Counted from the stretch's first letter, positions 1 to 64,000 are shown. The stretch: DNA of 64,000 bases from Streptantibioticus parmotrematis (GCF_019890615.1 NZ_JAINVZ010000004.1:62001-126000); one strand, 5' to 3'. Program-made: numbers and translations. Notes: generated from the letters alone by a model not told the origin.

Positions 1-65
1 GCGAGCGCGAGCGGTACACCAGTGAGGCGTGGGACATGGTGCACGGCAAGCACGCCGAGATCTGA
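1..65 (+). CDS. C-terminal tail of an unidentified protein (5'-truncated by window)
   Basis: An open frame entering from the left edge reads ERERYTSEAWDMVHGKHAEI and stops at TGA 63-65. Codon third positions are nearly all G or C, as in real genes here. A strong hairpin terminator begins 27 bases after the stop, which supports a true gene end. Too short to identify. Confidence 0.5.
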   Translation, partial: ERERYTSEAWDMVHGKHAEI

Positions 66-91
66 CGGCCGTAAGCCGGCACGCGTAACGG

Positions 92-128
92 AACCGGTGG
101 CGGGGCATACGTGCCCCACCACCGGTTT
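92..128 (+). terminator. Rho-independent terminator after the truncated gene
   Basis: Bases 92-100 (AACCGGTGG) and 102-107 (GGGGCA) pair with 112-117 (TGCCCC) and 119-127 (CCACCGGTT) around a TACG tetraloop. That gives a 15-bp stem with a single C/A mismatch, followed by TTTCTCGTTCTTC. It separates the upstream gene from the NADH dehydrogenase. Confidence 0.8.
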
Positions 129-262
129 CTCGTTCTTCGTCGCACGGCTCGCGGCGTTCGGCGGGCGGACCGCCGATCGGCGCACAAAGATGGGCGGTGA
201 CCACACCGACGCGGGGCAGGCGCAAGCGCGAGACCAGCCAGGCCCGAGAAGGGACGGACACC

Positions 263-1633
263 GTGGCACGACCCAGGATTCTGGTAGTGGGCGCCGGCTT
301 CGCCGGAGTCGAGTGCGTACGCCGGCTGGAGCGCAGGCTCTCGCCGGGCGAGGCCGACCTGGTGCTCGTCACGCCGTTCTCCTACCAGCTGTATCTGCCC
401 CTGCTGCCACAGGTGGCCTCCGGCGTGCTCTCTCCGCAGTCGGTCGCGGTCTCGTTGCGGCGGAGCGGGAAGTTCCGCACCCAGATCATCCCGGGCGGGG
501 CGATCGGCGTGGACACCAAGGCCAAGGTCTGCGTCATCCGCAAGATCAGCGGTGAGATCCTCGACGAGCCGTACGACTACATCGTGCTGGCCCCCGGCAG
601 CATCACCCGCACCTTCGACATCCCCGGCCTGATCGAGAACGCGCGCGGCATGAAGACGCTGGCCGAGGCCGCGTACATCCGCGACCACGTCATCGCGCAG
701 CTGGACCTTGCCGACGCCAGCCAGGACGAGGCCGAGCGCGCCTCGCGGCTGCAGTTCGTGGTGGTCGGCGGCGGCTACGCGGGCACCGAGACGGCCGCCT
801 GCCTGCAACGGCTGACCAACCACGCGATCAAGAAGTACCCGCGGCTCGACCCCCGGCTGATCAAGTGGCACCTGATCGACATCGCGCCGAAACTCATGCC
901 GGAGCTGGGCGACAAGCTGGGCGCCAGCGCGCTGGAGATCCTGCGCGCCCGCGGCATCGAGGTCTCCCTCGGGGTGTCCATCGCGGAGGCGGGGCCGGAC
1001 AAGGTGACGTTCACCGACGGCCGGGTGCTGCCGTGCCGCACCCTGATCTGGACCGCGGGCGTCGCCGCGAGCCCGCTGGTGGGCACCCTCGGCGCCGAGA
1101 CGGTGCGCGGGCGGCTCGCGGTCACCCCGGAGATGACGGTGCCCGGCACGGGCTACGACGGCGTCTTCGCGCTGGGCGACGCGGCCGCCGTGCCGGATCT
1201 GGTCAAGGGCGACGGGTCGGTCTGCCCGCCCACCGCCCAGCACTCCATGCGCCAGGGCCGCCGGGCCGCCGAGAACGTCATCGCCTCGCTGCGCGGCCGC
1301 CCCCTCCAGCCGTACGTCCACAAGGACCTGGGCCTGGTGGTGGACCTCGGCGGGCGCGACGCGGTCTCCAAGCCGCTCGGCATCGAACTGCGCGGGGTGC
1401 CCGCGCAGGCGGTGGCCCGCGGCTACCACTGGTCGGCACTGCGCACCGGCCCCGCCAAGACCCGCGTGATGGTCAGCTGGCTGCTGAACGCGTTCGCGGG
1501 CGACGACTTCGTGCGCACCGGCTTCCAGGCGCAGAAGCGGGCCTCGCTGGTCGACTTCGAGTACACGGACGTCTACCTGTCGCCGGAGCAGGTACGCAAG
1601 CACACCGCGTCGGTCGTCGCCCGGCAGGGCTGA
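263..1633 (+). CDS. ndh: Type II NADH dehydrogenase (NDH-2), FAD/NAD(P)-dependent oxidoreductase
   Basis: Non-proton-pumping NADH:quinone oxidoreductase of the membrane face, about 456 residues, the usual NDH-2 length. The N-terminus ARPRILVVGAGFAGVE carries the FAD-binding GxGxxG. A second dinucleotide fold, VVVGGGYAGTETA, near residue 165 binds NADH. ALGDAAAV near residue 310 is the C-terminal FAD contact motif. The start is taken as GTG 263, directly before the first Rossmann strand and preceded by GAAGGGAC; an in-frame ATG at 197 would add 22 basic, low-complexity residues. It is monocistronic between a terminator and a convergent gene. It could instead be a related pyridine nucleotide-disulfide oxidoreductase, but layout and length favour NDH-2. 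Confidence 0.88.
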   Translation: MARPRILVVGAGFAGVECVRRLERRLSPGEADLVLVTPFSYQLYLPLLPQVASGVLSPQSVAVSLRRSGKFRTQIIPGGAIGVDTKAKVCVIRKISGEILDEPYDYIVLAPGSITRTFDIPGLIENARGMKTLAEAAYIRDHVIAQLDLADASQDEAERASRLQFVVVGGGYAGTETAACLQRLTNHAIKKYPRLDPRLIKWHLIDIAPKLMPELGDKLGASALEILRARGIEVSLGVSIAEAGPDKVTFTDGRVLPCRTLIWTAGVAASPLVGTLGAETVRGRLAVTPEMTVPGTGYDGVFALGDAAAVPDLVKGDGSVCPPTAQHSMRQGRRAAENVIASLRGRPLQPYVHKDLGLVVDLGGRDAVSKPLGIELRGVPAQAVARGYHWSALRTGPAKTRVMVSWLLNAFAGDDFVRTGFQAQKRASLVDFEYTDVYLSPEQVRKHTASVVARQG

Positions 1634-1657
1634 GGCACAGGGCTCTCGGATGGTCAG

Positions 1658-1761
1658 CGGCGGGCGTCCGCCGCGACCTTCAGCGGCGGGCGTCTGTCGC
1701 GACGTTCAGGGGCGGGCGTCCGCCGCGACGTTCAGGGGCGGGCGTCCGCCGCGACCTTCAG
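1658..1761. repeat. Four tandem copies of a 26-bp unit spanning the end of the DoxX-like gene
   Basis: Units lie at 1658-1683, 1684-1709, 1710-1735 and 1736-1761, near-identical to CGGCGGGCGTCCGCCGCGAC plus CTTCAG or GTTCAG. The fourth unit is the last codons and stop of the minus-strand DoxX-like gene. The other three are copies of that sequence downstream, each carrying a TGA in the same relative place. This looks like slippage or duplication starting from the gene's own 3' end. Confidence 0.85.
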
Positions 1762-2106
1762 GGCCCAGCCGACCAGCGGCGCCTGGAGCGGAAGCCGGGC
1801 GTAGGCGACGGCTTTCAGCGGGGCGGGCCGCTCCTTCCAGTCACGCGCCATCTTGACGTTGGCCGGGAAGACGGCGGTGAAGAACGCGGCGGCGGCGAGC
1901 CCGCCCAGACGCCGGGTGGCGGGCAGCGCGACGGCGGCGGCGAGCCCGAGTTCGGCGGCGCCACTGACGTACGTCCAGGTCCGGGCGCTGCCCGGCAGCG
2001 AACGGGGCACGATCGCGTCGAACTGCCGCGGTGCCGCGAAGTGGGCCACGCCCGCCGTGGCGAACAGTCCGGCGAGCAGTCGTGCGGAACGCGGCGCACG
2101 CGCCAT
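1732..2106 (-). CDS. DoxX-like small membrane protein
   Basis: A 124-residue integral membrane protein starting MARAPRSARLLAGLF. It has four hydrophobic helices, roughly residues 8-25, 45-65, 68-85 and 100-118. The GVAHF near residue 19 and the pattern ...FPANVKMARDW after the third helix are typical of DoxX/DUF4267-like proteins, which are often tied to redox or quinone metabolism. The start at 2106 follows GGAGGTCCACG; upstream in-frame sequence is not protein-like. The gene converges on the NADH dehydrogenase. Its last ten codons lie in a tandem repeat that continues past the stop. The exact biochemical role is unknown. Confidence 0.75.
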   Translation of the reverse strand: MARAPRSARLLAGLFATAGVAHFAAPRQFDAIVPRSLPGSARTWTYVSGAAELGLAAAVALPATRRLGGLAAAAFFTAVFPANVKMARDWKERPAPLKAVAYARLPLQAPLVGWALKVAADARP

Positions 2107-2608
2107 CGTGGACCTCCGGTGAGTGGGGTGAGTGCGGGCGGGGTGCCCGCGACTGTGCCATGTTACCGGCGGTAGCCCCAGCCTGTTGCGGATCTGGTCC
2201 CCGGCGGGACCGGCCGACCCCGCCGACCGATCCGCCGCTCTCGCCGGGCGGCCTCTCCGGCTCACGGCCGCCGAGATCGCCCGGTCCCCCGTGTCGCCGT
2301 CACACGCCGCGCCAGTCGGCATCATGCCCACTGGCGCAGACGATGTCGGGGCCGTAGTCGCCGTGCCGAGGGCCACCATGGCAGCCGGTTTGCCCCGCTT
2401 CGCGAGAGGGCCGTTCATATGACGCGAGACATGCCCCCGAACGAAGGCCCTCAGACCTCTCGGAGGCAGAGCCCTCGGCAGGAAACGTAACGTTGCGCGT
2501 GACCGTGGCCATGGTGTTCTCCCGGTTCTCGATGACGGTGCCCAAGCGTGCGGACTTCGCCGGAATTCCCTCTGCGGGCTTCCGCACGGCGGACGCTACG
2601 GACCCGTG
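2107..2608. other. Gene-poor stretch between the DoxX-like gene and the MFS gene
   Basis: No convincing conserved gene. It holds the DoxX-like promoter side, a 21-bp sequence at 2156-2176 that recurs exactly at 48045-48065, and a weak 70-codon minus-strand frame (2512 to 2300). That frame begins MATVTRNVTFPAEG after GGGAGAACACC, but its codon use is poor over the first half. A near-palindrome AACGT-A-ACGTT lies at 2484-2494. Confidence 0.4.
2156..2176. promoter_or_regulatory. 21-bp motif TGCCATGTTACCGGCGGTAGC, copy 1
   Basis: Identical to 48045-48065. The core TTACCGGCGGTA is an imperfect dyad. It lies 50 bases upstream of the DoxX-like start codon, where an operator or promoter element would be expected. 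Function is inferred only from position and exact recurrence. Confidence 0.4.
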
Positions 2609-3886
2609 TCACTCGTTCGGTACAGCCTCCGTCGTGGCCAGGGTCTGCGGGCGCGAGCCGACGCGCTCCATGACCGCGCACACGAAGCCGGCCACCGCGA
2701 CGACGAGGGCGAGGACGATCCAGCCCGGTTTGCCCCAGTCGACGCACATGGCGATGACGACGATCGGCGCCACAGCTTCGGAGAAGCCGTGCCCGAGACC
2801 GATCACGCCTTGGTACTGCCCCTGAGCCTCCGGCTTCGCGAGCGCGAACGAGAGCTCGAACGTGCCGGCGGCCTGCCACACTTCGGCGAGTGAGTGAATG
2901 ATCACTCCAGCCAGAAGCAGGGCGACCGCCACCCAGGCGGCAGGGCCGGCGGCCACGGCCATGAGGATCCACGCGACGACGAACAACGGACCCGACAGGG
3001 CGAGCAGCCGCGCCGCCGAGCGGGGCCCGTCGATGGACTTCGTCGCCGGGATCTGGGCGGCGGCGACGATCGCCGCCTCGAAGAAGAGGACAATCGGCGC
3101 CATCCACCGGGGTGCCGCCGTGTGCAGGACGATCCACACCGGAAGAGCCTGGATCAGAACGAAGTACTGCAGACTGGCGACCGAGGAGGCCGCGGTCAGT
3201 CCCAGGTACCGCAGGTCGCGCAGAGCCACCCACCGAGGTGCCTTCTCCTCGGAGTCATCCTGCTTGACAGGCCGCGTCGGCGGTATGTGCGGCAGTCGCG
3301 CCAGGATTCCGGCGGCGATGAGGAAGGTGACGGTGTCGATGAGGATCATCGTCACGTACGCGGGGCGGGTGTCGATCGCGAGGACGACCGCGGCTCCGAG
3401 GGTGCCGATGGCGAGTCCGACATTGGTGACGGCACGCAGATACGTCCTCAACTGCGCGCCCTTGCCCTCTTCCGCGAGGGCGCCGATCATCGCGCCTCGT
3501 GCGCTGACCGTGCCCGCACGACCGACCGCGGCCAGGGCGGCCACGATCAGCAGTGGCCACAGGCGGTGCACGAGCAGTAGGCCGACACTCGCCACGGCTT
3601 CCAGCAGCATGGAAGCGATGACGACCTCACGCGAGCCACGACGGTCAGCCTGATCGCCGATCAGCACACCGGCTCCGAAACCGGCCAGCGACCCGACCGT
3701 GAGTCCGAGACCGGTCGCGGTCGGACTCAGCCCGGCGGACCTGATCAGGAAGATCGTGCCAGTCGACAGGAACATGCCCATACCGACCGTGTTGACGATG
3801 GTCGACAGCGCCAACAACCGCTGGCGGGGTTCCTGCGGACCGCGGACCGCGGACCGCAGTCTGCTCAGAGGAGTCGCGGCGGTCAT
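2609..3886 (-). CDS. Major facilitator superfamily transporter
   Basis: A 425-residue polytopic protein starting MTAATPLSRLRSAVRG, with about twelve hydrophobic segments. The loop between helices 2 and 3 (GDQADRRGSREV, near residue 80) is the MFS motif A, where the signature Gly-Asp and basic residues are seen. It probably exports a small molecule by proton antiport. It lies at the left edge of the biosynthetic cluster on the strand leading away from it, so a role as product exporter or resistance pump is plausible but unproven. The start ATG overlaps the stop of a 37-codon frame (ATGA), suggesting coupled translation. Ordinary multidrug transport is the alternative. Confidence 0.8.
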   Translation of the reverse strand: MTAATPLSRLRSAVRGPQEPRQRLLALSTIVNTVGMGMFLSTGTIFLIRSAGLSPTATGLGLTVGSLAGFGAGVLIGDQADRRGSREVVIASMLLEAVASVGLLLVHRLWPLLIVAALAAVGRAGTVSARGAMIGALAEEGKGAQLRTYLRAVTNVGLAIGTLGAAVVLAIDTRPAYVTMILIDTVTFLIAAGILARLPHIPPTRPVKQDDSEEKAPRWVALRDLRYLGLTAASSVASLQYFVLIQALPVWIVLHTAAPRWMAPIVLFFEAAIVAAAQIPATKSIDGPRSAARLLALSGPLFVVAWILMAVAAGPAAWVAVALLLAGVIIHSLAEVWQAAGTFELSFALAKPEAQGQYQGVIGLGHGFSEAVAPIVVIAMCVDWGKPGWIVLALVVAVAGFVCAVMERVGSRPQTLATTEAVPNE

Positions 3887-3996
3887 GCGACCACCCCGGC
3901 GAGGCGCACGGCGCGGGTCGGCGGCTCGCTGCCGACCTCGTGGAGCGGCTGGGCGGTCCGAGCGGCGCACCACTCGAAGCGTCGCCGAGAATTCAC
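3883..3996 (-). CDS. Possible 37-residue leader peptide coupled to the MFS gene
   Basis: A GTG-started frame reads VNSRRRFEWCAARTAQPLHE and continues to VRLAGVVA. It is preceded by GGAAGGGGAGACACC, a good ribosome site, and its TGA overlaps the MFS ATG (ATGA). No family is recognised and there is no membrane segment. It may be a translated leader controlling the transporter, or a chance frame. It is supported only by the ribosome site and the overlap. Confidence 0.3.
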   Translation of the reverse strand: MNSRRRFEWCAARTAQPLHEVGSEPPTRAVRLAGVVA

Positions 3997-4089
3997 GGTG
4001 TCTCCCCTTCCTCGACCCGCGGGACGCGGGACGAGATCAGCTGATGTGTAAAGGCGCGAAGCGGATATGAGGCCCACGCTCCGCGTGAA

Positions 4090-4132
4090 GCCGATCCGGC
4101 CGGGCCCTCCTGCGGGGACCCGGCGGATCGGC
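4090..4132. terminator. Hairpin downstream of the nucleotidyltransferase gene
   Basis: GCCGATCCG (4090-4098) pairs with CGGATCGGC (4124-4132), with additional CGGG/CCCG pairing inside. There is no clear T-run. It lies 60-100 bases beyond the stop of the minus-strand nucleotidyltransferase and upstream of the MFS transcript, where a terminator is expected. Confidence 0.5.
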
Positions 4133-4191
4133 GGGCCTCGTGCCGGGCCGGATCACGGAGGAAGGCCTGCCGCCCCGTTGGGACCCGGCGC

Positions 4192-5028
4192 TCAGGGAGT
4201 GCTCAGGAAAGCGTCTTCGAGCCGTACGATGTGGGCCTGTGCCCACCGGGCGACACGCCGGGCGCAGTCGGCGTCCGTCTCTCCCGGACGCAGGCCGCCC
4301 AGGACCACGGTGCGGTATTCGTCGACCGAGATACCACACTGCGGAGTGCTTTCCAGACGGCGCAGCAGCCACTTCTTGCGTCGGCACAGCTGCCCGGAAA
4401 GTACCAGAGCGGCATCCGCCACAAATCCTGCCGCCAGCCCGGCGGAGACTCGCGCCGTCATGTAGTCCTTGGAGTCGAGCTGCCCCGCGACATCGGTGAG
4501 GCAGTTCTCCGCGTCAGCCTTGAGGAAACGAGCGAGTGACCGCCGATAGGACGAACCGTCCAGCAGCGCCTTCATTTCCTGGAAGAATTTTTCGTTCTTC
4601 AGCGGGATTCCGATGGACAGACGGTAGACGAAGTCCTGAAGGAAGTCCCCCATGGAGCAGAACTCGATCTCGTCGTCGAGGTAGGCCTTCAGCGCCGTGC
4701 CCAGCGTGTCCGTCGGCCAGACCTTCAGGTCGATACGGGCGTTGCCGTACACACCCATCCAGTTGTGCCAGCGGACACCGCTCGGGTCGGACCCCGGCCA
4801 GGTCTCCATGGTCTCGTCGACCGGCAGGTCGAGCTCGCGGTCGGAGAACACGTACAGGTCGATGTCACTGAACGTATTACCCCAGCCGGCCGCCGTGGAT
4901 CCGGTCATACAGACGGCCTCGGCTTCGGTCAAGCCGGGGAAGTGCTTGAGAAGCCCCTCGAAGGAAAGGTCCGGCCGGTCCAGAACCGGCGGCTGTGCGG
5001 CGATCACCTGGATAGTGGGATTGAACAT
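4192..5028 (-). CDS. Nucleotidyltransferase-fold protein (Pol beta superfamily)
   Basis: 278 residues. The segment MTGSTAAGWGNTFSDIDLYV (about residues 41-60) has the GS...DxD signature of Pol-beta-type nucleotidyltransferases; the two Asp would bind Mg-NTP, and a third acidic residue may be the Asp in NARIDLKVW near residue 98. The C-terminal 150 residues are helical, as in aminoglycoside and minor nucleotidyltransferases. The start follows GGGAGGATCTCC. It is divergent from the type II thioesterase gene, with which it shares a 112-base promoter region, so it probably belongs to the cluster. It could modify the product with NMP or act in resistance. Free-standing nucleotidyltransferases of this fold also accompany HprK-like kinases in some lasso-peptide clusters; kinases of that type are present here too. 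The substrate is unknown. Confidence 0.72.
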   Translation of the reverse strand: MFNPTIQVIAAQPPVLDRPDLSFEGLLKHFPGLTEAEAVCMTGSTAAGWGNTFSDIDLYVFSDRELDLPVDETMETWPGSDPSGVRWHNWMGVYGNARIDLKVWPTDTLGTALKAYLDDEIEFCSMGDFLQDFVYRLSIGIPLKNEKFFQEMKALLDGSSYRRSLARFLKADAENCLTDVAGQLDSKDYMTARVSAGLAAGFVADAALVLSGQLCRRKKWLLRRLESTPQCGISVDEYRTVVLGGLRPGETDADCARRVARWAQAHIVRLEDAFLSTP

Positions 5029-5140
5029 GGAGATCCTCCCGGATGGGTATGTTCGAGTAGATTCCGAGAATTCTGTGCAGTCCTTACGGTCCGCACATCG
5101 CTACTTTTTCATGCTAGGATCCGAGCCCATGGGGAATTCC

Positions 5141-5866
5141 ATGGATATATCGAAGCAGTCGTCCGCTCTCGTTCCCTGGAGCACGGAATCGGGAAATAGC
5201 ACAGTGCTCGTGTGCATTCCGTGGGCAGGTGCAGGAGCCACTCCGTTCCACGCCTGGGGACCGGTGATCGGCGACGCGGCCGCCGTGTACGGCGTACGAC
5301 TCGCGGGGCGTGAGAGCCGGCAGGTGGAGCCTCCCGCGACGAGCCTGGCCGACGTGGTGACGGAGCTGGTCGAGGAGCTGAGCGCGCTCGGGGCTTCCCG
5401 TGTCGCGCTGTTCGGACAGTGTTCCGGGGCGCTGACAGCGTTCGAGGTGGCCCGAGCGTTGACGTCCCTGGGCTCCGGCCCTGAACTCGTCCAGCTGTTC
5501 GTGGCATCCCAACTGCCGCCCCGCGTGCTGGCGGACAGACGCCTCGATCCGAGCCAGGACCCCGCCCGCTACGTTCCCGAGCATCTCCGCGGAGAGCCGG
5601 AGCTGATGGAGGTGCTGCTGCCCATCCTGACCGCCGACATGGAACTGGTCGCGAAGTACGCCTACATGCCCGGTGCCCCCCTCGGCGTTCCCCTGACGGC
5701 CGTGTACGGGGAACTCGACGACGATCTCGATCGGACGGTCGTCGACGGTTGGAGACATGAGACCACCGGCGAGACTGTCGTTCACGAGATCGCGGGAGCC
5801 GACCATCTCTTCGGCGGGGCCGCGTGGCTGGATCTCGCGCGGTCGGTCCGCTCCCTGCTGTCGTAG
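5141..5866 (+). CDS. Type II thioesterase with a Cys nucleophile
   Basis: An alpha/beta-hydrolase of about 241 residues, the usual length for editing thioesterases that free misloaded carrier proteins. The family opening PWAGAGATPFHAW (near residue 28) and the C-terminal GADHLFGG histidine are present. The nucleophile elbow reads LFGQCSGA (near residue 93), so GxSxG has become GxCxG. Cys nucleophiles are known in a few thioesterases, including beta-lactone-forming ones. Start choice: ATG 5141 follows GGGGAATTCC; ATG 5129 or 5111 in frame are alternatives. It is convergent with the free carrier gene, 22 bases apart. A second type II thioesterase with a normal Ser lies at 38294. Confidence 0.85.
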   Translation: MDISKQSSALVPWSTESGNSTVLVCIPWAGAGATPFHAWGPVIGDAAAVYGVRLAGRESRQVEPPATSLADVVTELVEELSALGASRVALFGQCSGALTAFEVARALTSLGSGPELVQLFVASQLPPRVLADRRLDPSQDPARYVPEHLRGEPELMEVLLPILTADMELVAKYAYMPGAPLGVPLTAVYGELDDDLDRTVVDGWRHETTGETVVHEIAGADHLFGGAAWLDLARSVRSLLS

Positions 5867-5888
5867 CCGCCCGACAGCCGAACGCCGC

Positions 5889-6149
5889 TCATCCATCGCC
5901 GAGGAACACCGCGAGCTGCGCGGGGGTCGAGTGGGAGAAGAGATCGACGACCCGGACCCTTGGCCACCTCTGCCGCAGGACCTTGGCCACGCTGACCACC
6001 GTGGCCGAGGTCGCACCAAGGTCGAAGAACCCCGTGTGGGGGTCGAGCGATTCCACACCGAGGGCCTCCGCCCACACTGCGGTGATCACCGTCTCCGGGT
6101 CGCCGTCCAGACTGCCGATCGTCCCGGAACTCGCGCTCTGTTCAGGCAT
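5889..6149 (-). CDS. Free-standing acyl/peptidyl carrier protein
   Basis: 86 residues. The phosphopantetheine site is the Ser in FFDLGATSATVVSV (near residue 47), within the four-helix carrier pattern. The N-terminus (VITAVWAEALGVESLDPHTG) resembles PCP-type carriers. It is the last gene of the minus-strand group; its start overlaps the LLM oxidoreductase end by 8 bases, so the two are co-translated. A free carrier beside an LLM oxidoreductase suggests that the oxidase may work on a carrier-bound substrate (inference). Confidence 0.85.
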   Translation of the reverse strand: MPEQSASSGTIGSLDGDPETVITAVWAEALGVESLDPHTGFFDLGATSATVVSVAKVLRQRWPRVRVVDLFSHSTPAQLAVFLGDG

Positions 6150-7116
6150 CCATGGCCTCCTTCAGCGTCGCGCCGACCCGGCGGACATGTTCCAGGTCCG
6201 CCGGGTCGAGCACGGTGACGATCAGGCCCTCGACTCCGGCTTCGCGGTACTCCATGACCCGACGCCGGACTTCGTCACGCGTCCCGCACAGCGCGAATCC
6301 ACGCACCGCACTGGGCGCGAGGCCGAGCAACGGCCCCAACCGTGCCAGGGCGTTCTGGAGTTCGGCCTCGGATTCGGTAATGATCGCATGCCCCAACCAG
6401 GTCTTCGTGATCTCACCCGGGTCTCGGCCGACGGCCGCACATGCCTTTTCCAGCACCTGGATCTTGTGTCGCACGGTGGCCGGTCCACCGAAGAAGTTGC
6501 AGGCGTCCCCGAGGCGCGCGACCGTCGGGATGAGCACGCGCTCGCCGCCTCCGCCGATGAGAATGGGCGGGCCACTGGGGCTGAGCGGGCCCGGCACGTT
6601 GAGGGGCTCGTCGATGCGGTGGTAGGAGCCGGAGAACCGGGCGGCCTGCTCGGTGAACATGGCGCGGCAGATCTGAACCGCCTCCGCCAGCCGTGCCAGA
6701 CGCTCCTTGGTCGGCTGGAAGTCCAGGCCATAGGCGCGGCATTCCTCTTCGTGCCATCCGGCGCCAATGCCCAGGATCGCGCGGCCCCCGCTGATGATGT
6801 CGATGGTGGTGACCATCTTGGCCAGCAGCGCGGGGTTCCGGAAGCCGTTGCAGGAAACGAGGGCACCGAGCCGCACGCTCGACGTGACGGCCGCCAGGGC
6901 CGCCAGCGTCGTGTACGCCTCGAGGATCGGCTCGTCCCGTTCGCCGACCGAGGCGATCTGGTGCACGTGATCCATCGTCCACAGGCTGTCGAAGCCTGAG
7001 GCTTCGGCAGCCCGCGCGACCTCGACGACACGCTCGAAGAGCTTGTTGTCCATAGTCCCGGGAAAGGAGTAGCCCGCGAGCTGCAGTCCGACCCGGGTCA
7101 CCAAGGCGCCGCTCAT
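6142..7116 (-). CDS. LLM-class flavin/F420-dependent oxidoreductase
   Basis: 324 residues with the luciferase-like TIM barrel. Visible landmarks are SLWTMDHVHQI near residue 42 (cofactor-face His), RLGALVSCNGFRNPALLAKM near residue 70, and GIGAGWHEEECRAYGLDF near residue 110, all typical of bacterial LLM enzymes using FMN or F420. It would oxidise or hydroxylate a small substrate, here probably a cluster intermediate. Its ATG overlaps the PqqD-like stop (ATGA) and its end overlaps the free carrier start, so it is embedded in the operon. The cofactor cannot be settled by eye; F420 is common in this host group. Confidence 0.82.
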   Translation of the reverse strand: MSGALVTRVGLQLAGYSFPGTMDNKLFERVVEVARAAEASGFDSLWTMDHVHQIASVGERDEPILEAYTTLAALAAVTSSVRLGALVSCNGFRNPALLAKMVTTIDIISGGRAILGIGAGWHEEECRAYGLDFQPTKERLARLAEAVQICRAMFTEQAARFSGSYHRIDEPLNVPGPLSPSGPPILIGGGGERVLIPTVARLGDACNFFGGPATVRHKIQVLEKACAAVGRDPGEITKTWLGHAIITESEAELQNALARLGPLLGLAPSAVRGFALCGTRDEVRRRVMEYREAGVEGLIVTVLDPADLEHVRRVGATLKEAMDA

Positions 7117-7463
7117 CCGGCGACTGCCGACTGCGTGAGTATCTCGGCCTCGAAGGACGACGGCGTCTCGACCAGGCCGAGTTCGAGGAGCCGGCCGCAC
7201 AACGTGCGGACAACCTCACGGACTTCGGCGACCGGAAGGCCGAGCTTCTCGGCGACGGCGGTGACCACCTCGCCGACGGTGCGACGTCCGTCGATCAGCA
7301 GCCACACGGTACGCCCGTCGCTGTCGAGTACGTAGCGGCCGATCAGGGTCTCGAGCAGCACGCCTCCCTCGGCTCGCTCGCTCAGGTGCTCTACCTGACA
7401 GGTCAGGCGGGCGGTTACGTCCAGCCGGCGGACCAGGACGTCGTCGTCGTGGACAGTGCTCAT
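7113..7463 (-). CDS. PqqD-like / RiPP-recognition-element protein
   Basis: 116 residues. Residues 45-98 (YVLDSDGRTVWLLIDGRRTV, then GEVVTAVAEKLG..., then VRTLCGRLLELGLV) match the PqqD winged-helix pattern: a Gly/Asp turn, WxLIDG, and a terminal Leu-rich helix. PqqD proteins bind ribosomal precursor peptides and present them to modifying enzymes. Here the gene sits between an AT-less PKS and an LLM oxidoreductase with ATGA overlaps on both sides, so it is part of the pathway although no ribosomal precursor is evident. It may have been recruited as a protein-protein adaptor. The N-terminal 40 residues are acidic and unassigned. Confidence 0.75.
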   Translation of the reverse strand: MSTVHDDDVLVRRLDVTARLTCQVEHLSERAEGGVLLETLIGRYVLDSDGRTVWLLIDGRRTVGEVVTAVAEKLGLPVAEVREVVRTLCGRLLELGLVETPSSFEAEILTQSAVAG

Positions 7464-9826
7464 GAAGTTGCCTCCGTGGCCAGGGCCTTCTCGATGAAGG
7501 CCGCAGTGTCTGAAATGGTGGGAGCGATGAACGGCAGGTCGACCGGAAACTCGGTGCCCAGCTCCTCGTTCAACCGTGCGCCGATCTCCACCGCGTGCAG
7601 GGAGTCGCCCCCGAGGGCGTCCATGAAGTTCGCGTCGTGGTCGATGTGCTCAATACCGAGGACCTCGCGCCAGACCTTCTCCACATGTCCGGTGATGCTC
7701 AGCGCTCGGGGCCGGTCGACCGGTCGCGGCAATGCCTGGCCGGACGACTCCGGTTCGGCCTCAGGGCGCTCCAGCCAGAACCTGCGACGGGTGAACGGGT
7801 AGGTGGGCAGTGACATACGGCGCCGTGTCTCGCCGCCGTAGTACGCGGCCCAGTTGACCGAGACTCCCGCGCGCCATGCCGCGGCGGCCACGTCGGCCAG
7901 GTCGAAGGACGGACCGACCGTGATCTGGCCGACTCCCTCCCGCACGGCCCCTCCTTCCCCGGCGGTGCAAGCGTCGAGGGCCGCGGGAAGCGATGCCGGG
8001 TCGCCGCCGGCGGCCAGCCAGTCGGCCGCGGGGCGCACCCAAGCCGGTGCATCGATCCTTGAGAACGTCAGACCAAGGCGCAGGAGCATCCCGGCCACAC
8101 CAAGTGCGGCGAGAGCCCCGGCCTTCTCCGGCGGCAGGTCCCCGATCTCCGCACGTCCCGTGAGTTCGCTCAGTACGGAGGCCATCAACCGCTCTGTCGC
8201 GACGAGTCGGTGTCCCAGTTCGGACAGCTGGTCCGGAGTTCCCTGGATGGACAACGACCACCGCGCGATCGGCCGGTCGGGTTCGCTCCCCGCTCGCAGG
8301 CATGTGACGGCTTCGGAGACGTCGCCGACCACGGCCGCCCATCGTCGGGGGAATCTGGCGCGCCCCACAGCGAGCGTGTAGGCGGCATCGGCCAAGGCCC
8401 CCGAGTCGAGCCCGGTCATGGAGTCGAGACGGTCCGCCAGTCGATGCCGCATGCGGTCGACTTCCTCGTCACTGCGGGCGGACAAGGCGAGGACCTGGCG
8501 CGGGCGTCCTGGCGCCGACGGCCGGGTCCCAGACGCGGACTCGACCACCACGTGGGCGTTGGAGCCGCCGAGGCCGAAGGAGCTGACACCCGCGATGCGC
8601 GCTCCGTCCCCGGACCAGGGGACCGTGTCGGAGCTGATGACGAAGGGACTTGAGGCGAGGTCGATCTCGGGGTTGGGCGAGCGGAAGTGCAGTGTGCCGG
8701 GCACGGTGGCCCGCTCGACAGCGAGGGTCGCCTTGATGAGTCCTGCGACACCCGCTGCCGCGTCCGTGTGGCCGATATTGGGCTTCACAGCACCGAGTTT
8801 GAGCGACCGGGCCGGCCGCCCGGGGGTCGCGAAGACCCTCTGGAGGGCCTCGAACTCGACAGGATCGCCGATGGCTGTGCCCGTCCCGTGGGCCTCGATG
8901 TATCCGACCTCGTCGGGGGTTACACCGGCCCGCGCGAGCGCGCTGCGGATCACCTGTTCCTGGCCGCCGATGTTGGGGACGGTGAATCCTCCACGGGATC
9001 CGCCGTCGTTGTTGACCGCCCAGCCTCGTACGACAGCCCGGCGGTGGTCACCGTCGGCCCGCGCGTCGGCGTCCCGCTTCAGCACGACGATCCCCGCCCC
9101 GGAGCCGGGAACGGTACCCGAGGCCGCGGCGTCGAACGTACGGCACCGCCCGTCAGCCGACAAGATCCCGCCGTCCGTGTACGTGTAGCCGTCGTCGTCC
9201 GGCATGAGCAGGCTGACACCGCCTGCCAGAGCGATGTCGCAATCCCCCGCAGCCAGTGCCGAGCAGGCGAGCGCGACTGCGCTCAGAGCGGTCGCACAGC
9301 CGGTCTGCACGGTGATGGCCGGGCCGGTGAATCCCAACTTGAACGCGAGCCGAGGCGCCAGGAAGTCCTTCTCGTTGGCCAGTGTGACACGCACGTCTCC
9401 CGTGCGTGCCGCCACGGCTTCTGACGGAGCGACGTGTTCACGGCGGTAGTGGTTCTCGCCCGAGCCGACGAACACACCGACAACCGCGTCCCGGTCACCG
9501 GCATAGCCTGCGTCTTCCAGCGCCTCGGCTGCCACTTCCAGCAACACCCGTTGCTGGGGGTCCATGATGAGGGCCTCTGTCGGTGGCACACGGAAGTAGT
9601 CGGCATCGAACCACTCGATGTCCCTGACCTTTGCCATCGCGCGGATGTGAGTACCGTCCCGCCCTTCCCCGCCCGCCCCGGACTCAGGGCCGTCCGGTCG
9701 GCTCACCGACTCGACGCCCTCGACAAGGTTCGTCCAGTACTGCTCGACGTTGTCCGCGCCGGCAAACCGCGCCGCCATGCCGACCACCGCGACAGGAGAC
9801 AGTATTTGAGGTGGCGCTTGCTGCAT
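7460..9826 (-). CDS. AT-less type I polyketide synthase, KS-linker-ACP
   Basis: 788 residues. KS spans about residues 10-430: the active Cys is in VQTGCATALS (near 175; most cis-AT KSs read TACSSS here), with the His residues of EAHGTGT and NIGHTDAAAG. After the KS comes about 230 residues that look like a degenerate AT shell: the post-AT-like motif LPTYPFTRRRFWLE is present, but no GHSxG active site is visible. The ACP Ser is in ALGGDSLHAVEIG (near 740). With no KR, DH or ER, it would add an unreduced unit. The start is ATG 9826, eight bases after AGGAG. Its stop overlaps the PqqD-like start. The extender may arrive on a free hydroxymalonyl carrier. Confidence 0.88.
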   Translation of the reverse strand: MQQAPPQILSPVAVVGMAARFAGADNVEQYWTNLVEGVESVSRPDGPESGAGGEGRDGTHIRAMAKVRDIEWFDADYFRVPPTEALIMDPQQRVLLEVAAEALEDAGYAGDRDAVVGVFVGSGENHYRREHVAPSEAVAARTGDVRVTLANEKDFLAPRLAFKLGFTGPAITVQTGCATALSAVALACSALAAGDCDIALAGGVSLLMPDDDGYTYTDGGILSADGRCRTFDAAASGTVPGSGAGIVVLKRDADARADGDHRRAVVRGWAVNNDGGSRGGFTVPNIGGQEQVIRSALARAGVTPDEVGYIEAHGTGTAIGDPVEFEALQRVFATPGRPARSLKLGAVKPNIGHTDAAAGVAGLIKATLAVERATVPGTLHFRSPNPEIDLASSPFVISSDTVPWSGDGARIAGVSSFGLGGSNAHVVVESASGTRPSAPGRPRQVLALSARSDEEVDRMRHRLADRLDSMTGLDSGALADAAYTLAVGRARFPRRWAAVVGDVSEAVTCLRAGSEPDRPIARWSLSIQGTPDQLSELGHRLVATERLMASVLSELTGRAEIGDLPPEKAGALAALGVAGMLLRLGLTFSRIDAPAWVRPAADWLAAGGDPASLPAALDACTAGEGGAVREGVGQITVGPSFDLADVAAAAWRAGVSVNWAAYYGGETRRRMSLPTYPFTRRRFWLERPEAEPESSGQALPRPVDRPRALSITGHVEKVWREVLGIEHIDHDANFMDALGGDSLHAVEIGARLNEELGTEFPVDLPFIAPTISDTAAFIEKALATEATS

Positions 9827-10074
9827 CTGGAGAACTCCTGGTGAATCATCGAGGCTGACTGGCACTCAGTCCGCAATGGTGTCCGCGAAGAATATGGGTG
9901 AGGCATGCACCGACCGCCGGTGCATGAATTCATTGGCGGCTCGCGTCACACGTCCACAGTTCTGATCGCGCATCTTCGAGATCACAACTAGACTTTTTCC
10001 ACAAGGGATTCGCGAGTGACCGGCCCACTACCGGGGCTGTCGCCACCTGCCATGTCACTGGTTGTGCGCTGAAT

Positions 10075-11934
10075 TCACTCGACCACCGCGCCTGCCTGGC
10101 TGGAGGACTTCCGCACTCTCTCGACGAAGTCCGCGAGCCGCGGGGCTTGGAACAACGCGCGCACGCTCACGTCCGTGCCGACTTCCCGGCGCGTGCGAGT
10201 GACTACCTTGATCACCATCAACGAGTGTCCGCCGAGGGTGAAGAAGTCGTCCGCGGGACCGACCCGGGCCACGCCGAGTTCATCGGCCCAGATGGCGGCC
10301 ACGGCTGCCATCAGCGGATCATCCCCCGAGGCGCAGCGTTCCGTACCGGCCCTGGCTCGGTCGGCGAGTACACGGCGGGCCCGCTCCACCAGAGCTCGAC
10401 GGTCGATCTTGCCGTTGGGAGTGAGCGGCATGGCGTCCAGGAGCGTCAGCTCACTCGGAATCATGTGCCCCGGCAGCCGGTCGGCCAGGAACGTCTTCAG
10501 CTCAGACGGATCCGGCCCGCCGCTGCGCGCTGTCGCCCAGGCGAGCAGCCGGGTACCGACGGACTCACCCGTGTCGGTGGCGACACACGCGTCGATGATG
10601 TCCGGATGAGCCTTCAGCGCTGCACCCACCTCACCGAGTTCGACGCGGTAGCCCCGTACCTTCACCTGTTCGTCACGTCGTCCCACGTACATCAGGCGCC
10701 CGTCGGAAGCCATTCGTGCCAGGTCGCCGCTGTGGTAAGTGAGTCGCTCGTCCTGGGGGCCCCAGACTTCGACACGGAATGCCCGCGCGGTGGCGTCGTC
10801 GTCGTCAAGGTACCCACGTGCCAGCCCGGGACCGGAGATCCACATCTCACCGGTCTCTCCCGTGGACGTGGGCGTTCCATCCTCGTTCCGCAACGACACC
10901 TCGAGATCGGGGAGCGGGACGCCAATGGGACTTCCCCCGCCCTCGACCGCGTCATTCGCAGTGATCGGGCAGTGCGTGACATGCACGGTGGTCTCGGTGA
11001 TGCCGTACATGTTCACGATGCGCGGGCTTCGGTCGCCATGACGAGCGAACCACCCGCTCAACGAGGCAGGATCCAGCCTTTCACCACCGAGGACGACCAG
11101 CCGCAGATGGTCAAGGCGGGCAGGTCGCTGCTCGTCCGCACTGGCCAGCGCGACCAGAGCGGATGGGGTTTGGCTGAGCACCGTGACGGACTCGCGTTCG
11201 ATCAGGCCCAGGAGTTCATCCGGCAGGCGCGCGTCGTCATCCTCCACGACCACGAGCCGACCACCGAACAACAAAGGCCCCCACATCTCCCACACCGAGA
11301 AGTCGAAGGCATAGGAGTGCAGCATCGTCCACACATCATCGGCGCCAAGGTCGTAGACCTGCGACGCGGCGGCCATAAGCCTGGTGACGTTGCGATGCGT
11401 CACCTTCACGCCCTTCGGCGCGCCCGTGGAGCCTGAGGTGAACATCACGTAGGCGAGGTCCTCGGCTGACACCGCGACGGCCGGGGGCAATTGCTCCGGG
11501 CCTTCGGTCACGCCGACCAGCACCGGTGTCCCGCGGTGCCATCCCTTGACCCGGACCGCGAGGTCGTCATCGGTCAGCACGACGTCCGCCCCGGCACGTT
11601 CCACCAAGCCGGCGAGGCGCGTGTCCGGATACCGGGGATCGAGCGGTACGTAAGCCGCCCCTGCCATGAGTACGCCGAGGATGGCAGGCACCACCCGGGG
11701 TCGCGTGACGCATACGGGCACCAGGTCGCCGGGACGGACCCCTGAGGCGACCAGCCGCCTGGCGATGCCACGGGCAAGGTCGTGAAGTTGTCCGTAGGTC
11801 ATTGAGGCGCCGTCGGCGGTGAGGGCCAGGGCCTGGGGACTCTTTACGGCCTGGTGGGCGAACCACTCGTGCAGCGTCTCGGCTGGTCCCGTGGGCTGCG
11901 CCTTTTCGGCCGCGTTGCTGTCTGTCTCCGGCAT
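10075..11934 (-). CDS. NRPS adenylation-PCP didomain, threonine-type pocket
   Basis: 619 residues. Adenylation core motifs are present: YVMFTSGSTGAPKGVKVTHR (A3), NMYGITETTVH (A5) and the terminal NGKID lysine (A10). The PCP Ser is in FFTLGGHSLMVIKV (near 568). Reading the pocket by eye against GrsA gives D-F-W-S-V-G-M-V-H-K, close to the threonine code D-F-W-N-I-G-M-V-H-K. It would activate and hold Thr or a close relative. There is no C domain, so another enzyme must take the aminoacyl group. The start may be 11934 or 11937 (ATGATG after GGGGGA). It is first in the minus-strand group, 248 bases before the KS gene, and divergent from the big operon. Confidence 0.88.
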   Translation of the reverse strand: MPETDSNAAEKAQPTGPAETLHEWFAHQAVKSPQALALTADGASMTYGQLHDLARGIARRLVASGVRPGDLVPVCVTRPRVVPAILGVLMAGAAYVPLDPRYPDTRLAGLVERAGADVVLTDDDLAVRVKGWHRGTPVLVGVTEGPEQLPPAVAVSAEDLAYVMFTSGSTGAPKGVKVTHRNVTRLMAAASQVYDLGADDVWTMLHSYAFDFSVWEMWGPLLFGGRLVVVEDDDARLPDELLGLIERESVTVLSQTPSALVALASADEQRPARLDHLRLVVLGGERLDPASLSGWFARHGDRSPRIVNMYGITETTVHVTHCPITANDAVEGGGSPIGVPLPDLEVSLRNEDGTPTSTGETGEMWISGPGLARGYLDDDDATARAFRVEVWGPQDERLTYHSGDLARMASDGRLMYVGRRDEQVKVRGYRVELGEVGAALKAHPDIIDACVATDTGESVGTRLLAWATARSGGPDPSELKTFLADRLPGHMIPSELTLLDAMPLTPNGKIDRRALVERARRVLADRARAGTERCASGDDPLMAAVAAIWADELGVARVGPADDFFTLGGHSLMVIKVVTRTRREVGTDVSVRALFQAPRLADFVERVRKSSSQAGAVVE

Positions 11935-11937
11935 CAT

Positions 11938-12934
11938 TCCCCCATAGGTCACACCTGACCCGACGTTAAGTGGCGACGAAGCGGGTAAGGACCTCATCGC
12001 GCACCGGCGTGCACTGCCATGGTGGGCGAGCGTTGCGCCCCACTCCGCTCACGCATGAGCCGGACGTCAGCGAACGTCACATTCATGCAAAAAGGCCAGG
12101 GCAAGGCATCCGTCCCCCCGATCGACCGCGGCACACGAACGGAGACGCAGCCATTCCCGCCCTCGGTCGACGGTTCCGAAGCTTCACCAGCGGTGGAGCA
12201 GGAACCAGTGTCCAGCTTCGAAGAAGGTACACCTAGCCACCAGCCACGATGGTGGCAGGACTGCCGGCCGACCGAATCTCCCGTTGAGGATGCTTGATTC
12301 ACGGCTCGGAGGTCAAGCATCTTCTGTTGCGGCCCGAGGCCACTTGGCCGAATGTTTACAGCGTCGGCGCGCCATCGCGCGCCGACACCGGTAACACTGG
12401 ATTCTGGTCGCCAGGGCGCGCCTCGCACACTGGATCAAGGCACTCGGGCGATACCGCAGCAGGCCTGCTGACCTGCCGTTTCACGCTCGATTGCGGCAAC
12501 GCTGGCGCTCGCCCTCGATGGAACCGGCGAACCGGTGCTGACGCCCAGCGAGGGGAAGGGGACCGGCTCCGAGTCGAGCGGGCGCCGGATAATTGCTGTG
12601 GTCAAAGATAATGCTGGGAGCTAGACTCCAGCGACCTCGAACACCTCTCCGCAGGCCACGTGCCGAACGCCGAGGGGTGCAACGGGACTTGGGGGGAGTG
12701 TTACATTTTGCGGCGCCATCACACGGTCCCGCCTGGAGCTGCCTCAGCAGCTCGGCGGGAGCTCTCGCGTGACACCTATTGCGGTCACGAAACGCGGGCC
12801 GGTAGCAGGAACCATCACTGATCCCTTCGCTTGAGCAGGAATCGAAGGGCAAGGATGCGTCCCACGGTAAGTCCGTACATTGGCAGCGATGTCCGGATTG
12901 ACCTCTATAAGGAATTAACGGGGTAGAGATCGTC
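11938..12934. promoter_or_regulatory. Long divergent control region between the two biosynthetic operons
   Basis: About 1 kb with no convincing gene on either strand; frames present have poor codon bias. It must carry promoters for the minus-strand A-PCP group and the 26-kb plus-strand operon. A perfect 9-bp inverted repeat, GATGCTTGA (12289-12297) and TCAAGCATC (12313-12321), could be a regulator site or terminator. TTGACC at 12898-12903, close to the plus-strand start, resembles a -35 box, but no convincing -10 follows. No regulator gene was found in the cluster. Confidence 0.45.
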
Positions 12935-15169
12935 GTGAGCCTGATACGCCTGGCAATTGTCGGTGGTGGCCCGTACTGCACGTATGCGATGGAACGGCTG
13001 GCGGCTTCGGTGGCTTCACACGAAGGCGTCACTCTCGAGATCCACGTCTTCGACCGCACCGGCCAGTTCGGCGCAGGCGGGGTGCACAGCCCCCTTCAAG
13101 CCCCCACCAGCTTCCTCAACCGCATCGCCAAGCACGTGTCTTTCGGCGCGGACGACACCAACGAAGGTGCAGGGCCGGTCCTGCCGGCCGGGCGTCGTCC
13201 AAACCTGTACGAGTGGTGCCGACGCAAGTTCGCGCAGACCGGTGACCCCCGCTTCGACATCGAGGCCGACAGTTGGCCCAAGCGCTACCTGCACGGCATG
13301 GCTCTGCGTGAGCAGTTCGCCCGATACGTGGAATCGCTGCGCGCCCTGTCCCGGGTGACCGTGGAACTGCACCATCACGAAGTCATCGACATGGAAGACC
13401 TCGTCGGGCCCGCGGGAACAGCGAAGGCGCTGGTGATCACTTCGCTGCCGCTCGCCGAGGATGAGGAGAGCGCACCCCAGCGCACCACCGTCGACCAAGC
13501 ACTGCTCCTCACCGGACACTCCTACAACGACCCCATGCGCTCCGAGCGGACCCGCCACTGGGCTGAGTGCGCGAACTCCACAGCGCGATCCACCTACCTG
13601 CCGAGTGCGTACCCGCTCCAGGAACGGCTGACCGCGGAGGCGGCGGGCCCCGGCCAGGTGGTCGGTTGCGCCGGCACCATGCTGACCGGCATCGACGTCG
13701 TCCTTCACCTCACGGAAGGACGCGGGGGCCGCTTCGAGCGGGACAGTGGCGGAAACCTGCGCTACCTGCCCTCCGGTCGGGAGCCCCGTTCCATCGTCGC
13801 CTTCAGCGAGTCCGGTCTGTTCGCGTTCGCGCGCTGCCCGGAGTCGAGCCGTCCCGGGGTGCCGCAAGCGAAGCACAGAGGCGTCTTCCTGACCATCGAG
13901 GCGGTCGACCGGCTTCGTCGCAACTTCGGCAGCCGCCCCGTCCGAATCGGAGAGAGGATGGTGCGTCAACTCGACTACGAACAGCACCTGTTCCCTCTCA
14001 TGGTCGCTGAGATGTGGCTGCTGTACTACGCGACCCTGTTCGGTCCCGACTTCGGTCGGCACCTCGCGCAAGCGTCCCGGGCGGCACGCGAGGACTTCCT
14101 GGACCGCGCGGCAGGGTGCCTTTCGTCCGACGAGTCCGTCCGTATGCTGACGGCCCCCATGAGCGAGAGTGTGGCCGAGGCCGTGACCGCCTTGGAGTCC
14201 CTGCTAGGGGGACGCTCCCAGTATGCCGCCCTCTGTGCGGAAGAACGGGCCTGGTCCTTCGAGGCCCTGGTCGAGCGGTACGCGGAGGTGGTACTGGGCG
14301 AGGAGGGCCGCAAGGATCTCGAAGCGGCCCTGGACAGTCCGTCCGAAGTGGCTTCGGTAGTAGCCGGGTTGAAGTCACCAACCGGTCACGCCGTGCTTCC
14401 CTCCGGCAACTTGTTCTCCTGGGAACGGACTCTCCAGCCCATCGCGGACAGCGAGCAGACCTCAGCGGAGCGATACCGCGAGGCGATGGTGGACTTCATG
14501 GCCACCGACCACCTCTGGGCGCGTCAGGGCAACTTCATGAATCCCGCCAAGACCGCGGCGGACGGAGTCTGGCGCGGTCTGCGGCCTGTGATTGTGCACG
14601 CAGTCAACTTCGGTGGCCTGCACGCAGAATCACACCGCAAGTTCCTCGGTACCTGGCTGCGCCAGCACAACAGGCTGGCATACGGGCCGGTACCAGACGT
14701 GATGGAGAGGATCCGCGCACTGATCGAGCACGGCATCCTCGACGTCTCGCCGGGCCCAGGAGCCCGGGTGGCCACAGAAGGAGACGGCCTGGCCGTCGTC
14801 GGGCCGCGCACCGGTGTCGTTCGTCATGTCGACGTCCTGGTCGACGCTCGGGTCCCTGCTTTCGACGCATCCGCGGACATTGCTGACCTGTATCCGAACC
14901 TGCTGCGCCGTGGCATCGTCCGCAAGTGGTGCAACCCTCAGCCCGGCGGCCCTGGCTTCGAGCCCGGTGGGCTCGACCTCGCCGAGGACTTCCAGGTCGT
15001 CCGTCCTGACGGATCCGTGGACGGGCGGATCACCGTGCTCGGACCCGCCATCGAGGGACAACGGTTCTTCCAGGGTGGGGCCTTGAAGCCGGACGCGAAT
15101 CACCACGCCATGCGGAACATCCTGTGCTGGCTGCACAACTTCTGGGGGGCGGCCGACGCCGGGGGCTAG
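12935..15169 (+). CDS. Large FAD/NAD(P)-binding protein
   Basis: 744 residues. The N-terminus LIRLAIVGGGPYCTYAMERL carries the dinucleotide-binding GxGxxxxxxxxRL seen in the FAD/NAD(P)-binding family with an extended C-terminus (NAD_binding_9 type). A conserved PTSFLNRIAKHVSFG block follows near residue 55. The remaining 600 residues are mostly helical with no second known domain recognised. Proteins of this kind are uncharacterised amine- or hydroxyl-oxidation candidates in natural-product clusters. It is the first gene of the 17-gene operon, so it probably acts early or on a building block. The start is GTG 12935; no strong ribosome site is visible nearby. The reaction is unknown. Confidence 0.65.
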   Translation: MSLIRLAIVGGGPYCTYAMERLAASVASHEGVTLEIHVFDRTGQFGAGGVHSPLQAPTSFLNRIAKHVSFGADDTNEGAGPVLPAGRRPNLYEWCRRKFAQTGDPRFDIEADSWPKRYLHGMALREQFARYVESLRALSRVTVELHHHEVIDMEDLVGPAGTAKALVITSLPLAEDEESAPQRTTVDQALLLTGHSYNDPMRSERTRHWAECANSTARSTYLPSAYPLQERLTAEAAGPGQVVGCAGTMLTGIDVVLHLTEGRGGRFERDSGGNLRYLPSGREPRSIVAFSESGLFAFARCPESSRPGVPQAKHRGVFLTIEAVDRLRRNFGSRPVRIGERMVRQLDYEQHLFPLMVAEMWLLYYATLFGPDFGRHLAQASRAAREDFLDRAAGCLSSDESVRMLTAPMSESVAEAVTALESLLGGRSQYAALCAEERAWSFEALVERYAEVVLGEEGRKDLEAALDSPSEVASVVAGLKSPTGHAVLPSGNLFSWERTLQPIADSEQTSAERYREAMVDFMATDHLWARQGNFMNPAKTAADGVWRGLRPVIVHAVNFGGLHAESHRKFLGTWLRQHNRLAYGPVPDVMERIRALIEHGILDVSPGPGARVATEGDGLAVVGPRTGVVRHVDVLVDARVPAFDASADIADLYPNLLRRGIVRKWCNPQPGGPGFEPGGLDLAEDFQVVRPDGSVDGRITVLGPAIEGQRFFQGGALKPDANHHAMRNILCWLHNFWGAADAGG

Positions 15170-15223
15170 AGCGGAAACCGAGCCGCACGACCCATATCCG
15201 CCCTCTCAAGAGACTCCACTTTC

Positions 15224-17050
15224 ATGGACATTCAGCACGACGCCCGTACCGGGGCTGAACAGCCAGAGGCCGTGCACCACCTCGTAGGCGAACAGTCCCG
15301 GTGCCGCCCGGACGCTCTCGCCGTGGTCGACCTGGCCACCGACCGACACCTCACCTATCGAGAACTGTGGCACCGCGCGGGCGGGCTCGCCGCGCGACTG
15401 CAGGCCACCGGCGTGGGCCGCGGTGATGTCTGTGGCGTCGCTCTCAGTCGCTCGGCCGACCTGGTCGTCGCCATGCTCGCAGTGGCGAGGGCCGGAGGCT
15501 GCTACGTTCCTCTGGACACCGGAGCGCCAAGGCGCCGTTCCGCTGCCCAGTTGACCGACTCGATGGCCCGCTGCCTCATCGCGGCACCCGAGGACCGCGA
15601 CCACGCTTCCGCCTTAGTCCCAGGACTGACCGTGGTCGACGTGGTGCGCGAATGCGATACCGCACCCCACGTTTCGGACCCCGAGATCTCCGGCGACGAC
15701 CCGCTCTACGTGAACTTCACGTCCGGCACCAGCGGCCGTCCCAAAGCCGTCGTCGTGCCCCACCGCGCCGTGAGACATCTGGCCAACGACCCGACCTACT
15801 GCCACCTCGAACCGGGAGACCGGGTCGGCAACGCCGCCAATCCCGCGTTCGACGCCACGACCTTCGAGGTGTGGACGACCCTCGTGGCCGGTGGGACTGT
15901 GGTTGTCCTGCCGCCCGTGGCCACCGTAGGGCTGGAGCGCTGGACCAGCCTGCTGCGTACGGCCGGCATTGACGCGTTGTTCCTGACCACCTCCTTGTTC
16001 CATGTGATCGCCCAGGAGCAGCCCGAGGCACTGGGCACGCTGAAGACACTGCTTGTGGGCGGTGAGGCGCTGAACCCCGAAGCAGCCCGCCGGGTGCTGG
16101 CCTCGGCTCCGCCGGGACGGCTGGTGAACGTCTACGGGCCGACGGAGGCCACCACGTTCGCCACTTACTACGACCTCACTCCGGAGCGACTCGACCGGGT
16201 GGAAAGAGTGCCCATCGGACGCGCGATCCAGCACACCACGCTCCATGTCCTCGATCCGGACCTTCGGCCCGTCGCGGACGGAGAACGGGGCGAACTGTGC
16301 ATCGGGGGGCCGGGAGTCGCGCTCGGCTACCTGGGCCGTCCCGGGCTGACCACCGAACGATTCGTCACTTTGCCCGGCGCCCCGGGCCTCGGGCCGGTGT
16401 ATCGCACGGGAGACGTGGTACGGAAGTCCCCAGGAGGCCTCCTGGAGATTTTCGGGCGGTTCGACCGGCAGGTGAAGCTGCGGGGCTTCCGCGTCGAACT
16501 CGAAGAGATCGAACGGGCGGCGCTCGCCTCGAGTGTGGTCGTGGAGGCGGCCGTCGAGAAGGTGGGCGAAGGCGCTTCGGCCGCCCTGGTGGGCTTCGTT
16601 GTGCCCGTGGCTGACAGTGGCAGCGGCCCGGGCACCTTCGGGGAGAGGCTTCAGTCGGCTCTCGTCACGCTGCTGCCCGACTACATGCTTCCCGCACGCT
16701 GGATCGTCCTGGACCGATTGCCGCTCGGGCCCACCGGAAAGACGGACCGTGCCGCGCTGCTCCGGCAGATCGCAGCCGCCGGGCCTGAACCTGGTGAAGA
16801 TGCCCCGTCCAGCCGCGAAGGGCTGTCCGACGAGGTCCGCCGTATCTGGTGCGATGTCCTGAGCGCGCCCAGTGCCCGCCTTGAGGACAACTTCATCGAG
16901 ACAGGTGGCAACTCGATCCTGGCGATCCAGCTCGCCTCACGCATCAGCGAGGCCGTGTCCGCCGAGCTCGGGCCGACCGACGTTCTGCTGGCCACCGATC
17001 TCGCCGAGTTGATCGATGCGGTGCGGGCCTCGGTGTCCGCTCAGTCCTGA
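15224..17050 (+). CDS. NRPS adenylation-PCP didomain, carries a TTA codon
   Basis: 608 residues. A3 reads VNFTSGTSGRPKAVVVPHRA, A5 reads NVYGPTEATTF and A10 carries GPTGKTD. The PCP Ser is in FIETGGNSILAIQL (near 561). Pocket residues read by eye are D-A-F-F-L-G-V-T-F-K, which suggests a hydrophobic or beta-amino-type substrate but is not assigned firmly. The leucine in HASALVPG (codon 15614-15616) is TTA, read only by the bldA tRNA in Streptomyces, so translation is probably restricted to late growth. The gene follows the FAD protein by 54 bases and precedes the C-A-PCP-C gene by 11. Confidence 0.87.
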   Translation: MDIQHDARTGAEQPEAVHHLVGEQSRCRPDALAVVDLATDRHLTYRELWHRAGGLAARLQATGVGRGDVCGVALSRSADLVVAMLAVARAGGCYVPLDTGAPRRRSAAQLTDSMARCLIAAPEDRDHASALVPGLTVVDVVRECDTAPHVSDPEISGDDPLYVNFTSGTSGRPKAVVVPHRAVRHLANDPTYCHLEPGDRVGNAANPAFDATTFEVWTTLVAGGTVVVLPPVATVGLERWTSLLRTAGIDALFLTTSLFHVIAQEQPEALGTLKTLLVGGEALNPEAARRVLASAPPGRLVNVYGPTEATTFATYYDLTPERLDRVERVPIGRAIQHTTLHVLDPDLRPVADGERGELCIGGPGVALGYLGRPGLTTERFVTLPGAPGLGPVYRTGDVVRKSPGGLLEIFGRFDRQVKLRGFRVELEEIERAALASSVVVEAAVEKVGEGASAALVGFVVPVADSGSGPGTFGERLQSALVTLLPDYMLPARWIVLDRLPLGPTGKTDRAALLRQIAAAGPEPGEDAPSSREGLSDEVRRIWCDVLSAPSARLEDNFIETGGNSILAIQLASRISEAVSAELGPTDVLLATDLAELIDAVRASVSAQS

Positions 17051-17061
17051 CGGGGGTAACG

Positions 17062-20000
17062 ATGAGTGATCACAGCCGGCCGGGTCCGCCTGGACGCGAC
17101 ACGGTCGAGTCCCCGCTGTCGTCGGCGCAGGAGAGCATGTGGTTCCTCGACCGGGCTCACCCTGGTGCGGCGGCCTGCAACGTGCCCCTCCTCATGCGGT
17201 GGAACGAGCCGGTGGATGTCGCCGCGCTACGTCAGGCTCTGCACCGGCTCACGACATGGCACGAGGCCCTTCGGACCACTTACCGGCTCCGCGGCGACCG
17301 GCCGGTGCAACAGGTGCGACCTCCGCGTGCGGTGGAAGTGTCCCTGCACCACAGTGCCGTCCGGCCGGACAGGGAGGACGTCCTGGCGCACGGCCGCACA
17401 CCGTTCGACCTGACCGCCGGGCCGCTGCTGCGCTGCGACCTCTGGCATGGTGCGCCGGAAGGCGACACGCTCCTGCTGACGCTGCACCACATCGCCTTCG
17501 ACGGATGGTCGCTGGCCGCCCTGTTCGACGACTTGCTCGCGGCCTACGACGCGGCCCTGGCCGACACCGGTCTGTCCGTACCGCGACAGCCGACGCGTTA
17601 CACCGACTTCGCCACGTGGGAGCACGAGTCCTGGAGTCAGCGCGATGTGGAGGGCCGGTCCGCGAGACGGGCGGAGGAGCTGAGCGAGGCCACTGACTCA
17701 CCGCTCTTCCCCGGCCGCGGCCCGCGCACCACGGACGTCCGCGCGGGCGGTCACCTGACGTTCCCCATACCGGGTGACGTCTGGCAGGCCACGGGGGTAC
17801 TGGCCACCCGCCTGCGGGCGACGCCCTTCGTCGTCCTCCTGTCCGCGTTCCAGGAGGTGCTACGACGGTGGTCGGGCGCCGCGGACTTCATCGTCGGCAC
17901 CGTGATGGCGAACCGTCCCAGACCGGCCCTGGAGGGTGTGGTCGGCTGTTTCGTGAACACCGTCCCGCTCCGATGTCGCCCCGCCCCGGAGATGTCCTTC
18001 GAGGAGCTGTGCCTCCAGTCGCGCACCGAGGCCTTCCGGGCACTGGCCCACCAGGATCTGCCCTTCGACCGGGTCACCGCCCTGACCGCGGTGAAACGGG
18101 GGGCCGGACGCGGACGCCTGGTGGAAGTCGCCTTCGGCGTGCAGAACATGCCGGCTCCGCGAACCACGGGCAATACTCGCTGGCAGCAGCCCGAACTGCT
18201 CCCGACCGGTACCGCCAGATACGACCTTCTCTTCCTGGTCGAAGAGCGGGCGGACGGAGCGGTCGGCACCATCGAATACGACCTGGCTCTGTGCTCCGGG
18301 GAGACGGCGGCGCGATTCCGCGACAGCTTCCTCGCGTTGCTGGCCGCAGCCGTCGAAGCACCGGCCAGTCCCTTGTCCGTTCTTCCTTTGTCACGTCGCA
18401 CGCCGGGAATTCCCGTGCCAGGCACGCTGGTGGGACCGCGCCGTGATCTGGGGCAGACCTCTCCGCCTCTTGACCGGACCCTCCTTGACGCAATCTCCGC
18501 GCGACTGGGTGGGGAACCGGACGCCGTCGCCGTGAGCGCGGGCGGCGAACGCCTCACCCGAGGGCAGCTGGACGACTGGTCCTGGGCGATCGCCCAGCAT
18601 GTGGGCCGCGCAGTCGGGGTCGTACCAGTCCTCGCCGCCCGCGGTCCGGCTCTGACCGCCGCCTGGCTCGGCACACTTCGGTCGGGTAACGCGTACGTGC
18701 CACTCGGTCTGGACACTCCGCCGGAACGGTTGGAGTACATCCTCGGGGACCTGGACGCACGGATCATGCTCGCCGACCGCGAGGGAGCCGAGGTGATCCG
18801 CCGGACGAACGCCGACATCCGCGTTCTCGATCTGCGGGCTCTGCGCCATGTCGGGCCCGTGGTGCGCTCGTCCCCCGACCTGTCGGGCGACGACACAGCC
18901 GTGGTCGTCTACACGTCGGGTACCACCGGCCGCCCCAAGGGCGTTCCCGTGTCCCACCGTGGACTCGCCAACACGGTGGCGTGGTGGGCCGAGGACGCAC
19001 GGCTGAGTTCGGCCGACCGGCTGCTGTGCGTGGTGGGCACCTCCTTCGACCCGGCCACCTTCGAAGTCTTCCGCGCGCTGGTCTCGGGCGCGGAACTGCT
19101 CTTCGCCGACGACCTGGAGCGCAAGGACGGCAGAGCCCTGCGACGGCTGCTGGGCGCCGCGTCGGTGGTCTCCATGACACCCGGCCTGCTGCGCGCTGTG
19201 CTGGACTCCGAGGACGGGTCGACGGATCTGACAGCTCCTGCCCTCCGGCTTGTCTACCTCGGCGGTGAGAAGCTCACTCGCTCACTCGCCGCGGAGTGCG
19301 AGAAGCGCTGGAACGTCACGGTCCGGAACGTCTACGGTCCTACAGAGGTCTCCTGCACCAGTCTGTCGGCCGAGGTCGATCCTGCCGATCCGCAGGCGCC
19401 TCCCATCGGAACACCCATCTGGAACACCCGCGCCTACGTGCTCGGGCCCGCCGGGGAGGAGCTGCCGCCCGGCGTACCGGGCGAGCTCTACCTCGCGGGG
19501 GCCGGCGTTTCCAAAGGCTACGTGGGGCGCCCGGAACTCACCGCCCGAGCCTTCCTGCCCGATCCCTTCGCACCGCAGGACGCACCGTGCGCCCGGATGT
19601 ACCGGACCGGGGACCGCGTGCTGCTCCGCCCCGACGGGTGCGTCGAGTACCTCGGCCGTGCCGACGACCAGACCAAGATCCTCGGGAATCGGATAGAACC
19701 CGCGGAAGTCGGCGCGTTGGTCGAAGAGGGGCACGACGCCGTCCTGTCCGCTGCCGTCGCCGCCGAAGGTGACCCGGCGCGGCTGGTCGCCTATGTCGTC
19801 CTCAGTGACATCGCGAATCCGCCGACGCACGACGATGTGGTCAGGCCGCTGCTGCGGTGGCTGCCGACGGCCGTGTTGCCCGGTGCCGTCTATCCGGTCG
19901 ACGCGCTGCCCATGACCGCGAACGACAAGACCGACTTCCAGGCGCTCCGCCTGTTGCGTTCAGCGCCGCTCGCCAAGGGGGTGGGGCGCCGGGCCGGTCT

Positions 20001-21648
20001 GGGCACGACACAGCGGTGGGCGAGTGAGCAGTTCCTTGCCGCTCTGCGCACGGATGGACGTGACGCCCTGTCCCGGTCCGGCGATGAAGCGGTTCCGGGG
20101 CCCGATGACGACTTCTTCGCCCTCGGCGGTCACTCGCTGCTGGCTGTGCGCATGCTCGCTGCCATCGAACGGGAGCACGGTGTCTCGCTCTCTTTGGGGG
20201 CGTTCCTCAACGAGCCGACCGTGGCCGGCCTGGCCGAGCTGTTCGATACCGCTCCGAGCAGCCGGACGACCGGCGTGACGGATCCGGCGGAAGGCCGCCA
20301 TCCCGCGACGGCGATACAGCAACGCATGGTCTTCATGGACCGGTTGGCCGGCCAGCGCGCGGCCTACCTGGCTCCCACCCTCATGGAGTTCTCCGGGTCC
20401 GTGAACGGCGGCACGCTCGCCCGGGCCCTCGACCACATCCTGGATCACCACCCGGCGCTGCGCTCCAGGTTCTTCCTCGATCGCAGCAGTCGGCAGGTCT
20501 TCTACACGACCGACGGCAGTCCGGCCGAAACCCGGATCAGGGAGTGGACCGAGGGAGAAGAACAGCTCAGGCGGTACCTGGACGAGTTCTGCTGGGCACC
20601 GTTCGACCTCGCCGACAAGCCGCCCGTACGGGCGGAGATCATCCGGATCAGCGACCGGCTGGTGCTGGCGTTGGTGATGCACCATCTCGTCACCGACGGC
20701 TGGGCTCAGCGGCTTCTCCTGCGTCAACTGGGCCAGGTCTACCGGTCCTTCGCGACAAGCGGGCTCCCCCGGCTTCCCCCAGCGATCCATCCCAGTGCTC
20801 TCGCAGACAGGCCGTCACCGGCCGACGTCCGGGCGGCAGACCGCACGGAGGTGTTGCTGGCGCGCCTGCGGGGAGCGCCCACCGACATCGCTCTCCCCCA
20901 CGACCGGGAACGTCCGGCCGTACAGGACACCATGGGGGCCGTGCGCACCCGTCGGCTGGCCACCGAGACGAGCGCACGGCTGCGCGAAGTGCTGGCCGAC
21001 CAGCGAGCCACTGTTTCCATGGCAGCCCCCGCCTTGATGGCCGTGGCGCTGGCGGGGACCACCGATCAACGTGACTTCGTCTTCGCCCTCCCCTGGGTCG
21101 GGCGCGACAGCGCCGCCGCCGCCGAGGCCGTGGCCATGCTGATCAAGACTCTGGCCCTGCGCGTCGATCTGCGTGCCACCTCCACGTGGCGGGACCTGCT
21201 GTCCGCGGTCAGAAACGAAAGTCTGGTCACGTACCAGTACGCGGACGTCCCGTTCGAGGCCCTGGTGGCGAAGCTGGATCCAGGGCGGGGCCTCAACCGC
21301 CCCCCTCTCACCCCTGTGCTCGTGACGGCGGTGACGGATCCGCCGACGGTGCCTGATCTCGGCAGGGACATATGGGCCCGGCACCTGCCCCTGCCCGGCC
21401 TGCGCGTCAAGTACGAGCTCGAGCTGACCTTGCGGGTCACGGACGATTCCTTCGACGTGGAACTGGCGTACGCGACGGCTCTGTTCGACGCTCCGTCCAT
21501 CGACGCCCTGCTCGACGAAGTGGTGCGGGCCGTCGGCCGATTGGCCTCACAACCGGATCACCCGGTCCTCCCCCCACGCCCGGGCCCCGACAGCTCACAC
21601 ACCGACCGGCCCGGCAAGGGCCTGAAGACTGGAGATGCACGCCCATGA
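17062..21648 (+). CDS. NRPS C-A-PCP-C
   Basis: 1528 residues. The first C domain (about 15-440) has LHHIAFDGWS (near 142). The A domain (about 480-960) has VVYTSGTTGRPKGVPVSHRG (near 613) and NVYGPTEVSCT. The PCP Ser is in FFALGGHSLLAVRM (near 1022). The second C domain (about 1090-1490) has MHHLVTDGWA (near 1207). The pocket read by eye, D-P-F-S-Y-G-V-C-T-K, matches no code I know. It would join the upstream aminoacyl group to its own residue; the trailing C domain then needs an acceptor on another protein. The next gene is a free carrier, overlapping by ATGA, and is the obvious partner. Both C domains keep the catalytic His. Confidence 0.9.
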   Translation: MSDHSRPGPPGRDTVESPLSSAQESMWFLDRAHPGAAACNVPLLMRWNEPVDVAALRQALHRLTTWHEALRTTYRLRGDRPVQQVRPPRAVEVSLHHSAVRPDREDVLAHGRTPFDLTAGPLLRCDLWHGAPEGDTLLLTLHHIAFDGWSLAALFDDLLAAYDAALADTGLSVPRQPTRYTDFATWEHESWSQRDVEGRSARRAEELSEATDSPLFPGRGPRTTDVRAGGHLTFPIPGDVWQATGVLATRLRATPFVVLLSAFQEVLRRWSGAADFIVGTVMANRPRPALEGVVGCFVNTVPLRCRPAPEMSFEELCLQSRTEAFRALAHQDLPFDRVTALTAVKRGAGRGRLVEVAFGVQNMPAPRTTGNTRWQQPELLPTGTARYDLLFLVEERADGAVGTIEYDLALCSGETAARFRDSFLALLAAAVEAPASPLSVLPLSRRTPGIPVPGTLVGPRRDLGQTSPPLDRTLLDAISARLGGEPDAVAVSAGGERLTRGQLDDWSWAIAQHVGRAVGVVPVLAARGPALTAAWLGTLRSGNAYVPLGLDTPPERLEYILGDLDARIMLADREGAEVIRRTNADIRVLDLRALRHVGPVVRSSPDLSGDDTAVVVYTSGTTGRPKGVPVSHRGLANTVAWWAEDARLSSADRLLCVVGTSFDPATFEVFRALVSGAELLFADDLERKDGRALRRLLGAASVVSMTPGLLRAVLDSEDGSTDLTAPALRLVYLGGEKLTRSLAAECEKRWNVTVRNVYGPTEVSCTSLSAEVDPADPQAPPIGTPIWNTRAYVLGPAGEELPPGVPGELYLAGAGVSKGYVGRPELTARAFLPDPFAPQDAPCARMYRTGDRVLLRPDGCVEYLGRADDQTKILGNRIEPAEVGALVEEGHDAVLSAAVAAEGDPARLVAYVVLSDIANPPTHDDVVRPLLRWLPTAVLPGAVYPVDALPMTANDKTDFQALRLLRSAPLAKGVGRRAGLGTTQRWASEQFLAALRTDGRDALSRSGDEAVPGPDDDFFALGGHSLLAVRMLAAIEREHGVSLSLGAFLNEPTVAGLAELFDTAPSSRTTGVTDPAEGRHPATAIQQRMVFMDRLAGQRAAYLAPTLMEFSGSVNGGTLARALDHILDHHPALRSRFFLDRSSRQVFYTTDGSPAETRIREWTEGEEQLRRYLDEFCWAPFDLADKPPVRAEIIRISDRLVLALVMHHLVTDGWAQRLLLRQLGQVYRSFATSGLPRLPPAIHPSALADRPSPADVRAADRTEVLLARLRGAPTDIALPHDRERPAVQDTMGAVRTRRLATETSARLREVLADQRATVSMAAPALMAVALAGTTDQRDFVFALPWVGRDSAAAAEAVAMLIKTLALRVDLRATSTWRDLLSAVRNESLVTYQYADVPFEALVAKLDPGRGLNRPPLTPVLVTAVTDPPTVPDLGRDIWARHLPLPGLRVKYELELTLRVTDDSFDVELAYATALFDAPSIDALLDEVVRAVGRLASQPDHPVLPPRPGPDSSHTDRPGKGLKTGDARP

Positions 21649-21965
21649 CGGAGCCGGTGGAGGACGTACGCCGGATCTGGAGCACGGTGCTGGCCACCGA
21701 GGTCCAGGATGTGGATGTCAACTTCTTCGATGCCGGGGGCCATTCGCTCCTCGTGATGGTCCTCCAGGAACACCTGGAGGAGCTTTTCGGCCGGGAGATC
21801 TCCATCGAGGATCTCTTCGAGGCACCCACCATCCGGGCCCAGGCCCATCTGCTCACCGGCAGTTCAGACCCGAAGCAGGAGCGGGACAGCGGTTTCGGCG
21901 CCCATTCCCGTTCCCGGCTGATCGGGCGCGGCAACGGCCGCGCCGCAGCGGAGGACCGGACATGA
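21645..21965 (+). CDS. Free-standing carrier protein between NRPS and PKS
   Basis: 106 residues starting MTEPVEDVRRIWSTVLATEV. The phosphopantetheine Ser is in FFDAGGHSLLVMVL (near 38). The C-terminal 35 residues are a charged tail with no fold seen. ATGA overlaps join it to the NRPS upstream and the KS-ACP-reductase downstream. It most likely accepts the peptide from the trailing C domain and hands it to the KS, or carries an amino acid loaded by the stand-alone A domain (inference). Confidence 0.88.
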   Translation: MTEPVEDVRRIWSTVLATEVQDVDVNFFDAGGHSLLVMVLQEHLEELFGREISIEDLFEAPTIRAQAHLLTGSSDPKQERDSGFGAHSRSRLIGRGNGRAAAEDRT

Positions 21966-24900
21966 GCAGGCCCACCGACATCGCAGTCATAGGTATCGGT
22001 TGTCGCTTTCCCGACGGGCCCGACGTGGCGACCTTCTGGGACAACCTGATGGCGGGCGTCGTCTCGACGCGCCAGCAGTCCGAGGAACGTCTGAGGGCCG
22101 CCGGTCTGTCCACGGCGCAGCTGACGCATCCGGCATTCGTGCCAGTCGCCGCCACGGTGCCGGACGTGGAGATGTTCGCCGCTGAGTTCTTCGGGTACTC
22201 GCCGGCCGAGGCGGAAAGCATCGACCCGAGCCAGCGGATCTTCCTCGAAGTGTGCTGGGAGGCCCTGGAGTCCTCCGGCCACGCGCCGACCGGATCCGGT
22301 GGACCCGTGGTGGGTGTGTTCGCCAGCGGAGGCCCCAGCCCGTACACCGTCGCGCTCCAGGCCGCGAAGCTGAGGGAGGGCGGCCTCGCCTCCGTCGTCG
22401 ACGACCTGGATCTCACACTCGGTGGCACGGCCGACTTCATGGCCTCGCGCGTCGCCTACAAACTGGGGTTGCGCGGGCCTTCGGTGGGTGTGCAGACGGC
22501 TTGTTCGTCCTCCCTGACCGGCGTGCACTACGCGGTGCTGAGCCTGTTGTCCGGCGAGTGCGACCTCGCGGTTGCCGGCGGTGCGGCGGTCAGCGATCCC
22601 CTGGTCGGATACACCTACACGCCCGGCGGCGTGATGTCCGAGGACGGATACTGCCGCTCGTTCGAGGCACGTTCCACCGGCACCGCCGCGGGCGCAGGGG
22701 CTGGAGCCGTTGTGCTGCGTCGCCTCACCGATGCCCTGGCTGACGGTGACCCGGTCCTCGCCGTCGTGCGGGGCAGCGCGGTCGGTAATGACGGGGCCCT
22801 GCGAACGGGCTTCACCGCACCGAGTGCCAAGGGACTGGCGGGGGTGGTGGCCGGAGCGCTGACGGTGGCCGAAGCACCACCCCACACCGTGCGGTACGTC
22901 GAGGCCCATGGATCGGGTACTCAGCTGGGGGACAGCCTCGAACTCCGCGGCCTCACCGCCGGGTTTCGTATCGCCGGTGACGAACTGGGCACACCGCGGC
23001 GGGGCAGCGGCGACTGCGCTTTGGCCTCAGTGAAGGCCAACATCGGCCACGCCGGCTGGGCCGCCGGGATCGCCGGATTCATCAAGGCCGTGCACGTCGC
23101 GCACACGGGTACGGTGCCCCCGCACCCCTCCTTCGAACATCCTCGTGACCCCGGAGTGCTGGCGGACAGCCCCTTCTTCGTCCCCACCGAGCCGGTGAAG
23201 ATGACGGAGACGGACGACTGGCACGTGGTGGTCAATTCCATGGGGCTCGGTGGCACAAACGCCACCGTGGTGCTCGCCCCACCGCCCGCTCCGACCCGGC
23301 CTTCCGCTGAACCGGTGGATGTGGTCCGGCTCGTTCTGTCGGCCCGCAACCGGACCGAGCTGGACGCCCTGTCCCGAGCCGTGGCAGAGCGCCTGGACGC
23401 CGGCGCGCCCGTGGGCGACGTGGCGCACACCCTACGGGTGGGGCGCCGCGCCTTCCCCGAAAGGCGCGTGGTGACTGCGGCTCCGAACCAGATGGCGGCG
23501 GCTCTTCGAATGCCGCGGCCACCGCACGTACGCACCGCCAGGATCGAACCGCGCCGGGTCCTTCTCGTCGCACCCGAACCCGGGGGGAGCATCCCCGCAG
23601 AGCTCCTGGACCACCTGGTACGGGCCTTCCGCGGGCGAGCCGAGGTCGTCGCGTCAGCACCCGGCCAGCCGCCGACGGACGCGTACTTGCTCCGGCTGAC
23701 GCGCGGCACCGCAGGAGCCGGCCTTGTACCGCATTTCGAGGGCCGGGTCCCGTCGGTCCAGCAAGCCTGGGACGAGGCCTTCACCACCGCGTGGCTCAAC
23801 GGCGCCGATGTCGACTGGGAATATCTCGCCCGAGACGGCCGCGGACGCCGACTGGCCCTGCCTACGTACCCCTATCAGCGGCGCCGGTACTGGGCACTCG
23901 ACCATGTGTCCCTCCCGGAGACGGCCTCCGTCGACGGCCCGCTTCGCAAGACGTCCGCGACCAGCCGCCCCGAGGCGGGCGCTGACCCGGTGGAGGAAAC
24001 CCTCCTCAACATCTGGGCGGAGTTGTTCGGCAGACCAGATGTCGGCCTCGACGACGAATTCGGCACGATGGGGGGAACCTCACTGCTGTCGGTGCGCATG
24101 GGGCTCGAGGTGCACGCTCGGCTGGGCGTGCTGGTCAACCTGCACCGTGCGGGCGGAAGCCGGGCCACGGTCCGCAGGCTCGCGGAGATCGTCCGGGCCG
24201 CGAACGCTGCGGAGCCGACGGCGGGCTCCGACGACGAGACCGCAGACGGGCAGGGGGCCATCGTCGACGCCGACCTCACCCTCCCGCTGGGTGAGACTTC
24301 GGCGCACAGCACGACGGGCTCTGGCGTTCTGCTCACCGGAGCCACCGGCTTCCTGGGGAGCTTCCTCCTGCACCAGTTGCTGACTCGGACCGACCGCAGG
24401 GTGTACTGCCTGGTCCGCGCCGACAGCGAAGAGGACGCCCTCCGGCGGCTCAGTGACGCCGCGGCGTTCTACGCACTGCCCGCTCCCGACCTGGGACGAG
24501 TACGTGTGGTGGTCGGTGACTTGCGCGATGTCGCGAACGTCTGTTCCGGCTATCGCGATGGTGAACTCGCCACTCAGGTAGGCCACTTGCTGCACTGCGC
24601 CGCCCGGGTCGTCTTCACCGAGCCGTACAGCGAGCTGCGCGACGACAACGTGCTGCCCACGGTGGGACTGGTGCGCTGGGCACGGGCGAATGGCATACGC
24701 GAGTTCGGGTTCGTCTCCTCCCTGGCGGCGACCGGCCCCGCGCTGGGAACGAACGGCCGGACCCTGGAAAGCCGGGAGCAACCGCTCGACCCCGCACAAG
24801 GCGGCTACGGAGTCGGCAAGTGGGTCTGCGAGCGCCTCCTGGCACGGGCCGAGTCCGAAGGGATGCGGGTGAGGATCTTCCGTCCCGGACTGATCCTCGG

Positions 24901-25438
24901 TTCCACCACCACGGGGGCCTGCAACCCCAAGGACATGATGTGGCGCATGCTGGCGGCCGGAACCGCGGTGGGCGCACACCCGTTGGACGACCGGCCCATG
25001 CCGATGGCTCCGGTGGATCTGGTGTCCCAGGCCGTCGTGGACCTTCTCTTCGCACCCGGAGCGGCCGGACGGGCCTTCCATCTGGTGGCACGCGAAGGGG
25101 TCGGCGCGCAGCGCCTGTTCGCCCTGCTCGCGGCGGCCGGACTTCCCACCGAGCCGTTGAGCCGGGAGGACTGGCTCAGTGCGGTGGCTGCCCGGGCCCG
25201 CACGGGCGACAACCACGTCCTGACGAGCATGGCCCTCTACGACCTCGCCGGACACGAGGGTGATGCCACTTCAGTCGAGGCCGAGGCGTGGGGCGCGTGG
25301 CTGGCCGAGGCCGGGCACGACGCCGCCCCGACCGGGGAGTCGCTCCGGGCGGCGCTCTGCCACCTCGCCGGCAAGGACCCGGCCTACCTGGAACTGCTCG
25401 GCGCCGACGCCACGTCCGGCACCGACCGAGACGATTGA
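21962..25438 (+). CDS. AT-less polyketide synthase KS-ACP-thioester reductase
   Basis: 1158 residues. KS (about 1-430) has VQTACSSSLTG (Cys near 179), EAHGSGT and NIGHAGWAAG. A linker of about 210 residues ends LPTYPYQRRRYWAL, the usual post-AT motif, but no AT active site precedes it. The ACP Ser is in FGTMGGTSLLSVRM (near 705). The terminal reductase (about 785-1150) has VLLTGATGFLGSF for NADPH and GGYGVGKWVCERLL with the YxxxK pair. Release should therefore be reductive, giving an aldehyde or, after a second reduction, an alcohol, and this protein is probably the last assembly station. There is no KR, DH or MT. The extender is probably supplied by the hydroxymalonyl-ACP genes that follow. 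Confidence 0.9.
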   Translation: MSRPTDIAVIGIGCRFPDGPDVATFWDNLMAGVVSTRQQSEERLRAAGLSTAQLTHPAFVPVAATVPDVEMFAAEFFGYSPAEAESIDPSQRIFLEVCWEALESSGHAPTGSGGPVVGVFASGGPSPYTVALQAAKLREGGLASVVDDLDLTLGGTADFMASRVAYKLGLRGPSVGVQTACSSSLTGVHYAVLSLLSGECDLAVAGGAAVSDPLVGYTYTPGGVMSEDGYCRSFEARSTGTAAGAGAGAVVLRRLTDALADGDPVLAVVRGSAVGNDGALRTGFTAPSAKGLAGVVAGALTVAEAPPHTVRYVEAHGSGTQLGDSLELRGLTAGFRIAGDELGTPRRGSGDCALASVKANIGHAGWAAGIAGFIKAVHVAHTGTVPPHPSFEHPRDPGVLADSPFFVPTEPVKMTETDDWHVVVNSMGLGGTNATVVLAPPPAPTRPSAEPVDVVRLVLSARNRTELDALSRAVAERLDAGAPVGDVAHTLRVGRRAFPERRVVTAAPNQMAAALRMPRPPHVRTARIEPRRVLLVAPEPGGSIPAELLDHLVRAFRGRAEVVASAPGQPPTDAYLLRLTRGTAGAGLVPHFEGRVPSVQQAWDEAFTTAWLNGADVDWEYLARDGRGRRLALPTYPYQRRRYWALDHVSLPETASVDGPLRKTSATSRPEAGADPVEETLLNIWAELFGRPDVGLDDEFGTMGGTSLLSVRMGLEVHARLGVLVNLHRAGGSRATVRRLAEIVRAANAAEPTAGSDDETADGQGAIVDADLTLPLGETSAHSTTGSGVLLTGATGFLGSFLLHQLLTRTDRRVYCLVRADSEEDALRRLSDAAAFYALPAPDLGRVRVVVGDLRDVANVCSGYRDGELATQVGHLLHCAARVVFTEPYSELRDDNVLPTVGLVRWARANGIREFGFVSSLAATGPALGTNGRTLESREQPLDPAQGGYGVGKWVCERLLARAESEGMRVRIFRPGLILGSTTTGACNPKDMMWRMLAAGTAVGAHPLDDRPMPMAPVDLVSQAVVDLLFAPGAAGRAFHLVAREGVGAQRLFALLAAAGLPTEPLSREDWLSAVAARARTGDNHVLTSMALYDLAGHEGDATSVEAEAWGAWLAEAGHDAAPTGESLRAALCHLAGKDPAYLELLGADATSGTDRDD

Positions 25439-25445
25439 GGGAACT

Positions 25446-26300
25446 GTGGAAGAACAGGACAAGAGCCTGGTCGCCGTGCTGGGAGCGGGAGTCATGGGTG
25501 TGGGCATAGCGGCCCTCGCCCTCGGTCACGGCGTTCCCGTGGTGCTCGTGGACGTCGACGATCGTGTTCTGGAGAAGGCCGCCCGGGACGTGCCACTTCG
25601 CATCCGCCAAGGGCAGTTGCTCGGCAAGCTCCCGCGGACCACGGATCTTCCGCCTCTGACAACCTCCACCTCACTGGAGGCTGCGGCTGCCGCAACCGTG
25701 GTGATCGAGGCGGTCGTGGAAATGCCGGAGGTGAAGGCGAAGGTCCTGCGCGCGGTGTCCGAATCCGTGGCCCCCGGGACTCCTTTGGTGAGCAACACGT
25801 CCGGCATCCCCATCGACGAGCTCGCCGGACACACCCTCCGTCCGTCGGACGTCCTCGGTGCCCACTTCATGAATCCGCCGTACCTGATCCGTACCGTCGA
25901 GGTGATCCGGGGACCGCGCACGACCGACGAGGCACTGGACCCGGCGCTTCGGCTCCTCACCTCCCTCGATCGCGAATCCATCGTGGTGGGCGACGGGGCG
26001 GGCTTCGTCATCAATCGTGTCCTCCAGCGGATGATCAACGAGTCGGCGCGAATAGTGCAGGAGGGGATCGCCACCCACGAAGAGGTGGACGCGCTCTTCC
26101 AGGGTTGCCTCGGCCACAGGACCGGACCGCTCGCCACAGCGGACCTGATCGGCCTGGACAACGTCGTCGACAGCCTGCGCGTGCTGCACACACGCACCGG
26201 AGACGCGGGCTTCGATCCTTGCGAACTGCTGCTCAGCAAGGTCGGTACCGGTGACTTCGGCCGCAAGACGGGCCGCGGTTTCTACGCCTACGAATCCTGA
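25446..26300 (+). CDS. 3-hydroxyacyl-CoA/ACP dehydrogenase of the hydroxymalonyl-ACP set
   Basis: 284 residues. The Rossmann motif AVLGAGVMGVGIAALALGHG opens the protein. SNTSGIPIDELA near 118 and GAHFMNPPYLIRTVEVI near 138 are typical of 3-hydroxyacyl-CoA dehydrogenases, and the C-terminal helical domain ends GRKTGRGFYAY. In FkbK/ZmaG-type pathways this enzyme oxidises glyceryl-ACP at C3. GTG start 8 bases after the PKS stop. It works with the ACP, acyl-CoA dehydrogenase and FkbH domain encoded just downstream. Confidence 0.88.
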   Translation: MEEQDKSLVAVLGAGVMGVGIAALALGHGVPVVLVDVDDRVLEKAARDVPLRIRQGQLLGKLPRTTDLPPLTTSTSLEAAAAATVVIEAVVEMPEVKAKVLRAVSESVAPGTPLVSNTSGIPIDELAGHTLRPSDVLGAHFMNPPYLIRTVEVIRGPRTTDEALDPALRLLTSLDRESIVVGDGAGFVINRVLQRMINESARIVQEGIATHEEVDALFQGCLGHRTGPLATADLIGLDNVVDSLRVLHTRTGDAGFDPCELLLSKVGTGDFGRKTGRGFYAYES

Positions 26301-26352
26301 CACCCACGAGACGCACACCATCCGACCCCGAACCGAGAGGCTCGATTCACCC

Positions 26353-26643
26353 ATGACCCCTACCTCTTCCATCCAGCCGACGGCCACTGAGATCGAAACC
26401 GAACTCCTCGCCTTCCTACACGGCCGCGGGAAGGTAGAGGTGGCACCCGACACCGACCTGTTCGCCTCGGGCGCCGTCACGTCCCTGTTCTCCCTGGAGT
26501 TGGTAACGCATGTCGAGGCGGCGTACGGCGTCGCCGTGGTGGGCGACGAGCTCCGGATGGACAACTTCCGCAGTGTGCGGGCCATGGTGGGACTCATCGA
26601 ACGGCTCCGCGCGACCTGTGAGACGGAACCGTCCCATGGGTGA
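26353..26643 (+). CDS. Acyl carrier protein for hydroxymalonyl extender units
   Basis: 96 residues. The Ser in FASGAVTSLFSLELVTHVEA (near 43) is the pantetheine site; the SLFSLELV context is the variant seen in carriers of methoxy- and hydroxymalonyl pathways rather than the GxDS of PKS carriers. It would receive a glyceryl group from 1,3-bisphosphoglycerate via the FkbH domain and be oxidised on the carrier. It lies between the two dehydrogenase genes. Confidence 0.9.
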   Translation: MTPTSSIQPTATEIETELLAFLHGRGKVEVAPDTDLFASGAVTSLFSLELVTHVEAAYGVAVVGDELRMDNFRSVRAMVGLIERLRATCETEPSHG

Positions 26644-27745
26644 ATCCGTCGACCGGGCGGCCGCGCTGGTCACGGAACTGGCTGCCGGCCAAGCCGAGGA
26701 GTGGGACGAGCGCGCCGAGCTGCCGCGCGAACTCATCCGGGAGTTGGGCGCCAAAGGCGCGCTCTGTGCCGACGTCCCCGAGTCGTTCGGCGGACTCGGG
26801 CTCGACAGCCAGGACAACGGTCGTCTGATCGCTGCCACCGGAGAGACGTGCAGCTCGCTGCGGAGCGTGATGACGTCCCAGGGCATCGCTGCGTGGGCGG
26901 TCTCCCGCTTCGGCTCTGCCGCGCAAAAAGCCGAGTTCCTGCCGCGACTCACGTCCGGTGAGACGGCCGGGGTCGCGTTCAGCGAGCCCGCTGCGGGGAG
27001 CGACCTGGCGGCGATGTCCACCGAGATCGTCCAAGACGGTGACACGATCGTCGTCACCGGTTCGAAGTCCTGGGTGACCGGCGCCCATTACGCGTCACTG
27101 CTCGTGGTCTTCGGCAGGTTCGGCAACGGCGCCGCCATGGTCGTCGTCCCCACCGACGCCCCCGGGGTGAGCGTCGAACGCATTCCTTCTCCACTCGGAT
27201 GCCGCGCAGCAGGACACGCCTCTGTCCGGATGGACCGGGTACGAGTGCCCGCCCACCACCTGCTCGGTGGGGCGGGTATGCCCATCATGATGCTGGTGTC
27301 GTCACCGCTGACGCACGGCCGGATCTCCGTGGCCTGGGGTTGCGTGGGCATCCTGCGCGCCTGCCTGCGAGAGGTCGTACGCCACAGTTCCCAGCGGGTC
27401 GCCTTCGGCAGTCCACTGTCGCAACATCAATTGGTCCAGCGACACATCGCGGAGCTCTACGCCGGCGAGCGCACGGCTACGTACGCGTGCGAGCACGCAA
27501 GCCTGGAGTGGGACACCAAGAAACCGCGGTACATGGCTACCGCCGTACTGGCCAAGCATGTGGCCGCCGAGCAGGCGGCGCGGGGCGCGGCGAGCGCCGT
27601 TCAGGTGCTGGCCTCCGCCGGCGCCCGCTCCTCCCACGTGGTGGCACGCGCCTACCGGGACGCGAAGTTGATGGAAATCATCGAAGGAAGCAGCGAGATC
27701 AGCCAGGTGCTGCTGGCAGACGAAGCGATGACGGTGTGGGCATGA
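26636..27745 (+). CDS. Acyl-CoA dehydrogenase-like flavoprotein of the hydroxymalonyl-ACP set
   Basis: 369 residues, the usual size. VAFSEPAAGSDLAAM near 112 binds FAD and substrate. The region SWVTGAHYASLLVVFGR follows the middle beta domain, and IIEGSSEISQVLLA near the end is the C-terminal FAD contact. In FkbI/ZmaE-type systems it oxidises the ACP-bound C3 aldehyde or C2-C3 unit to the malonyl acid. It overlaps the ACP by 8 bases and the KAS III-like gene by ATGA. Confidence 0.88.
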   Translation: MGESVDRAAALVTELAAGQAEEWDERAELPRELIRELGAKGALCADVPESFGGLGLDSQDNGRLIAATGETCSSLRSVMTSQGIAAWAVSRFGSAAQKAEFLPRLTSGETAGVAFSEPAAGSDLAAMSTEIVQDGDTIVVTGSKSWVTGAHYASLLVVFGRFGNGAAMVVVPTDAPGVSVERIPSPLGCRAAGHASVRMDRVRVPAHHLLGGAGMPIMMLVSSPLTHGRISVAWGCVGILRACLREVVRHSSQRVAFGSPLSQHQLVQRHIAELYAGERTATYACEHASLEWDTKKPRYMATAVLAKHVAAEQAARGAASAVQVLASAGARSSHVVARAYRDAKLMEIIEGSSEISQVLLADEAMTVWA

Positions 27746-28728
27746 CGATCACGAACGGGGGCGGCGGGGAGATCGGCCTGGGCGCCATGTATTGCCTGCT
27801 GCCGGACGAACGCGTCAAGGTGGGGGATCTTCCCGAGTGGGGCCTGCTCAACCGGGAGGAGACCGGCTTCGCGCTCGGGTCGGGCATCGAGACCGTGAGT
27901 GTCTTCGACGACCGCGCCACCGCGGGCCTGGCCGCAGAGGCTGTCCAGGGGCTGGGGCAGGCTGTGCATCCTGCTCCCGACCTGCTCATACTGGTCGGCG
28001 CCCGTTCACCGGACGTGCTGCTCGGCTCCGATGTCGGCCAGGTACAGGCCGAGGCGGGGCTGACCGGTGCGTTCTCCTTCACCCTTGACGGACTGGGCTG
28101 CACCGGATCCAGCGCGGCGTGGGCCCTGGCCCGCGACCTGATCGTGGCCGATCCGGGACGCACCAGCGCGGTCATCGCCCATGCGAGTCGGCCGACCGGC
28201 GCCGACCGGGTGCGGTACCCCGTCACCGTGATCGGTGACGGGGCCTACGCCATGACGATGGTGCGCGGGGGACGGCCGGTCCTGCGAGCGCATCGGATGG
28301 AGAGTGACGGCACCTTCCATGATCTCTTCCGCGTCGACTACAAGTCCGCGCCGTGGTACGAGTGGCGCGAGGAATGCCAGTCCGCCGACCGCTACCGGTT
28401 CGACCTGGCCATGCACAGCAGGCAGCGTCTGTCCCGGTTGGTCGATGGCGTTCTGGCAGACGCAGGACTGGCCAAGTCTGATGTCGCCGCGACCTTGATG
28501 CAGAACGTCACCGCCGGCGCCTTCGACTTCTACGAGAGCCTGCTCGGCCTGCCCATCCACTCTGTCTGCCGACGTCACCTCGCCGAATACGGCCACCTGG
28601 GGGCCATGGACGTCGTGCTCAACCTTCAGCGCGTACTCGCCGAGGGCGGTCTGCAGCGCGGCGATCACGTCCTCGTCCTGAACAACAGTCCGGTTGCCGC
28701 TTGGGCGGCCACGCTCTGGGAGATCTGA
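27742..28728 (+). CDS. KAS III-like protein with altered catalytic residues
   Basis: 328 residues. The thiolase fold is visible from DGLGCTGSSAAWALARDL (Cys near 121). In the second half the usual PHQAN His segment reads LMQNVTAG, so His appears replaced by Gln. The GNTSAA Asn segment reads YGHLGAMD, so Asn appears replaced by His. A Cys without the His/Asn pair would not be expected to decarboxylate malonyl groups, but KAS III relatives can act as acyltransferases between carriers. It lies inside the hydroxymalonyl block, so it may move that unit or another acyl group to the AT-less PKS proteins (inference). Alignment by eye should be confirmed. Confidence 0.75.
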   Translation: MTITNGGGGEIGLGAMYCLLPDERVKVGDLPEWGLLNREETGFALGSGIETVSVFDDRATAGLAAEAVQGLGQAVHPAPDLLILVGARSPDVLLGSDVGQVQAEAGLTGAFSFTLDGLGCTGSSAAWALARDLIVADPGRTSAVIAHASRPTGADRVRYPVTVIGDGAYAMTMVRGGRPVLRAHRMESDGTFHDLFRVDYKSAPWYEWREECQSADRYRFDLAMHSRQRLSRLVDGVLADAGLAKSDVAATLMQNVTAGAFDFYESLLGLPIHSVCRRHLAEYGHLGAMDVVLNLQRVLAEGGLQRGDHVLVLNNSPVAAWAATLWEI

Positions 28729-28730
28729 TC

Positions 28731-30794
28731 ATGTCGCACAGCACAGCCGGGCAGAACGCCAACGGAGTCGGCCTCCCCCTGGTCAAGTGCCTGGTATGGG
28801 ACCTGGACAACACGCTATGGCGCGGAACGCTGTTGGAGGACGAGGAAGTCCGGCTGCCGGACGAGATACGACGCACCGTGGAGGAGCTCGACGCCCGCGG
28901 CATCCTGCAGTCCGTCGCCAGCCGTAACGACCACGATCTCGCATGGGAGCGCCTGGAGAGACTCGGTATCGCGGAGTACTTCGTTCTGCCCCAGATCAAC
29001 TGGGGCAGGAAGTCCGACTCCGTTCGCGCCATAGCGGAACAGCTCAAGTTCGCGACGTCCGCCCTTGCCTTCATCGACGACCAGCCCACAGAACGGGCCG
29101 AGGTCGAACACGTGCTGCCCGACGTGCGGACGTACGAAGCCGGGCGGGCCCCGCTGTTGACGGGGCTCCCCGAATTCAGCCCGGCCCGGGTGACACAGGA
29201 CGCCGCCAACCGCCGTTCCATGTACCAGGCGGGATTCCGCCGCGAGCGAGCCGAGGCCGAACACGGAGGACTGGACGACGAGTTCCTCTGCTCCCTCGAT
29301 CTGCGGCTGACCATCCAGCAGGCGAGCGAAGACCAACTGGCCCGGGTTGAGGAACTGACCCTGCGGACCAGCCAGATGAACGCCACGGGAGTCCACTACT
29401 CGGAAGGCGACCTGCGAGCGCTGCTCGACGACCCGGCCCACGACGTACTCGTGGCCGGCCTCACGGACCGCTTCGGGGACCACGGCGCGATTGGCGTGGT
29501 GCTCCTGGAGCGCCTGACCAGCCACTGGCACGTCAAGCTTCTGGCCACATCCTGCCGCGTCGTCTCTTTCGGCACGGGCGCCACCATCCTGCGCTGGCTC
29601 AAGGCACAGGCTCGCGCGGCCGGGGTACACCTGACGGCCGACTTCCGCCCCACGGACCGCAACCGGATCATGGAGGTGGCCTACCGGTTCGCCGGGTTCA
29701 GCCAACAGCCCTGCGTCGAGTGCGCGGACCTGGGTGAGGGGGGCCCGGGCGTCCAGCGACTGCACTGCGTCCCGGCAAGCGAGGGGATCTCAGAAACGAT
29801 GCGGGTCATCGCGCCGACGCTGGGCGCCCCCGCCGCCGAGTCCGTGCACGAATGCTACGGGTACCGCGTGGAGTGCTCCTTCGACAGCGCCGCGCGACCT
29901 GTCGTGGAGGGGTTCTTCGGACCGGCAGTGGACCGGCAAGGAGCTGTCGGCGAACCAGTGCGGACGATACGTCTGAGCATCGCGATCCAAGACGGACCGA
30001 TGGTGGTGCCGGTGAACCCGCCGCACAATCTGGAGGTCATGACGAGCGACCCCATCGTGATCGACACGGCGAGTTCGCGATGCGTCTTCGACCCGTCGGC
30101 GGGGGCGGGGACGATCACTCTGGCAAGGGCGGACATCGACGACTCCCAGGTGTGGGGCCGCTGGATGCTGGAACGCCTCTTTCTCTATCTCATCTGCCGC
30201 TCGCCGCGCAGTTACCCGTTGCATGCCGGAGCCATCGAGGTCGATGGCCGCGTGGCCGTGCTGACGGCCGCTGCCGGCGTCGGCAAGTCGACGTTCACCT
30301 ACTGGGCCCTGCACCGTGGTGCCAAGCTGGTCGGGGAGGACATCCTCGCCAGGAACATGGACGAGCCGGGCGCGGTGGTGTGGGGCTATCCACGTGCCCT
30401 CTACGTCACGCCCGAGATGATCGCCCGAGCCGATCTCCTTCAGGACGCGCAGGCGACACCGATCGAGGGCGGAGCCAAGAGCCGTGTCACTGTGCCCCGT
30501 TCGCTGGAGGACCGGCTGCTGTCCCGGGCCCGTCCCTCCTGCATGGTCTTCCTGGTGCGCGGCGACGGTCGTCAGGAGGTCAGGGAGCTGAGCGCGAGCG
30601 AGGCTCTCGACCGATGCCGAGAGGACTACGCCACCGCGAAGAGCGAGGCTGACCTCAAGGCGGTGGAGGACGACCTGCGCGGTCTCCTCTCGGGAGCCCC
30701 CGTTTGGGAGTTCGAGGTCTCCGGTGACCTCGACGAAAGCTACGACAGGCTGCGCGCGGCACTGGCACGGCTTCCCGTGCCCTCCACCGACTGA
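28731..30794 (+). CDS. FkbH-type HAD glyceryltransferase/phosphatase fused to an HprK-like kinase domain
   Basis: 687 residues. The N-terminal 350 are FkbH-like: VWDLDNTLWRGTLLEDE (near 23) is HAD motif I with DxDxT, SRNDHD gives motif II, and FIDDQPTERAEVE gives motif IV. This domain takes D-1,3-bisphosphoglycerate, dephosphorylates it and loads glyceryl on the ACP. From about residue 365 the sequence becomes HprK-like: ECYGYRVECSF, VWGRWMLERL, HAGAIEVDGR, a Walker A at AAGVGKSTFTYW (near 514) and LVGEDILAR after it. The second half is homologous to the separate protein at 36271. HprK domains phosphorylate Ser/Thr hydroxyls. The fusion links extender supply to phosphorylation. I know of no characterised protein with this layout. 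Confidence 0.82.
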   Translation: MSHSTAGQNANGVGLPLVKCLVWDLDNTLWRGTLLEDEEVRLPDEIRRTVEELDARGILQSVASRNDHDLAWERLERLGIAEYFVLPQINWGRKSDSVRAIAEQLKFATSALAFIDDQPTERAEVEHVLPDVRTYEAGRAPLLTGLPEFSPARVTQDAANRRSMYQAGFRRERAEAEHGGLDDEFLCSLDLRLTIQQASEDQLARVEELTLRTSQMNATGVHYSEGDLRALLDDPAHDVLVAGLTDRFGDHGAIGVVLLERLTSHWHVKLLATSCRVVSFGTGATILRWLKAQARAAGVHLTADFRPTDRNRIMEVAYRFAGFSQQPCVECADLGEGGPGVQRLHCVPASEGISETMRVIAPTLGAPAAESVHECYGYRVECSFDSAARPVVEGFFGPAVDRQGAVGEPVRTIRLSIAIQDGPMVVPVNPPHNLEVMTSDPIVIDTASSRCVFDPSAGAGTITLARADIDDSQVWGRWMLERLFLYLICRSPRSYPLHAGAIEVDGRVAVLTAAAGVGKSTFTYWALHRGAKLVGEDILARNMDEPGAVVWGYPRALYVTPEMIARADLLQDAQATPIEGGAKSRVTVPRSLEDRLLSRARPSCMVFLVRGDGRQEVRELSASEALDRCREDYATAKSEADLKAVEDDLRGLLSGAPVWEFEVSGDLDESYDRLRAALARLPVPSTD

Positions 30795-30839
30795 CCGGAC
30801 GGTATCCCGTTCGCCCTTGAGGACCCATTGAGGAAGGTC

Positions 30840-32393
30840 ATGCAACAGCTCAAGCACTCCACGTCGCTGTACGCGGTCTTCGCGGACCAGGTGACGCGAC
30901 GCCCGGACGCCGTGGCCATCACGGACGGCCCGCTCGAGATCAGCTACCGGCAACTGGAGAACGCCGCCAGGGCGTACCGCCTCCGCCTTGCGGAGAACGG
31001 TGTTCGACCGGGCGACCTGGTGGGGATCAGCCTCGCAAAGGGCTGGGAAGTCGTCGCGGCGATCCTCGCCGTACTCAGCCAGGGCTGCGGATACGTCCCA
31101 CTCGATCCGGCCTACCCCGCTGACCGGCTCTCCTTCATGGTGGAGAACAGCCGTGTCCGGGTGGTCATCGCCCACCCGGACAGCTCGTTCCTGCCGCAGG
31201 ACACCGTTCTGGTCACACGCGCCGCGGATGACGAGATCGCCACCGAAGCTCCTCCGGAGCGGCCGCACGGCACGCCCGCGTACGTGATCTACACCTCGGG
31301 CTCGACCGGAGTGCCCAAGGGCGTGACGGTCGAGGAGGCCTCCGTACTGGAGCTCTTCCGATCCTGCTCCGGAGGACTGTTCACCTTCGGCCCGGAGGAC
31401 GTCTGGACGCTGTACTTCAGCTACAGCTTCGATTTCTCCGTATGGGAGATCTGGGGGGCGCTGCTGTTCGGCGGGCGCCTCGTCGTCGTGCCGGCACACA
31501 TCACGGCGCGCCCGGCGACGTTCCTGGACTTTCTCGCCCGCGAGCGGGTGACCGTGCTCAATACGGTGCCCAGTTTCTTCAAGTACCTTCCCAGGGCGTA
31601 CGAACGCAAGCCCGTCCCGCTGGCCCTGCGCTACATCGTCTTCGGAGGCGAGCAGCTGGACCGGGTGTCCGTGCGCGACTGGATGCGGTTGCGACCCGGC
31701 GCCGAGACCCTCGTCAACATGTACGGGATCACCGAGACAACGGTACACACCACGTTCGGTGCCCTCACCGCGGAGCGCGTGGCGTCCGACAGCGGCGGCA
31801 CGTGGATCGGCGAGCCACTACCGCACCAGCGTGTGGTGCTGCTCGCTCCGGACGGGACCGAAGTGCCGCACGGGGAACCGGGTGAGGCATACGTATCGGG
31901 GCTCGCTCTGGCCCGCGGCTACATGGGGAGACCGGGCCTGACGGCGGAGCGCTTCCTCGAGATGACGCTCGATGGCGACTCGACGCCGCGTGTGTGGTAC
32001 CGCACCGGTGACTTGCTCCGTCGGCTGGACGACGGAACGTACGAATACCTGTGCCGCAACGATCGGCAGATCAGCCTTCGCGGCTTCCGGATCGAGCTCG
32101 GCGAGGTCGAAGCGGTCCTGCGTGAGGAGGTCTCCGTACTCGACGCGGTGGCCGTGACGGAGGAGACGGCGGGCGGTGAGTCCCTGCTCATCGTCTACGT
32201 GACCCTTGCCGACGACCGGACGCCGGCAGAGGAACACGCGGTACGACTGCGGGCAGCGTGTCAGGACCAGTTGCCCGCCCACATGGTGCCCAACCGTGTC
32301 GTCGTGGTCTCGAAGATGCCCCTCGCCCCCTCGGGAAAACTCGACCGGGCCCGGCTCTCCACCGATATGGACCTGCGGATGGTGCAGAGATGA
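30840..32393 (+). CDS. Stand-alone NRPS adenylation domain, threonine-type pocket
   Basis: 517 residues ending at SGKLDRARLSTD, so there is no carrier domain. A3 is VIYTSGSTGVPKGVTVEEAS and A5 is NMYGITETTVHTT. The pocket read by eye is D-F-W-N-V-G-M-V-H-K, one conservative change from the Thr code D-F-W-N-I-G-M-V-H-K. It must load a carrier in trans; the free carriers at 21645 and 5889 are candidates. Start: ATG 30840 sits close behind AGGAAGG; TTG 30828 behind GAGG is an alternative. Its TGA overlaps the CYTH start. It is the second Thr-type A domain in the cluster. Confidence 0.87.
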   Translation: MQQLKHSTSLYAVFADQVTRRPDAVAITDGPLEISYRQLENAARAYRLRLAENGVRPGDLVGISLAKGWEVVAAILAVLSQGCGYVPLDPAYPADRLSFMVENSRVRVVIAHPDSSFLPQDTVLVTRAADDEIATEAPPERPHGTPAYVIYTSGSTGVPKGVTVEEASVLELFRSCSGGLFTFGPEDVWTLYFSYSFDFSVWEIWGALLFGGRLVVVPAHITARPATFLDFLARERVTVLNTVPSFFKYLPRAYERKPVPLALRYIVFGGEQLDRVSVRDWMRLRPGAETLVNMYGITETTVHTTFGALTAERVASDSGGTWIGEPLPHQRVVLLAPDGTEVPHGEPGEAYVSGLALARGYMGRPGLTAERFLEMTLDGDSTPRVWYRTGDLLRRLDDGTYEYLCRNDRQISLRGFRIELGEVEAVLREEVSVLDAVAVTEETAGGESLLIVYVTLADDRTPAEEHAVRLRAACQDQLPAHMVPNRVVVVSKMPLAPSGKLDRARLSTDMDLRMVQR

Positions 32394-32905
32394 CAACGGA
32401 GATCGAACGCAAGTTCACCGTGGCCGAACACTGGCAGGTACCCGACGATGCCGTGGGCCTGCACTTGCGCCAGGCCTATCTGACGCCACCCGGTGCCCCC
32501 GTGGAATTCCGGGTGCGGGCCGCGGGCAACGCCCGGGCACTGACGGCGAAGAGCTTTGACAGCGCGTCCGGCGCGATGGTGCGCCAAGAGGTCGAGTTCG
32601 CCATCGACCCCGCTGTCTTCGAACAACTCTGGGAGTTGGCCAGACGTGACTCACTGAGCAAGTTCCGGTGGTCCGTTCCCCTGGGTGATGAACACCTGGC
32701 CTCGGTCGACGAGTACGACGGGCCGCTGTCGGGACTACGCGTGGTGGAGGTGGAGTTCGGCAGTGTCGAGGAGGCGAGAGACTTCCGTCCTCCGAGCTGG
32801 TTCGGCGAGGAAGTGACCGGAGACCCCGCGTGGAGCAATCGCGAACTGGCCGCGTCGGCACAGCAGTACGAGACGAAGGAGAGTGCCGATGAACCGGCAC
32901 ATTGA
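32390..32905 (+). CDS. CYTH-domain triphosphate tunnel protein
   Basis: 171 residues starting MTTEIERKFTV, the EIERK being the ExExK hallmark of CYTH/triphosphate-tunnel enzymes. Further basic and acidic strands follow (HLRQAYL, VEFRVRA, KSFDSASGAMVRQEVEF, VVEVEFGSVEEARDF), matching the beta-barrel alternation. Family members hydrolyse triphosphates (thiamine triphosphate, tripolyphosphate) or cyclise ATP. Flanked by an A domain (ATGA overlap) and a tyrosine-phosphatase-like gene (17-base overlap), it is clearly part of the operon. A triphosphorylated or pyrophosphorylated intermediate is a possible substrate (inference). Length fits short bacterial CYTH proteins. Confidence 0.85.
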   Translation: MTTEIERKFTVAEHWQVPDDAVGLHLRQAYLTPPGAPVEFRVRAAGNARALTAKSFDSASGAMVRQEVEFAIDPAVFEQLWELARRDSLSKFRWSVPLGDEHLASVDEYDGPLSGLRVVEVEFGSVEEARDFRPPSWFGEEVTGDPAWSNRELAASAQQYETKESADEPAH

Positions 32906-33626
32906 GTTCGACCGCCTGCACAACTTCCGTGACCTGGGCGGCTACCGCACCGTTGACGGGCGTGCGGTGGCCTGGCAGACCCTCTATCGCGCCGACTCGC
33001 TCGGCAAACTGCAGGGTGCCGACTGGGAGAGGTTCCTCGGGCTGGGCATCGGAACCGTCATCGATCTGCGGTACCCCTGGGAAATCGAGGTCAAGGGCCG
33101 CGTGCCCGAAGCGGAACGGTTCCACTACGTCAATCTGAGCATCGAGCACCGGCCTTACGACCAGGCATCGATCGATCCCGCCCTCGACCCGTGGCGCTAC
33201 CTCGCCGATCGTTTCGCCGAGGTTACCGAGGACGGGGCCGACGAGATCCGCCAAGTACTTGAGCACATCGCCGAAGCACCCGGGCCGGTGGTCTACCACT
33301 GCACATCCGGCAAAGACCGGACAGGGCTGATCAGCGCGCTCGTGCTGACCCTGCTCGGCGTTTCCCGGCAGGACATCCTCGCCGACTTCGCCTTGACCGA
33401 ACTGGCCACCGCGCGTCTCGTCGTCGATTGGCACACCGCCAACCCCGATCGTGAACTGAGGTGGCCCGGCTACGGGCGGGCGCCCGCAGTGATCATGGAG
33501 ATGGTCCTGGAGGATCTGGAAACCCGGCACGGCTCCGTTCACGGCTACCTCAAGGACCGGGTCGGCCTGTCGGACACCACAGCCGACCGGCTGCGCGCCC
33601 GGCTGCTCACAGACGGAATCGGCTGA
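32889..33626 (+). CDS. Tyrosine-phosphatase-like phosphatase (Y_phosphatase3 family)
   Basis: 245 residues. NFRDLGGYRTVDGR (near 11) is the family's N-terminal motif. The P-loop HCTSGKDRTGL (Cys near 138) is the CX5R phosphatase signature with the Lys-Asp seen in lipid/protein phosphatases such as LipA and MptpB. IDLRYPWEIE near 56 supports the fold. It would remove phosphate from a phospho-ester. It is translated with the CYTH gene upstream and lies 2 bases before the aminopeptidase gene. In a cluster with two kinases it may release a phosphate mask from the product or edit the wrong phosphorylation. Confidence 0.88.
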   Translation: MNRHIEFDRLHNFRDLGGYRTVDGRAVAWQTLYRADSLGKLQGADWERFLGLGIGTVIDLRYPWEIEVKGRVPEAERFHYVNLSIEHRPYDQASIDPALDPWRYLADRFAEVTEDGADEIRQVLEHIAEAPGPVVYHCTSGKDRTGLISALVLTLLGVSRQDILADFALTELATARLVVDWHTANPDRELRWPGYGRAPAVIMEMVLEDLETRHGSVHGYLKDRVGLSDTTADRLRARLLTDGIG

Positions 33627-33628
33627 AC

Positions 33629-36244
<2,616 letters not shown>

Positions 36245-36270
36245 CGAGCCACGAACGAACAGGACACGAC

Positions 36271-37212
36271 ATGCGAGAGACGTTCCATGAGTTCTACGGA
36301 TACCGAATCGCCTGCACGGCACCGGCAGACGCCGAGCCGGTCGTCCGGCGCCTCTTCGGCCCCCCCTCGGCACCGGCGCCGCATGCGCCGTGGTCGGGCG
36401 CGGACACGATCCGGTTGTCCTTCGAGATCACCGACGTGGACCACGATGCCGTGCCTCCGCCCTACTTCCCGCCCCATTGGGACACGCGTGACGAGATTGT
36501 CCTGGACACCCGCAGCTCCACCGCCACGGTCTCCCTCGCCGCGCGCGCGGTGCACGTGAGGCTCGCCCGCTCCGATCTGGGCAACCCCATCGTGTGGGGA
36601 CGATGGCTGGTCGAGAAGGCGTTCCTCATAATGACATTGCGCTCCAATCGTCACTACGGCCTGCACGCGGGCGCGCTCGAGGTGGAGGGCCGGGGGGCGC
36701 TGGTCACCGCGGACAGCGGTGTCGGCAAGTCGACGTTCACTGCTTGGGGGCTCTTCCAGGGCGCCACCTTCATCGGCGAGGACGCCATGATGCGTCACAT
36801 CGAAGACCCTGAAGACCGGTTCTGGGGATACCCCCGCTGCGGGTACCTCGACCCCGCCGTGGCCAAGACCCGGCCCGAGCTCGCGGACGCGCCGGCCGCC
36901 CCGGTGCCGGCCCGGGACAAGTGCCGCCTGGAGTGGCCCGCGTCCTTCGAGGAACGTCTGGTGACCGCTGTGCGGCCTCACGCGCTCTTGATTCTCACCC
37001 GCGACCACCAGGAAATCCGTCCGGTCGGCGTCGATGAGGTCGTCGAGCTGTGCCGGAGTGACTTCGAGGCGGGCAAGCTCCGCGCCGAAGACCGAGCCCT
37101 GGCTGAGGACGATCTGCGCGCCCGGCTCGCGAGTATGGCCTTGCTGGAGTTCGGCCTCTCCAGTGACCTGAAGGCCAACTACGCACGTTTGGCAACCACC
37201 CTGCAGGCCTGA
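36271..37212 (+). CDS. HprK-like P-loop kinase
   Basis: 313 residues, homologous along its length to the C-terminal half of the FkbH fusion at 28731. Shared landmarks are EFYGYRIACT at the start, VWGRWLVEKAF, HAGALEVEGRG, the Walker A TADSGVGKSTFTAW (near 148) and FIGEDAMMR. HprK/P phosphorylates a Ser in HPr; relatives in lasso-peptide clusters phosphorylate peptide hydroxyls. The substrate here may be a Thr, hydroxymalonyl or other hydroxyl group on a carrier or on the final product. It follows the aminopeptidase by 26 bases and precedes the NDP-kinase-like gene by 48. Confidence 0.82.
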   Translation: MRETFHEFYGYRIACTAPADAEPVVRRLFGPPSAPAPHAPWSGADTIRLSFEITDVDHDAVPPPYFPPHWDTRDEIVLDTRSSTATVSLAARAVHVRLARSDLGNPIVWGRWLVEKAFLIMTLRSNRHYGLHAGALEVEGRGALVTADSGVGKSTFTAWGLFQGATFIGEDAMMRHIEDPEDRFWGYPRCGYLDPAVAKTRPELADAPAAPVPARDKCRLEWPASFEERLVTAVRPHALLILTRDHQEIRPVGVDEVVELCRSDFEAGKLRAEDRALAEDDLRARLASMALLEFGLSSDLKANYARLATTLQA

Positions 37213-37260
37213 CCAGTGGGCCCGAAGACCCACTTCTGAGAACGAGAGAGCGAATACATC

Positions 37261-38211
37261 ATGGGCGCCACGAACTGGAGCGCACTGACCCGTATGCCCG
37301 TCAAGGCGTACCACTACGAACTCGACACATGCTTCCGCGAGGGACAAGACGAGGTCCAGGAAGCTTTCGGTGACCGCCAAGAGGAGGTCCTGCACCGCTC
37401 CGCGCTGATGCTGGTCAAACCCGACGGCATGGCAACGGGCAAGTTGGGGGTCATCCGCGATTTTCTCGGCACCCACAACTTCTCAATCATCGGTGCGGAA
37501 CTCTTCCGGTTCAACCGGCACACGGGGCGCGAACTGTGGCGACACCAGCACACGCTGGCCTCGCTGGACCGACTCGCCGTCAACGACATCGTGTTGCAGG
37601 CAGGCCCCACTCTGCTGCTGCTCCTGCGCAGATTCGGCGACCATCCTGAGCCCGCTACCGTGCACCTCAGCTCCCTCAAGGGCAAAGCAGACATGTCCCA
37701 GCAGACCCCCGACAGTCTGCGCGGCGTTCTCCAGCGGCCGAACCGGCTGTGCAGCATGATCCACTGCGCTGACGAACCAGCGGACCTGGTCCGCGAGTTG
37801 AACTTGCTGATGGATCCCGCACCGCGGCACCGCCTGCTCGGTCGCCTGCGGGAAGGAGTCTCCTCCCCGGCCGACGAGGACCTGCTCGACCATGTGCTCC
37901 ACTCCGGCGAGTTCGGAAACGTGACCCTCGACCGGGACGGCGCCGTCCGGCGCATCCGCCACACGGTCCGGGAACGAGCGACCGAACACCCCGACCTGGC
38001 GGCCGCAGCTGGCCGGATAGAAGCGTGGCTGGAAGGGACGGAGCGGGGTGAACTGCTGCCTTGGCGGGAGTTCACCCGCGTACTGAAGTCTCTCGACATC
38101 AAGGTGGACGTCTGGGACATGGCCATCGTCGGCAGCAGCCACATCGTCGAGGACGAGCCCGGTGCCATCAAGGTGATCGGCAATCCGCGGTCCGGATCGT
38201 GGCTCGCGTGA
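37261..38211 (+). CDS. NDP-kinase-like protein with extra C-terminal domain
   Basis: 316 residues. The N-terminal 170 follow the nucleoside diphosphate kinase fold: SALMLVKPDG (near 45), LGTHNFSIIGAELFRF, and an IHCADEPADL segment (near 167) matching the NAVHGSDS region with its phospho-accepting His. It ends in an additional 130 residues (LLDHVLHSGEFGNVTLDRDG and onward) with no family recognised. Canonical NDPKs are about 140 residues, so this is a specialised relative. With the two HprK-like kinases it may extend or transfer phosphates on a pathway intermediate. The active-site surroundings differ enough that activity is not assured. Confidence 0.68.
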   Translation: MGATNWSALTRMPVKAYHYELDTCFREGQDEVQEAFGDRQEEVLHRSALMLVKPDGMATGKLGVIRDFLGTHNFSIIGAELFRFNRHTGRELWRHQHTLASLDRLAVNDIVLQAGPTLLLLLRRFGDHPEPATVHLSSLKGKADMSQQTPDSLRGVLQRPNRLCSMIHCADEPADLVRELNLLMDPAPRHRLLGRLREGVSSPADEDLLDHVLHSGEFGNVTLDRDGAVRRIRHTVRERATEHPDLAAAAGRIEAWLEGTERGELLPWREFTRVLKSLDIKVDVWDMAIVGSSHIVEDEPGAIKVIGNPRSGSWLA

Positions 38212-38293
38212 CACCGTCCAGACCCCGCAGCCCCGCCCCGCGCACCGTCTCCGCCGGTGCGGCGCGGTGCCCACGCGGCAGAAGGGGGGAGCG

Positions 38294-39034
38294 ATGATGG
38301 ACCAGCCGTCCTGGTGGTCCCACCTCCGACGGCGGTCGGCTCTCCCCCGGGCACGTCTCCTCGTTGTGCCGCACTCGGGAGGGGGGCCCAACCGCTATCT
38401 CCGGCTCGTCGGCAATGTCCCTGACGACGTGGAGGTACTGGGCTTCACCCTGCCCGGCCGTGAACGTCGGTTGGCCGAGCCTCCCGGTGCCACCCTCGAC
38501 GAAGTGGTCACCAGCCTGTCGACGATTCCCGGGGCCGTGCCGCCCACCGTCCTTCTCGGGCACAGCCTGGGCGCCACCCTCGCCCTCCACCTCGCACACG
38601 CCCTCGGCGACCACTGTGCCGGTCTCGTCGTGTCGGGGCAGACGCCGCATCGCCAGGACTGGCTGTCCGAACGCTCCACCGACGAAGAGATCGTCCGTCT
38701 TCTCGAACGCGGCGGAGACCTGCCCTCCGAGTTCTTCAAGGAGGGAGCGTGGCGGACGGCCTTGTTGAACAACATGCGTGCCGACCTCGCACTGGGCGGC
38801 GAAGCCGTCGCCCGCGGCACGGCCATCCGCATCGACGCGCCCGTCACCGTACTGTGCGGCACGGAGGACCGCTTGATCGACATGGAGGCGCTGGCCGACT
38901 GGGGCGGGCACACCACGACGCGGTGCGAGGTGGAGCTCGTTCCCGGTGGTCATTTCGCCCTCTTCGATCCAGCGAACCGGCCGCGTTTCGAAGACGCGAT
39001 CGGACGACACCTTGATCGGGTCCTGAGTTCGTGA
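38294..39034 (+). CDS. Type II thioesterase
   Basis: 246 residues. VPHSGGGPNRYLRLVGNVPD opens the family pattern, the nucleophile is in LLGHSLGATLALH (Ser near 93), and PGGHFALFD near the end carries the catalytic His. It edits blocked or misprimed carriers on the NRPS/PKS proteins. The start ATG follows GGGGGAGCG; a second ATG is 3 bases on. It is the last gene of the plus-strand operon, followed by a hairpin. Unlike the thioesterase at 5141 it keeps Ser. Confidence 0.9.
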   Translation: MMDQPSWWSHLRRRSALPRARLLVVPHSGGGPNRYLRLVGNVPDDVEVLGFTLPGRERRLAEPPGATLDEVVTSLSTIPGAVPPTVLLGHSLGATLALHLAHALGDHCAGLVVSGQTPHRQDWLSERSTDEEIVRLLERGGDLPSEFFKEGAWRTALLNNMRADLALGGEAVARGTAIRIDAPVTVLCGTEDRLIDMEALADWGGHTTTRCEVELVPGGHFALFDPANRPRFEDAIGRHLDRVLSS

Positions 39035-39064
39035 ACACGTGGAAGAACTGAGATCCGGCCCGGG

Positions 39065-39090
39065 GGCCGCTCCCGTGACAGGGGGCGGCC
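39065..39090. terminator. Hairpin between the convergent thioesterase and NRPS genes
   Basis: GGCCGCTCCC (39065-39074) pairs with GGGGGCGGCC (39081-39090) over a 6-base loop, with one T-G pair. There is no T-run. It lies exactly between the ends of the two convergent genes and may serve both. Confidence 0.5.
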
Positions 39091-39108
39091 TCCGGGCCGT
39101 CCAGGCCT

Positions 39109-42100
39109 TCAGAGGGCGGAGACGAACGCGTCCAGTACCGATTCCACCTGCGCACAGAACCATGCCACGTCGTCACGCGGCACACTTGGCGGAAACTCGA
39201 TCCGGCCCGACATCCCCCGGTCCCCCCGGTCGGTGAGCAGAACCGTCCACGGCCAGCGCGCTGCGAGGGGGCTCACCTCCAGCGAACGGGCCGCACGCCC
39301 GGGTGCCGACAACGCGGACGAGGGGTCGTGATTCCAGGCCACGACCAACGGAGCTATGGAGCCCGCGTCGCGGAGGCCGAGTTCGGCCATCAGTGAGGGG
39401 AAGGGCACGCGGGACATGGCGTGGGCTTCGGCGATGGCGTCCCGCGCGTGCCGCAGAGCCGCATGCGGGTCCGGGTCACCGGTGCCTTGATCGAAGGACG
39501 GGCCGAACGGCACCGTGGTGAGAAAGTATCCCGCAGCTCCGGCGTCGGCGACCTCGTCCCTGTCGGCGACGGCTAGAGCGAACCTGCCGCCCGTCAGCGC
39601 GAGTCGGCACAGCCCGTCGAGTACGGCCGCGAGCGTGACGGCGAACATCGTGGTACCGCCACGTCGTGCGCAGGCACGGGCCCGGGCCCACACCTCCGGA
39701 CCGACCGACAATTCGGCTAGTTGGCAGCGCTCCTGGGCTTGTGCGGGAGGCCTCTCCACCTCTGCCGGGAACCAGGCACTCACCCGGCCGGCCGCCGTTT
39801 CCAAGGCTCGCTTGCCTTCTGCCGACTCCAGGAAGAGTCGCTGCCGGTGAGCGTAGTCGGCGTGACCTCGTTCAACGGGCAGGTCGGTCCCGGCGCCGTC
39901 CAGCGCGGCCGCCAACTCTTCCAGAACAATCCGGGCACTCCACGCGTCGACCACGATGTGATGCCAGACCAGCAGCAACCGCACCGCACGCGGTGCGGCC
40001 AGAACCGCGGCCCGTACGAGAGGCCCGCGGTGCAGGTCGAAGGCTGGACGTTGTAGCTGCGTCACCAACTCCTGCCAGGCGCCGTCCAGCGTCTCACCGG
40101 AAGCCACCTCCCGCACGGCCACCGACAAAGGGCAGCCATCTGACACGAACTGCATCGTGTCCTCGTCCACGTGTCCCCGAAAGATCGCGTGCCGGTCGAG
40201 CACGCGGGCGAGTTCGCGAGCGATCCTTCGCGGGTCGACGTCACCGGCCAGTTCCACCGCCAAGGCCTCGTGAAACGCACCGGGGGTCACGGCGGTCATC
40301 TCGGCGGCCCAGATACCGGCTTGTCCCTGTGTGAGCAGGACGGCGTCGTCGGTCCGCACACCGTCAGACTCGGCCACGGGGGGCAACCCCTGTGCTTGCC
40401 GAGCGAGTTCGGCGAGTGTTGGCGCGGCCAGAACATGGGCCGCCGTGACAGAGCGGCCCGTCCGCGTACGCAGTGCCGATGCCAACTGCGCCGCCTGGAG
40501 GGAATCGCCGCCAAGCTCGGTGAAACCGAGGTCGAGCACGGAGAGAGGTGTGTGCACGAGCACTGCCCGGCAGGCGTCCTCGACGACGCGCTCGCTCGCG
40601 TCCCGTGCCGGCCGTGACAGCCCCTCCCGCGGCTGCGGAAGCGCCTTGCGGTCGAGCTTGCCGTCGGCGGTCATCGGTATCCGTTCCAGGGCGAAGAAGC
40701 GCCGGGGCACGGCCTGCGCGGGGATCTCTTCGGCGAGGCGTACCCTGAACGTACTCCACAGGTCGCCATCCCTCTCAGCGGCCCCGCTCGACGGCACGAT
40801 GAAGGCGGTCAGCACCGAGGGAGCGTCCGGACCCGTGGGCCAGGGCAGCACCGCGACATCCGAAACCTCGGGGAATCGCCGGAGCGCGGCCTCGGTCTCC
40901 GCCGGCTCGATGCGGACGCCATCGATCTTGAGCTGGTCGTCGGCTCTGCCCAGGAAGGTCAACTGGCCGTCCGGACCCGAGACGACGAGGTCGCCAGTCC
41001 GGTACATCAAGCCGACCCCGTCAGCGGCGGGCAGGAAGCGTTCAGCGGTGCGCTGCGTGTCGTGCAGATAGCCGACCGCCACACCACGGCCGGCGATGAA
41101 CAACTCCCCGGAGTTCCCCGGTTCGACAGGGTTGAGCCGGTCGTCCAGTACGAATCCGCGATTGCCTTCGATGACCGTGCCGATCGGGGTGCGTCGCTCC
41201 GGCTCCGCACACTGGTCGGGAACCGTGTACAGGGTTGCGCAGACAGTGGTCTCCGTGGGCCCGTAGCCGTTGATCACCACCATCTCGGGCAGGTATGAAC
41301 GCAGTTCGACCAGCAGCCCCACCGGGATCGGCTCGACTCCGGTCAACAGCCTCCGCAGCGTGGGGGCCACGGCACCCCGGCGCAGCCTGTCACGCAGAGC
41401 AGAGAGGAACTGAGGTGGTACGTAAGCCGAGTCGACACGCTGCTCGGCGAGGTGGTCGAGCGTGGCGTCGATGTCCCGGCGACACCGTTCCGGAACGGGG
41501 ACGACGGTCCCGCCACTGCAAAGAGCACTCCACATCTCGTAGATGGAGACATCGAACCCGGGCGATGTCCACCAGCTGTGACGGGCACCGGGGCCGAGCG
41601 GCCCGCGTCTTTGGAAGGCGTCCAGCAGGTTGAGCACGCCGCGCGCCGGGACGATCACGCCCTTCGGTGTCCCGGTGGATCCCGAGGTGTAGATGACGTA
41701 GGCGGGATCGTTCTCGCCGGTCGCGGGAGACGGCCAGTCCCCTCCCGGAACGCAGACGGACGGGCCACCCGCGGGGGGCACGATCGCGTCGTGCACGTCT
41801 CCGGTCCGCAGTACGGCGGCAGGCCGGGCCTGTCGCAGGATGTGCTCCCGCCGCTTCGCCGGGCCGGTCACGTCGACGGGGAGATATGCAGCGCCCGCGG
41901 CGAGGGACCCCAGCGCGGCGACGACGAATTCCGGACCGACCGGCATCTCGACCGCGACCAGGTCTCCGGGTCCGACGTTCCACGCGGACAACCGGTGCGC
42001 CACTGTCGCCGCGGCGACGGCGAGCCGACCGTAGTCGACAGTTGCTTCCGGGCTGCCGAACGCCGGAACGTCGGGATGGACCCGGGCGACCTCCAGGAAC

Positions 42101-42144
42101 GCCCGCCACAGGTTGCCGTGCTCCGAAATCAGATCCCCGTACAC
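39109..42144 (-). CDS. NRPS A-PCP-C
   Basis: 1011 residues. A3 is VIYTSGSTGTPKGVIVPARG; A5 is NGYGPTETTVCAT. The PCP Ser is in FTELGGDSLQAAQL (near 545). The C domain (about 585-1005) has WHHIVVDAWS (near 729), with Ala in place of the usual Gly but the catalytic His and Asp retained. The pocket read by eye, D-V-Y-Y-L-G-G-V-C-K, is not assigned. The start is GTG 42144 (VYGDLISEHG), behind GCGGGG; longer frames run into non-coding sequence. With a leading A and trailing C it could start a peptide and pass it to a carrier on another protein. It is on the opposite strand to the main operon and downstream of the alpha/beta hydrolase. Confidence 0.88.
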   Translation of the reverse strand: MYGDLISEHGNLWRAFLEVARVHPDVPAFGSPEATVDYGRLAVAAATVAHRLSAWNVGPGDLVAVEMPVGPEFVVAALGSLAAGAAYLPVDVTGPAKRREHILRQARPAAVLRTGDVHDAIVPPAGGPSVCVPGGDWPSPATGENDPAYVIYTSGSTGTPKGVIVPARGVLNLLDAFQRRGPLGPGARHSWWTSPGFDVSIYEMWSALCSGGTVVPVPERCRRDIDATLDHLAEQRVDSAYVPPQFLSALRDRLRRGAVAPTLRRLLTGVEPIPVGLLVELRSYLPEMVVINGYGPTETTVCATLYTVPDQCAEPERRTPIGTVIEGNRGFVLDDRLNPVEPGNSGELFIAGRGVAVGYLHDTQRTAERFLPAADGVGLMYRTGDLVVSGPDGQLTFLGRADDQLKIDGVRIEPAETEAALRRFPEVSDVAVLPWPTGPDAPSVLTAFIVPSSGAAERDGDLWSTFRVRLAEEIPAQAVPRRFFALERIPMTADGKLDRKALPQPREGLSRPARDASERVVEDACRAVLVHTPLSVLDLGFTELGGDSLQAAQLASALRTRTGRSVTAAHVLAAPTLAELARQAQGLPPVAESDGVRTDDAVLLTQGQAGIWAAEMTAVTPGAFHEALAVELAGDVDPRRIARELARVLDRHAIFRGHVDEDTMQFVSDGCPLSVAVREVASGETLDGAWQELVTQLQRPAFDLHRGPLVRAAVLAAPRAVRLLLVWHHIVVDAWSARIVLEELAAALDGAGTDLPVERGHADYAHRQRLFLESAEGKRALETAAGRVSAWFPAEVERPPAQAQERCQLAELSVGPEVWARARACARRGGTTMFAVTLAAVLDGLCRLALTGGRFALAVADRDEVADAGAAGYFLTTVPFGPSFDQGTGDPDPHAALRHARDAIAEAHAMSRVPFPSLMAELGLRDAGSIAPLVVAWNHDPSSALSAPGRAARSLEVSPLAARWPWTVLLTDRGDRGMSGRIEFPPSVPRDDVAWFCAQVESVLDAFVSAL

Positions 42145-42233
42145 GCTGAATACCCCGCAAAATATGAGTTTGGCCCGATAACGACATACAAGTGAAGGAA
42201 CCCAGGCTCTGAGAGGAGGAGTGGCCCGAGCGT

Positions 42234-43058
42234 CTAGCTGTGACGACTTCCTCCCTCCAGGAGCCCCGGCGCGCCCGCCCTGATCAGAGCGGCCACTCGT
42301 TCCGGCTGCTCGAGCCAGAACAGGTGCCCGGCGGCCAGGGACGTGAAGTCGGACCCGTGGATCCCGGCGGCCAACCGCCTGCCGGTTTCGATGGAGACGA
42401 CGCGATCCCCGTCGCCATGCACCACATGTGTGGGCACGCAGATGTGGCGGAGCCGATCGGCCGTCGTGTGTGTGGCGCTCGCGCTGATCTGCAGCGTGGT
42501 CGTCCAGGGATCCACCGGCTGCGCGAGCGCCGCGCCTCGGTATTCTTCCCACGCACCCGGGCGTACCCTGACCGGGTCCTTCACCCCCAGGCGGAAGACG
42601 TTGCGCAGTGTCGCCGCCGGGTCTCCTTCGACGATGGCCGACGCCAACGCTTCCGGCACGACGGACTTCGAACCGGTGCCGCCCGTGTGTGTGCAGCCCA
42701 GGAACAGGCTCTCGACTCTGGCTGGGTGTCGCAGGACCAGTTCTTGGGCGACGAGGCCGCCCATCGACACGCCGACGACATGCACTTGGCGCCAGCCGAG
42801 TGCATCGAGCAGGCCCGCCGCGTCATCGGCCAGCTCGGGTACGGTGAACGGGCCGCTCACAGGTGCGGAATCCCCGACGCCTCGATGGTTGTAGGCCACG
42901 ACGTCGAAGGACTCGGCGAGCGACGACAGCAGCCGCCGGCCCCAATGGAGATACGTCGCCGCCGTCCCCTGGACGAGCAGCAACGGCGGACCGGCGCCGA
43001 GGCGTATGTACCCGAGGCGGGCGGCGCCGCGCACATGGGCAGAGAACGTCGCGACCAT
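42234..43058 (-). CDS. Alpha/beta-hydrolase
   Basis: 274 residues. The oxyanion region is LLLVQGTAATYLHWG, followed by AYNHRGVGDS, the nucleophile elbow VVGVSMGGLVAQ (Ser near 100), and the C-terminal AGHLFWLEQPERVA His. It resembles 3-oxoadipate enol-lactonase-like or haloperoxidase-like hydrolases. The start ATG follows GACGGGGGAAGC. It is 89 bases upstream of the A-PCP-C gene on the same strand, so probably in the cluster and a candidate for product hydrolysis or release. The true substrate is not predictable. Confidence 0.82.
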   Translation of the reverse strand: MVATFSAHVRGAARLGYIRLGAGPPLLLVQGTAATYLHWGRRLLSSLAESFDVVAYNHRGVGDSAPVSGPFTVPELADDAAGLLDALGWRQVHVVGVSMGGLVAQELVLRHPARVESLFLGCTHTGGTGSKSVVPEALASAIVEGDPAATLRNVFRLGVKDPVRVRPGAWEEYRGAALAQPVDPWTTTLQISASATHTTADRLRHICVPTHVVHGDGDRVVSIETGRRLAAGIHGSDFTSLAAGHLFWLEQPERVAALIRAGAPGLLEGGSRHS

Positions 43059-43715
43059 GCTTCCCCCGTCGATCGATCTCACCCGGCACGAGAGGCTCCG
43101 GCGACTTCGGTATGCCTGCGACCCCGTACCGTCACATCAGTCCGGTCGGCGCGACCCGTGTTCCTGCGAGCCGCCGTTCCCGGCCTCACTCCAGCGTTTC
43201 ACAGATGGACCGCATGCTGAACCGAGTTGACGCAAGGACGTTGGTTTTCGGCATGCCGCACGCGTGCACAACCAGCTTCGGAGGCAGCTTAGTACGCGAG
43301 CTCGCCATCAACGCATAGCTCCCGGCCCGCAGGGCTCCCGTATGCCGTAGGGCCCCACCGTCAGTGGCTTCTCGAGACGTCACCGAGGCGTACAGGACCG
43401 CCTGGTTCGGCGGTGGCAGCCTTACTGGTTCCAGCGACCCGGGAACCACCGGCGCGGAGCATGCGAACACTGGTTCCAGCGACTGGAAGGCCGGGGCGAC
43501 GCTGGTCCTCGGAGGTACTCACACGCTGGCTTCTTCATCCATCGAAGGTTCCAGCGCCTCCGGACCCGCATCAGTGGCTTCACGAGTCGCCGCCCGACGG
43601 GCGTCTGAGGCGTCCCGGGCCGGAACGACTGCCTGAATCGACCGCATGCGCCCGCGTGACTGTCCGGCTTCGGCTGTCAGAAAGGGGCACGCAGGCGTGC
43701 GTTCCTCAGCGGTGG
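43059..43715. other. Gene-free stretch at the right edge of the cluster
   Basis: No frame has coding-like bias or a recognisable family. GGTTCCAGCG occurs three times (about 43431, 43472 and 43548), which suggests decayed repetitive sequence. It probably holds the promoter for the alpha/beta hydrolase at its left end. The right end is the IS target site. Confidence 0.45.
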
Positions 43716-44559
43716 CTAGAGGTTGTCCCGTATGGGGTGTGAGTTATCCAGTGATGGCCAGGTTGTGGAGCCGGGCGATGCCGAGCATGGCCTGGTGAAC
43801 GCCGTTGCCCTTGAGCCGGCAGTCCCGCAGGATCTTCCAACTCTTCAACCGCGACAGGGCATGTTCGCCCCTGGCCCGGGCCCGGCGGTGGACGGCATTC
43901 TCCGCTTCCTGCCGTGGGCTGAGGTGCGTCTGGCCTCGTCGTCTACGGTGCGGGATGAGCAGACCGGTTCCCTGGTGACCACCGTCAGCGATGGTCGGTG
44001 CGCCGCGGCAGACCCGGTCGACGCCGGACTCGGTGAAGGCCCGGCAGTCGTTACGGCTGCCGGGCAGCGGCAGGCCGATCGCCACCACCAGTCGGCTGTT
44101 GGCATCGATGACGACCTGCAGGTTGGTCGAGTAGCGATAGTTCTTGCTGGAGGCGGCGATGCTGCGGTCGCGGGTGGGCACCAGGGTGCCGTCGACGATG
44201 TAGACGGTGTCCTTGCGCGGCCGCCGGGCCGGCGAGATGGCCAGGAGAGGGGCAAGGTGATCGAGGATGCGGTCGGCCGCCGACTTCGAGATCCCGAACA
44301 ACGGTGCCACCTGCCGCAACGTCAGGTTCGTGCGCCAGTACGTCGCCACCAGCAACACCCGGTCCTCCAGCGGCAGCCGCCAGCGACGACCGCGCTGGAC
44401 GTCGCCACCGCGACGCCGCACCAACGCCACCAGCCTGGCGAACTGCGACTCGCTCAGCCCAGAGAACGGCTCGATCCACTTCGGATCATCCGCTGAGATC
44501 ACCCCACCCATGCCCAGCCAACGCACCAACCACCCCACCAGTTACGGGACAACCTCTAG
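43716..44559 (-). mobile_element. IS5-family insertion sequence, apparently complete
   Basis: The body 43720-44555 (836 bp) is bounded by perfect 13-bp terminal inverted repeats, AGGTTGTCCCGTA and TACGGGACAACCT. CTAG is duplicated on both sides (43716-43719 and 44556-44559), so insertion into a CTAG target is directly visible. A single transposase gene fills the element. The intact repeats and frame suggest recent or still possible mobility. Confidence 0.9.
43744..44511 (-). CDS. IS5-family DDE transposase
   Basis: 255 residues from ATG 44511 (a GTG at 44538 would add nine). An N-terminal helix-turn-helix is followed by the DDE core: Asp in IVDGTLVPTRD, Asp in IADGGHQGTG, and Glu in ARGEHALSRLKSWKILRD. 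The frame is unbroken and fits the element's length. It catalyses cut-and-paste movement of the surrounding element. Confidence 0.9.
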   Translation of the reverse strand: MGGVISADDPKWIEPFSGLSESQFARLVALVRRRGGDVQRGRRWRLPLEDRVLLVATYWRTNLTLRQVAPLFGISKSAADRILDHLAPLLAISPARRPRKDTVYIVDGTLVPTRDRSIAASSKNYRYSTNLQVVIDANSRLVVAIGLPLPGSRNDCRAFTESGVDRVCRGAPTIADGGHQGTGLLIPHRRRRGQTHLSPRQEAENAVHRRARARGEHALSRLKSWKILRDCRLKGNGVHQAMLGIARLHNLAITG

Positions 44560-45134
44560 CCGCTGACCCATTGGTACAGGCCCCGCCCGACGATCGCGAC
44601 CTTCCCGTCCTTGACCAGCCGCCCGAGATGGCCACGCAATCCCTCGAGCTGTCCCTTGTTCGGATCCAGCATGCCGATCGCCTCAGCCACCTGCCGGGCC
44701 CGCATGGGCTCGCCCGCTCCCCTCATGACAGCCATGATTCGTGCCCGCCTCGTGTTGTCCCGAGGCGTGGCCCGCGGCACCCTGGCCGCTGGGCGCTCCC
44801 CGTCGGCCTCTCGTGGACCCGGATCCGCGGAGGGAGCGGCGGCTGCGGCGCTCGCGAATCCGTTGACGGACACAGACGTCAACTTGCCCTCTTCTGCGTC
44901 GGCTTTGGCCGTTTGGACCCGCTGTCCGGTGGTGGCAGTAAGGCCGTTCACCGTCCGGCTGCTCAAGTCCTGAATAACATCACGGGAAAGAGTCAGGGCC
45001 TTCAACCGCTCCTGCGCCGCGGCCAACTGCTCTTGCAATGCCGCTATCTCGGCCCCCAGCCGCTCTTCCTCCTCTTTGAACAGTCGCGTCAAGTCCTCAA
45101 TCGTCAGTGACACAACTGTCTTTCCTTTCGGCAT
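44556..45134 (-). CDS. Coiled-coil / winged-helix protein, stop codon at the IS junction
   Basis: 192 residues starting MPKGKTVVSLTIEDL, after GGAAGCGGTC. Residues 17-45 form a charged coiled coil (KEEEERLGAEIAALQEQLAA). A long Ala/Pro/charged linker follows, and the last 70 residues look like a winged helix: RIMAVMRGAGEPMRARQVAE, then RGHLGRLVKDGKVAIVGRG. It is probably DNA-binding, of unknown target. The IS target CTAG supplies its TAG stop, so the protein is intact although an IS lies at its end. A similar but frameshifted gene is at 46423. Confidence 0.65.
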   Translation of the reverse strand: MPKGKTVVSLTIEDLTRLFKEEEERLGAEIAALQEQLAAAQERLKALTLSRDVIQDLSSRTVNGLTATTGQRVQTAKADAEEGKLTSVSVNGFASAAAAAPSADPGPREADGERPAARVPRATPRDNTRRARIMAVMRGAGEPMRARQVAEAIGMLDPNKGQLEGLRGHLGRLVKDGKVAIVGRGLYQWVSG

Positions 45135-46422
45135 GACCGCTTCCGACCGCATCCTGCCCTATTACCCGCACAGCCCGCCACTCCCACATCCGAACAGCTT
45201 CACACAATGTCAACGTTTGATGAACAGTGGCGGTCGAGGCTTGATGGTCAACTGTGCTTCCTCTACGGTGATCGCTTCCCAGTGACTCACGAACGGCCAC
45301 CTCACGCATTAGAACCTGGCTGACCACAGCTGAGCGTGGGGTATTTCCAACAGCCCACCGCGGCGCCACGCACGGCCTCGTGTCCGCCCGGGGGGGCGCA
45401 ACGCACACCTTGATTGGGCGTGCACTGTCGACCTTGGCTCCCTCACGTTCCGAACGTGCGACCGCGGAAGGGTCCGAGCAGTGTTTTGCACGACAAGGAC
45501 ATCCGGTACAGACAGACGGCAGCAAGGTCGTCGATCTTTCCACCACACGTCGAGCACCCGCGACGGGGTTCCGTCGCCACGACCAGGGAAGCGTACAGGC
45601 TAGCAGGCGATCTTGTGAGGAAGCGTCCGAACGGGGCACTCTCGCCTCATCCGCAGCCGCACGATGGAACCTGAATACACCAATCAAGTGATCTTGGAAA
45701 GGCTTTTTGGCCAGGAGAACACCCCTCGGCGGGAATGGGCCCGACGTCGTCACGCGGGCAGGCGGGACCCCGGCACCATGCTGCGACCGCCGTACCGGGT
45801 AAGGCCCCCTCCCGCCCACGCCGTCTCGCGGCCTCGTCGAAGCGTCGGCCTGGATGGTGGTGTTCTCGAACCGGTCCACCGCCGTCCGCCCTCCGCCGGC
45901 GGGGACACGCGGACTGAGTGGCACGACGACCGACAGGTGAGGTCTCACGCGTTCAGAGCGCCAGGTCGCTCGGTGGCTGTGACGGCGGAGGTCAGGACAC
46001 CGCCGACGGGTGGGCGGTCGGTTGACCGGACCTCTGCGGCATCACGACGACCGTCCACTGGCGACCCACCCCGCGTTCCCGGTTCGGCGGCACCCGACGG
46101 GTTCGCAGTGTCCACCGACGCGGTGTGATTGGCCCGTCTCCATCGACACTCTATTCACCCCCGCGCACCCCCTCTCTTCTCGCGAAGACCTCACTCACGC
46201 TGGGTAACTGAGACCTCATCAAGAAAGTACAGGTCAGAGGCTCCTGAACGACAGTAGACGTCAATTGGCCACCACTGTCCACTCACCAAAAGGGTGGCGG
46301 GTTCGATTTATTTCCGATTCCTCGGACTGAGGCTTTCCTGAAGAGGAGTACCACGCTGTGGCGTCCATCGGTACTCTCGGCGAGGAATCCGGCAGTCGGA
46401 TAGCAAGAGAGGAGGTTCTCTC
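45135..46422. other. 1.3-kb stretch without a supported gene
   Basis: Long overlapping frames on both strands have poor codon bias and no recognisable motifs. GC content appears lower than in the cluster. It separates two genes of the same coiled-coil/winged-helix design and may be decayed accessory DNA. Confidence 0.4.
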
Positions 46423-46951
46423 ATGCAGGCTGACGGGGCGTACGCCGTTCTCGACGAGCTGATGTCTCTCGCCCGGGACGACAGGAATGAGGTCTCCGCA
46501 GCGAAGGCCTGGTTCACCCGTGCGCGGGAGGAGTTGGCGAAGGCCCAATCGGCGTATGACTCGGCGAGCGCGCGCCGAAGTCTCGCAGCGGGTCGCCCAG
46601 GGGGCAGCAGAGCTGCTGTCGACCGACGCTGACAGCACCAGCGACCCCGCCACGGGCAAGGGCGGCGGGAACGCCGCTTCGTTGGGCAGGGGCAAGGACT
46701 CGGATCCGGGCCGGACGCGACCGACGCTCGCGGACGAGATCCACGCCTTCGTGCGCGCCCAAGGGCGCCCCGTGCGCCGGGTGGAGATCGCGGAGCACCT
46801 GCACCGCTCTCGCCCGGACCTCAAGCCCACTGGGCTCGGCCCCGAACTCACCCAGCGGGTGCGGGCGGGCACGCTGGTACGAGCGGGTCTGGGCCTCTAC
46901 ACCCTGCCGACGCGCGCCGACGAAGGAGGTGACGGGCAGCAAGCGCTTTAG
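46423..46951 (+). pseudogene. Frameshifted coiled-coil / winged-helix gene
   Basis: The first frame starts MQADGAYAVLDELMSLARDD after GAGAGGAGGTTCTCTC and forms a coiled coil up to AQSAYDSASAR. The next frame then continues the same protein style from RAEVSQRVAQGAAELL to a winged helix (LADEIHAFVRAQGRPVRRVE, then ELTQRVRAGTLVRAGLGLYT), stopping at 46949-46951. The shift falls near 46565 in a GCGCGCGC run, one extra base being enough. Either a true mutation or a sequencing error. Its architecture matches the gene at 44556. Confidence 0.6.
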
Positions 46952-47236
46952 AAAACCGCCAACCATACGCACGTGCCGCCGAGGCTGAAGACCCGTCGGC
47001 GGCACGTAGATGCGCACCCATCCGGGCACACGCATCGCCGTGATTCTAGACGTCTTGTGTCGCGCGTGCGAGAGCCCCCGTGAATTCAGGCCCCCTACGA
47101 CTTGGGGGCGGGAAATGAGGCAACATGCGCTGTTCCCCATCCGATTCCTCCGGCTTTCCCAGCTCGGCGGGCGCCACATTCAGCTCGGCCGGCGCCGGAT
47201 TCAGCGGGGGGGGCCGACAGGAGCGCAGGAACACAT

Positions 47237-47934
47237 TTGTCGCTGGACAGGGCACTGCCCAGCGGTCGCTGCAACCCTGCTCAGCAGATCAAGGTCGTCA
47301 TCGCCCTTACCGAGCTGCTTGAGGACGGTGGTGCGCGCGTCGACCGCGCGCTGTTGGCCGAGCGGGTCGGCAGGAGTTTCGCGACGGTCGGCGACTGTAT
47401 GACGTTCCTGACGAACCTCGGCCTGGTGAAGACGGAGCGGGGCCGCTACGGGATCACCGAGGACGGACGTCGCTTCGCCCGGCTGTGGCCGCGGGACACC
47501 TCACAGGCGCGCTTGGTCCTGCGGCCCCTGGCCGCGGCGCACTGGTCGGCTGCCGCAGCCGCGCACCACCTGGCCGACGGGCCCATGCCCCAGGAGCAGC
47601 TGGGCGCGTTGTTGCGGTCTGGTCTGCCCGGCGTCCCGTTGCGGGGGTCTACCTCGTGGAGTGGCTGGTGATCGGCCTGGTCCTACAGCGTGACGAGCGG
47701 CTCTACGTCCACCTGGTGTCCGGATCGCCTGCCACACCGGAGACTGCCACGTCCCACACTCCGCCACCGCAGCAATCGCCCCCCCCCCCCGCAGGGAGCG
47801 GCGACAACGGCTCCCAGACACTCCTGCTGGGGCTGACTCGCCAGCAGATCCAGGCTCTGCCGGACTCACGCTACGCGGCCTTCCTCAACGGCGTTCTGCA
47901 GTCCCTGCAGGGGGCCCTGGCACCCACACAGTGA
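47237..47934 (+). pseudogene. Frameshifted winged-helix protein gene
   Basis: From TTG 47237 the frame reads LSLDRALPSGRCNPAQQIKV and on through a winged-helix-like segment (RVGRSFATVGDCMTFLTNLG, then VKTERGRYGITEDGRRFARL) to about 47635. Another frame then resumes with GVYLVEWLVIGLVLQRDERL and ends QSLQGALAPTQ at 47934. The switch lies at a G-rich stretch (TTGCGGGGGTC). A run of C at 47786-47796 is a second slippage-prone site. It is probably a broken DNA-binding protein, or an assembly error. Confidence 0.5.
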
Positions 47935-48044
47935 GGACCGCGCCGTAGTAAGGGGTGTCGGCTTGCCCGCCGGCACCCCGCCGGAGGCGGCTTACCCGTG
48001 GACGGCTCTTGAGTACGGTGCGCGCGGGCCGGGGCCCGCGGCTC

Positions 48045-48065
48045 TGCCATGTTACCGGCGGTAGC
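48045..48065. promoter_or_regulatory. 21-bp motif TGCCATGTTACCGGCGGTAGC, copy 2
   Basis: Exact repeat of 2156-2176, 46 kb away. Here it lies between the 3' ends of the broken gene and the DUF6126-type gene rather than upstream of a supported start. Shared origin or a common regulator site are both possible. Confidence 0.35.
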
Positions 48066-48143
48066 TTCGTGGCTCTGCGGCGCCGGGGGCGGGCTCGTTT
48101 CGTCCCGGGGCGGGCTCACATGGGGTGGCGCCTCGAGGCGGGC

Positions 48144-48275
48144 TCACATGTGCTGGCCGCCGGCCCAGAACAGCAGCCAGATGAATCCGGCGAACAGGTG
48201 GGTGGCGAAGACGTAGACGAGAACCCGCAGCGCGACCCCGCGAGCCTGGCGCTTCTCCTCCTCCGAGCCCGACAT
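48144..48275 (-). CDS. Small membrane protein, DUF6126-like
   Basis: 43 residues, MSGSEEEKRQARGVALRVLV followed by one membrane helix (VYVFATHLFAGFIWLLFWAG). The acidic/basic head, the RxLVYxxATHLFAGF pattern and the size match the DUF6126 family found in streptomycetes. Start 48275 follows GGAGGGGCGTCGTC. It is divergent from the ArsR gene across a perfect palindrome, so it is probably controlled by that regulator. Function unknown. Confidence 0.7.
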   Translation of the reverse strand: MSGSEEEKRQARGVALRVLVYVFATHLFAGFIWLLFWAGGQHM

Positions 48276-48337
48276 GACGACGCCCCTCCCGAGGTCCACC
48301 CGCGACACCGGCCGGATCCGGCGGCCACCGATCAATG

Positions 48338-48357
48338 AGTTGAAGAATTCTTCAACT
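48338..48357. promoter_or_regulatory. Perfect 20-bp palindrome, likely ArsR-family operator
   Basis: AGTTGAAGAATTCTTCAACT is fully self-complementary and AT-rich against the background. It lies between the divergent DUF6126-like and ArsR genes, 46 bases before the ArsR start. ArsR/SmtB dimers bind such dyads. Confidence 0.75.
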
Positions 48358-48408
48358 GTAGGCTAGAGCATCGATTCACCGTGGGCGCGCGAGGAGAGCG
48401 GAGTGACG

Positions 48409-48750
48409 ATGCCGGTTCCGCTATATCAGGCGAAGGCGGAGTTCTTCCGCATGCTGGGCCACCCGGTGCGCATCCGTGTGCTGGAGCTGCTCCAGGACGG
48501 CCCGAAGCCGGTGCGCGACCTGCTGGCGGAGCTGGAGATCGAGCCGTCGAGCCTCTCCCAGCAGCTGGCGGTCCTGCGCCGCTCCGGCATCGTGACGGCG
48601 ACCCGCGACGGATCGACCGTCGTCTACGCCCTGGCCGGCGGCGACGTGGCGGACCTGATGCGAGCCGCCCGCCGCATCCTGACGGAACTGCTGGCGGGCC
48701 AGAACGAGCTGCTGGCCGAGCTGCGGCAGGCGGAGCAGTCGAGCCGCTGA
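48409..48750 (+). CDS. ArsR/SmtB-family transcriptional regulator
   Basis: 113 residues from ATG 48409 (GTG 48403 is an alternative). The winged helix is clear: AEFFRMLGHPVRIRVLELLQ, recognition region EPSSLSQQLAVLRRSGIVTA, and wing RDGSTVVYALAG. No CxC metal motif is seen at the recognition helix, so a non-metal signal is possible. The palindrome just upstream suggests autoregulation and control of the divergent membrane protein. Confidence 0.88.
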   Translation: MPVPLYQAKAEFFRMLGHPVRIRVLELLQDGPKPVRDLLAELEIEPSSLSQQLAVLRRSGIVTATRDGSTVVYALAGGDVADLMRAARRILTELLAGQNELLAELRQAEQSSR

Positions 48751-49151
48751 CAGGGCGGACGGGGGCACGGCGGGCGCGGGGCACGGCGGGCGGGAGGCAC
48801 GGCGGGCGGGGGCGCGTCGCCTGTCGCGCGCATCGCCAAGTGCCCCTCCGCGCAGCCGCGTTCGCCATCCCGCACGCGGTCTTGCACCGGGCCTTGCACG
48901 TGGTCTTGCACCCGGCCTTCCACACGTGATCCCGCGCGGGCTCTCCGCTGCCCCCACGCGGGCCGGAGCCCGATCGCCCGGCCGTCTCTCCGCGGTCCCC
49001 GGATCCGACGCCTCGTCACCCCGAACGGCGCAGCCCCGATGGACAGCCCGATATCTGACCTTTTGTCTGGTAAACGGGTCGACCAACACCGGCCCGGTCA
49101 GACAGGCCCCGCGCGGGGCCGTACAGGCAGTGACAATCGAGGAGATCCTCC
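48751..49151. other. 400-base intergenic stretch with GGGCACGGCGGGCG repeats
   Basis: No gene is supported. Imperfect copies of GGGGCACGGCGGGCG follow one another at about 48765-48815. The end of the stretch holds the promoter side of the secreted protein gene. Frames here lack coding bias. Confidence 0.4.
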
Positions 49152-49676
49152 ATGCAGGTCCGCCGTATATCCGTGGCCGCCGCCGCAGCGACCGCCGCCG
49201 TGCTGTTCTCCGCGCCGCTCGCTTCCGCCGTCGAGGGCGGCGTCGTCTCCGTCACCCCCAGCTCCGCCCGTCCGGGGCAGACCGTCACCATCTCGGCGAC
49301 CGGCTGCATCACGGCCAGCGCCGACGCCATCGCCCGCGCCTACTCCGACGCCTTCCCGACCGCCACTCTCAACGCCTCCGCCGGGTCGGGCGGGAGCGTC
49401 ACCGGGACCTCGACGGTCTTCAGCGGTGCCAAGCCGGGCACGTACACCGTCAATGTGGTGTGTGACATCAAGAACGGCAGCGGCGGCGGCAAGGGCACCC
49501 TGACCGTCCTCGGCAAGGGCAACACCATGCCGCACGGCGGCGCCCGTACCGGCCTGGGCGGCAGCATCACCAGCGGCAGCGCCGGAGAGACCGCGCTCGG
49601 CGCGACCCTGGTGGCCGCCGCAGTCGTCGCGGCCGGCGCGTACGGACGGCGCCGCCGCGCTTCCGGCACGCGCTGA
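49152..49676 (+). CDS. Secreted or membrane-anchored Ig-like protein
   Basis: 174 residues. A signal peptide (MQVRRISVAAAAATAAVLFS, cleaved near ASAVEG) precedes a beta-rich segment, VSVTPSSARPGQTVTISATG, common in streptomycete surface proteins. A Gly-rich spacer leads to a C-terminal hydrophobic helix (LGATLVAAAVVAAGAYG) and an arginine-rich tail. It is therefore exported and probably held in the membrane. Start ATG follows GAGGAGATCCTCC. Function unknown; the neighbours give no clue. Confidence 0.75.
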   Translation: MQVRRISVAAAAATAAVLFSAPLASAVEGGVVSVTPSSARPGQTVTISATGCITASADAIARAYSDAFPTATLNASAGSGGSVTGTSTVFSGAKPGTYTVNVVCDIKNGSGGGKGTLTVLGKGNTMPHGGARTGLGGSITSGSAGETALGATLVAAAVVAAGAYGRRRRASGTR

Positions 49677-49772
49677 CCGTTTCGCGACGGTGTGGGCGGG
49701 CGAGCGGCAGTCACCCCCGCCCGCGCCGCGCCACCCCGGGGAGGCCGGACGCGATGGCGACCGGCTTCCCCC

Positions 49773-49842
49773 GGTCACGACGCCGCGCGGGTCACGACGC
49801 CGCACCAGTCAGGACGCGCCTTGCCGGTCAGGACGCCTTGCC
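49773..49842. repeat. Degenerate 17-18-bp tandem repeats after the flavodoxin gene
   Basis: Four units of the form GGTCAsGACGCC(G/T)..., starting at about 49773, 49790, 49808 and 49826. The last contains the stop codon and final codons of the minus-strand flavodoxin gene. It is the same arrangement as the 26-bp repeats after the DoxX-like gene. Confidence 0.6.
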
Positions 49843-50301
49843 GGCCCGGGTCAGCAGTCCCTCGGCGAAGGCGCGTGCCGCGCGCAGGTCGTCGGCGTCG
49901 GGCCGCGACTTGTTGATGCCGCCGACGAGCTTGAACGGGAGCCAGGTGTCGTACGCGCGGCAGCCGAAGGTGTCGGCGACCTGGAACCCCTTGCCCTCCA
50001 GGACGCGCACGAGCCCGCGGGTGTACGGCCGGAACCCCGGTTCGGGCAGTCCGCTGGAGGAGAAGACGAACGCCCCGCCGCGTTCGCCGCGCGGAAGCGA
50101 CTGGACGAACCGGCGCAGGCGGGGGTGGAAGTTCATCGAGAAGATCCCCGAGCCGAATCCCACGAGGTCGTAGGCGGACAGTTCCGCCACGTCCACCTGC
50201 TCGGGTTCGACGACGCGGGCGTCGAGGACCCGGCCCATGACGTCGGCGATCCGCCTGGTGTTGCCATGCGACACGGAAGTGCACACGATGAGCGTCTTCA
50301 C
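49828..50301 (-). CDS. Flavodoxin-like protein
   Basis: 157 residues. The start VKTLIVCTSVSHGNTRRIAD (GTG 50301, behind AGGAGCATCATC) is the FMN phosphate loop TxxxGNT. YDLVGFGSGIFSMNFHPRLR and FVFSSSGLPE complete the flavin-binding loops. It is probably a single-electron carrier or NAD(P)H-linked quinone reductase-like flavodoxin. Its neighbour is a methyltransferase on the same strand, with a 169-base gap. Confidence 0.87.
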   Translation of the reverse strand: MKTLIVCTSVSHGNTRRIADVMGRVLDARVVEPEQVDVAELSAYDLVGFGSGIFSMNFHPRLRRFVQSLPRGERGGAFVFSSSGLPEPGFRPYTRGLVRVLEGKGFQVADTFGCRAYDTWLPFKLVGGINKSRPDADDLRAARAFAEGLLTRAGKAS

Positions 50302-50470
50302 GATGATGCTCCTGCGGTTGTCCGGAGGGGAGTCCGTTCGGGCCCGGGTCGGGAGATCGGCCCGACACCGTGAGGACACCGCCCGACCGGCAACCGTGAC
50401 ACCCCCCGAATGTGGCGCCGGTCACACGGCGGGCCGGGGCGGAACGGGACCGTAGCCCTCCCGTCGGCCG

Positions 50471-51217
50471 TCAGGCACGGCAGCGCAGCATCACCAGTGG
50501 GGGGTTGGCGTGGGCGTCCGCCCAGAAGTCGGCGCCGAACGCGCGCGTCCCGGCGTCGGAGATCCCGATGGGGACCCAGGTCACGTCGCTGAATCCGGCC
50601 GCCCGCAGGCAGGTCTCGTAGACCTCGCGACGCGGCAGGGTGGCGGTGAACGCGATCGGCCGCGGTGCGAGCAGCGCCGTGATCCTGACGCCCGGCCCGG
50701 TCTCCGCCTGGGTGCCGGTCAGTTCGGCGCGGAAGCCGTACTTGTCCAGGCGCGGCCCGTCGAACCGGTAGTCGGGCCGCTGGTTGAACGCGAAGAACTC
50801 GGCGCCGGGCTTCAGACTCGCGTGGATGTTGCGGCACATGCGCTCGAAGGCGTCGACGGTGTCCGCGTAGCCGAACAGCTGGACCGCCGTGGCGACGTCG
50901 AACCGCCGCCCGAGAGGCGGTAGTTGGGCCACGTCGCCCACCTGGTAGTTCACACCCAGTGGCTCGCGCTCCTCCGACTCCCGTGCCACGGAGACCATTT
51001 CACCGGAGATGTCGATCCCGAGCACGTCCGCGGCGCCGCGCCACGCGAACTCCCGGCTGTAGAAGCCGGTGCCGGACGCGAGGTCGAGGACCGCCTTGCC
51101 GCGCACGTCCCCGACCATGGCCAGGAAGCCGGGCACTTCTCCGTACCGCGCCAGCGGCAGCGCCTTGAAGCCCTCGAACGCCTCACCGATCCCGTCGTAC
51201 TGCTGCCGAACACCCAT
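50471..51217 (-). CDS. SAM-dependent class I methyltransferase
   Basis: 248 residues from MGVRQQYDGIGEAFEGFKAL. Motif I is VLDLASGTGFYSREFAWRGA (near 42), motif II DVLGIDISGEMVSVARE, and the acidic loop VNYQVGDVAQLPPLG. The C-terminal half is a cap typical of small-molecule methyltransferases. It stands alone and is probably unrelated to the biosynthetic cluster 8 kb away; the substrate is unknown. Confidence 0.83.
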   Translation of the reverse strand: MGVRQQYDGIGEAFEGFKALPLARYGEVPGFLAMVGDVRGKAVLDLASGTGFYSREFAWRGAADVLGIDISGEMVSVARESEEREPLGVNYQVGDVAQLPPLGRRFDVATAVQLFGYADTVDAFERMCRNIHASLKPGAEFFAFNQRPDYRFDGPRLDKYGFRAELTGTQAETGPGVRITALLAPRPIAFTATLPRREVYETCLRAAGFSDVTWVPIGISDAGTRAFGADFWADAHANPPLVMLRCRA

Positions 51218-51370
51218 CGAGCCGTCCTTCCCCCTCCGCCCCGCTCCGGCGTGTGCGAGGAGTACACACTGAGCCTGGGAGAACCGGCCCGGGACGGAAG
51301 GCATGAAAACGTCCGCGGGCGAGGCCCGGTGCTTCATAGATCCCTACAACAGCCGGCACGGGGTTGAGAC

Positions 51371-51445
51371 CGGACAGGGAGCCCGGAGAGAGGGAACCCT
51401 GATAGGGAGCCCGGACAGGGAACTCGAACGGGGAACTCGGACGGG
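51371..51445. repeat. Imperfect short tandem repeats (GGGAGCCCGGA / GGGAACTCGGA)
   Basis: About five 13-15-bp units of the form AGGGAGCCCGGAC or GGGGAACTCGGAC run up to the start of the membrane protein gene. They occupy its likely leader region. No function can be stated. Confidence 0.5.
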
Positions 51446-51453
51446 GGGCGAGT

Positions 51454-52026
51454 ATGGAGGCGGATCGATGGCCGGCGCTTCCGCATCTGGCCGGTGTGGT
51501 CGGGGCGGGGCTGGTGATGGTGATCGCGTGGCTGCTGATCGGGCCGACCTGGGACAGTCTGGTGTCGGCAGCGGACATCGGCGGGACGCCGGGCAGCTAC
51601 ACCGCCTCACGGTGCCGGACGGTGCAACTCGGCGCGGGCGAGGGCACCGTCGACGCGCGGCAGTGCGTGGGCACCTTCCGCTCCCGCGACGGCCGGACGG
51701 TACGCACCGACGTGGCCCTGTCCGACACCCGCGCCCGGGTGGGCGTCCCGACCCGCATGGTGGACACGCACGGCCGGCTCTCCCTGCCCAGCCACGGTTC
51801 CGTCTTCTGGCAGGCGCTCAAGCTGCTGTTCGTCGGGGTGCCCGCGGCCGGGCTGCTCACCGCGCTGGCCCTCGCCGGCGAGCACGACGCGGAAGACCGC
51901 CCCGGCCGGCTGTGGTCCCTGTGGTCCCTGCTGTGCGCCGGAGCCTGCCGTGCGCTGGCCGTCGTCGCCGGCGCGGGTTTCCTCCTGGGCCTGCCGGTGG
52001 CGATAGCGATGGCGATCGCACTGTGA
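51454..52026 (+). CDS. Small membrane protein of unknown function
   Basis: 190 residues. Membrane helices at about 12-30 (GVVGAGLVMVIAWLLIG), 122-140 and 158-188. An outside loop with two Cys (SRCRTVQLGAGEGTVDARQC) may form a disulphide. ATG follows GGGGGGCGAGT. No family recognised; last gene before the tRNA. Confidence 0.6.
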   Translation: MEADRWPALPHLAGVVGAGLVMVIAWLLIGPTWDSLVSAADIGGTPGSYTASRCRTVQLGAGEGTVDARQCVGTFRSRDGRTVRTDVALSDTRARVGVPTRMVDTHGRLSLPSHGSVFWQALKLLFVGVPAAGLLTALALAGEHDAEDRPGRLWSLWSLLCAGACRALAVVAGAGFLLGLPVAIAMAIAL

Positions 52027-52257
52027 GGCAGCCCGGACCTGCCCGTCCGGCGGGGCCGCCGTCCAGTCCGAGGTCGGCGGCGAAGCCCACCACCGGGTTC
52101 CCCGGAGGCCGCCGCCGCCTTCTCCACCCCTCGCCTCGCGCAACCCCCTCCCCGATCCGCTAACCTGTCCTCGGCCGCCCATGACGGTGGCCGAGGATCA
52201 TGCCGCGTAACGAGACGATCACACCCGGTGCTGACGTCAGGAACGCGAGCAAGCCCC

Positions 52258-52330
52258 GCCTCCGTAGCTCAGGGGATAGAGCACCGCTCTCCTAAAGCGG
52301 GTGTCGCAGGTTCGAATCCTGCCGGGGGCA
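52258..52330 (+). tRNA. tRNA-Arg (CCU)
   Basis: A 73-base cloverleaf. The acceptor stem GCCTCCG pairs with CGGGGGC with one T-G pair. The D arm is GCTCAGGGGATAGAGC, the anticodon stem CCGCT/AGCGG closes the loop CTCCTAA (anticodon CCT), and the T arm is GCAGG-TTCGAAT-CCTGC. The discriminator is A; no CCA is encoded. It is the attachment site of the prophage whose integrase lies just downstream. Confidence 0.95.
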
Positions 52331-52340
52331 CGAAGAAACA
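52296..52340. other. Inferred attL at the 3' end of tRNA-Arg
   Basis: Tyrosine integrases commonly recombine at the anticodon-to-3' half of tRNA genes. The integrase gene points at this tRNA end from 100 bases away, and phage genes follow to the window edge. The matching attR would lie outside the window, so the exact core cannot be read. Confidence 0.55.
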
Positions 52341-52371
52341 CCAGGTCAGAGGCTTCTCTGATGCAACGAAG

Positions 52372-52402
52372 GCCCTCCGTGAAGATCACGGAGGGCTTTC
52401 TT
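52372..52402. terminator. Terminator between the tRNA and the integrase gene
   Basis: GCCCTCCGTG (52372-52381) and CACGGAGGGC (52387-52396) form a perfect 10-bp stem over a 5-base loop, followed by TTTCTT. It can end the tRNA transcript; on the other strand it follows the integrase stop. Confidence 0.85.
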
Positions 52403-52434
52403 ACGTCTGATGGGAACGCGCTGGGAACATGCCG

Positions 52435-54063
52435 TCAGGCGGCTGTCTCTCCCGGCTCATTGCTGGGAACCTCGGGCTCTACGGACTCGCCGTCGGGAGG
52501 CTCCGGCTCCTCATGCGACTCCCGCTGGTTCCGGGCTCGCGGCACCAGGGCGACGGGAGCTTCGGCCTCGGCCTTCTCGAACTGCGGGAGCACCGAGGTG
52601 TAGGTGTCAGCGGTCAGGGAGTAGCTGCTGTGGCCGAGGAGAGCTTGGATCTTCTTCATGTGGATGCCCGCGGCGAGGGACAGCGTGGCCGCGCAGTGCC
52701 GCAGGTCGTGGAGGCGCACCGGCGGCAGGTGCAGCTTCTTGATCAGCCGTTCGAAGACCTGGGACAGGTATTCCGGGTGGTAGGCGCGGCCGTCCTCCCA
52801 GGTGAAGACGAGCCCGGTGTCACTCCACGGCTGGGTGACGGCCGTGTTGTCCGTCTCGGGTTGGGGGTGTTCACGTTGGCGCTGCCGCCATTCCTCGTAC
52901 GCCCGGTCCCACTCCTCGCGCTCCGTCTGCTGGCGCTTGCGCCAGAGCCTGAGCAGGTCGTGGGTCTGCTCGTCCAAGGTGATGGTGCGTGCGCCGCTTT
53001 CGCTCTTGGGCGTGTCCTCCCAGACCTCGTAGGAGGCGGCGACGAGTTGTTCGCTGACGTGGACGGTGCCGATGGTGAGGTTGGTCTCGCTCCAGGGCAG
53101 GCCGGCGACTTCGCCTCGGCGCAGGCCGCGGAAGACCATGAGGTGGAACATCGGGTAGAGCCGGTGCTCGGCCACCGCGTCGAGGAACGCGCCGGTCTGT
53201 TCCGGGGTCCAGACCATGACCGGGCCGGGCTTCTCGCCGGTGACTTGCCAGCGGGCGACGCGCTCATCGGTCCACACCAGGGGCTTGGGGCGTACGTACT
53301 TGGGCAGCACGACGCTCTTCGCCCAGTTCTCGCTGATCAGCTTTTCGGTGACCGCGTCCTCGAGGGCGGCGCTGAGCGTGTCGTTCATTTTCTTCTGGGT
53401 GCCGGGACCGGTGATGTGGCGTGGCTTGGCGCGGGCTTGGCGCAGCTCGGCTCGGGCGGCGTTCCAGTTCTGGCGTAGCTCGGGCGGCCGGGGGCGGCCT
53501 TTGCAGTCGCGCCACGCCTTGTGGGCGGCGCGCTCGGCGGCCCGTGCGGCTTCGGCTGCTTCGCGGTGGTCCTGGTGGGTCTTGTTGTCCGCCCAGATCG
53601 CCTCGAACATGCCCTGGATGTGGCGGGTGCGCAGGTCGCGCATCTTCAGGTGGCCGAGGGCGGGTATGAAGACGCGCTCGATGTGGTCTTGGTAGCCCTT
53701 GCGGGTGGATCGCTTGAGGTCGACCCTCTTGGTGAACCAGCGCCGAAGGTACTCGGCGACGGTCTCCTTGGACTTGACCTGTACGCCGCCTTGGGCGAGA
53801 TCCCAGACCTCCTTGCAGGCCGCGGCAGCGTCCTTCTGGGTGCGGAAGCCGCCCTTCTTGGGGTGTTGGCGCTTGCCGCCGGGCCCCGGTGGCAGTTCGA
53901 TCGAGTAGTACCAGGAGCCGTGGTCGCGCCTTTTGAGGAGTGGGCATCGCTTCTCCAGGTAGCCGATCTTCGGTGTGCCGTCCTGGTTCAGTACCGGATC
54001 GCCCTTCTTGTCTACGAGTGGGCCCTTGCAAGCGCATCGTTTGTAGGTCTTGTCCTCGAACAC
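52435..54063 (-). CDS. int: Tyrosine-family site-specific integrase
   Basis: 542 residues. The N-terminus contains a Cys-rich arm (CACKGP) and an AP2-like arm, GSWYYSIELPPGPGGKRQHP. The core-binding domain is interrupted by a charged insert near 160-220. Catalytic residues are Arg in VFRGLRRGEVAGL, HDLRHCAATL (His-x-x-Arg-His) and the terminal LLGHSSYSLTADTYTSV with the nucleophilic Tyr. GTG start behind GGGGACGGCAC. It is convergent with the tRNA-Arg attachment site, as usual for elements that carry the integrase at one end. Confidence 0.93.
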   Translation of the reverse strand: MFEDKTYKRCACKGPLVDKKGDPVLNQDGTPKIGYLEKRCPLLKRRDHGSWYYSIELPPGPGGKRQHPKKGGFRTQKDAAAACKEVWDLAQGGVQVKSKETVAEYLRRWFTKRVDLKRSTRKGYQDHIERVFIPALGHLKMRDLRTRHIQGMFEAIWADNKTHQDHREAAEAARAAERAAHKAWRDCKGRPRPPELRQNWNAARAELRQARAKPRHITGPGTQKKMNDTLSAALEDAVTEKLISENWAKSVVLPKYVRPKPLVWTDERVARWQVTGEKPGPVMVWTPEQTGAFLDAVAEHRLYPMFHLMVFRGLRRGEVAGLPWSETNLTIGTVHVSEQLVAASYEVWEDTPKSESGARTITLDEQTHDLLRLWRKRQQTEREEWDRAYEEWRQRQREHPQPETDNTAVTQPWSDTGLVFTWEDGRAYHPEYLSQVFERLIKKLHLPPVRLHDLRHCAATLSLAAGIHMKKIQALLGHSSYSLTADTYTSVLPQFEKAEAEAPVALVPRARNQRESHEEPEPPDGESVEPEVPSNEPGETAA

Positions 54064-54346
54064 GTGCCGTCCCCTGCCCTTGTCACCCGTGATCTGGGCG
54101 CTGCCTGTCGTGCTTGGTGATCACGTTTCGCGATCTTTCTTCATCCTCCGGGGGCTGTCGGACAGCTCGCCGCGTCCTCGTGAGGGCGCTGGCGTAGGGG
54201 CGAACGTGGCGGGGCTGGGATGAGGTGGTCGGCCCGGGCTGTGGGATATGCGGGTCAGGGGGTCTTGCCTCATCCTGCCGGGGCTGGGTGTTACTGCTGC
54301 TGTAAAGTCCGTTGATAGTTGGCGCGGGGGAGATTGCGACAACGGC

Positions 54347-54607
54347 ATGACTGCTCAGGCACCTGACGGACAGGGTTCGGCTGGCGCCATGGGGTTGGAG
54401 GAGCTGCTGGCTCTTCCGGCGACTGTGAACGTGACAACGGCTGGGCGCGCGCTGGGAATCGGGCGGGACAAGGCGTACGAGCTGATCCGGTCGGGGAGCT
54501 TCCCGGTACGGGTTCTGCCCCTGGGGAGCACGATGCGTGTTCCGACGGCGGAACTGTGGCGAGTCCTTGGCGTCCGGGAAGTGGCTGGGGGCAGGGTGGC
54601 TGGGTGA
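54347..54607 (+). CDS. Excisionase-like helix-turn-helix protein
   Basis: 86 residues. NVTTAGRALGIGRDKAYELI (near 26-45) is a MerR/HTH_17-type DNA-binding helix pair, followed by GSFPVRVLPLGSTMRVPTAE. Such proteins act as recombination directionality factors or early regulators. It is divergent from the integrase gene across 283 bases. Start ATG 54347; MGLEELLAL further in is an alternative. Confidence 0.75.
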   Translation: MTAQAPDGQGSAGAMGLEELLALPATVNVTTAGRALGIGRDKAYELIRSGSFPVRVLPLGSTMRVPTAELWRVLGVREVAGGRVAG

Positions 54608-54722
54608 TGAAGCACGGGCCGTGTGTTCACAGCTGAAATGTTCACACTTTTTCCAAGATTGTGACCTATCTGAGGTAAATTAGTACGTGTCGGCAGGGGG
54701 TCGGCGATGGAGGCGAGGCGAG

Positions 54723-55688
54723 ATGCCACGACTGTTCGGCTTTGAGGACGCCGCGCACCGCAAGGTGTGTGAAGCGGAGGCGGTGGGGGTTCGAAGCGTC
54801 GCGTCCCGGCGTCTCGCCCCACAGGCGTGGGAGCCGATCACCGAGTGGGCGAATGCCGAGGGATACCGCACGACGCTCGGAGGTCTGTGGAAGCCCGGCC
54901 CTCTTGCCACCATGATGAACCATCCGGCCATCGCCGGGCTGGAAGAGGGCGAGAACGGTGAGCTGGTCGAGTCCGGCGGGCCGGCGCTCATCCCGCCGGA
55001 GGACTTCCTGGCCATCCGTGCGATGCGCCAGACGAAGGGTGAGCCGGTCCCGGCGGGTGAGTACCTGATCCAGAGTTGGCTAGGCGTGTGCGGATTGTGC
55101 GGCTGCCCCCTGTCCGCCTCTCCTACCACTACCAGCGGAAGCCGCGGCTACCGGTGTGCCCCCAGCAGCGCGCAGCACCCGGGCGGTTGCGGCCGGGTGC
55201 GGATCAAGGCAGAGCCGTTCGAGGTGTACGTGGCCGAGCACGTGCTGGCCGAGACTGCGAAGCCCGAGGTGGCGGCGCTGCTGGGGCAGGCACGCGATGA
55301 ACTGCTGGCCGAGGCGGCCGAGTTGCGCAAGCTTGCGGACAGCCTCCGGCGTCGCCAGGTGCGGCTGGGACAGAGCTACGCGCGCTCGCCGGACATGTCG
55401 GTGCAGGCGTTCCGGGCCGCCGACAAGGAGCTGAAGCAACAGGCTCGCGAGGCCCGGACGAAGGCGCGGTTCCTCGACCAGGCCAAGCACGTGCCGGTCG
55501 CCGATGTTCCGGATCTGGTGCGGTGGTGGACGCACGCTCCGATGTCGGCCAAGCGCGGCATGCTGGCACTGATGCTGGAACAGGTGGCGTTGTACCCGGC
55601 CGCGTCCAAGGGCTCGCGCAGGGTGGACGCGGACCGGGTGGGCCTGCGCTGGCGAACGTGGGGTACAGGCGCGAAAGGACGGGGCTAG
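54723..55688 (+). CDS. Serine-recombinase relative lacking the catalytic domain
   Basis: 321 residues from MPRLFGFEDAAHRKVCEAEA, after GGAGGCGAG. WANAEGYRTTLGGLWKPGPL near 38-60 resembles the recombinase domain, GVCGLCGCPLSASPTTTSGS near 120 with its CxxC pattern is the zinc ribbon (second Cys pair later in GYRCAPSSAQHPGGCGRV), and a long coiled coil follows. The N-terminal resolvase domain with the catalytic Ser is absent, yet the frame is intact with a good ribosome site. It is either a recombinase remnant or a DNA-binding accessory protein. It converges with the membrane protein gene, overlapping by 4 bases. Confidence 0.7.
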   Translation: MPRLFGFEDAAHRKVCEAEAVGVRSVASRRLAPQAWEPITEWANAEGYRTTLGGLWKPGPLATMMNHPAIAGLEEGENGELVESGGPALIPPEDFLAIRAMRQTKGEPVPAGEYLIQSWLGVCGLCGCPLSASPTTTSGSRGYRCAPSSAQHPGGCGRVRIKAEPFEVYVAEHVLAETAKPEVAALLGQARDELLAEAAELRKLADSLRRRQVRLGQSYARSPDMSVQAFRAADKELKQQAREARTKARFLDQAKHVPVADVPDLVRWWTHAPMSAKRGMLALMLEQVALYPAASKGSRRVDADRVGLRWRTWGTGAKGRG

Positions 55689-56449
55689 CCGTTCTCAGGC
55701 TTCGGCCCGGCGTTGTACCCGATGGTGGCCACGGCGAGGCCGATGGCGACGCATCCGATGGCAAGTCCCGCCAGGGCGGGGCTGAGTGCGTCCTGTAGGC
55801 GCAGCGGCCAGGCGTGGCCGACCTGAGCGGCGATCAGGTACCCACAGCGGCTGAGGGCGTAGGCGACGGCGATCACGCCTCCGGCCCCGGCGATGGTCAG
55901 TCCGGTCGCGGCAGCCCGCCGCTGCCGCCGGGCGGCGAGTGCGAGGCGGAGGGAGTAGACGCTGATCTCCAGCCCGGCGATGGCGGAGTAGGCCAGGTAG
56001 GTCACCAGGTAGTGCGTCACCGCGCCGTTGTGGGCGTACTCCGATGTCAGGTCCACGTTGGTGGTGTCGGCGCGGTGGAACTCAAGGACCAGCAGGCCGA
56101 TGACGACCGCCGCGAGCAGGAGGCGTACGGCGACTGCGGTGCGGACGTAGGGCCGTGTGCGTGTCCAGTCCACGATCATGATCTGGAGACTGGCGAAGAA
56201 GACCACCGCGCTCAGGTCGGACAGGTGGCAGGCTGTCTCGTTACATCCGGCGGCGTTGTCGATGGCGTCGGCGATCTGGGGTATCGCCAGGAGTGAGGCG
56301 ACGCAGCAGGTGGCGGAGGCGGCGATCCGGGCCCTGCGGGCGAGGCGGAACTGCGGCCGGTGCCGGTGCGCGAACCGCAGGCATATCGCGGTGCTGAGCG
56401 CCGTGAGCAGGGCACACGTCCCGAAGATCAGGCCGGTCAAGAGGTTCAA
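55685..56449 (-). CDS. Polytopic membrane protein (MAB_1171c-like)
   Basis: 254 residues with about seven hydrophobic helices: LLTGLIFGTCALLTALSTAI, then RIAASATCCVASLLAIPQIA, VVFFASLQIMIVDW and on to the C-terminus. The WTRTRPYVR turn and overall layout resemble membrane proteins paired with XRE regulators in streptomycetes (MAB_1171c type). TTG start overlaps the XRE stop (TTGA), so both are translated together. Function unknown; possibly a superinfection or signalling partner of the regulator. Confidence 0.65.
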   Translation of the reverse strand: MNLLTGLIFGTCALLTALSTAICLRFAHRHRPQFRLARRARIAASATCCVASLLAIPQIADAIDNAAGCNETACHLSDLSAVVFFASLQIMIVDWTRTRPYVRTAVAVRLLLAAVVIGLLVLEFHRADTTNVDLTSEYAHNGAVTHYLVTYLAYSAIAGLEISVYSLRLALAARRQRRAAATGLTIAGAGGVIAVAYALSRCGYLIAAQVGHAWPLRLQDALSPALAGLAIGCVAIGLAVATIGYNAGPKPENG

Positions 56450-57006
56450 CGTCCTTCCAGGTCATCCGCTGCCCTCTCAGCGGCTTCGTCAAGGCTCAGA
56501 TGCCGACGCGGGCGCCCGTCGCGGGGCTGGTCAACGCCGGGTGGAGGTGGGGGGATCGCGGGGACGTCCTGGGGTAGTCCGGCGCGACGGCGAAGCTCCC
56601 TGAGCTGCGTGATGGTGTCGAGAATGTCCGGCTCCGGGAGGTCCTGCATCAGGCGCAGGACCTCCCGGGCTTCAGGGCGCTCCTGATAGACGGTGAGCGC
56701 CGTCAGGTCGTCCCACTCCGGCCCTGGGAGCAGGAAGGCCGCCGGGGCGTCGAGGGCCCCGGAGAGGGCGGCGACAGTAGACATCGTGGGGTTGCTACTG
56801 GTGCCGTTCATCAGGCCGTTGACCTGGCCATGCGAGAGTTTGCGCCGGCCTGGCGAAGCGGTCGCTTCCGCCACCTCCCGTGCGCTGGGGATGAACCCGT
56901 CCTGATCGCGGTTCAGGCGCAGCAGGGCGGCCAGCTTCGCACTCAGGCTCAGCGGGTCGCGCCGCTCGCGGGTGTCTGTCACATCCATCCTCTTCGCGGT
57001 TGTCAT
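56446..57006 (-). CDS. XRE-family regulator
   Basis: 186 residues from MTTAKRMDVTDTRERRDPLS. The helix-turn-helix is spread over IPSAREVAEATASPGRRKLS and HGQVNGLMNGTSSNPTMSTV, followed by LSGALDAPAAFLLPG. The C-terminus is charged and Pro-rich. It is probably a phage repressor-like or accessory regulator controlling itself and its membrane partner. An ATG at residue 7 is an alternative start. Confidence 0.78.
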   Translation of the reverse strand: MTTAKRMDVTDTRERRDPLSLSAKLAALLRLNRDQDGFIPSAREVAEATASPGRRKLSHGQVNGLMNGTSSNPTMSTVAALSGALDAPAAFLLPGPEWDDLTALTVYQERPEAREVLRLMQDLPEPDILDTITQLRELRRRAGLPQDVPAIPPPPPGVDQPRDGRPRRHLSLDEAAERAADDLEGR

Positions 57007-57239
57007 ATGCTCGCCAAACGTACGGACCAGTAACAACCGGCCCGTCGGCCGGTGCTCGCTGACCCGGATTCCACACTACCCCGCAGGTCGGAGGGGTTAT
57101 AAGGTCTATCGGACAGTTTCCTCGGGCGTCCGTCGCGCGGGGTGGCGGCGCGCCGAGGCGCACGCTTGCGGCGGACGCGGTGGGAGTCACGGAGAGGGCG
57201 GGCGGTGGCGGCACGCTTGCCGGTCACGGGAGGTAGTGC

Positions 57240-57410
57240 ATGTCCGAGATCGACGAGCGGCGGATCGCCGCACTGGCGAAGGAGCCGCCGCGTGTCCTTC
57301 GGGGCGGGGTGGACGAGGCGGCGCGCGGGGAGGCGCGCAAGCTCGTGGAGTGCCAGGCGTTATTGCCCCCGAAGGCGGCGGACAAGGGGCAGCGCGACGG
57401 CAGGCGTTGA
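57240..57410 (+). CDS. Small phage hypothetical protein
   Basis: 56 residues, MSEIDERRIAALAKEPPRVL and on, charged and without membrane helix. The ribosome site GGGAGGTAGTGC is strong. A TTA codon (57359-57361) is present. No family is recognised. It resembles the short unassigned genes common at the left side of actinophage genomes. Confidence 0.5.
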   Translation: MSEIDERRIAALAKEPPRVLRGGVDEAARGEARKLVECQALLPPKAADKGQRDGRR

Positions 57411-57825
57411 CATCCGGTCAGGACCTACAGCGGGCGGGATGAAGTAGGTGACAATCTTGAACCAGTCATGTACGTTTTCTCGTGCCGGTCGGGTACAGCA
57501 GCCGCAGGATTCCCGCATCCGGCAGGTGTCGCGAGGGCGGCACCGTCCCTGACTCCCCGCGGGCGGCCGATGGGGTGCGTGATGGAGCAGAGCCCGTCCC
57601 GGCGTCAGCCGTGGCGGGCTCGCTCGCATTGCGGGCCCGGCAGTCACGCCCGGCGACCCTCAGAGCCCGTGCGGGCGCGCCAGGCTCGCGGAATTCAAGC
57701 GAAATTACTGAATTCAAAAAGGGATCTGAACTTGAATTCGCGGTATTTGCGATTAAGATATAAGTGTAAGGAAAAAGGGAAAGCCAAAAAGGCCAGGCTT
57801 TCATAATCCGGAAAGGCGCGGGAAA
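57411..57825. promoter_or_regulatory. Intergenic control region with an AT-rich, repeat-bearing promoter for the ParB-like gene
   Basis: The last 140 bases are far more AT-rich than the rest of the window. GAATTCAAG (57691-57699), TGAATTCAA (57710-57718) and CTTGAATTC (57731-57739) form direct and inverted copies. TTGAAT (57732-57737) and TAAGAT (57754-57759), 16 bases apart, make a good sigma-70-type promoter. The repeats overlap the -35 box, so repression by a regulator or the ParB-like protein itself is likely. No gene is supported in the rest. Confidence 0.6.
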
Positions 57826-58986
57826 ATGTTCGCAGACCTCGCTATCGACCAGATCACCCCCAACCCCGACCAGCCCCGCAAGTTCTTCGATGAGGCCAAG
57901 CACAAGGAGCTGATCGGCAGCATCAAGGAGAACGGCCTCCTCCAGCCGGTCGTCGTCCGGCCGGTCGAAGGCGGGGAGACTCCGTACCAGCTGATCGCGG
58001 GCGAGCGGCGCTGGAGGGCGTGCAAGGCCGCGGGCATCACCACGGTCCCGGCGCACGTCATCAAGGGCGCCGACGATGAGAAGGCGTACGTCCTCGGCAT
58101 CGCGGAGAACGTCGGCCGCGAGGACATGACCATCATGGAGGAGGCCGGCGCGTACGCCGACCTCGCCGCCGCCGGCTGGACACCGGAGAAGATCGCCAAG
58201 CAGTTCGGCAAGACCGAGACCCACATCAAGTGGCGCCTCGGCCTGCTCACCCTGCGTCCCGAGGTCGCCGAGATGGTCGACAAGGGCCAGATCAAGCCCA
58301 ACCTCGCCTGGCACGTCGCCCAGCTGAACCCGGCCAACCAGATGGTGGCCGCCACCCGCTACCTGCGCGGCGACTTCGACTCCGAGGCCGAGGCCCAGCA
58401 CTTCGCCAACGGCTTGAAGATGATGGAGGCTCAGACCAGCCTCACGAATGAGAAGGCGCCGGACGCCGAGGAGCAGGAGAAGCGCAAGAAGGCCAAGGCC
58501 AAGGCGAAGGATGGGCTCGGCAAGGCGGAGGAGATCCTGCTGCCGCTGCTGGAAGACCTGGCGGAGAAGAAGCCGGAGGACCTGGCGGTCATCCTCGGCG
58601 ACGACCTGGAGCGCCACGTACGCGTGGTCGGCAGGATCTACAGCCAGGTGCAGATGGTGCGCAACCTGCTCAGCAAGGCGCAGGGCATCCAGCGGGCGAT
58701 GTCCGCCGACTTCAACCGCAAGGCGCTCGAGGTCCAGCAGGAGGCCAAGGCCCAGAAGAAGGCGACCCCCGAGCCCGCTGCGAAGAATCCCGCGCCGAAG
58801 CCGGTGCCGGTGGCGCGCAAGGCAGCACCCAAGCCGCAGGCCAAGGAGGCCCCGGCCAGCCGGGCCCGTGCGGCGGCGAAGTCCACGAGCGCGCCCGTCA
58901 AGGTGCCTGCCCAGAAGCGGGCCGCGACGAAGGCGGCCGAGCCCGCGGCCGTCGCGAAGAGCGAGGCGACGGCCGCGGCCAAGTGA
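57826..58986 (+). CDS. ParB/Spo0J-like DNA-binding protein
   Basis: 386 residues. The N-terminal ParB nuclease-like fold has NPDQPRKFFDEAKHKELIGS, GLLQPVVVRP and the CTP-binding GERRWRACKAAG (near 67). IAENVGREDMTIMEEAGAYA is followed by a helix-turn-helix (KIAKQFGKTETHIKWRLGLL). The last 130 residues are Lys/Ala/Pro-rich, a histone-like tail. It may bind sites near its own promoter, partition a plasmid-like prophage form or compact phage DNA. ATG start after GGAAAGGCGCGGGAA. Confidence 0.88.
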   Translation: MFADLAIDQITPNPDQPRKFFDEAKHKELIGSIKENGLLQPVVVRPVEGGETPYQLIAGERRWRACKAAGITTVPAHVIKGADDEKAYVLGIAENVGREDMTIMEEAGAYADLAAAGWTPEKIAKQFGKTETHIKWRLGLLTLRPEVAEMVDKGQIKPNLAWHVAQLNPANQMVAATRYLRGDFDSEAEAQHFANGLKMMEAQTSLTNEKAPDAEEQEKRKKAKAKAKDGLGKAEEILLPLLEDLAEKKPEDLAVILGDDLERHVRVVGRIYSQVQMVRNLLSKAQGIQRAMSADFNRKALEVQQEAKAQKKATPEPAAKNPAPKPVPVARKAAPKPQAKEAPASRARAAAKSTSAPVKVPAQKRAATKAAEPAAVAKSEATAAAK

Positions 58987-59208
58987 GCGAGCGGTGGGGG
59001 CGCGGCACCGCGCCCCCACCGCCGACCGGGAACAGCGAGAAGGACGCGGACGGCGCGGCCGGGGCAACCCGGCCGCGCTCTTGCGGTCTGTGGCCCCGCT
59101 GTCGCCCTGGTCGAGGACTCGCCCGCCGGGTTGGCGGGCGTGCGGCGCGGCCGGTCGCGGCAGCGCCGTGTTCCGCGAGGTATCTCGCGTGCGGAAAGGA
59201 AATCGGAT

Positions 59209-59619
59209 TTGATCACGCTGTTCACCAACCGGTATCAGGAGTACCGGACGGAGCAAGGGGTGCCGGTGCGCATTACCGTCGGCGCGCCGCGATTCAAGCT
59301 CCCCTATCGGCTCACCCACTCGGTTCGGGAGCTGGCACCGCGACGGGAATACCTTTCCCACCCGCAGCCGCTCTTCACGACCGCCTACCGGGCCGACCTC
59401 GAGCGCGTCGGGCCGGCGCGGATCGCCGAGCGGTTGAGCCGGATCGCCGAGGCCGAGCAGGAGCACCGGTTGGTACTGCTGTGCTTCGAGGACCTGGCCG
59501 ACCCGAACCTGTGGTGTCACCGCAGGATCTTCGCCGCCTGGTGGCGAGACGTCACCGGCGACACCGTGCGGGAACTGGGGCCGATGGCCGACCAGTACGA
59601 GCAGGGCACGTTGATGTGA
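59209..59619 (+). CDS. DUF488-like protein
   Basis: 136 residues from TTG 59209 (LITLFTNRYQEYRTEQGVPV), behind GGAAAGGAAATCGG. The central SVRELAPRREYLSHPQP and the late LLCFEDLADPNLWCHRRIFA are the DUF488 landmarks (a Cys-x-x-His pair near the end). Members are found on phages and islands; the reaction is unknown. Confidence 0.7.
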   Translation: MITLFTNRYQEYRTEQGVPVRITVGAPRFKLPYRLTHSVRELAPRREYLSHPQPLFTTAYRADLERVGPARIAERLSRIAEAEQEHRLVLLCFEDLADPNLWCHRRIFAAWWRDVTGDTVRELGPMADQYEQGTLM

Positions 59620-59756
59620 CGGGCCGTGAGGCGCACTCACAAGATAGGTTGCATTCTTGCAAGATGTAACGTCCTTTTGGGGTGCGCCCCTGGATGGCGT
59701 CCGGCCAGGTACCTGGTGTCCGGCCGGACGCCGCCGTCACGACGTGGAGGAAGAGC

Positions 59757-61094
59757 GTGTTCCAGGGCACCATCCCCGGACCGATGCGCGCCATCGTCCG
59801 GGAGACCGCCGGGAGTTGGCCGCGTGGACAGGTCTACGTCCCGTGCTGCGGGAACTTCACCATCGAGCGCAGCCTGATCGGCATGGGCTTCGCCCTCCAC
59901 TCCTCGGACGTGTCCATCTACACCACCGCCATCGGCCGCTGGCTCACCGGCCAGCCGGCCGGCATCCGTCTGCGCGAGGAGAGCATGAACCAACTCGGCT
60001 GGCTGGCTGACTCGTTGGACGACGACGTAGGCACGGTCGCCGCGCTGATGCTCGGCACCCGCTTCCTGGCCAGCGTCGGCCGCGACGGGCTGTGGCACGA
60101 GAGGGTGGTGCGCTCCTACCGCGAGCAGTGGGCCGTCAAGCACGCCGAGACCGTCGAGCGGCTGTCGGCCTCCGACGTGGCGCTCGCCTCCTACACCGTG
60201 GAAGACGTGCGCACCTGGCTCCAGACCGTGCCCGGCGACGCCCCGGTGTGCTCGTTCCCCCCGTTCTACGGCGGCGGCTACGAGAAGCTGTACGAGCCGC
60301 TGAACATCCACTTCACCTGGGACGCCCCCGAGTACGAGCCGCTGTCGGACGCCGACGTGGTCGACGTTCTCGGCGCGATCACCGACCGTCCCTACTGGCT
60401 GACGGCCTCCAACCACGACGTGCCGGAACTGCGCCAGCACCTGCGCGGTGTCATCAAGCCCACCCCGAGGGCGGCCCCGTTCTACGTCTACGCCTCGCAA
60501 GCCCCCACCCGGATCGTCGCGCCGCGCCAGCCCATCGAGCCGGTCACCGCCCCGCGGCTCGGCCGCGGCGACGAGCTGGTCGGCCCGCTGTCGCTGGCCT
60601 TGTTGAAGCCGGGCCAGTTCAACGCGCTGCGCTCCCGGTACCTCAACCCGCGCATCGCGCCGGGCTCCGCGAACCTCGCGGTCGCGGTCAAGGACGGCAC
60701 GGGCAAGGTCCTCGGGGTCTTCGCGATGGCGCCGTCCAGCTACACGCCGGACGAGGCGTACCTGCTGTCCGACTTCGCGGTCGCGCCGACCGACTACCCG
60801 CGCTTGTCGAAGCTGATCGTGCTGGCGGCCACCAGCTCGGAGGCCCGGTTGCTGTGCCAGCGGGCGTTCTCCCGCCGCGTCCGGGCGGTGTCCACGACGG
60901 CGTTCAGCAACAACGCGGTGTCGATGAAGTACCGCGGGCTGCTCAAGCTGACCAAGCGCGGCCCGTCGAACGAGGACGGCTGGAAATACCAGCTCCAGTA
61001 CCAGGGGGCCATGGGCCAGCACACGCTGGCCGGGGCCCTGGAGACGTGGGCGAAGCGGTGGGGCGCTCCGACAACGAGGCAGACGGGAGCCTGA
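59757..61094 (+). CDS. Antirestriction-type adenine methyltransferase
   Basis: 445 residues from GTG 59757 (VFQGTIPGPMRAIVRETAGS), behind GGAGGAAGAGC. GQVYVPCCGNFTIERSLIGM is the SAM-binding motif I. CSFPPFYGGGYEKLY near 165 is a DPPY-like catalytic motif (here S-F-P-P-F-Y). The C-terminal half resembles a GNAT-like acyltransferase fold (AVAVKDGTGKVLGVFAMAPS). It probably modifies phage DNA to escape host restriction. It lies with ParB-like genes upstream of terminase, as in other actinophages. Confidence 0.72.
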   Translation: MFQGTIPGPMRAIVRETAGSWPRGQVYVPCCGNFTIERSLIGMGFALHSSDVSIYTTAIGRWLTGQPAGIRLREESMNQLGWLADSLDDDVGTVAALMLGTRFLASVGRDGLWHERVVRSYREQWAVKHAETVERLSASDVALASYTVEDVRTWLQTVPGDAPVCSFPPFYGGGYEKLYEPLNIHFTWDAPEYEPLSDADVVDVLGAITDRPYWLTASNHDVPELRQHLRGVIKPTPRAAPFYVYASQAPTRIVAPRQPIEPVTAPRLGRGDELVGPLSLALLKPGQFNALRSRYLNPRIAPGSANLAVAVKDGTGKVLGVFAMAPSSYTPDEAYLLSDFAVAPTDYPRLSKLIVLAATSSEARLLCQRAFSRRVRAVSTTAFSNNAVSMKYRGLLKLTKRGPSNEDGWKYQLQYQGAMGQHTLAGALETWAKRWGAPTTRQTGA

Positions 61095-61096
61095 CC

Positions 61097-61999
61097 ATGG
61101 AGGACTCGACACAGCTCGCCCCGCCGCGGATGGTGCAGGGCGACCCCCGCACGCTGACCCTGCTGGACGTCAACGCGCGGTTCCTGCCGCACGAGCAGTT
61201 CCGGCAGCTGGTCGCCAACGTCCGGCGTGACGGGTGCCTGACCTCGACTCCGCTGGTATGGAACGACACCGAAAGCGGACGGCTCGTCGTACTGTCCGGC
61301 AACCACCGCACGCTCGCCGCGATCGAAGCCGGCCTGACGGAGATCTGGTGGATGCAGATCGACCAGCCGCTGGCCCGGCAGCGGCAGATCGCACTCCAGC
61401 TGTCCCACAACGCCATCGCGGGACAGGACGATCCGGCGATCCTCAAGGAGCTGTACGACGAGCTGGAGTCGGTGGAGTGGCGGCAGTACACCGGCCTGGA
61501 CGACAAGGCCCTCGACCTGCTGGAGAAGGTCGACGTCAGCTCCCTGGGCGAGGCGAACCTCGACTTCGCCAGCGTGCAGTTCATGTTCCTGCCCGCCGAG
61601 CTGGAGCGCGCCGAAGCGGCGTTCGACGCCGCGCGGTCCACCGCGGCGGCGGACCAGCGGTGGATCGCGGGCCTGGAGCAGTACGAGCCGATGCTCGACG
61701 CTCTGGAGACCTCCCGGGCCGCCTACACGATCGGCAACTCCGCGACCGCGCTCGGCGTGATCCTCACCGTGTTCGAGCGGCACCTGGGTGAGCTGGCGGA
61801 CGGCTGGTACGACCCGGCGACCGCAGAAGCGCACCGCGGTGGCACGGCACCGCTGGAGAGCGTGTTCGGCGTACGCGAGATACCGGTGGAGACCGCTGCC
61901 GTCGTGCGGGCCGTGATCGACCGTCTGGTCGAGGACGGCAGCGTGCCGCGGGCGGAGCCGTGGCGGGCGCTGGACATCCTGGCCGCGCGGGGGCACTAG
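61097..61999 (+). CDS. Phage ParB-fold protein
   Basis: 300 residues. The N-terminal 110 are ParB-like: DVNARFLPHEQFRQLVANVR, TPLVWNDTESGRLVVLSGNH, then HRTLAAIEAGLTEIWWMQID, where GNHR replaces the usual GERR. The C-terminal part is unassigned and helical. It starts 2 bases after the methyltransferase stop (TGACCATG), so the pair probably works together, perhaps choosing sites for modification. The second ParB relative in the prophage. Confidence 0.78.
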   Translation: MEDSTQLAPPRMVQGDPRTLTLLDVNARFLPHEQFRQLVANVRRDGCLTSTPLVWNDTESGRLVVLSGNHRTLAAIEAGLTEIWWMQIDQPLARQRQIALQLSHNAIAGQDDPAILKELYDELESVEWRQYTGLDDKALDLLEKVDVSSLGEANLDFASVQFMFLPAELERAEAAFDAARSTAAADQRWIAGLEQYEPMLDALETSRAAYTIGNSATALGVILTVFERHLGELADGWYDPATAEAHRGGTAPLESVFGVREIPVETAAVVRAVIDRLVEDGSVPRAEPWRALDILAARGH

Positions 62000-62027
62000 A
62001 CGGCCGTCGTCGGCCAGGAGGTGAGCG

Positions 62028-62558
62028 GTGGCTGAGAGCCCTGTGGAGCCGTGGGAGCGGCAAAACGGTGAGTCGTCCCAGGCATTCGAGGCATTCGCCG
62101 CGTACCGGGATCTCGGACCCGCCCGCAGCGTCACGAAGGTCGCACAGCAGGTGGACAAATCGCGAACGCTGCTGGGGCGTTGGTCGCGCCAGTACGCGTG
62201 GGTGATGCGGGCGACCGCGTACGACCGCGAACAGGACCGGCTGTTCCTCGCCGAGCAGCACCAGGCGCGCCGCGACATCGCCCGCAGGCACGCGAAGCTG
62301 GCTCAGGCGTTCCTGGGCAAGGCTGTCGCGCGCCTCCAGTCGCTGGATGCCCGGGAGCTGTCCCCGTCCGAGCTTCTGCGCTTCTTCCAGGTCGCGGCGG
62401 AAGTCGAACGCCGGGCTGTCGGTGAGGAGCCAGTCACCGCGGCGGGGGCGCAGACCGCGCCTGGTGGAGACGTGGCGGCGCTGACCGACGAGGAACGGCA
62501 CGCCAGGATGGACCAGTTGCGGCGTGAGCTGGAGCGGCGGCTGGCGGAGGAGCGGTGA
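62028..62558 (+). CDS. Terminase small subunit-like protein
   Basis: 176 residues from GTG 62028, after CAGGAGGTGAGCG. The N-terminal helix-turn-helix (ARSVTKVAQQVDKSRTLLGR) would recognise the packaging site. The middle is a helical oligomer region (REQDRLFLAEQHQARRDIAR), and the C-terminus, ERHARMDQLRRELERRLAEE, is a coil contacting the large subunit. Its stop overlaps the terminase large subunit start (GTGA). Confidence 0.8.
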   Translation: MAESPVEPWERQNGESSQAFEAFAAYRDLGPARSVTKVAQQVDKSRTLLGRWSRQYAWVMRATAYDREQDRLFLAEQHQARRDIARRHAKLAQAFLGKAVARLQSLDARELSPSELLRFFQVAAEVERRAVGEEPVTAAGAQTAPGGDVAALTDEERHARMDQLRRELERRLAEER

Positions 62559-64000
62559 GCCGGGGCTGGGCGAAGCGCCAGATGATCGAGGACCTGCCTG
62601 ATCCGGCGATGATGAGCCTGGAGCAGATGAAGGCCGAGGTCGCCGCCCTGGCGCGTGCCGACGAGATCTCGGCGCGCCGGTGGTTGTGCGACCGGCCGGA
62701 CTGCGACGGGCTGCCGCACCAGGGGTGGCTGCACCGGCACGCCCGTTCCTCGCAGCGCCCGCCCACGTGGCTGTGGACGGTGTGGCTGCTGCTGACGGGC
62801 CGCGGCTGGGGCAAGTCGCGGACGGCGGCGGAGGAGGTGCGCGAGTGGGCGCGCGCACCGGGGTTGCAGCTCGCGGTGATCGCCAAGAACGCCACGCTGG
62901 TGCGCGACATCTGCTTCGAGTCCCCGAAGTCCGGCCTGCTGTCGGTGTTTCCGCCCGAGGAGGTGGCGAAGTACAACTCCAGCCTGGGCGCGACGGTGCT
63001 GGAGCTGACGAACGGCACGGTGATCCGCGGGTTCGGCGCGGAGGCGCCGGACAATTTGCGTGGCTGGGCTTTCGACAAGGCGTGGCTGGACGAGTACGCG
63101 GCCTGGTCTCGGCACACCGCGCAAGAGGTCTACGACATGCTGTGGTTCTGCCTGCGCGAGGCGGAGGCCCCGCAGGTCGTCATCTCCACGACGCCCAAGC
63201 CACTGCCGCACGTCAAGAAGCTCGTCGAGCGCGGACAGGCACAGGAGCAGCGGTACCGCGAGGGCGGGCCGCCACCGCGGGTCGTGCTCACCCGCGGGCA
63301 CATGCGCGAGAACGACGCCAACCTCAGCCCCGCTGCCCGGGAGGAACTGGAGGAGGAGTACGCCGGCACCCGCCTCGGCCGCCAGGAGCTGTCCGGTGAA
63401 CTCCTGGAAGACGTCGAGGGCGCGCTGTGGAAGGGCTGGATGCTGGAGGTCGAGGGCTTCCGGCCCCGGCGCGAGCACCTGCCGGACCTCCAACGCGTCG
63501 TGGTCTCCGTCGACCCGGCGACCAAGTCGCACGAGAACGCGGACATGACGGCCTTCACCGTCGCGGGCCGCGGCTGGCCGGTCGAGACGATGTTCGGCGA
63601 CGACCGCCCACGCGGCTACCTGCTCCACTGCGAACAGGACCGCTACACCCCGACCCAGGCGATGAAGCGCGCCGCCGCGCTCTACCACGAGCACCAGGCC
63701 GACTGCGTGGTCATCGAGGCCAACAACGGCGGCGACTACCTGCCCGCCCTCCTGGAACAGGTGGACCCGACCGTCAACTGGAGAATCGTTCACGCGACTC
63801 GCGGGAAGCGCGCACGCGCCGCCCCGACCGCGCAGCTGTACGAGCAGGCGCGCATCGCGCACGTCGGCCCGCCGCGGGTGTTCGCCGAACTGGAGGCACA
63901 GATGACGACGTTCGTCGGGCTGGGCGAGACGGAGGACTCGCCGGACCAGCTTGACTCGGCGGTATGGGCGCTGTGGGACCTATTTCTGGATCCGACGATG
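62555..64000 (+). CDS. Terminase large subunit (3'-truncated by window)
   Basis: The frame is open for 482 codons from GTG 62555 to the window edge. The Walker A is WLLLTGRGWGKSRTAAEEVR (near 86), the Walker B region WAFDKAWLDEYAAW (near 170) has the acidic pair, and VISTTPKPLPHVKK is the coupling motif. The nuclease domain begins at VVVSVDPATKSHENADMTAF (near 313), with later acidic residues at VVIEANNGGDYLP and DSPDQLDSAVWALWD. This motor cuts and packages phage DNA. Confidence 0.92.
   Translation, partial: MSRGWAKRQMIEDLPDPAMMSLEQMKAEVAALARADEISARRWLCDRPDCDGLPHQGWLHRHARSSQRPPTWLWTVWLLLTGRGWGKSRTAAEEVREWARAPGLQLAVIAKNATLVRDICFESPKSGLLSVFPPEEVAKYNSSLGATVLELTNGTVIRGFGAEAPDNLRGWAFDKAWLDEYAAWSRHTAQEVYDMLWFCLREAEAPQVVISTTPKPLPHVKKLVERGQAQEQRYREGGPPPRVVLTRGHMRENDANLSPAAREELEEEYAGTRLGRQELSGELLEDVEGALWKGWMLEVEGFRPRREHLPDLQRVVVSVDPATKSHENADMTAFTVAGRGWPVETMFGDDRPRGYLLHCEQDRYTPTQAMKRAAALYHEHQADCVVIEANNGGDYLPALLEQVDPTVNWRIVHATRGKRARAAPTAQLYEQARIAHVGPPRVFAELEAQMTTFVGLGETEDSPDQLDSAVWALWDLFLDPTM

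What the first reader, a model, noticed from the sequence alone, without database searches (positions are those of the whole stretch)
28731..38211. A set of phosphate-handling enzymes built into an NRPS/PKS operon
Seen: two HprK-like kinases (C-terminal half of 28731-30794, and 36271-37212), a CYTH protein with EIERK (32390), a CX5R phosphatase with HCTSGKDRTG (32889), an NDP-kinase-like protein keeping the phospho-His (37261), and an M1 aminopeptidase, all co-directional with gaps of 0-50 bases or overlaps. Known: HprK relatives phosphorylate hydroxyls, CYTH enzymes cut triphosphates, CX5R enzymes remove phosphate. Inferred: a hydroxyl on a carrier-bound residue or on the product is phosphorylated, perhaps to more than one phosphate, and later unmasked. 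This would be a phosphate-protected, peptidase-trimmed hybrid peptide. I do not know this combination from a described pathway.
Basis: partly seen in the sequence, partly recalled or inferred. Interest (0 to 1): 0.88.

Follow-up and report, generated by a model that had tools for sequence, protein, structure and literature searches.

The report
HprK-like kinases in hydroxymalonyl NRPS-PKS cluster
A soil-bacterium gene cluster that builds a small peptide-polyketide also carries two kinases, one fused to the enzyme that starts an oxygen-bearing building block, suggesting that the cell adds phosphate to that building block or to the product made from it, while the peptidase next door looks like a mutated spare copy of the product's own target.

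Summary
FkbH-HprK, A, CYTH, CX5R phosphatase, M1 peptidase, HprK2, NDK-like and thioesterase genes run co-directionally in a real NRPS/PKS cluster, conserved gene for gene in three named Streptomyces genomes. The "phosphate set" is, however, two layers. (1) A kernel shared with Lentzea and Micromonospora: A-T, C-A-T-C, AT-less KS-ACP-reductase, FkbH/I/J/K, KASIII, A and one or two HprK-like kinases. (2) Additions seen so far only in the Streptomycetaceae version: CYTH, phosphatase, NDK-like, peptidase. The HprKs have a confident PEPCK/HprK fold, keep the P-loop and most known catalytic residues, and one is fused to FkbH. I infer that they phosphorylate the hydroxyl brought in by the hydroxymalonyl unit, on the carrier or soon after release. 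Related kernels without HprK carry methyltransferases, a hint that phosphate takes the place of methyl. The peptidase is better read as a resistant target copy: it is nested among housekeeping PepN, three further copies exist in the genome, and it is changed at otherwise invariant positions beside GAMEN and HEXXH. No described HprK-PKS/NRPS pathway was found in the library searched. Product, substrate and phosphate fate are untested.

The parts
7460..9865 (-). second AT-less KS-ACP module
   Evidence: ketoacyl-synt and PP-binding, no acyltransferase match; conserved 71-75% in Streptomyces clusters
10075..11997 (-). A-T with Thr-type code DFWSVGMVHK
   Evidence: conserved
12935..15169 (+). flavoprotein related to L-aspartate N-hydroxylase (8cp2)
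   Evidence: identity of 8CP2 from PMC10404684; 70% in S. capoamus
15224..17050 (+). A-T loading protein, code DAFFLGVTFK (branched-chain type by own knowledge)
17062..21648 (+). C-A-T-C NRPS protein
21956..25438 (+). AT-less KS-ACP-thioester reductase
   Evidence: TIGR01746 237.8 bits, above its cut-off
25452..26300 (+). 3-hydroxyacyl-CoA dehydrogenase-like (FkbK equivalent)
   Evidence: 3HCDH domains
26353..26643 (+). small ACP (FkbJ equivalent)
   Evidence: conserved 80% in S. capoamus
26630..27745 (+). acyl-CoA dehydrogenase-like (FkbI equivalent)
   Evidence: start chosen by conservation
27742..28728 (+). KASIII-like protein, proposed unit transferase
   Evidence: ACP_syn_III_C; 67-86% in all HprK kernels
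28731..30794 (+). FkbH fused to HprK-like kinase 1 (kinase from about 29838)
   Evidence: TIGR01686 341 bits; 41% to HprK2; fusion conserved
30843..32393 (+). stand-alone A domain, Thr code DFWNVGMVHK
32390..32905 (+). CYTH protein with EIERK
   Evidence: 3typ/2fbl relatives, E about 1e-27
32883..33626 (+). CX5R phosphatase (Y_phosphatase3)
   Evidence: 214 bits; HCTSGKDRTG
33629..36244 (+). M1 aminopeptidase N, proposed resistant target copy
   Evidence: TIGR02412 1047 bits; paralogues; tree and substitutions
36271..37212 (+). HprK-like kinase 2
   Evidence: pLDDT 91 model, HprK/PEPCK fold
37261..38211 (+). NDK-like protein with N- and C-terminal extensions
   Evidence: PF00334 38 bits; 78-81% in Streptomyces clusters
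38267..39034 (+). thioesterase
   Evidence: PF00975; end of conserved operon

Best explanation
The two HprK-like proteins are ATP-dependent kinases built into a hydroxymalonyl-using NRPS-PKS line. FkbH, FkbK, FkbJ and FkbI make hydroxymalonyl-ACP, and the KASIII-like protein hands the unit to the AT-less KS-ACP modules. The HprKs phosphorylate the hydroxyl that this unit brings, on the carrier or just after release, where other clusters methylate it. The reductase releases an aldehyde or alcohol. In the Streptomycetaceae version the CX5R phosphatase, CYTH and NDK-like proteins edit or remove the phosphate(s), and the M1 enzyme is a resistant copy of the target aminopeptidase. Shown: gene content, fusion, conservation, fold and motif. 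Inferred: substrate, timing, number of phosphates, KASIII role and peptidase role.
For: HprK1 is fused to FkbH in all four Streptomycetaceae clusters. Every HprK locus found lies in the FkbH/I/J/K-KASIII kernel, across Streptomycetaceae, Lentzea and Micromonospora. Kinase fold: Z 14.3 to HPr kinase, about 16 to PEPCK; P-loop, His and Asp kept. No acyltransferase domain was found in the core proteins scanned. Related kernels without HprK carry methyltransferases absent from HprK kernels. PepN: three paralogues, nested clade, changes at positions invariant in 32 other enzymes.
Against: No substrate has been tested. The methyltransferase comparison rests on three clusters, in two of which the enzyme is of another type and 3-5 kb away. 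HprK1 and HprK2 could act on Thr or on a different hydroxyl. HprK lies away from FkbH in Lentzea and Micromonospora. The PepN changes would also fit a peptidase recruited for biosynthesis.
Confidence: 0.42

Rival explanations
1. Self-resistance cycle: the kinases phosphorylate the finished product inside the cell to silence it, and the phosphatase, with CYTH, restores activity at or after export, as proposed for the amicoumacin kinase and phosphatase and shown on the kinase side for corramycin and capreomycin.
For: Kinase and phosphatase sit in one operon. Precedents: ComG inactivates corramycin (PMC10996006), Cph phosphorylates capreomycin (PMC9854587), and amicoumacin clusters may hold a putative kinase AmiN and phosphatase AmiO (PMC5055758).
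Against: Lentzea and Micromonospora keep HprK without the phosphatase nearby. HprK1 is fused to a precursor-making enzyme. No export signal was examined.
Confidence: 0.25
2. The kinases phosphorylate a carrier-bound amino acid hydroxyl (Thr from the stand-alone A domain), giving a phosphothreonyl residue or, by loss of phosphate, a dehydro residue.
For: The stand-alone A and the second A-T have Thr-type codes in the window and in the relatives read. Lasso-peptide HprK relatives act on Ser (PMC8498205, PMC10368454).
Against: In Lentzea and Micromonospora the stand-alone A domain has a different code (DPFFIIVVAK, DPFFLIVVAK) although HprK is present, and no lyase was found.
Confidence: 0.2
3. 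The M1 peptidase is a biosynthetic enzyme that removes a protecting or leading residue from the product, not a resistance copy.
For: Zinc-site motifs and the catalytic Tyr region are intact. Active-site-near changes could alter specificity.
Against: It descends from a housekeeping aminopeptidase that is still present in the genome, and is absent from the other kernels read.
Confidence: 0.3
4. HprK-like proteins are ordinary regulators of carbon metabolism that happen to lie near the cluster.
For: Weak resemblance to HPr kinases.
Against: Below every HprK cut-off; only the two cluster copies in this genome; found in 2 of 395 family genomes and always in this kernel; fused to a biosynthetic enzyme.
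Confidence: 0.03

Closest known systems
Hydroxymalonyl/methoxymalonyl-ACP cassettes (FkbG-K of FK506; zwittermicin)
   Same: FkbH, FkbI, FkbJ and FkbK equivalents in one operon feeding a hybrid line
   Different: No FkbG found in the HprK kernels; modules lack an AT; KASIII-like protein and HprK-like kinases are present
Lasso peptide HprK-like kinases (PadeK, ThcoK, SyanK, BsfK)
   Same: HprK-related fold and motif; natural-product hydroxyl kinases in biosynthetic clusters, some polyphosphorylating
   Different: Those act on ribosomal precursor peptides; one Gly and one Asp of the BsfK motif differ here; here one kinase is fused to FkbH in an NRPS-PKS cluster
Kinase (and phosphatase) self-resistance in amicoumacin, corramycin and capreomycin clusters
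   Same: Kinase, and in amicoumacin a phosphatase, encoded within a peptide or hybrid cluster
   Different: ComG is of the aminoglycoside phosphotransferase type (PMC10996006), not HprK; here the kinase is also kept without a phosphatase
Target-copy self-resistance
   Same: Extra, altered copy of a housekeeping enzyme next to core biosynthetic genes
   Different: No example with aminopeptidase N is known to me; the target is untested

Membership tests
HPr kinase/phosphorylase (PF07475, TIGR00679) | family profile score above cut-off | tested here: not met
   18.4 bits against 33.3 and 18.7 against 240
HPr kinase/phosphorylase (PF07475, TIGR00679) | kinase core fold with P-loop | tested here: met
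   Z 14.3, rmsd 2.4 A over 131 residues to 1ko7; GVGKST in the alignment
HPr kinase/phosphorylase (PF07475, TIGR00679) | phosphorylates HPr on Ser | not testable with these tools
   needs enzyme assay
Lasso peptide HprK-like kinases | motif H-G-G-G-K-S-D-D | tested here: inconclusive
   six of eight identical, G to A and D to E (against PMC10368454; matched by eye)
Lasso peptide HprK-like kinases | lasso precursor, protease and cyclase in the cluster | tested here: not met
   core genes are NRPS/PKS
Hydroxymalonyl-ACP cassette | FkbH, FkbI, FkbJ, FkbK equivalents together | tested here: met
   order conserved
Methoxymalonyl-ACP cassette | FkbG-type O-methyltransferase | tested here: not met
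   no methyltransferase in the core proteins scanned; no relative of the three methyltransferases tried
CYTH / triphosphate tunnel enzymes | ExExK motif and family similarity | tested here: met
   EIERK; 100 bits to 3typ, though Pfam CYTH is below its cut-off (17.1 against 23.2)
Nucleoside diphosphate kinase (PF00334) | profile match and phospho-His | tested here: met
   38.2 bits against 27; His168 aligned with the active-site His
Nucleoside diphosphate kinase (PF00334) | conserved Asn three residues before the His | tested here: not met
   Ser165 in all four orthologues
Aminopeptidase N (TIGR02412) | profile match, GAMEN, HEXXH | tested here: met
   1047 bits against 591; motifs kept
Resistant target copy | duplicate of a housekeeping gene, nested in its tree, with altered conserved sites | tested here: met
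Resistant target copy | enzyme insensitive to the cluster's product | not testable with these tools
   needs product and both enzymes

The most novel reading that the evidence does not exclude
HprK1 phosphorylates hydroxymalonyl-ACP itself, making a phosphooxymalonyl-ACP extender unit, the phosphate counterpart of methoxymalonyl-ACP; a KASIII-like protein transfers it to AT-less modules, so that phosphate enters the chain during elongation.
Probability: 0.22. Interest if true: 0.87.

Novelty: new variant of a known kind. Interest (0 to 1): 0.62.

Why it matters
If right, HprK-family kinases, known from sugar regulation and lasso peptides, also phosphorylate assembly-line peptide-polyketides, and may create a phosphorylated extender unit. 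The kernel defines a searchable family in at least three actinobacterial families, with a natural comparison (HprK against methyltransferase versions), and the PepN copy suggests where to look for the product's target: M1 aminopeptidases.

Tried and rejected
NDK-like structure prediction failed (pLDDT 44 from a four-sequence alignment), so nothing is drawn from it. Treating all phosphate enzymes as one module was rejected after the Lentzea and Micromonospora comparison. HprK acting on Thr as a general rule was weakened because the stand-alone A code differs in the other genera. A link of HprK number to KS-module number was rejected (Lentzea: two HprKs, one KS-R seen). The terminal C of C-A-T-C was considered as an epimerase and rejected: it has the condensation motif HHLVTDGW. 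An enolase beside the NDK-like pair of G065 was considered as a clue and dropped, because enolase with Ppx/GppA looks like a housekeeping locus (own knowledge). A first PepN alignment read two paralogues on the wrong strand and was redone. Literature searches for HprK with PKS/NRPS, hydroxymalonyl or luciferase-like monooxygenase gave no described pathway. The promoter/terminator scan gave only chance-level hits.

Full report
WHAT IS THERE. The finding's genes are real. The conserved operon is longer than stated. A second Thr-type A-T and a second AT-less KS-ACP lie on the minus strand (10075, 7460).

CONSERVATION. In S. capoamus (G233 = L016) every gene from 12935 to 39034 is syntenic at 59-85% identity, and most of the genes from 2609 to 11997 follow downstream in another order. 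Among 395 genomes of the same family, HprK2 relatives occur only in the window's genome and this one. A scan of 84,980 species found six loci: three Streptomyces with the full block, and Lentzea aerocolonigenes, L. indica and Micromonospora arborensis with a reduced kernel. The scan uses short conserved patterns, so more distant relatives may be missed. The reduced kernel is A-T, C-A-T-C, KS-R, HCDH, FkbJ, FkbI, KASIII, FkbH, A, MFS, HprK, luciferase-like monooxygenase, flavin reductase and, in Lentzea, a second HprK (for L. indica the A-T and C-A-T-C were not read). CYTH, phosphatase and PepN gave no match in the stretches read, and the NDK-like protein none in those whole genomes. HprK therefore belongs to the wider kernel, while the other phosphate genes and PepN are, so far, additions of the Streptomycetaceae version.

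THE KINASES. HprK2 models at pLDDT 91. Its core matches HPr kinases (Z 14.3, 2.4 A over 131 residues), and the whole chain matches ATP-dependent PEPCK (Z about 16 over 266 residues). P-loop GVGKST, His132 and Asp171 are conserved, the Val of the P-loop varying; relative to the functional motif of BsfK (PMC10368454) one Gly is Ala and one Asp is Glu. The copies form two subtypes. The HprK1-type clade holds Lentzea and Streptomyces members (support 86/87), and the other Lentzea copy falls outside it, on the HprK2 side, so a pair of kinases may be old. HprK relatives in lasso clusters phosphorylate, and some polyphosphorylate, a Ser hydroxyl (PMC8498205).

WHY THE HYDROXYMALONYL HYDROXYL. Three facts point there. 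HprK1 is fused to FkbH in all four Streptomycetaceae clusters seen. HprK occurs with the FkbH/I/J/K-KASIII kernel in every locus found. Kernels of the same type without HprK (G147, G207: 66-71% identical to the HprK kernels over FkbI, KASIII and FkbH) carry a methyltransferase, of which no relative was found in the HprK kernels; in G322 an O-methyltransferase sits inside the cassette, between HCDH and FkbJ, like FkbG, which belongs to the methoxymalonyl-ACP genes of FK506 (PMC3551636). Limits: the G147/G207 methyltransferase is of another kind (24-31% local identity to that of G322) and 3-5 kb away, the G322 enzyme belongs to a broad O-methyltransferase family and its KS-R was not seen, and the sample is three. 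Thus 'phosphate in place of methyl' is a lead, not a demonstration. Timing (on the carrier, on the chain, after release) is open.

THE PEPTIDASE. The genome holds three other PepN-type proteins (62%, 53%, 43% identity). A tree of 36 sequences puts the four BGC copies in one clade (100/100) inside Streptomycetaceae PepN (97/99 for an enclosing set of 14), on a long branch. At positions identical in all 32 other enzymes the BGC copies have E265G and G275A, flanking GAMEN, A306S within HEXXH, and W359K. The catalytic motifs themselves are kept. This is what one expects of a resistant copy of the target; recruitment as a biosynthetic peptidase remains possible.

THE OTHER PHOSPHATE ENZYMES. The phosphatase has relatives in most related genomes (28 of 31) and CYTH in some (6 of 31). 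The NDK-like protein belongs to a family found in 27 of 395 family genomes. In one of them a tandem pair stands beside a relative of the 12935 flavoprotein; in two others it lies near a PPDK-like and nucleotidyltransferase-like pair. This suggests a recurring specialised role, not housekeeping. What it does here is unknown.

PRECEDENT. Kinases in peptide clusters that silence the product are known (corramycin ComG, PMC10996006; capreomycin Cph, PMC9854587), and amicoumacin clusters may hold a putative kinase and a phosphatase (PMC5055758). That makes a self-resistance cycle the main rival. The library searched held no paper that joins HprK to a PKS or NRPS pathway; most subscription papers are missing from it.

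VERDICT. Observation confirmed; interpretation partly supported. Most likely this is a phosphorylating variant of a hydroxymalonyl NRPS-PKS kernel, with a clade-specific phosphate-editing and self-resistance layer.

Noticed in passing
12935-15169: Flavoprotein related to the L-aspartate N-hydroxylase 8CP2 (E 4.7e-33), conserved at the head of the operon in the Streptomyces clusters; suggests an N-oxidised part of the product. No nitrosuccinate lyase was recognised in the genes scanned.
   Followed up: partly
L096 7384-14562: In another genome (G065) a tandem pair of NDK-like proteins stands with a ClpX-like protein, an amidase, a relative of the 12935 flavoprotein and an M28 peptidase: perhaps a different, unstudied cluster.
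   Followed up: partly
L098 1582-8622; L100 6756-14932: NDK-like proteins near a PPDK/PEP-utiliser-like protein and a nucleotidyltransferase-like protein, in L100 also an AfsA-type protein.
   Followed up: no
27742-28728: KASIII-like protein keeps a Cys (LGCTGSS) but seems to lack the usual His-containing HQAN motif (MQNV by eye), as might suit an acyltransferase rather than a synthase.
   Followed up: no
39109-44538: Minus-strand A-T-C NRPS, an alpha/beta hydrolase and a DDE transposase lie just beyond the operon; the NRPS has no syntenic counterpart in S. capoamus.
   Followed up: partly
L015 15841-18760: A sugar-type ABC transporter (binding protein, permease, ATPase) lies between the A-T and KS-ACP genes in this version; not seen at that place in the window.
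   Followed up: no
5824-6999: 391-aa protein without Pfam or NCBIfam match, conserved at 55-58% beside a thioesterase-domain protein (4697-5866) in the Streptomyces clusters.
   Followed up: no
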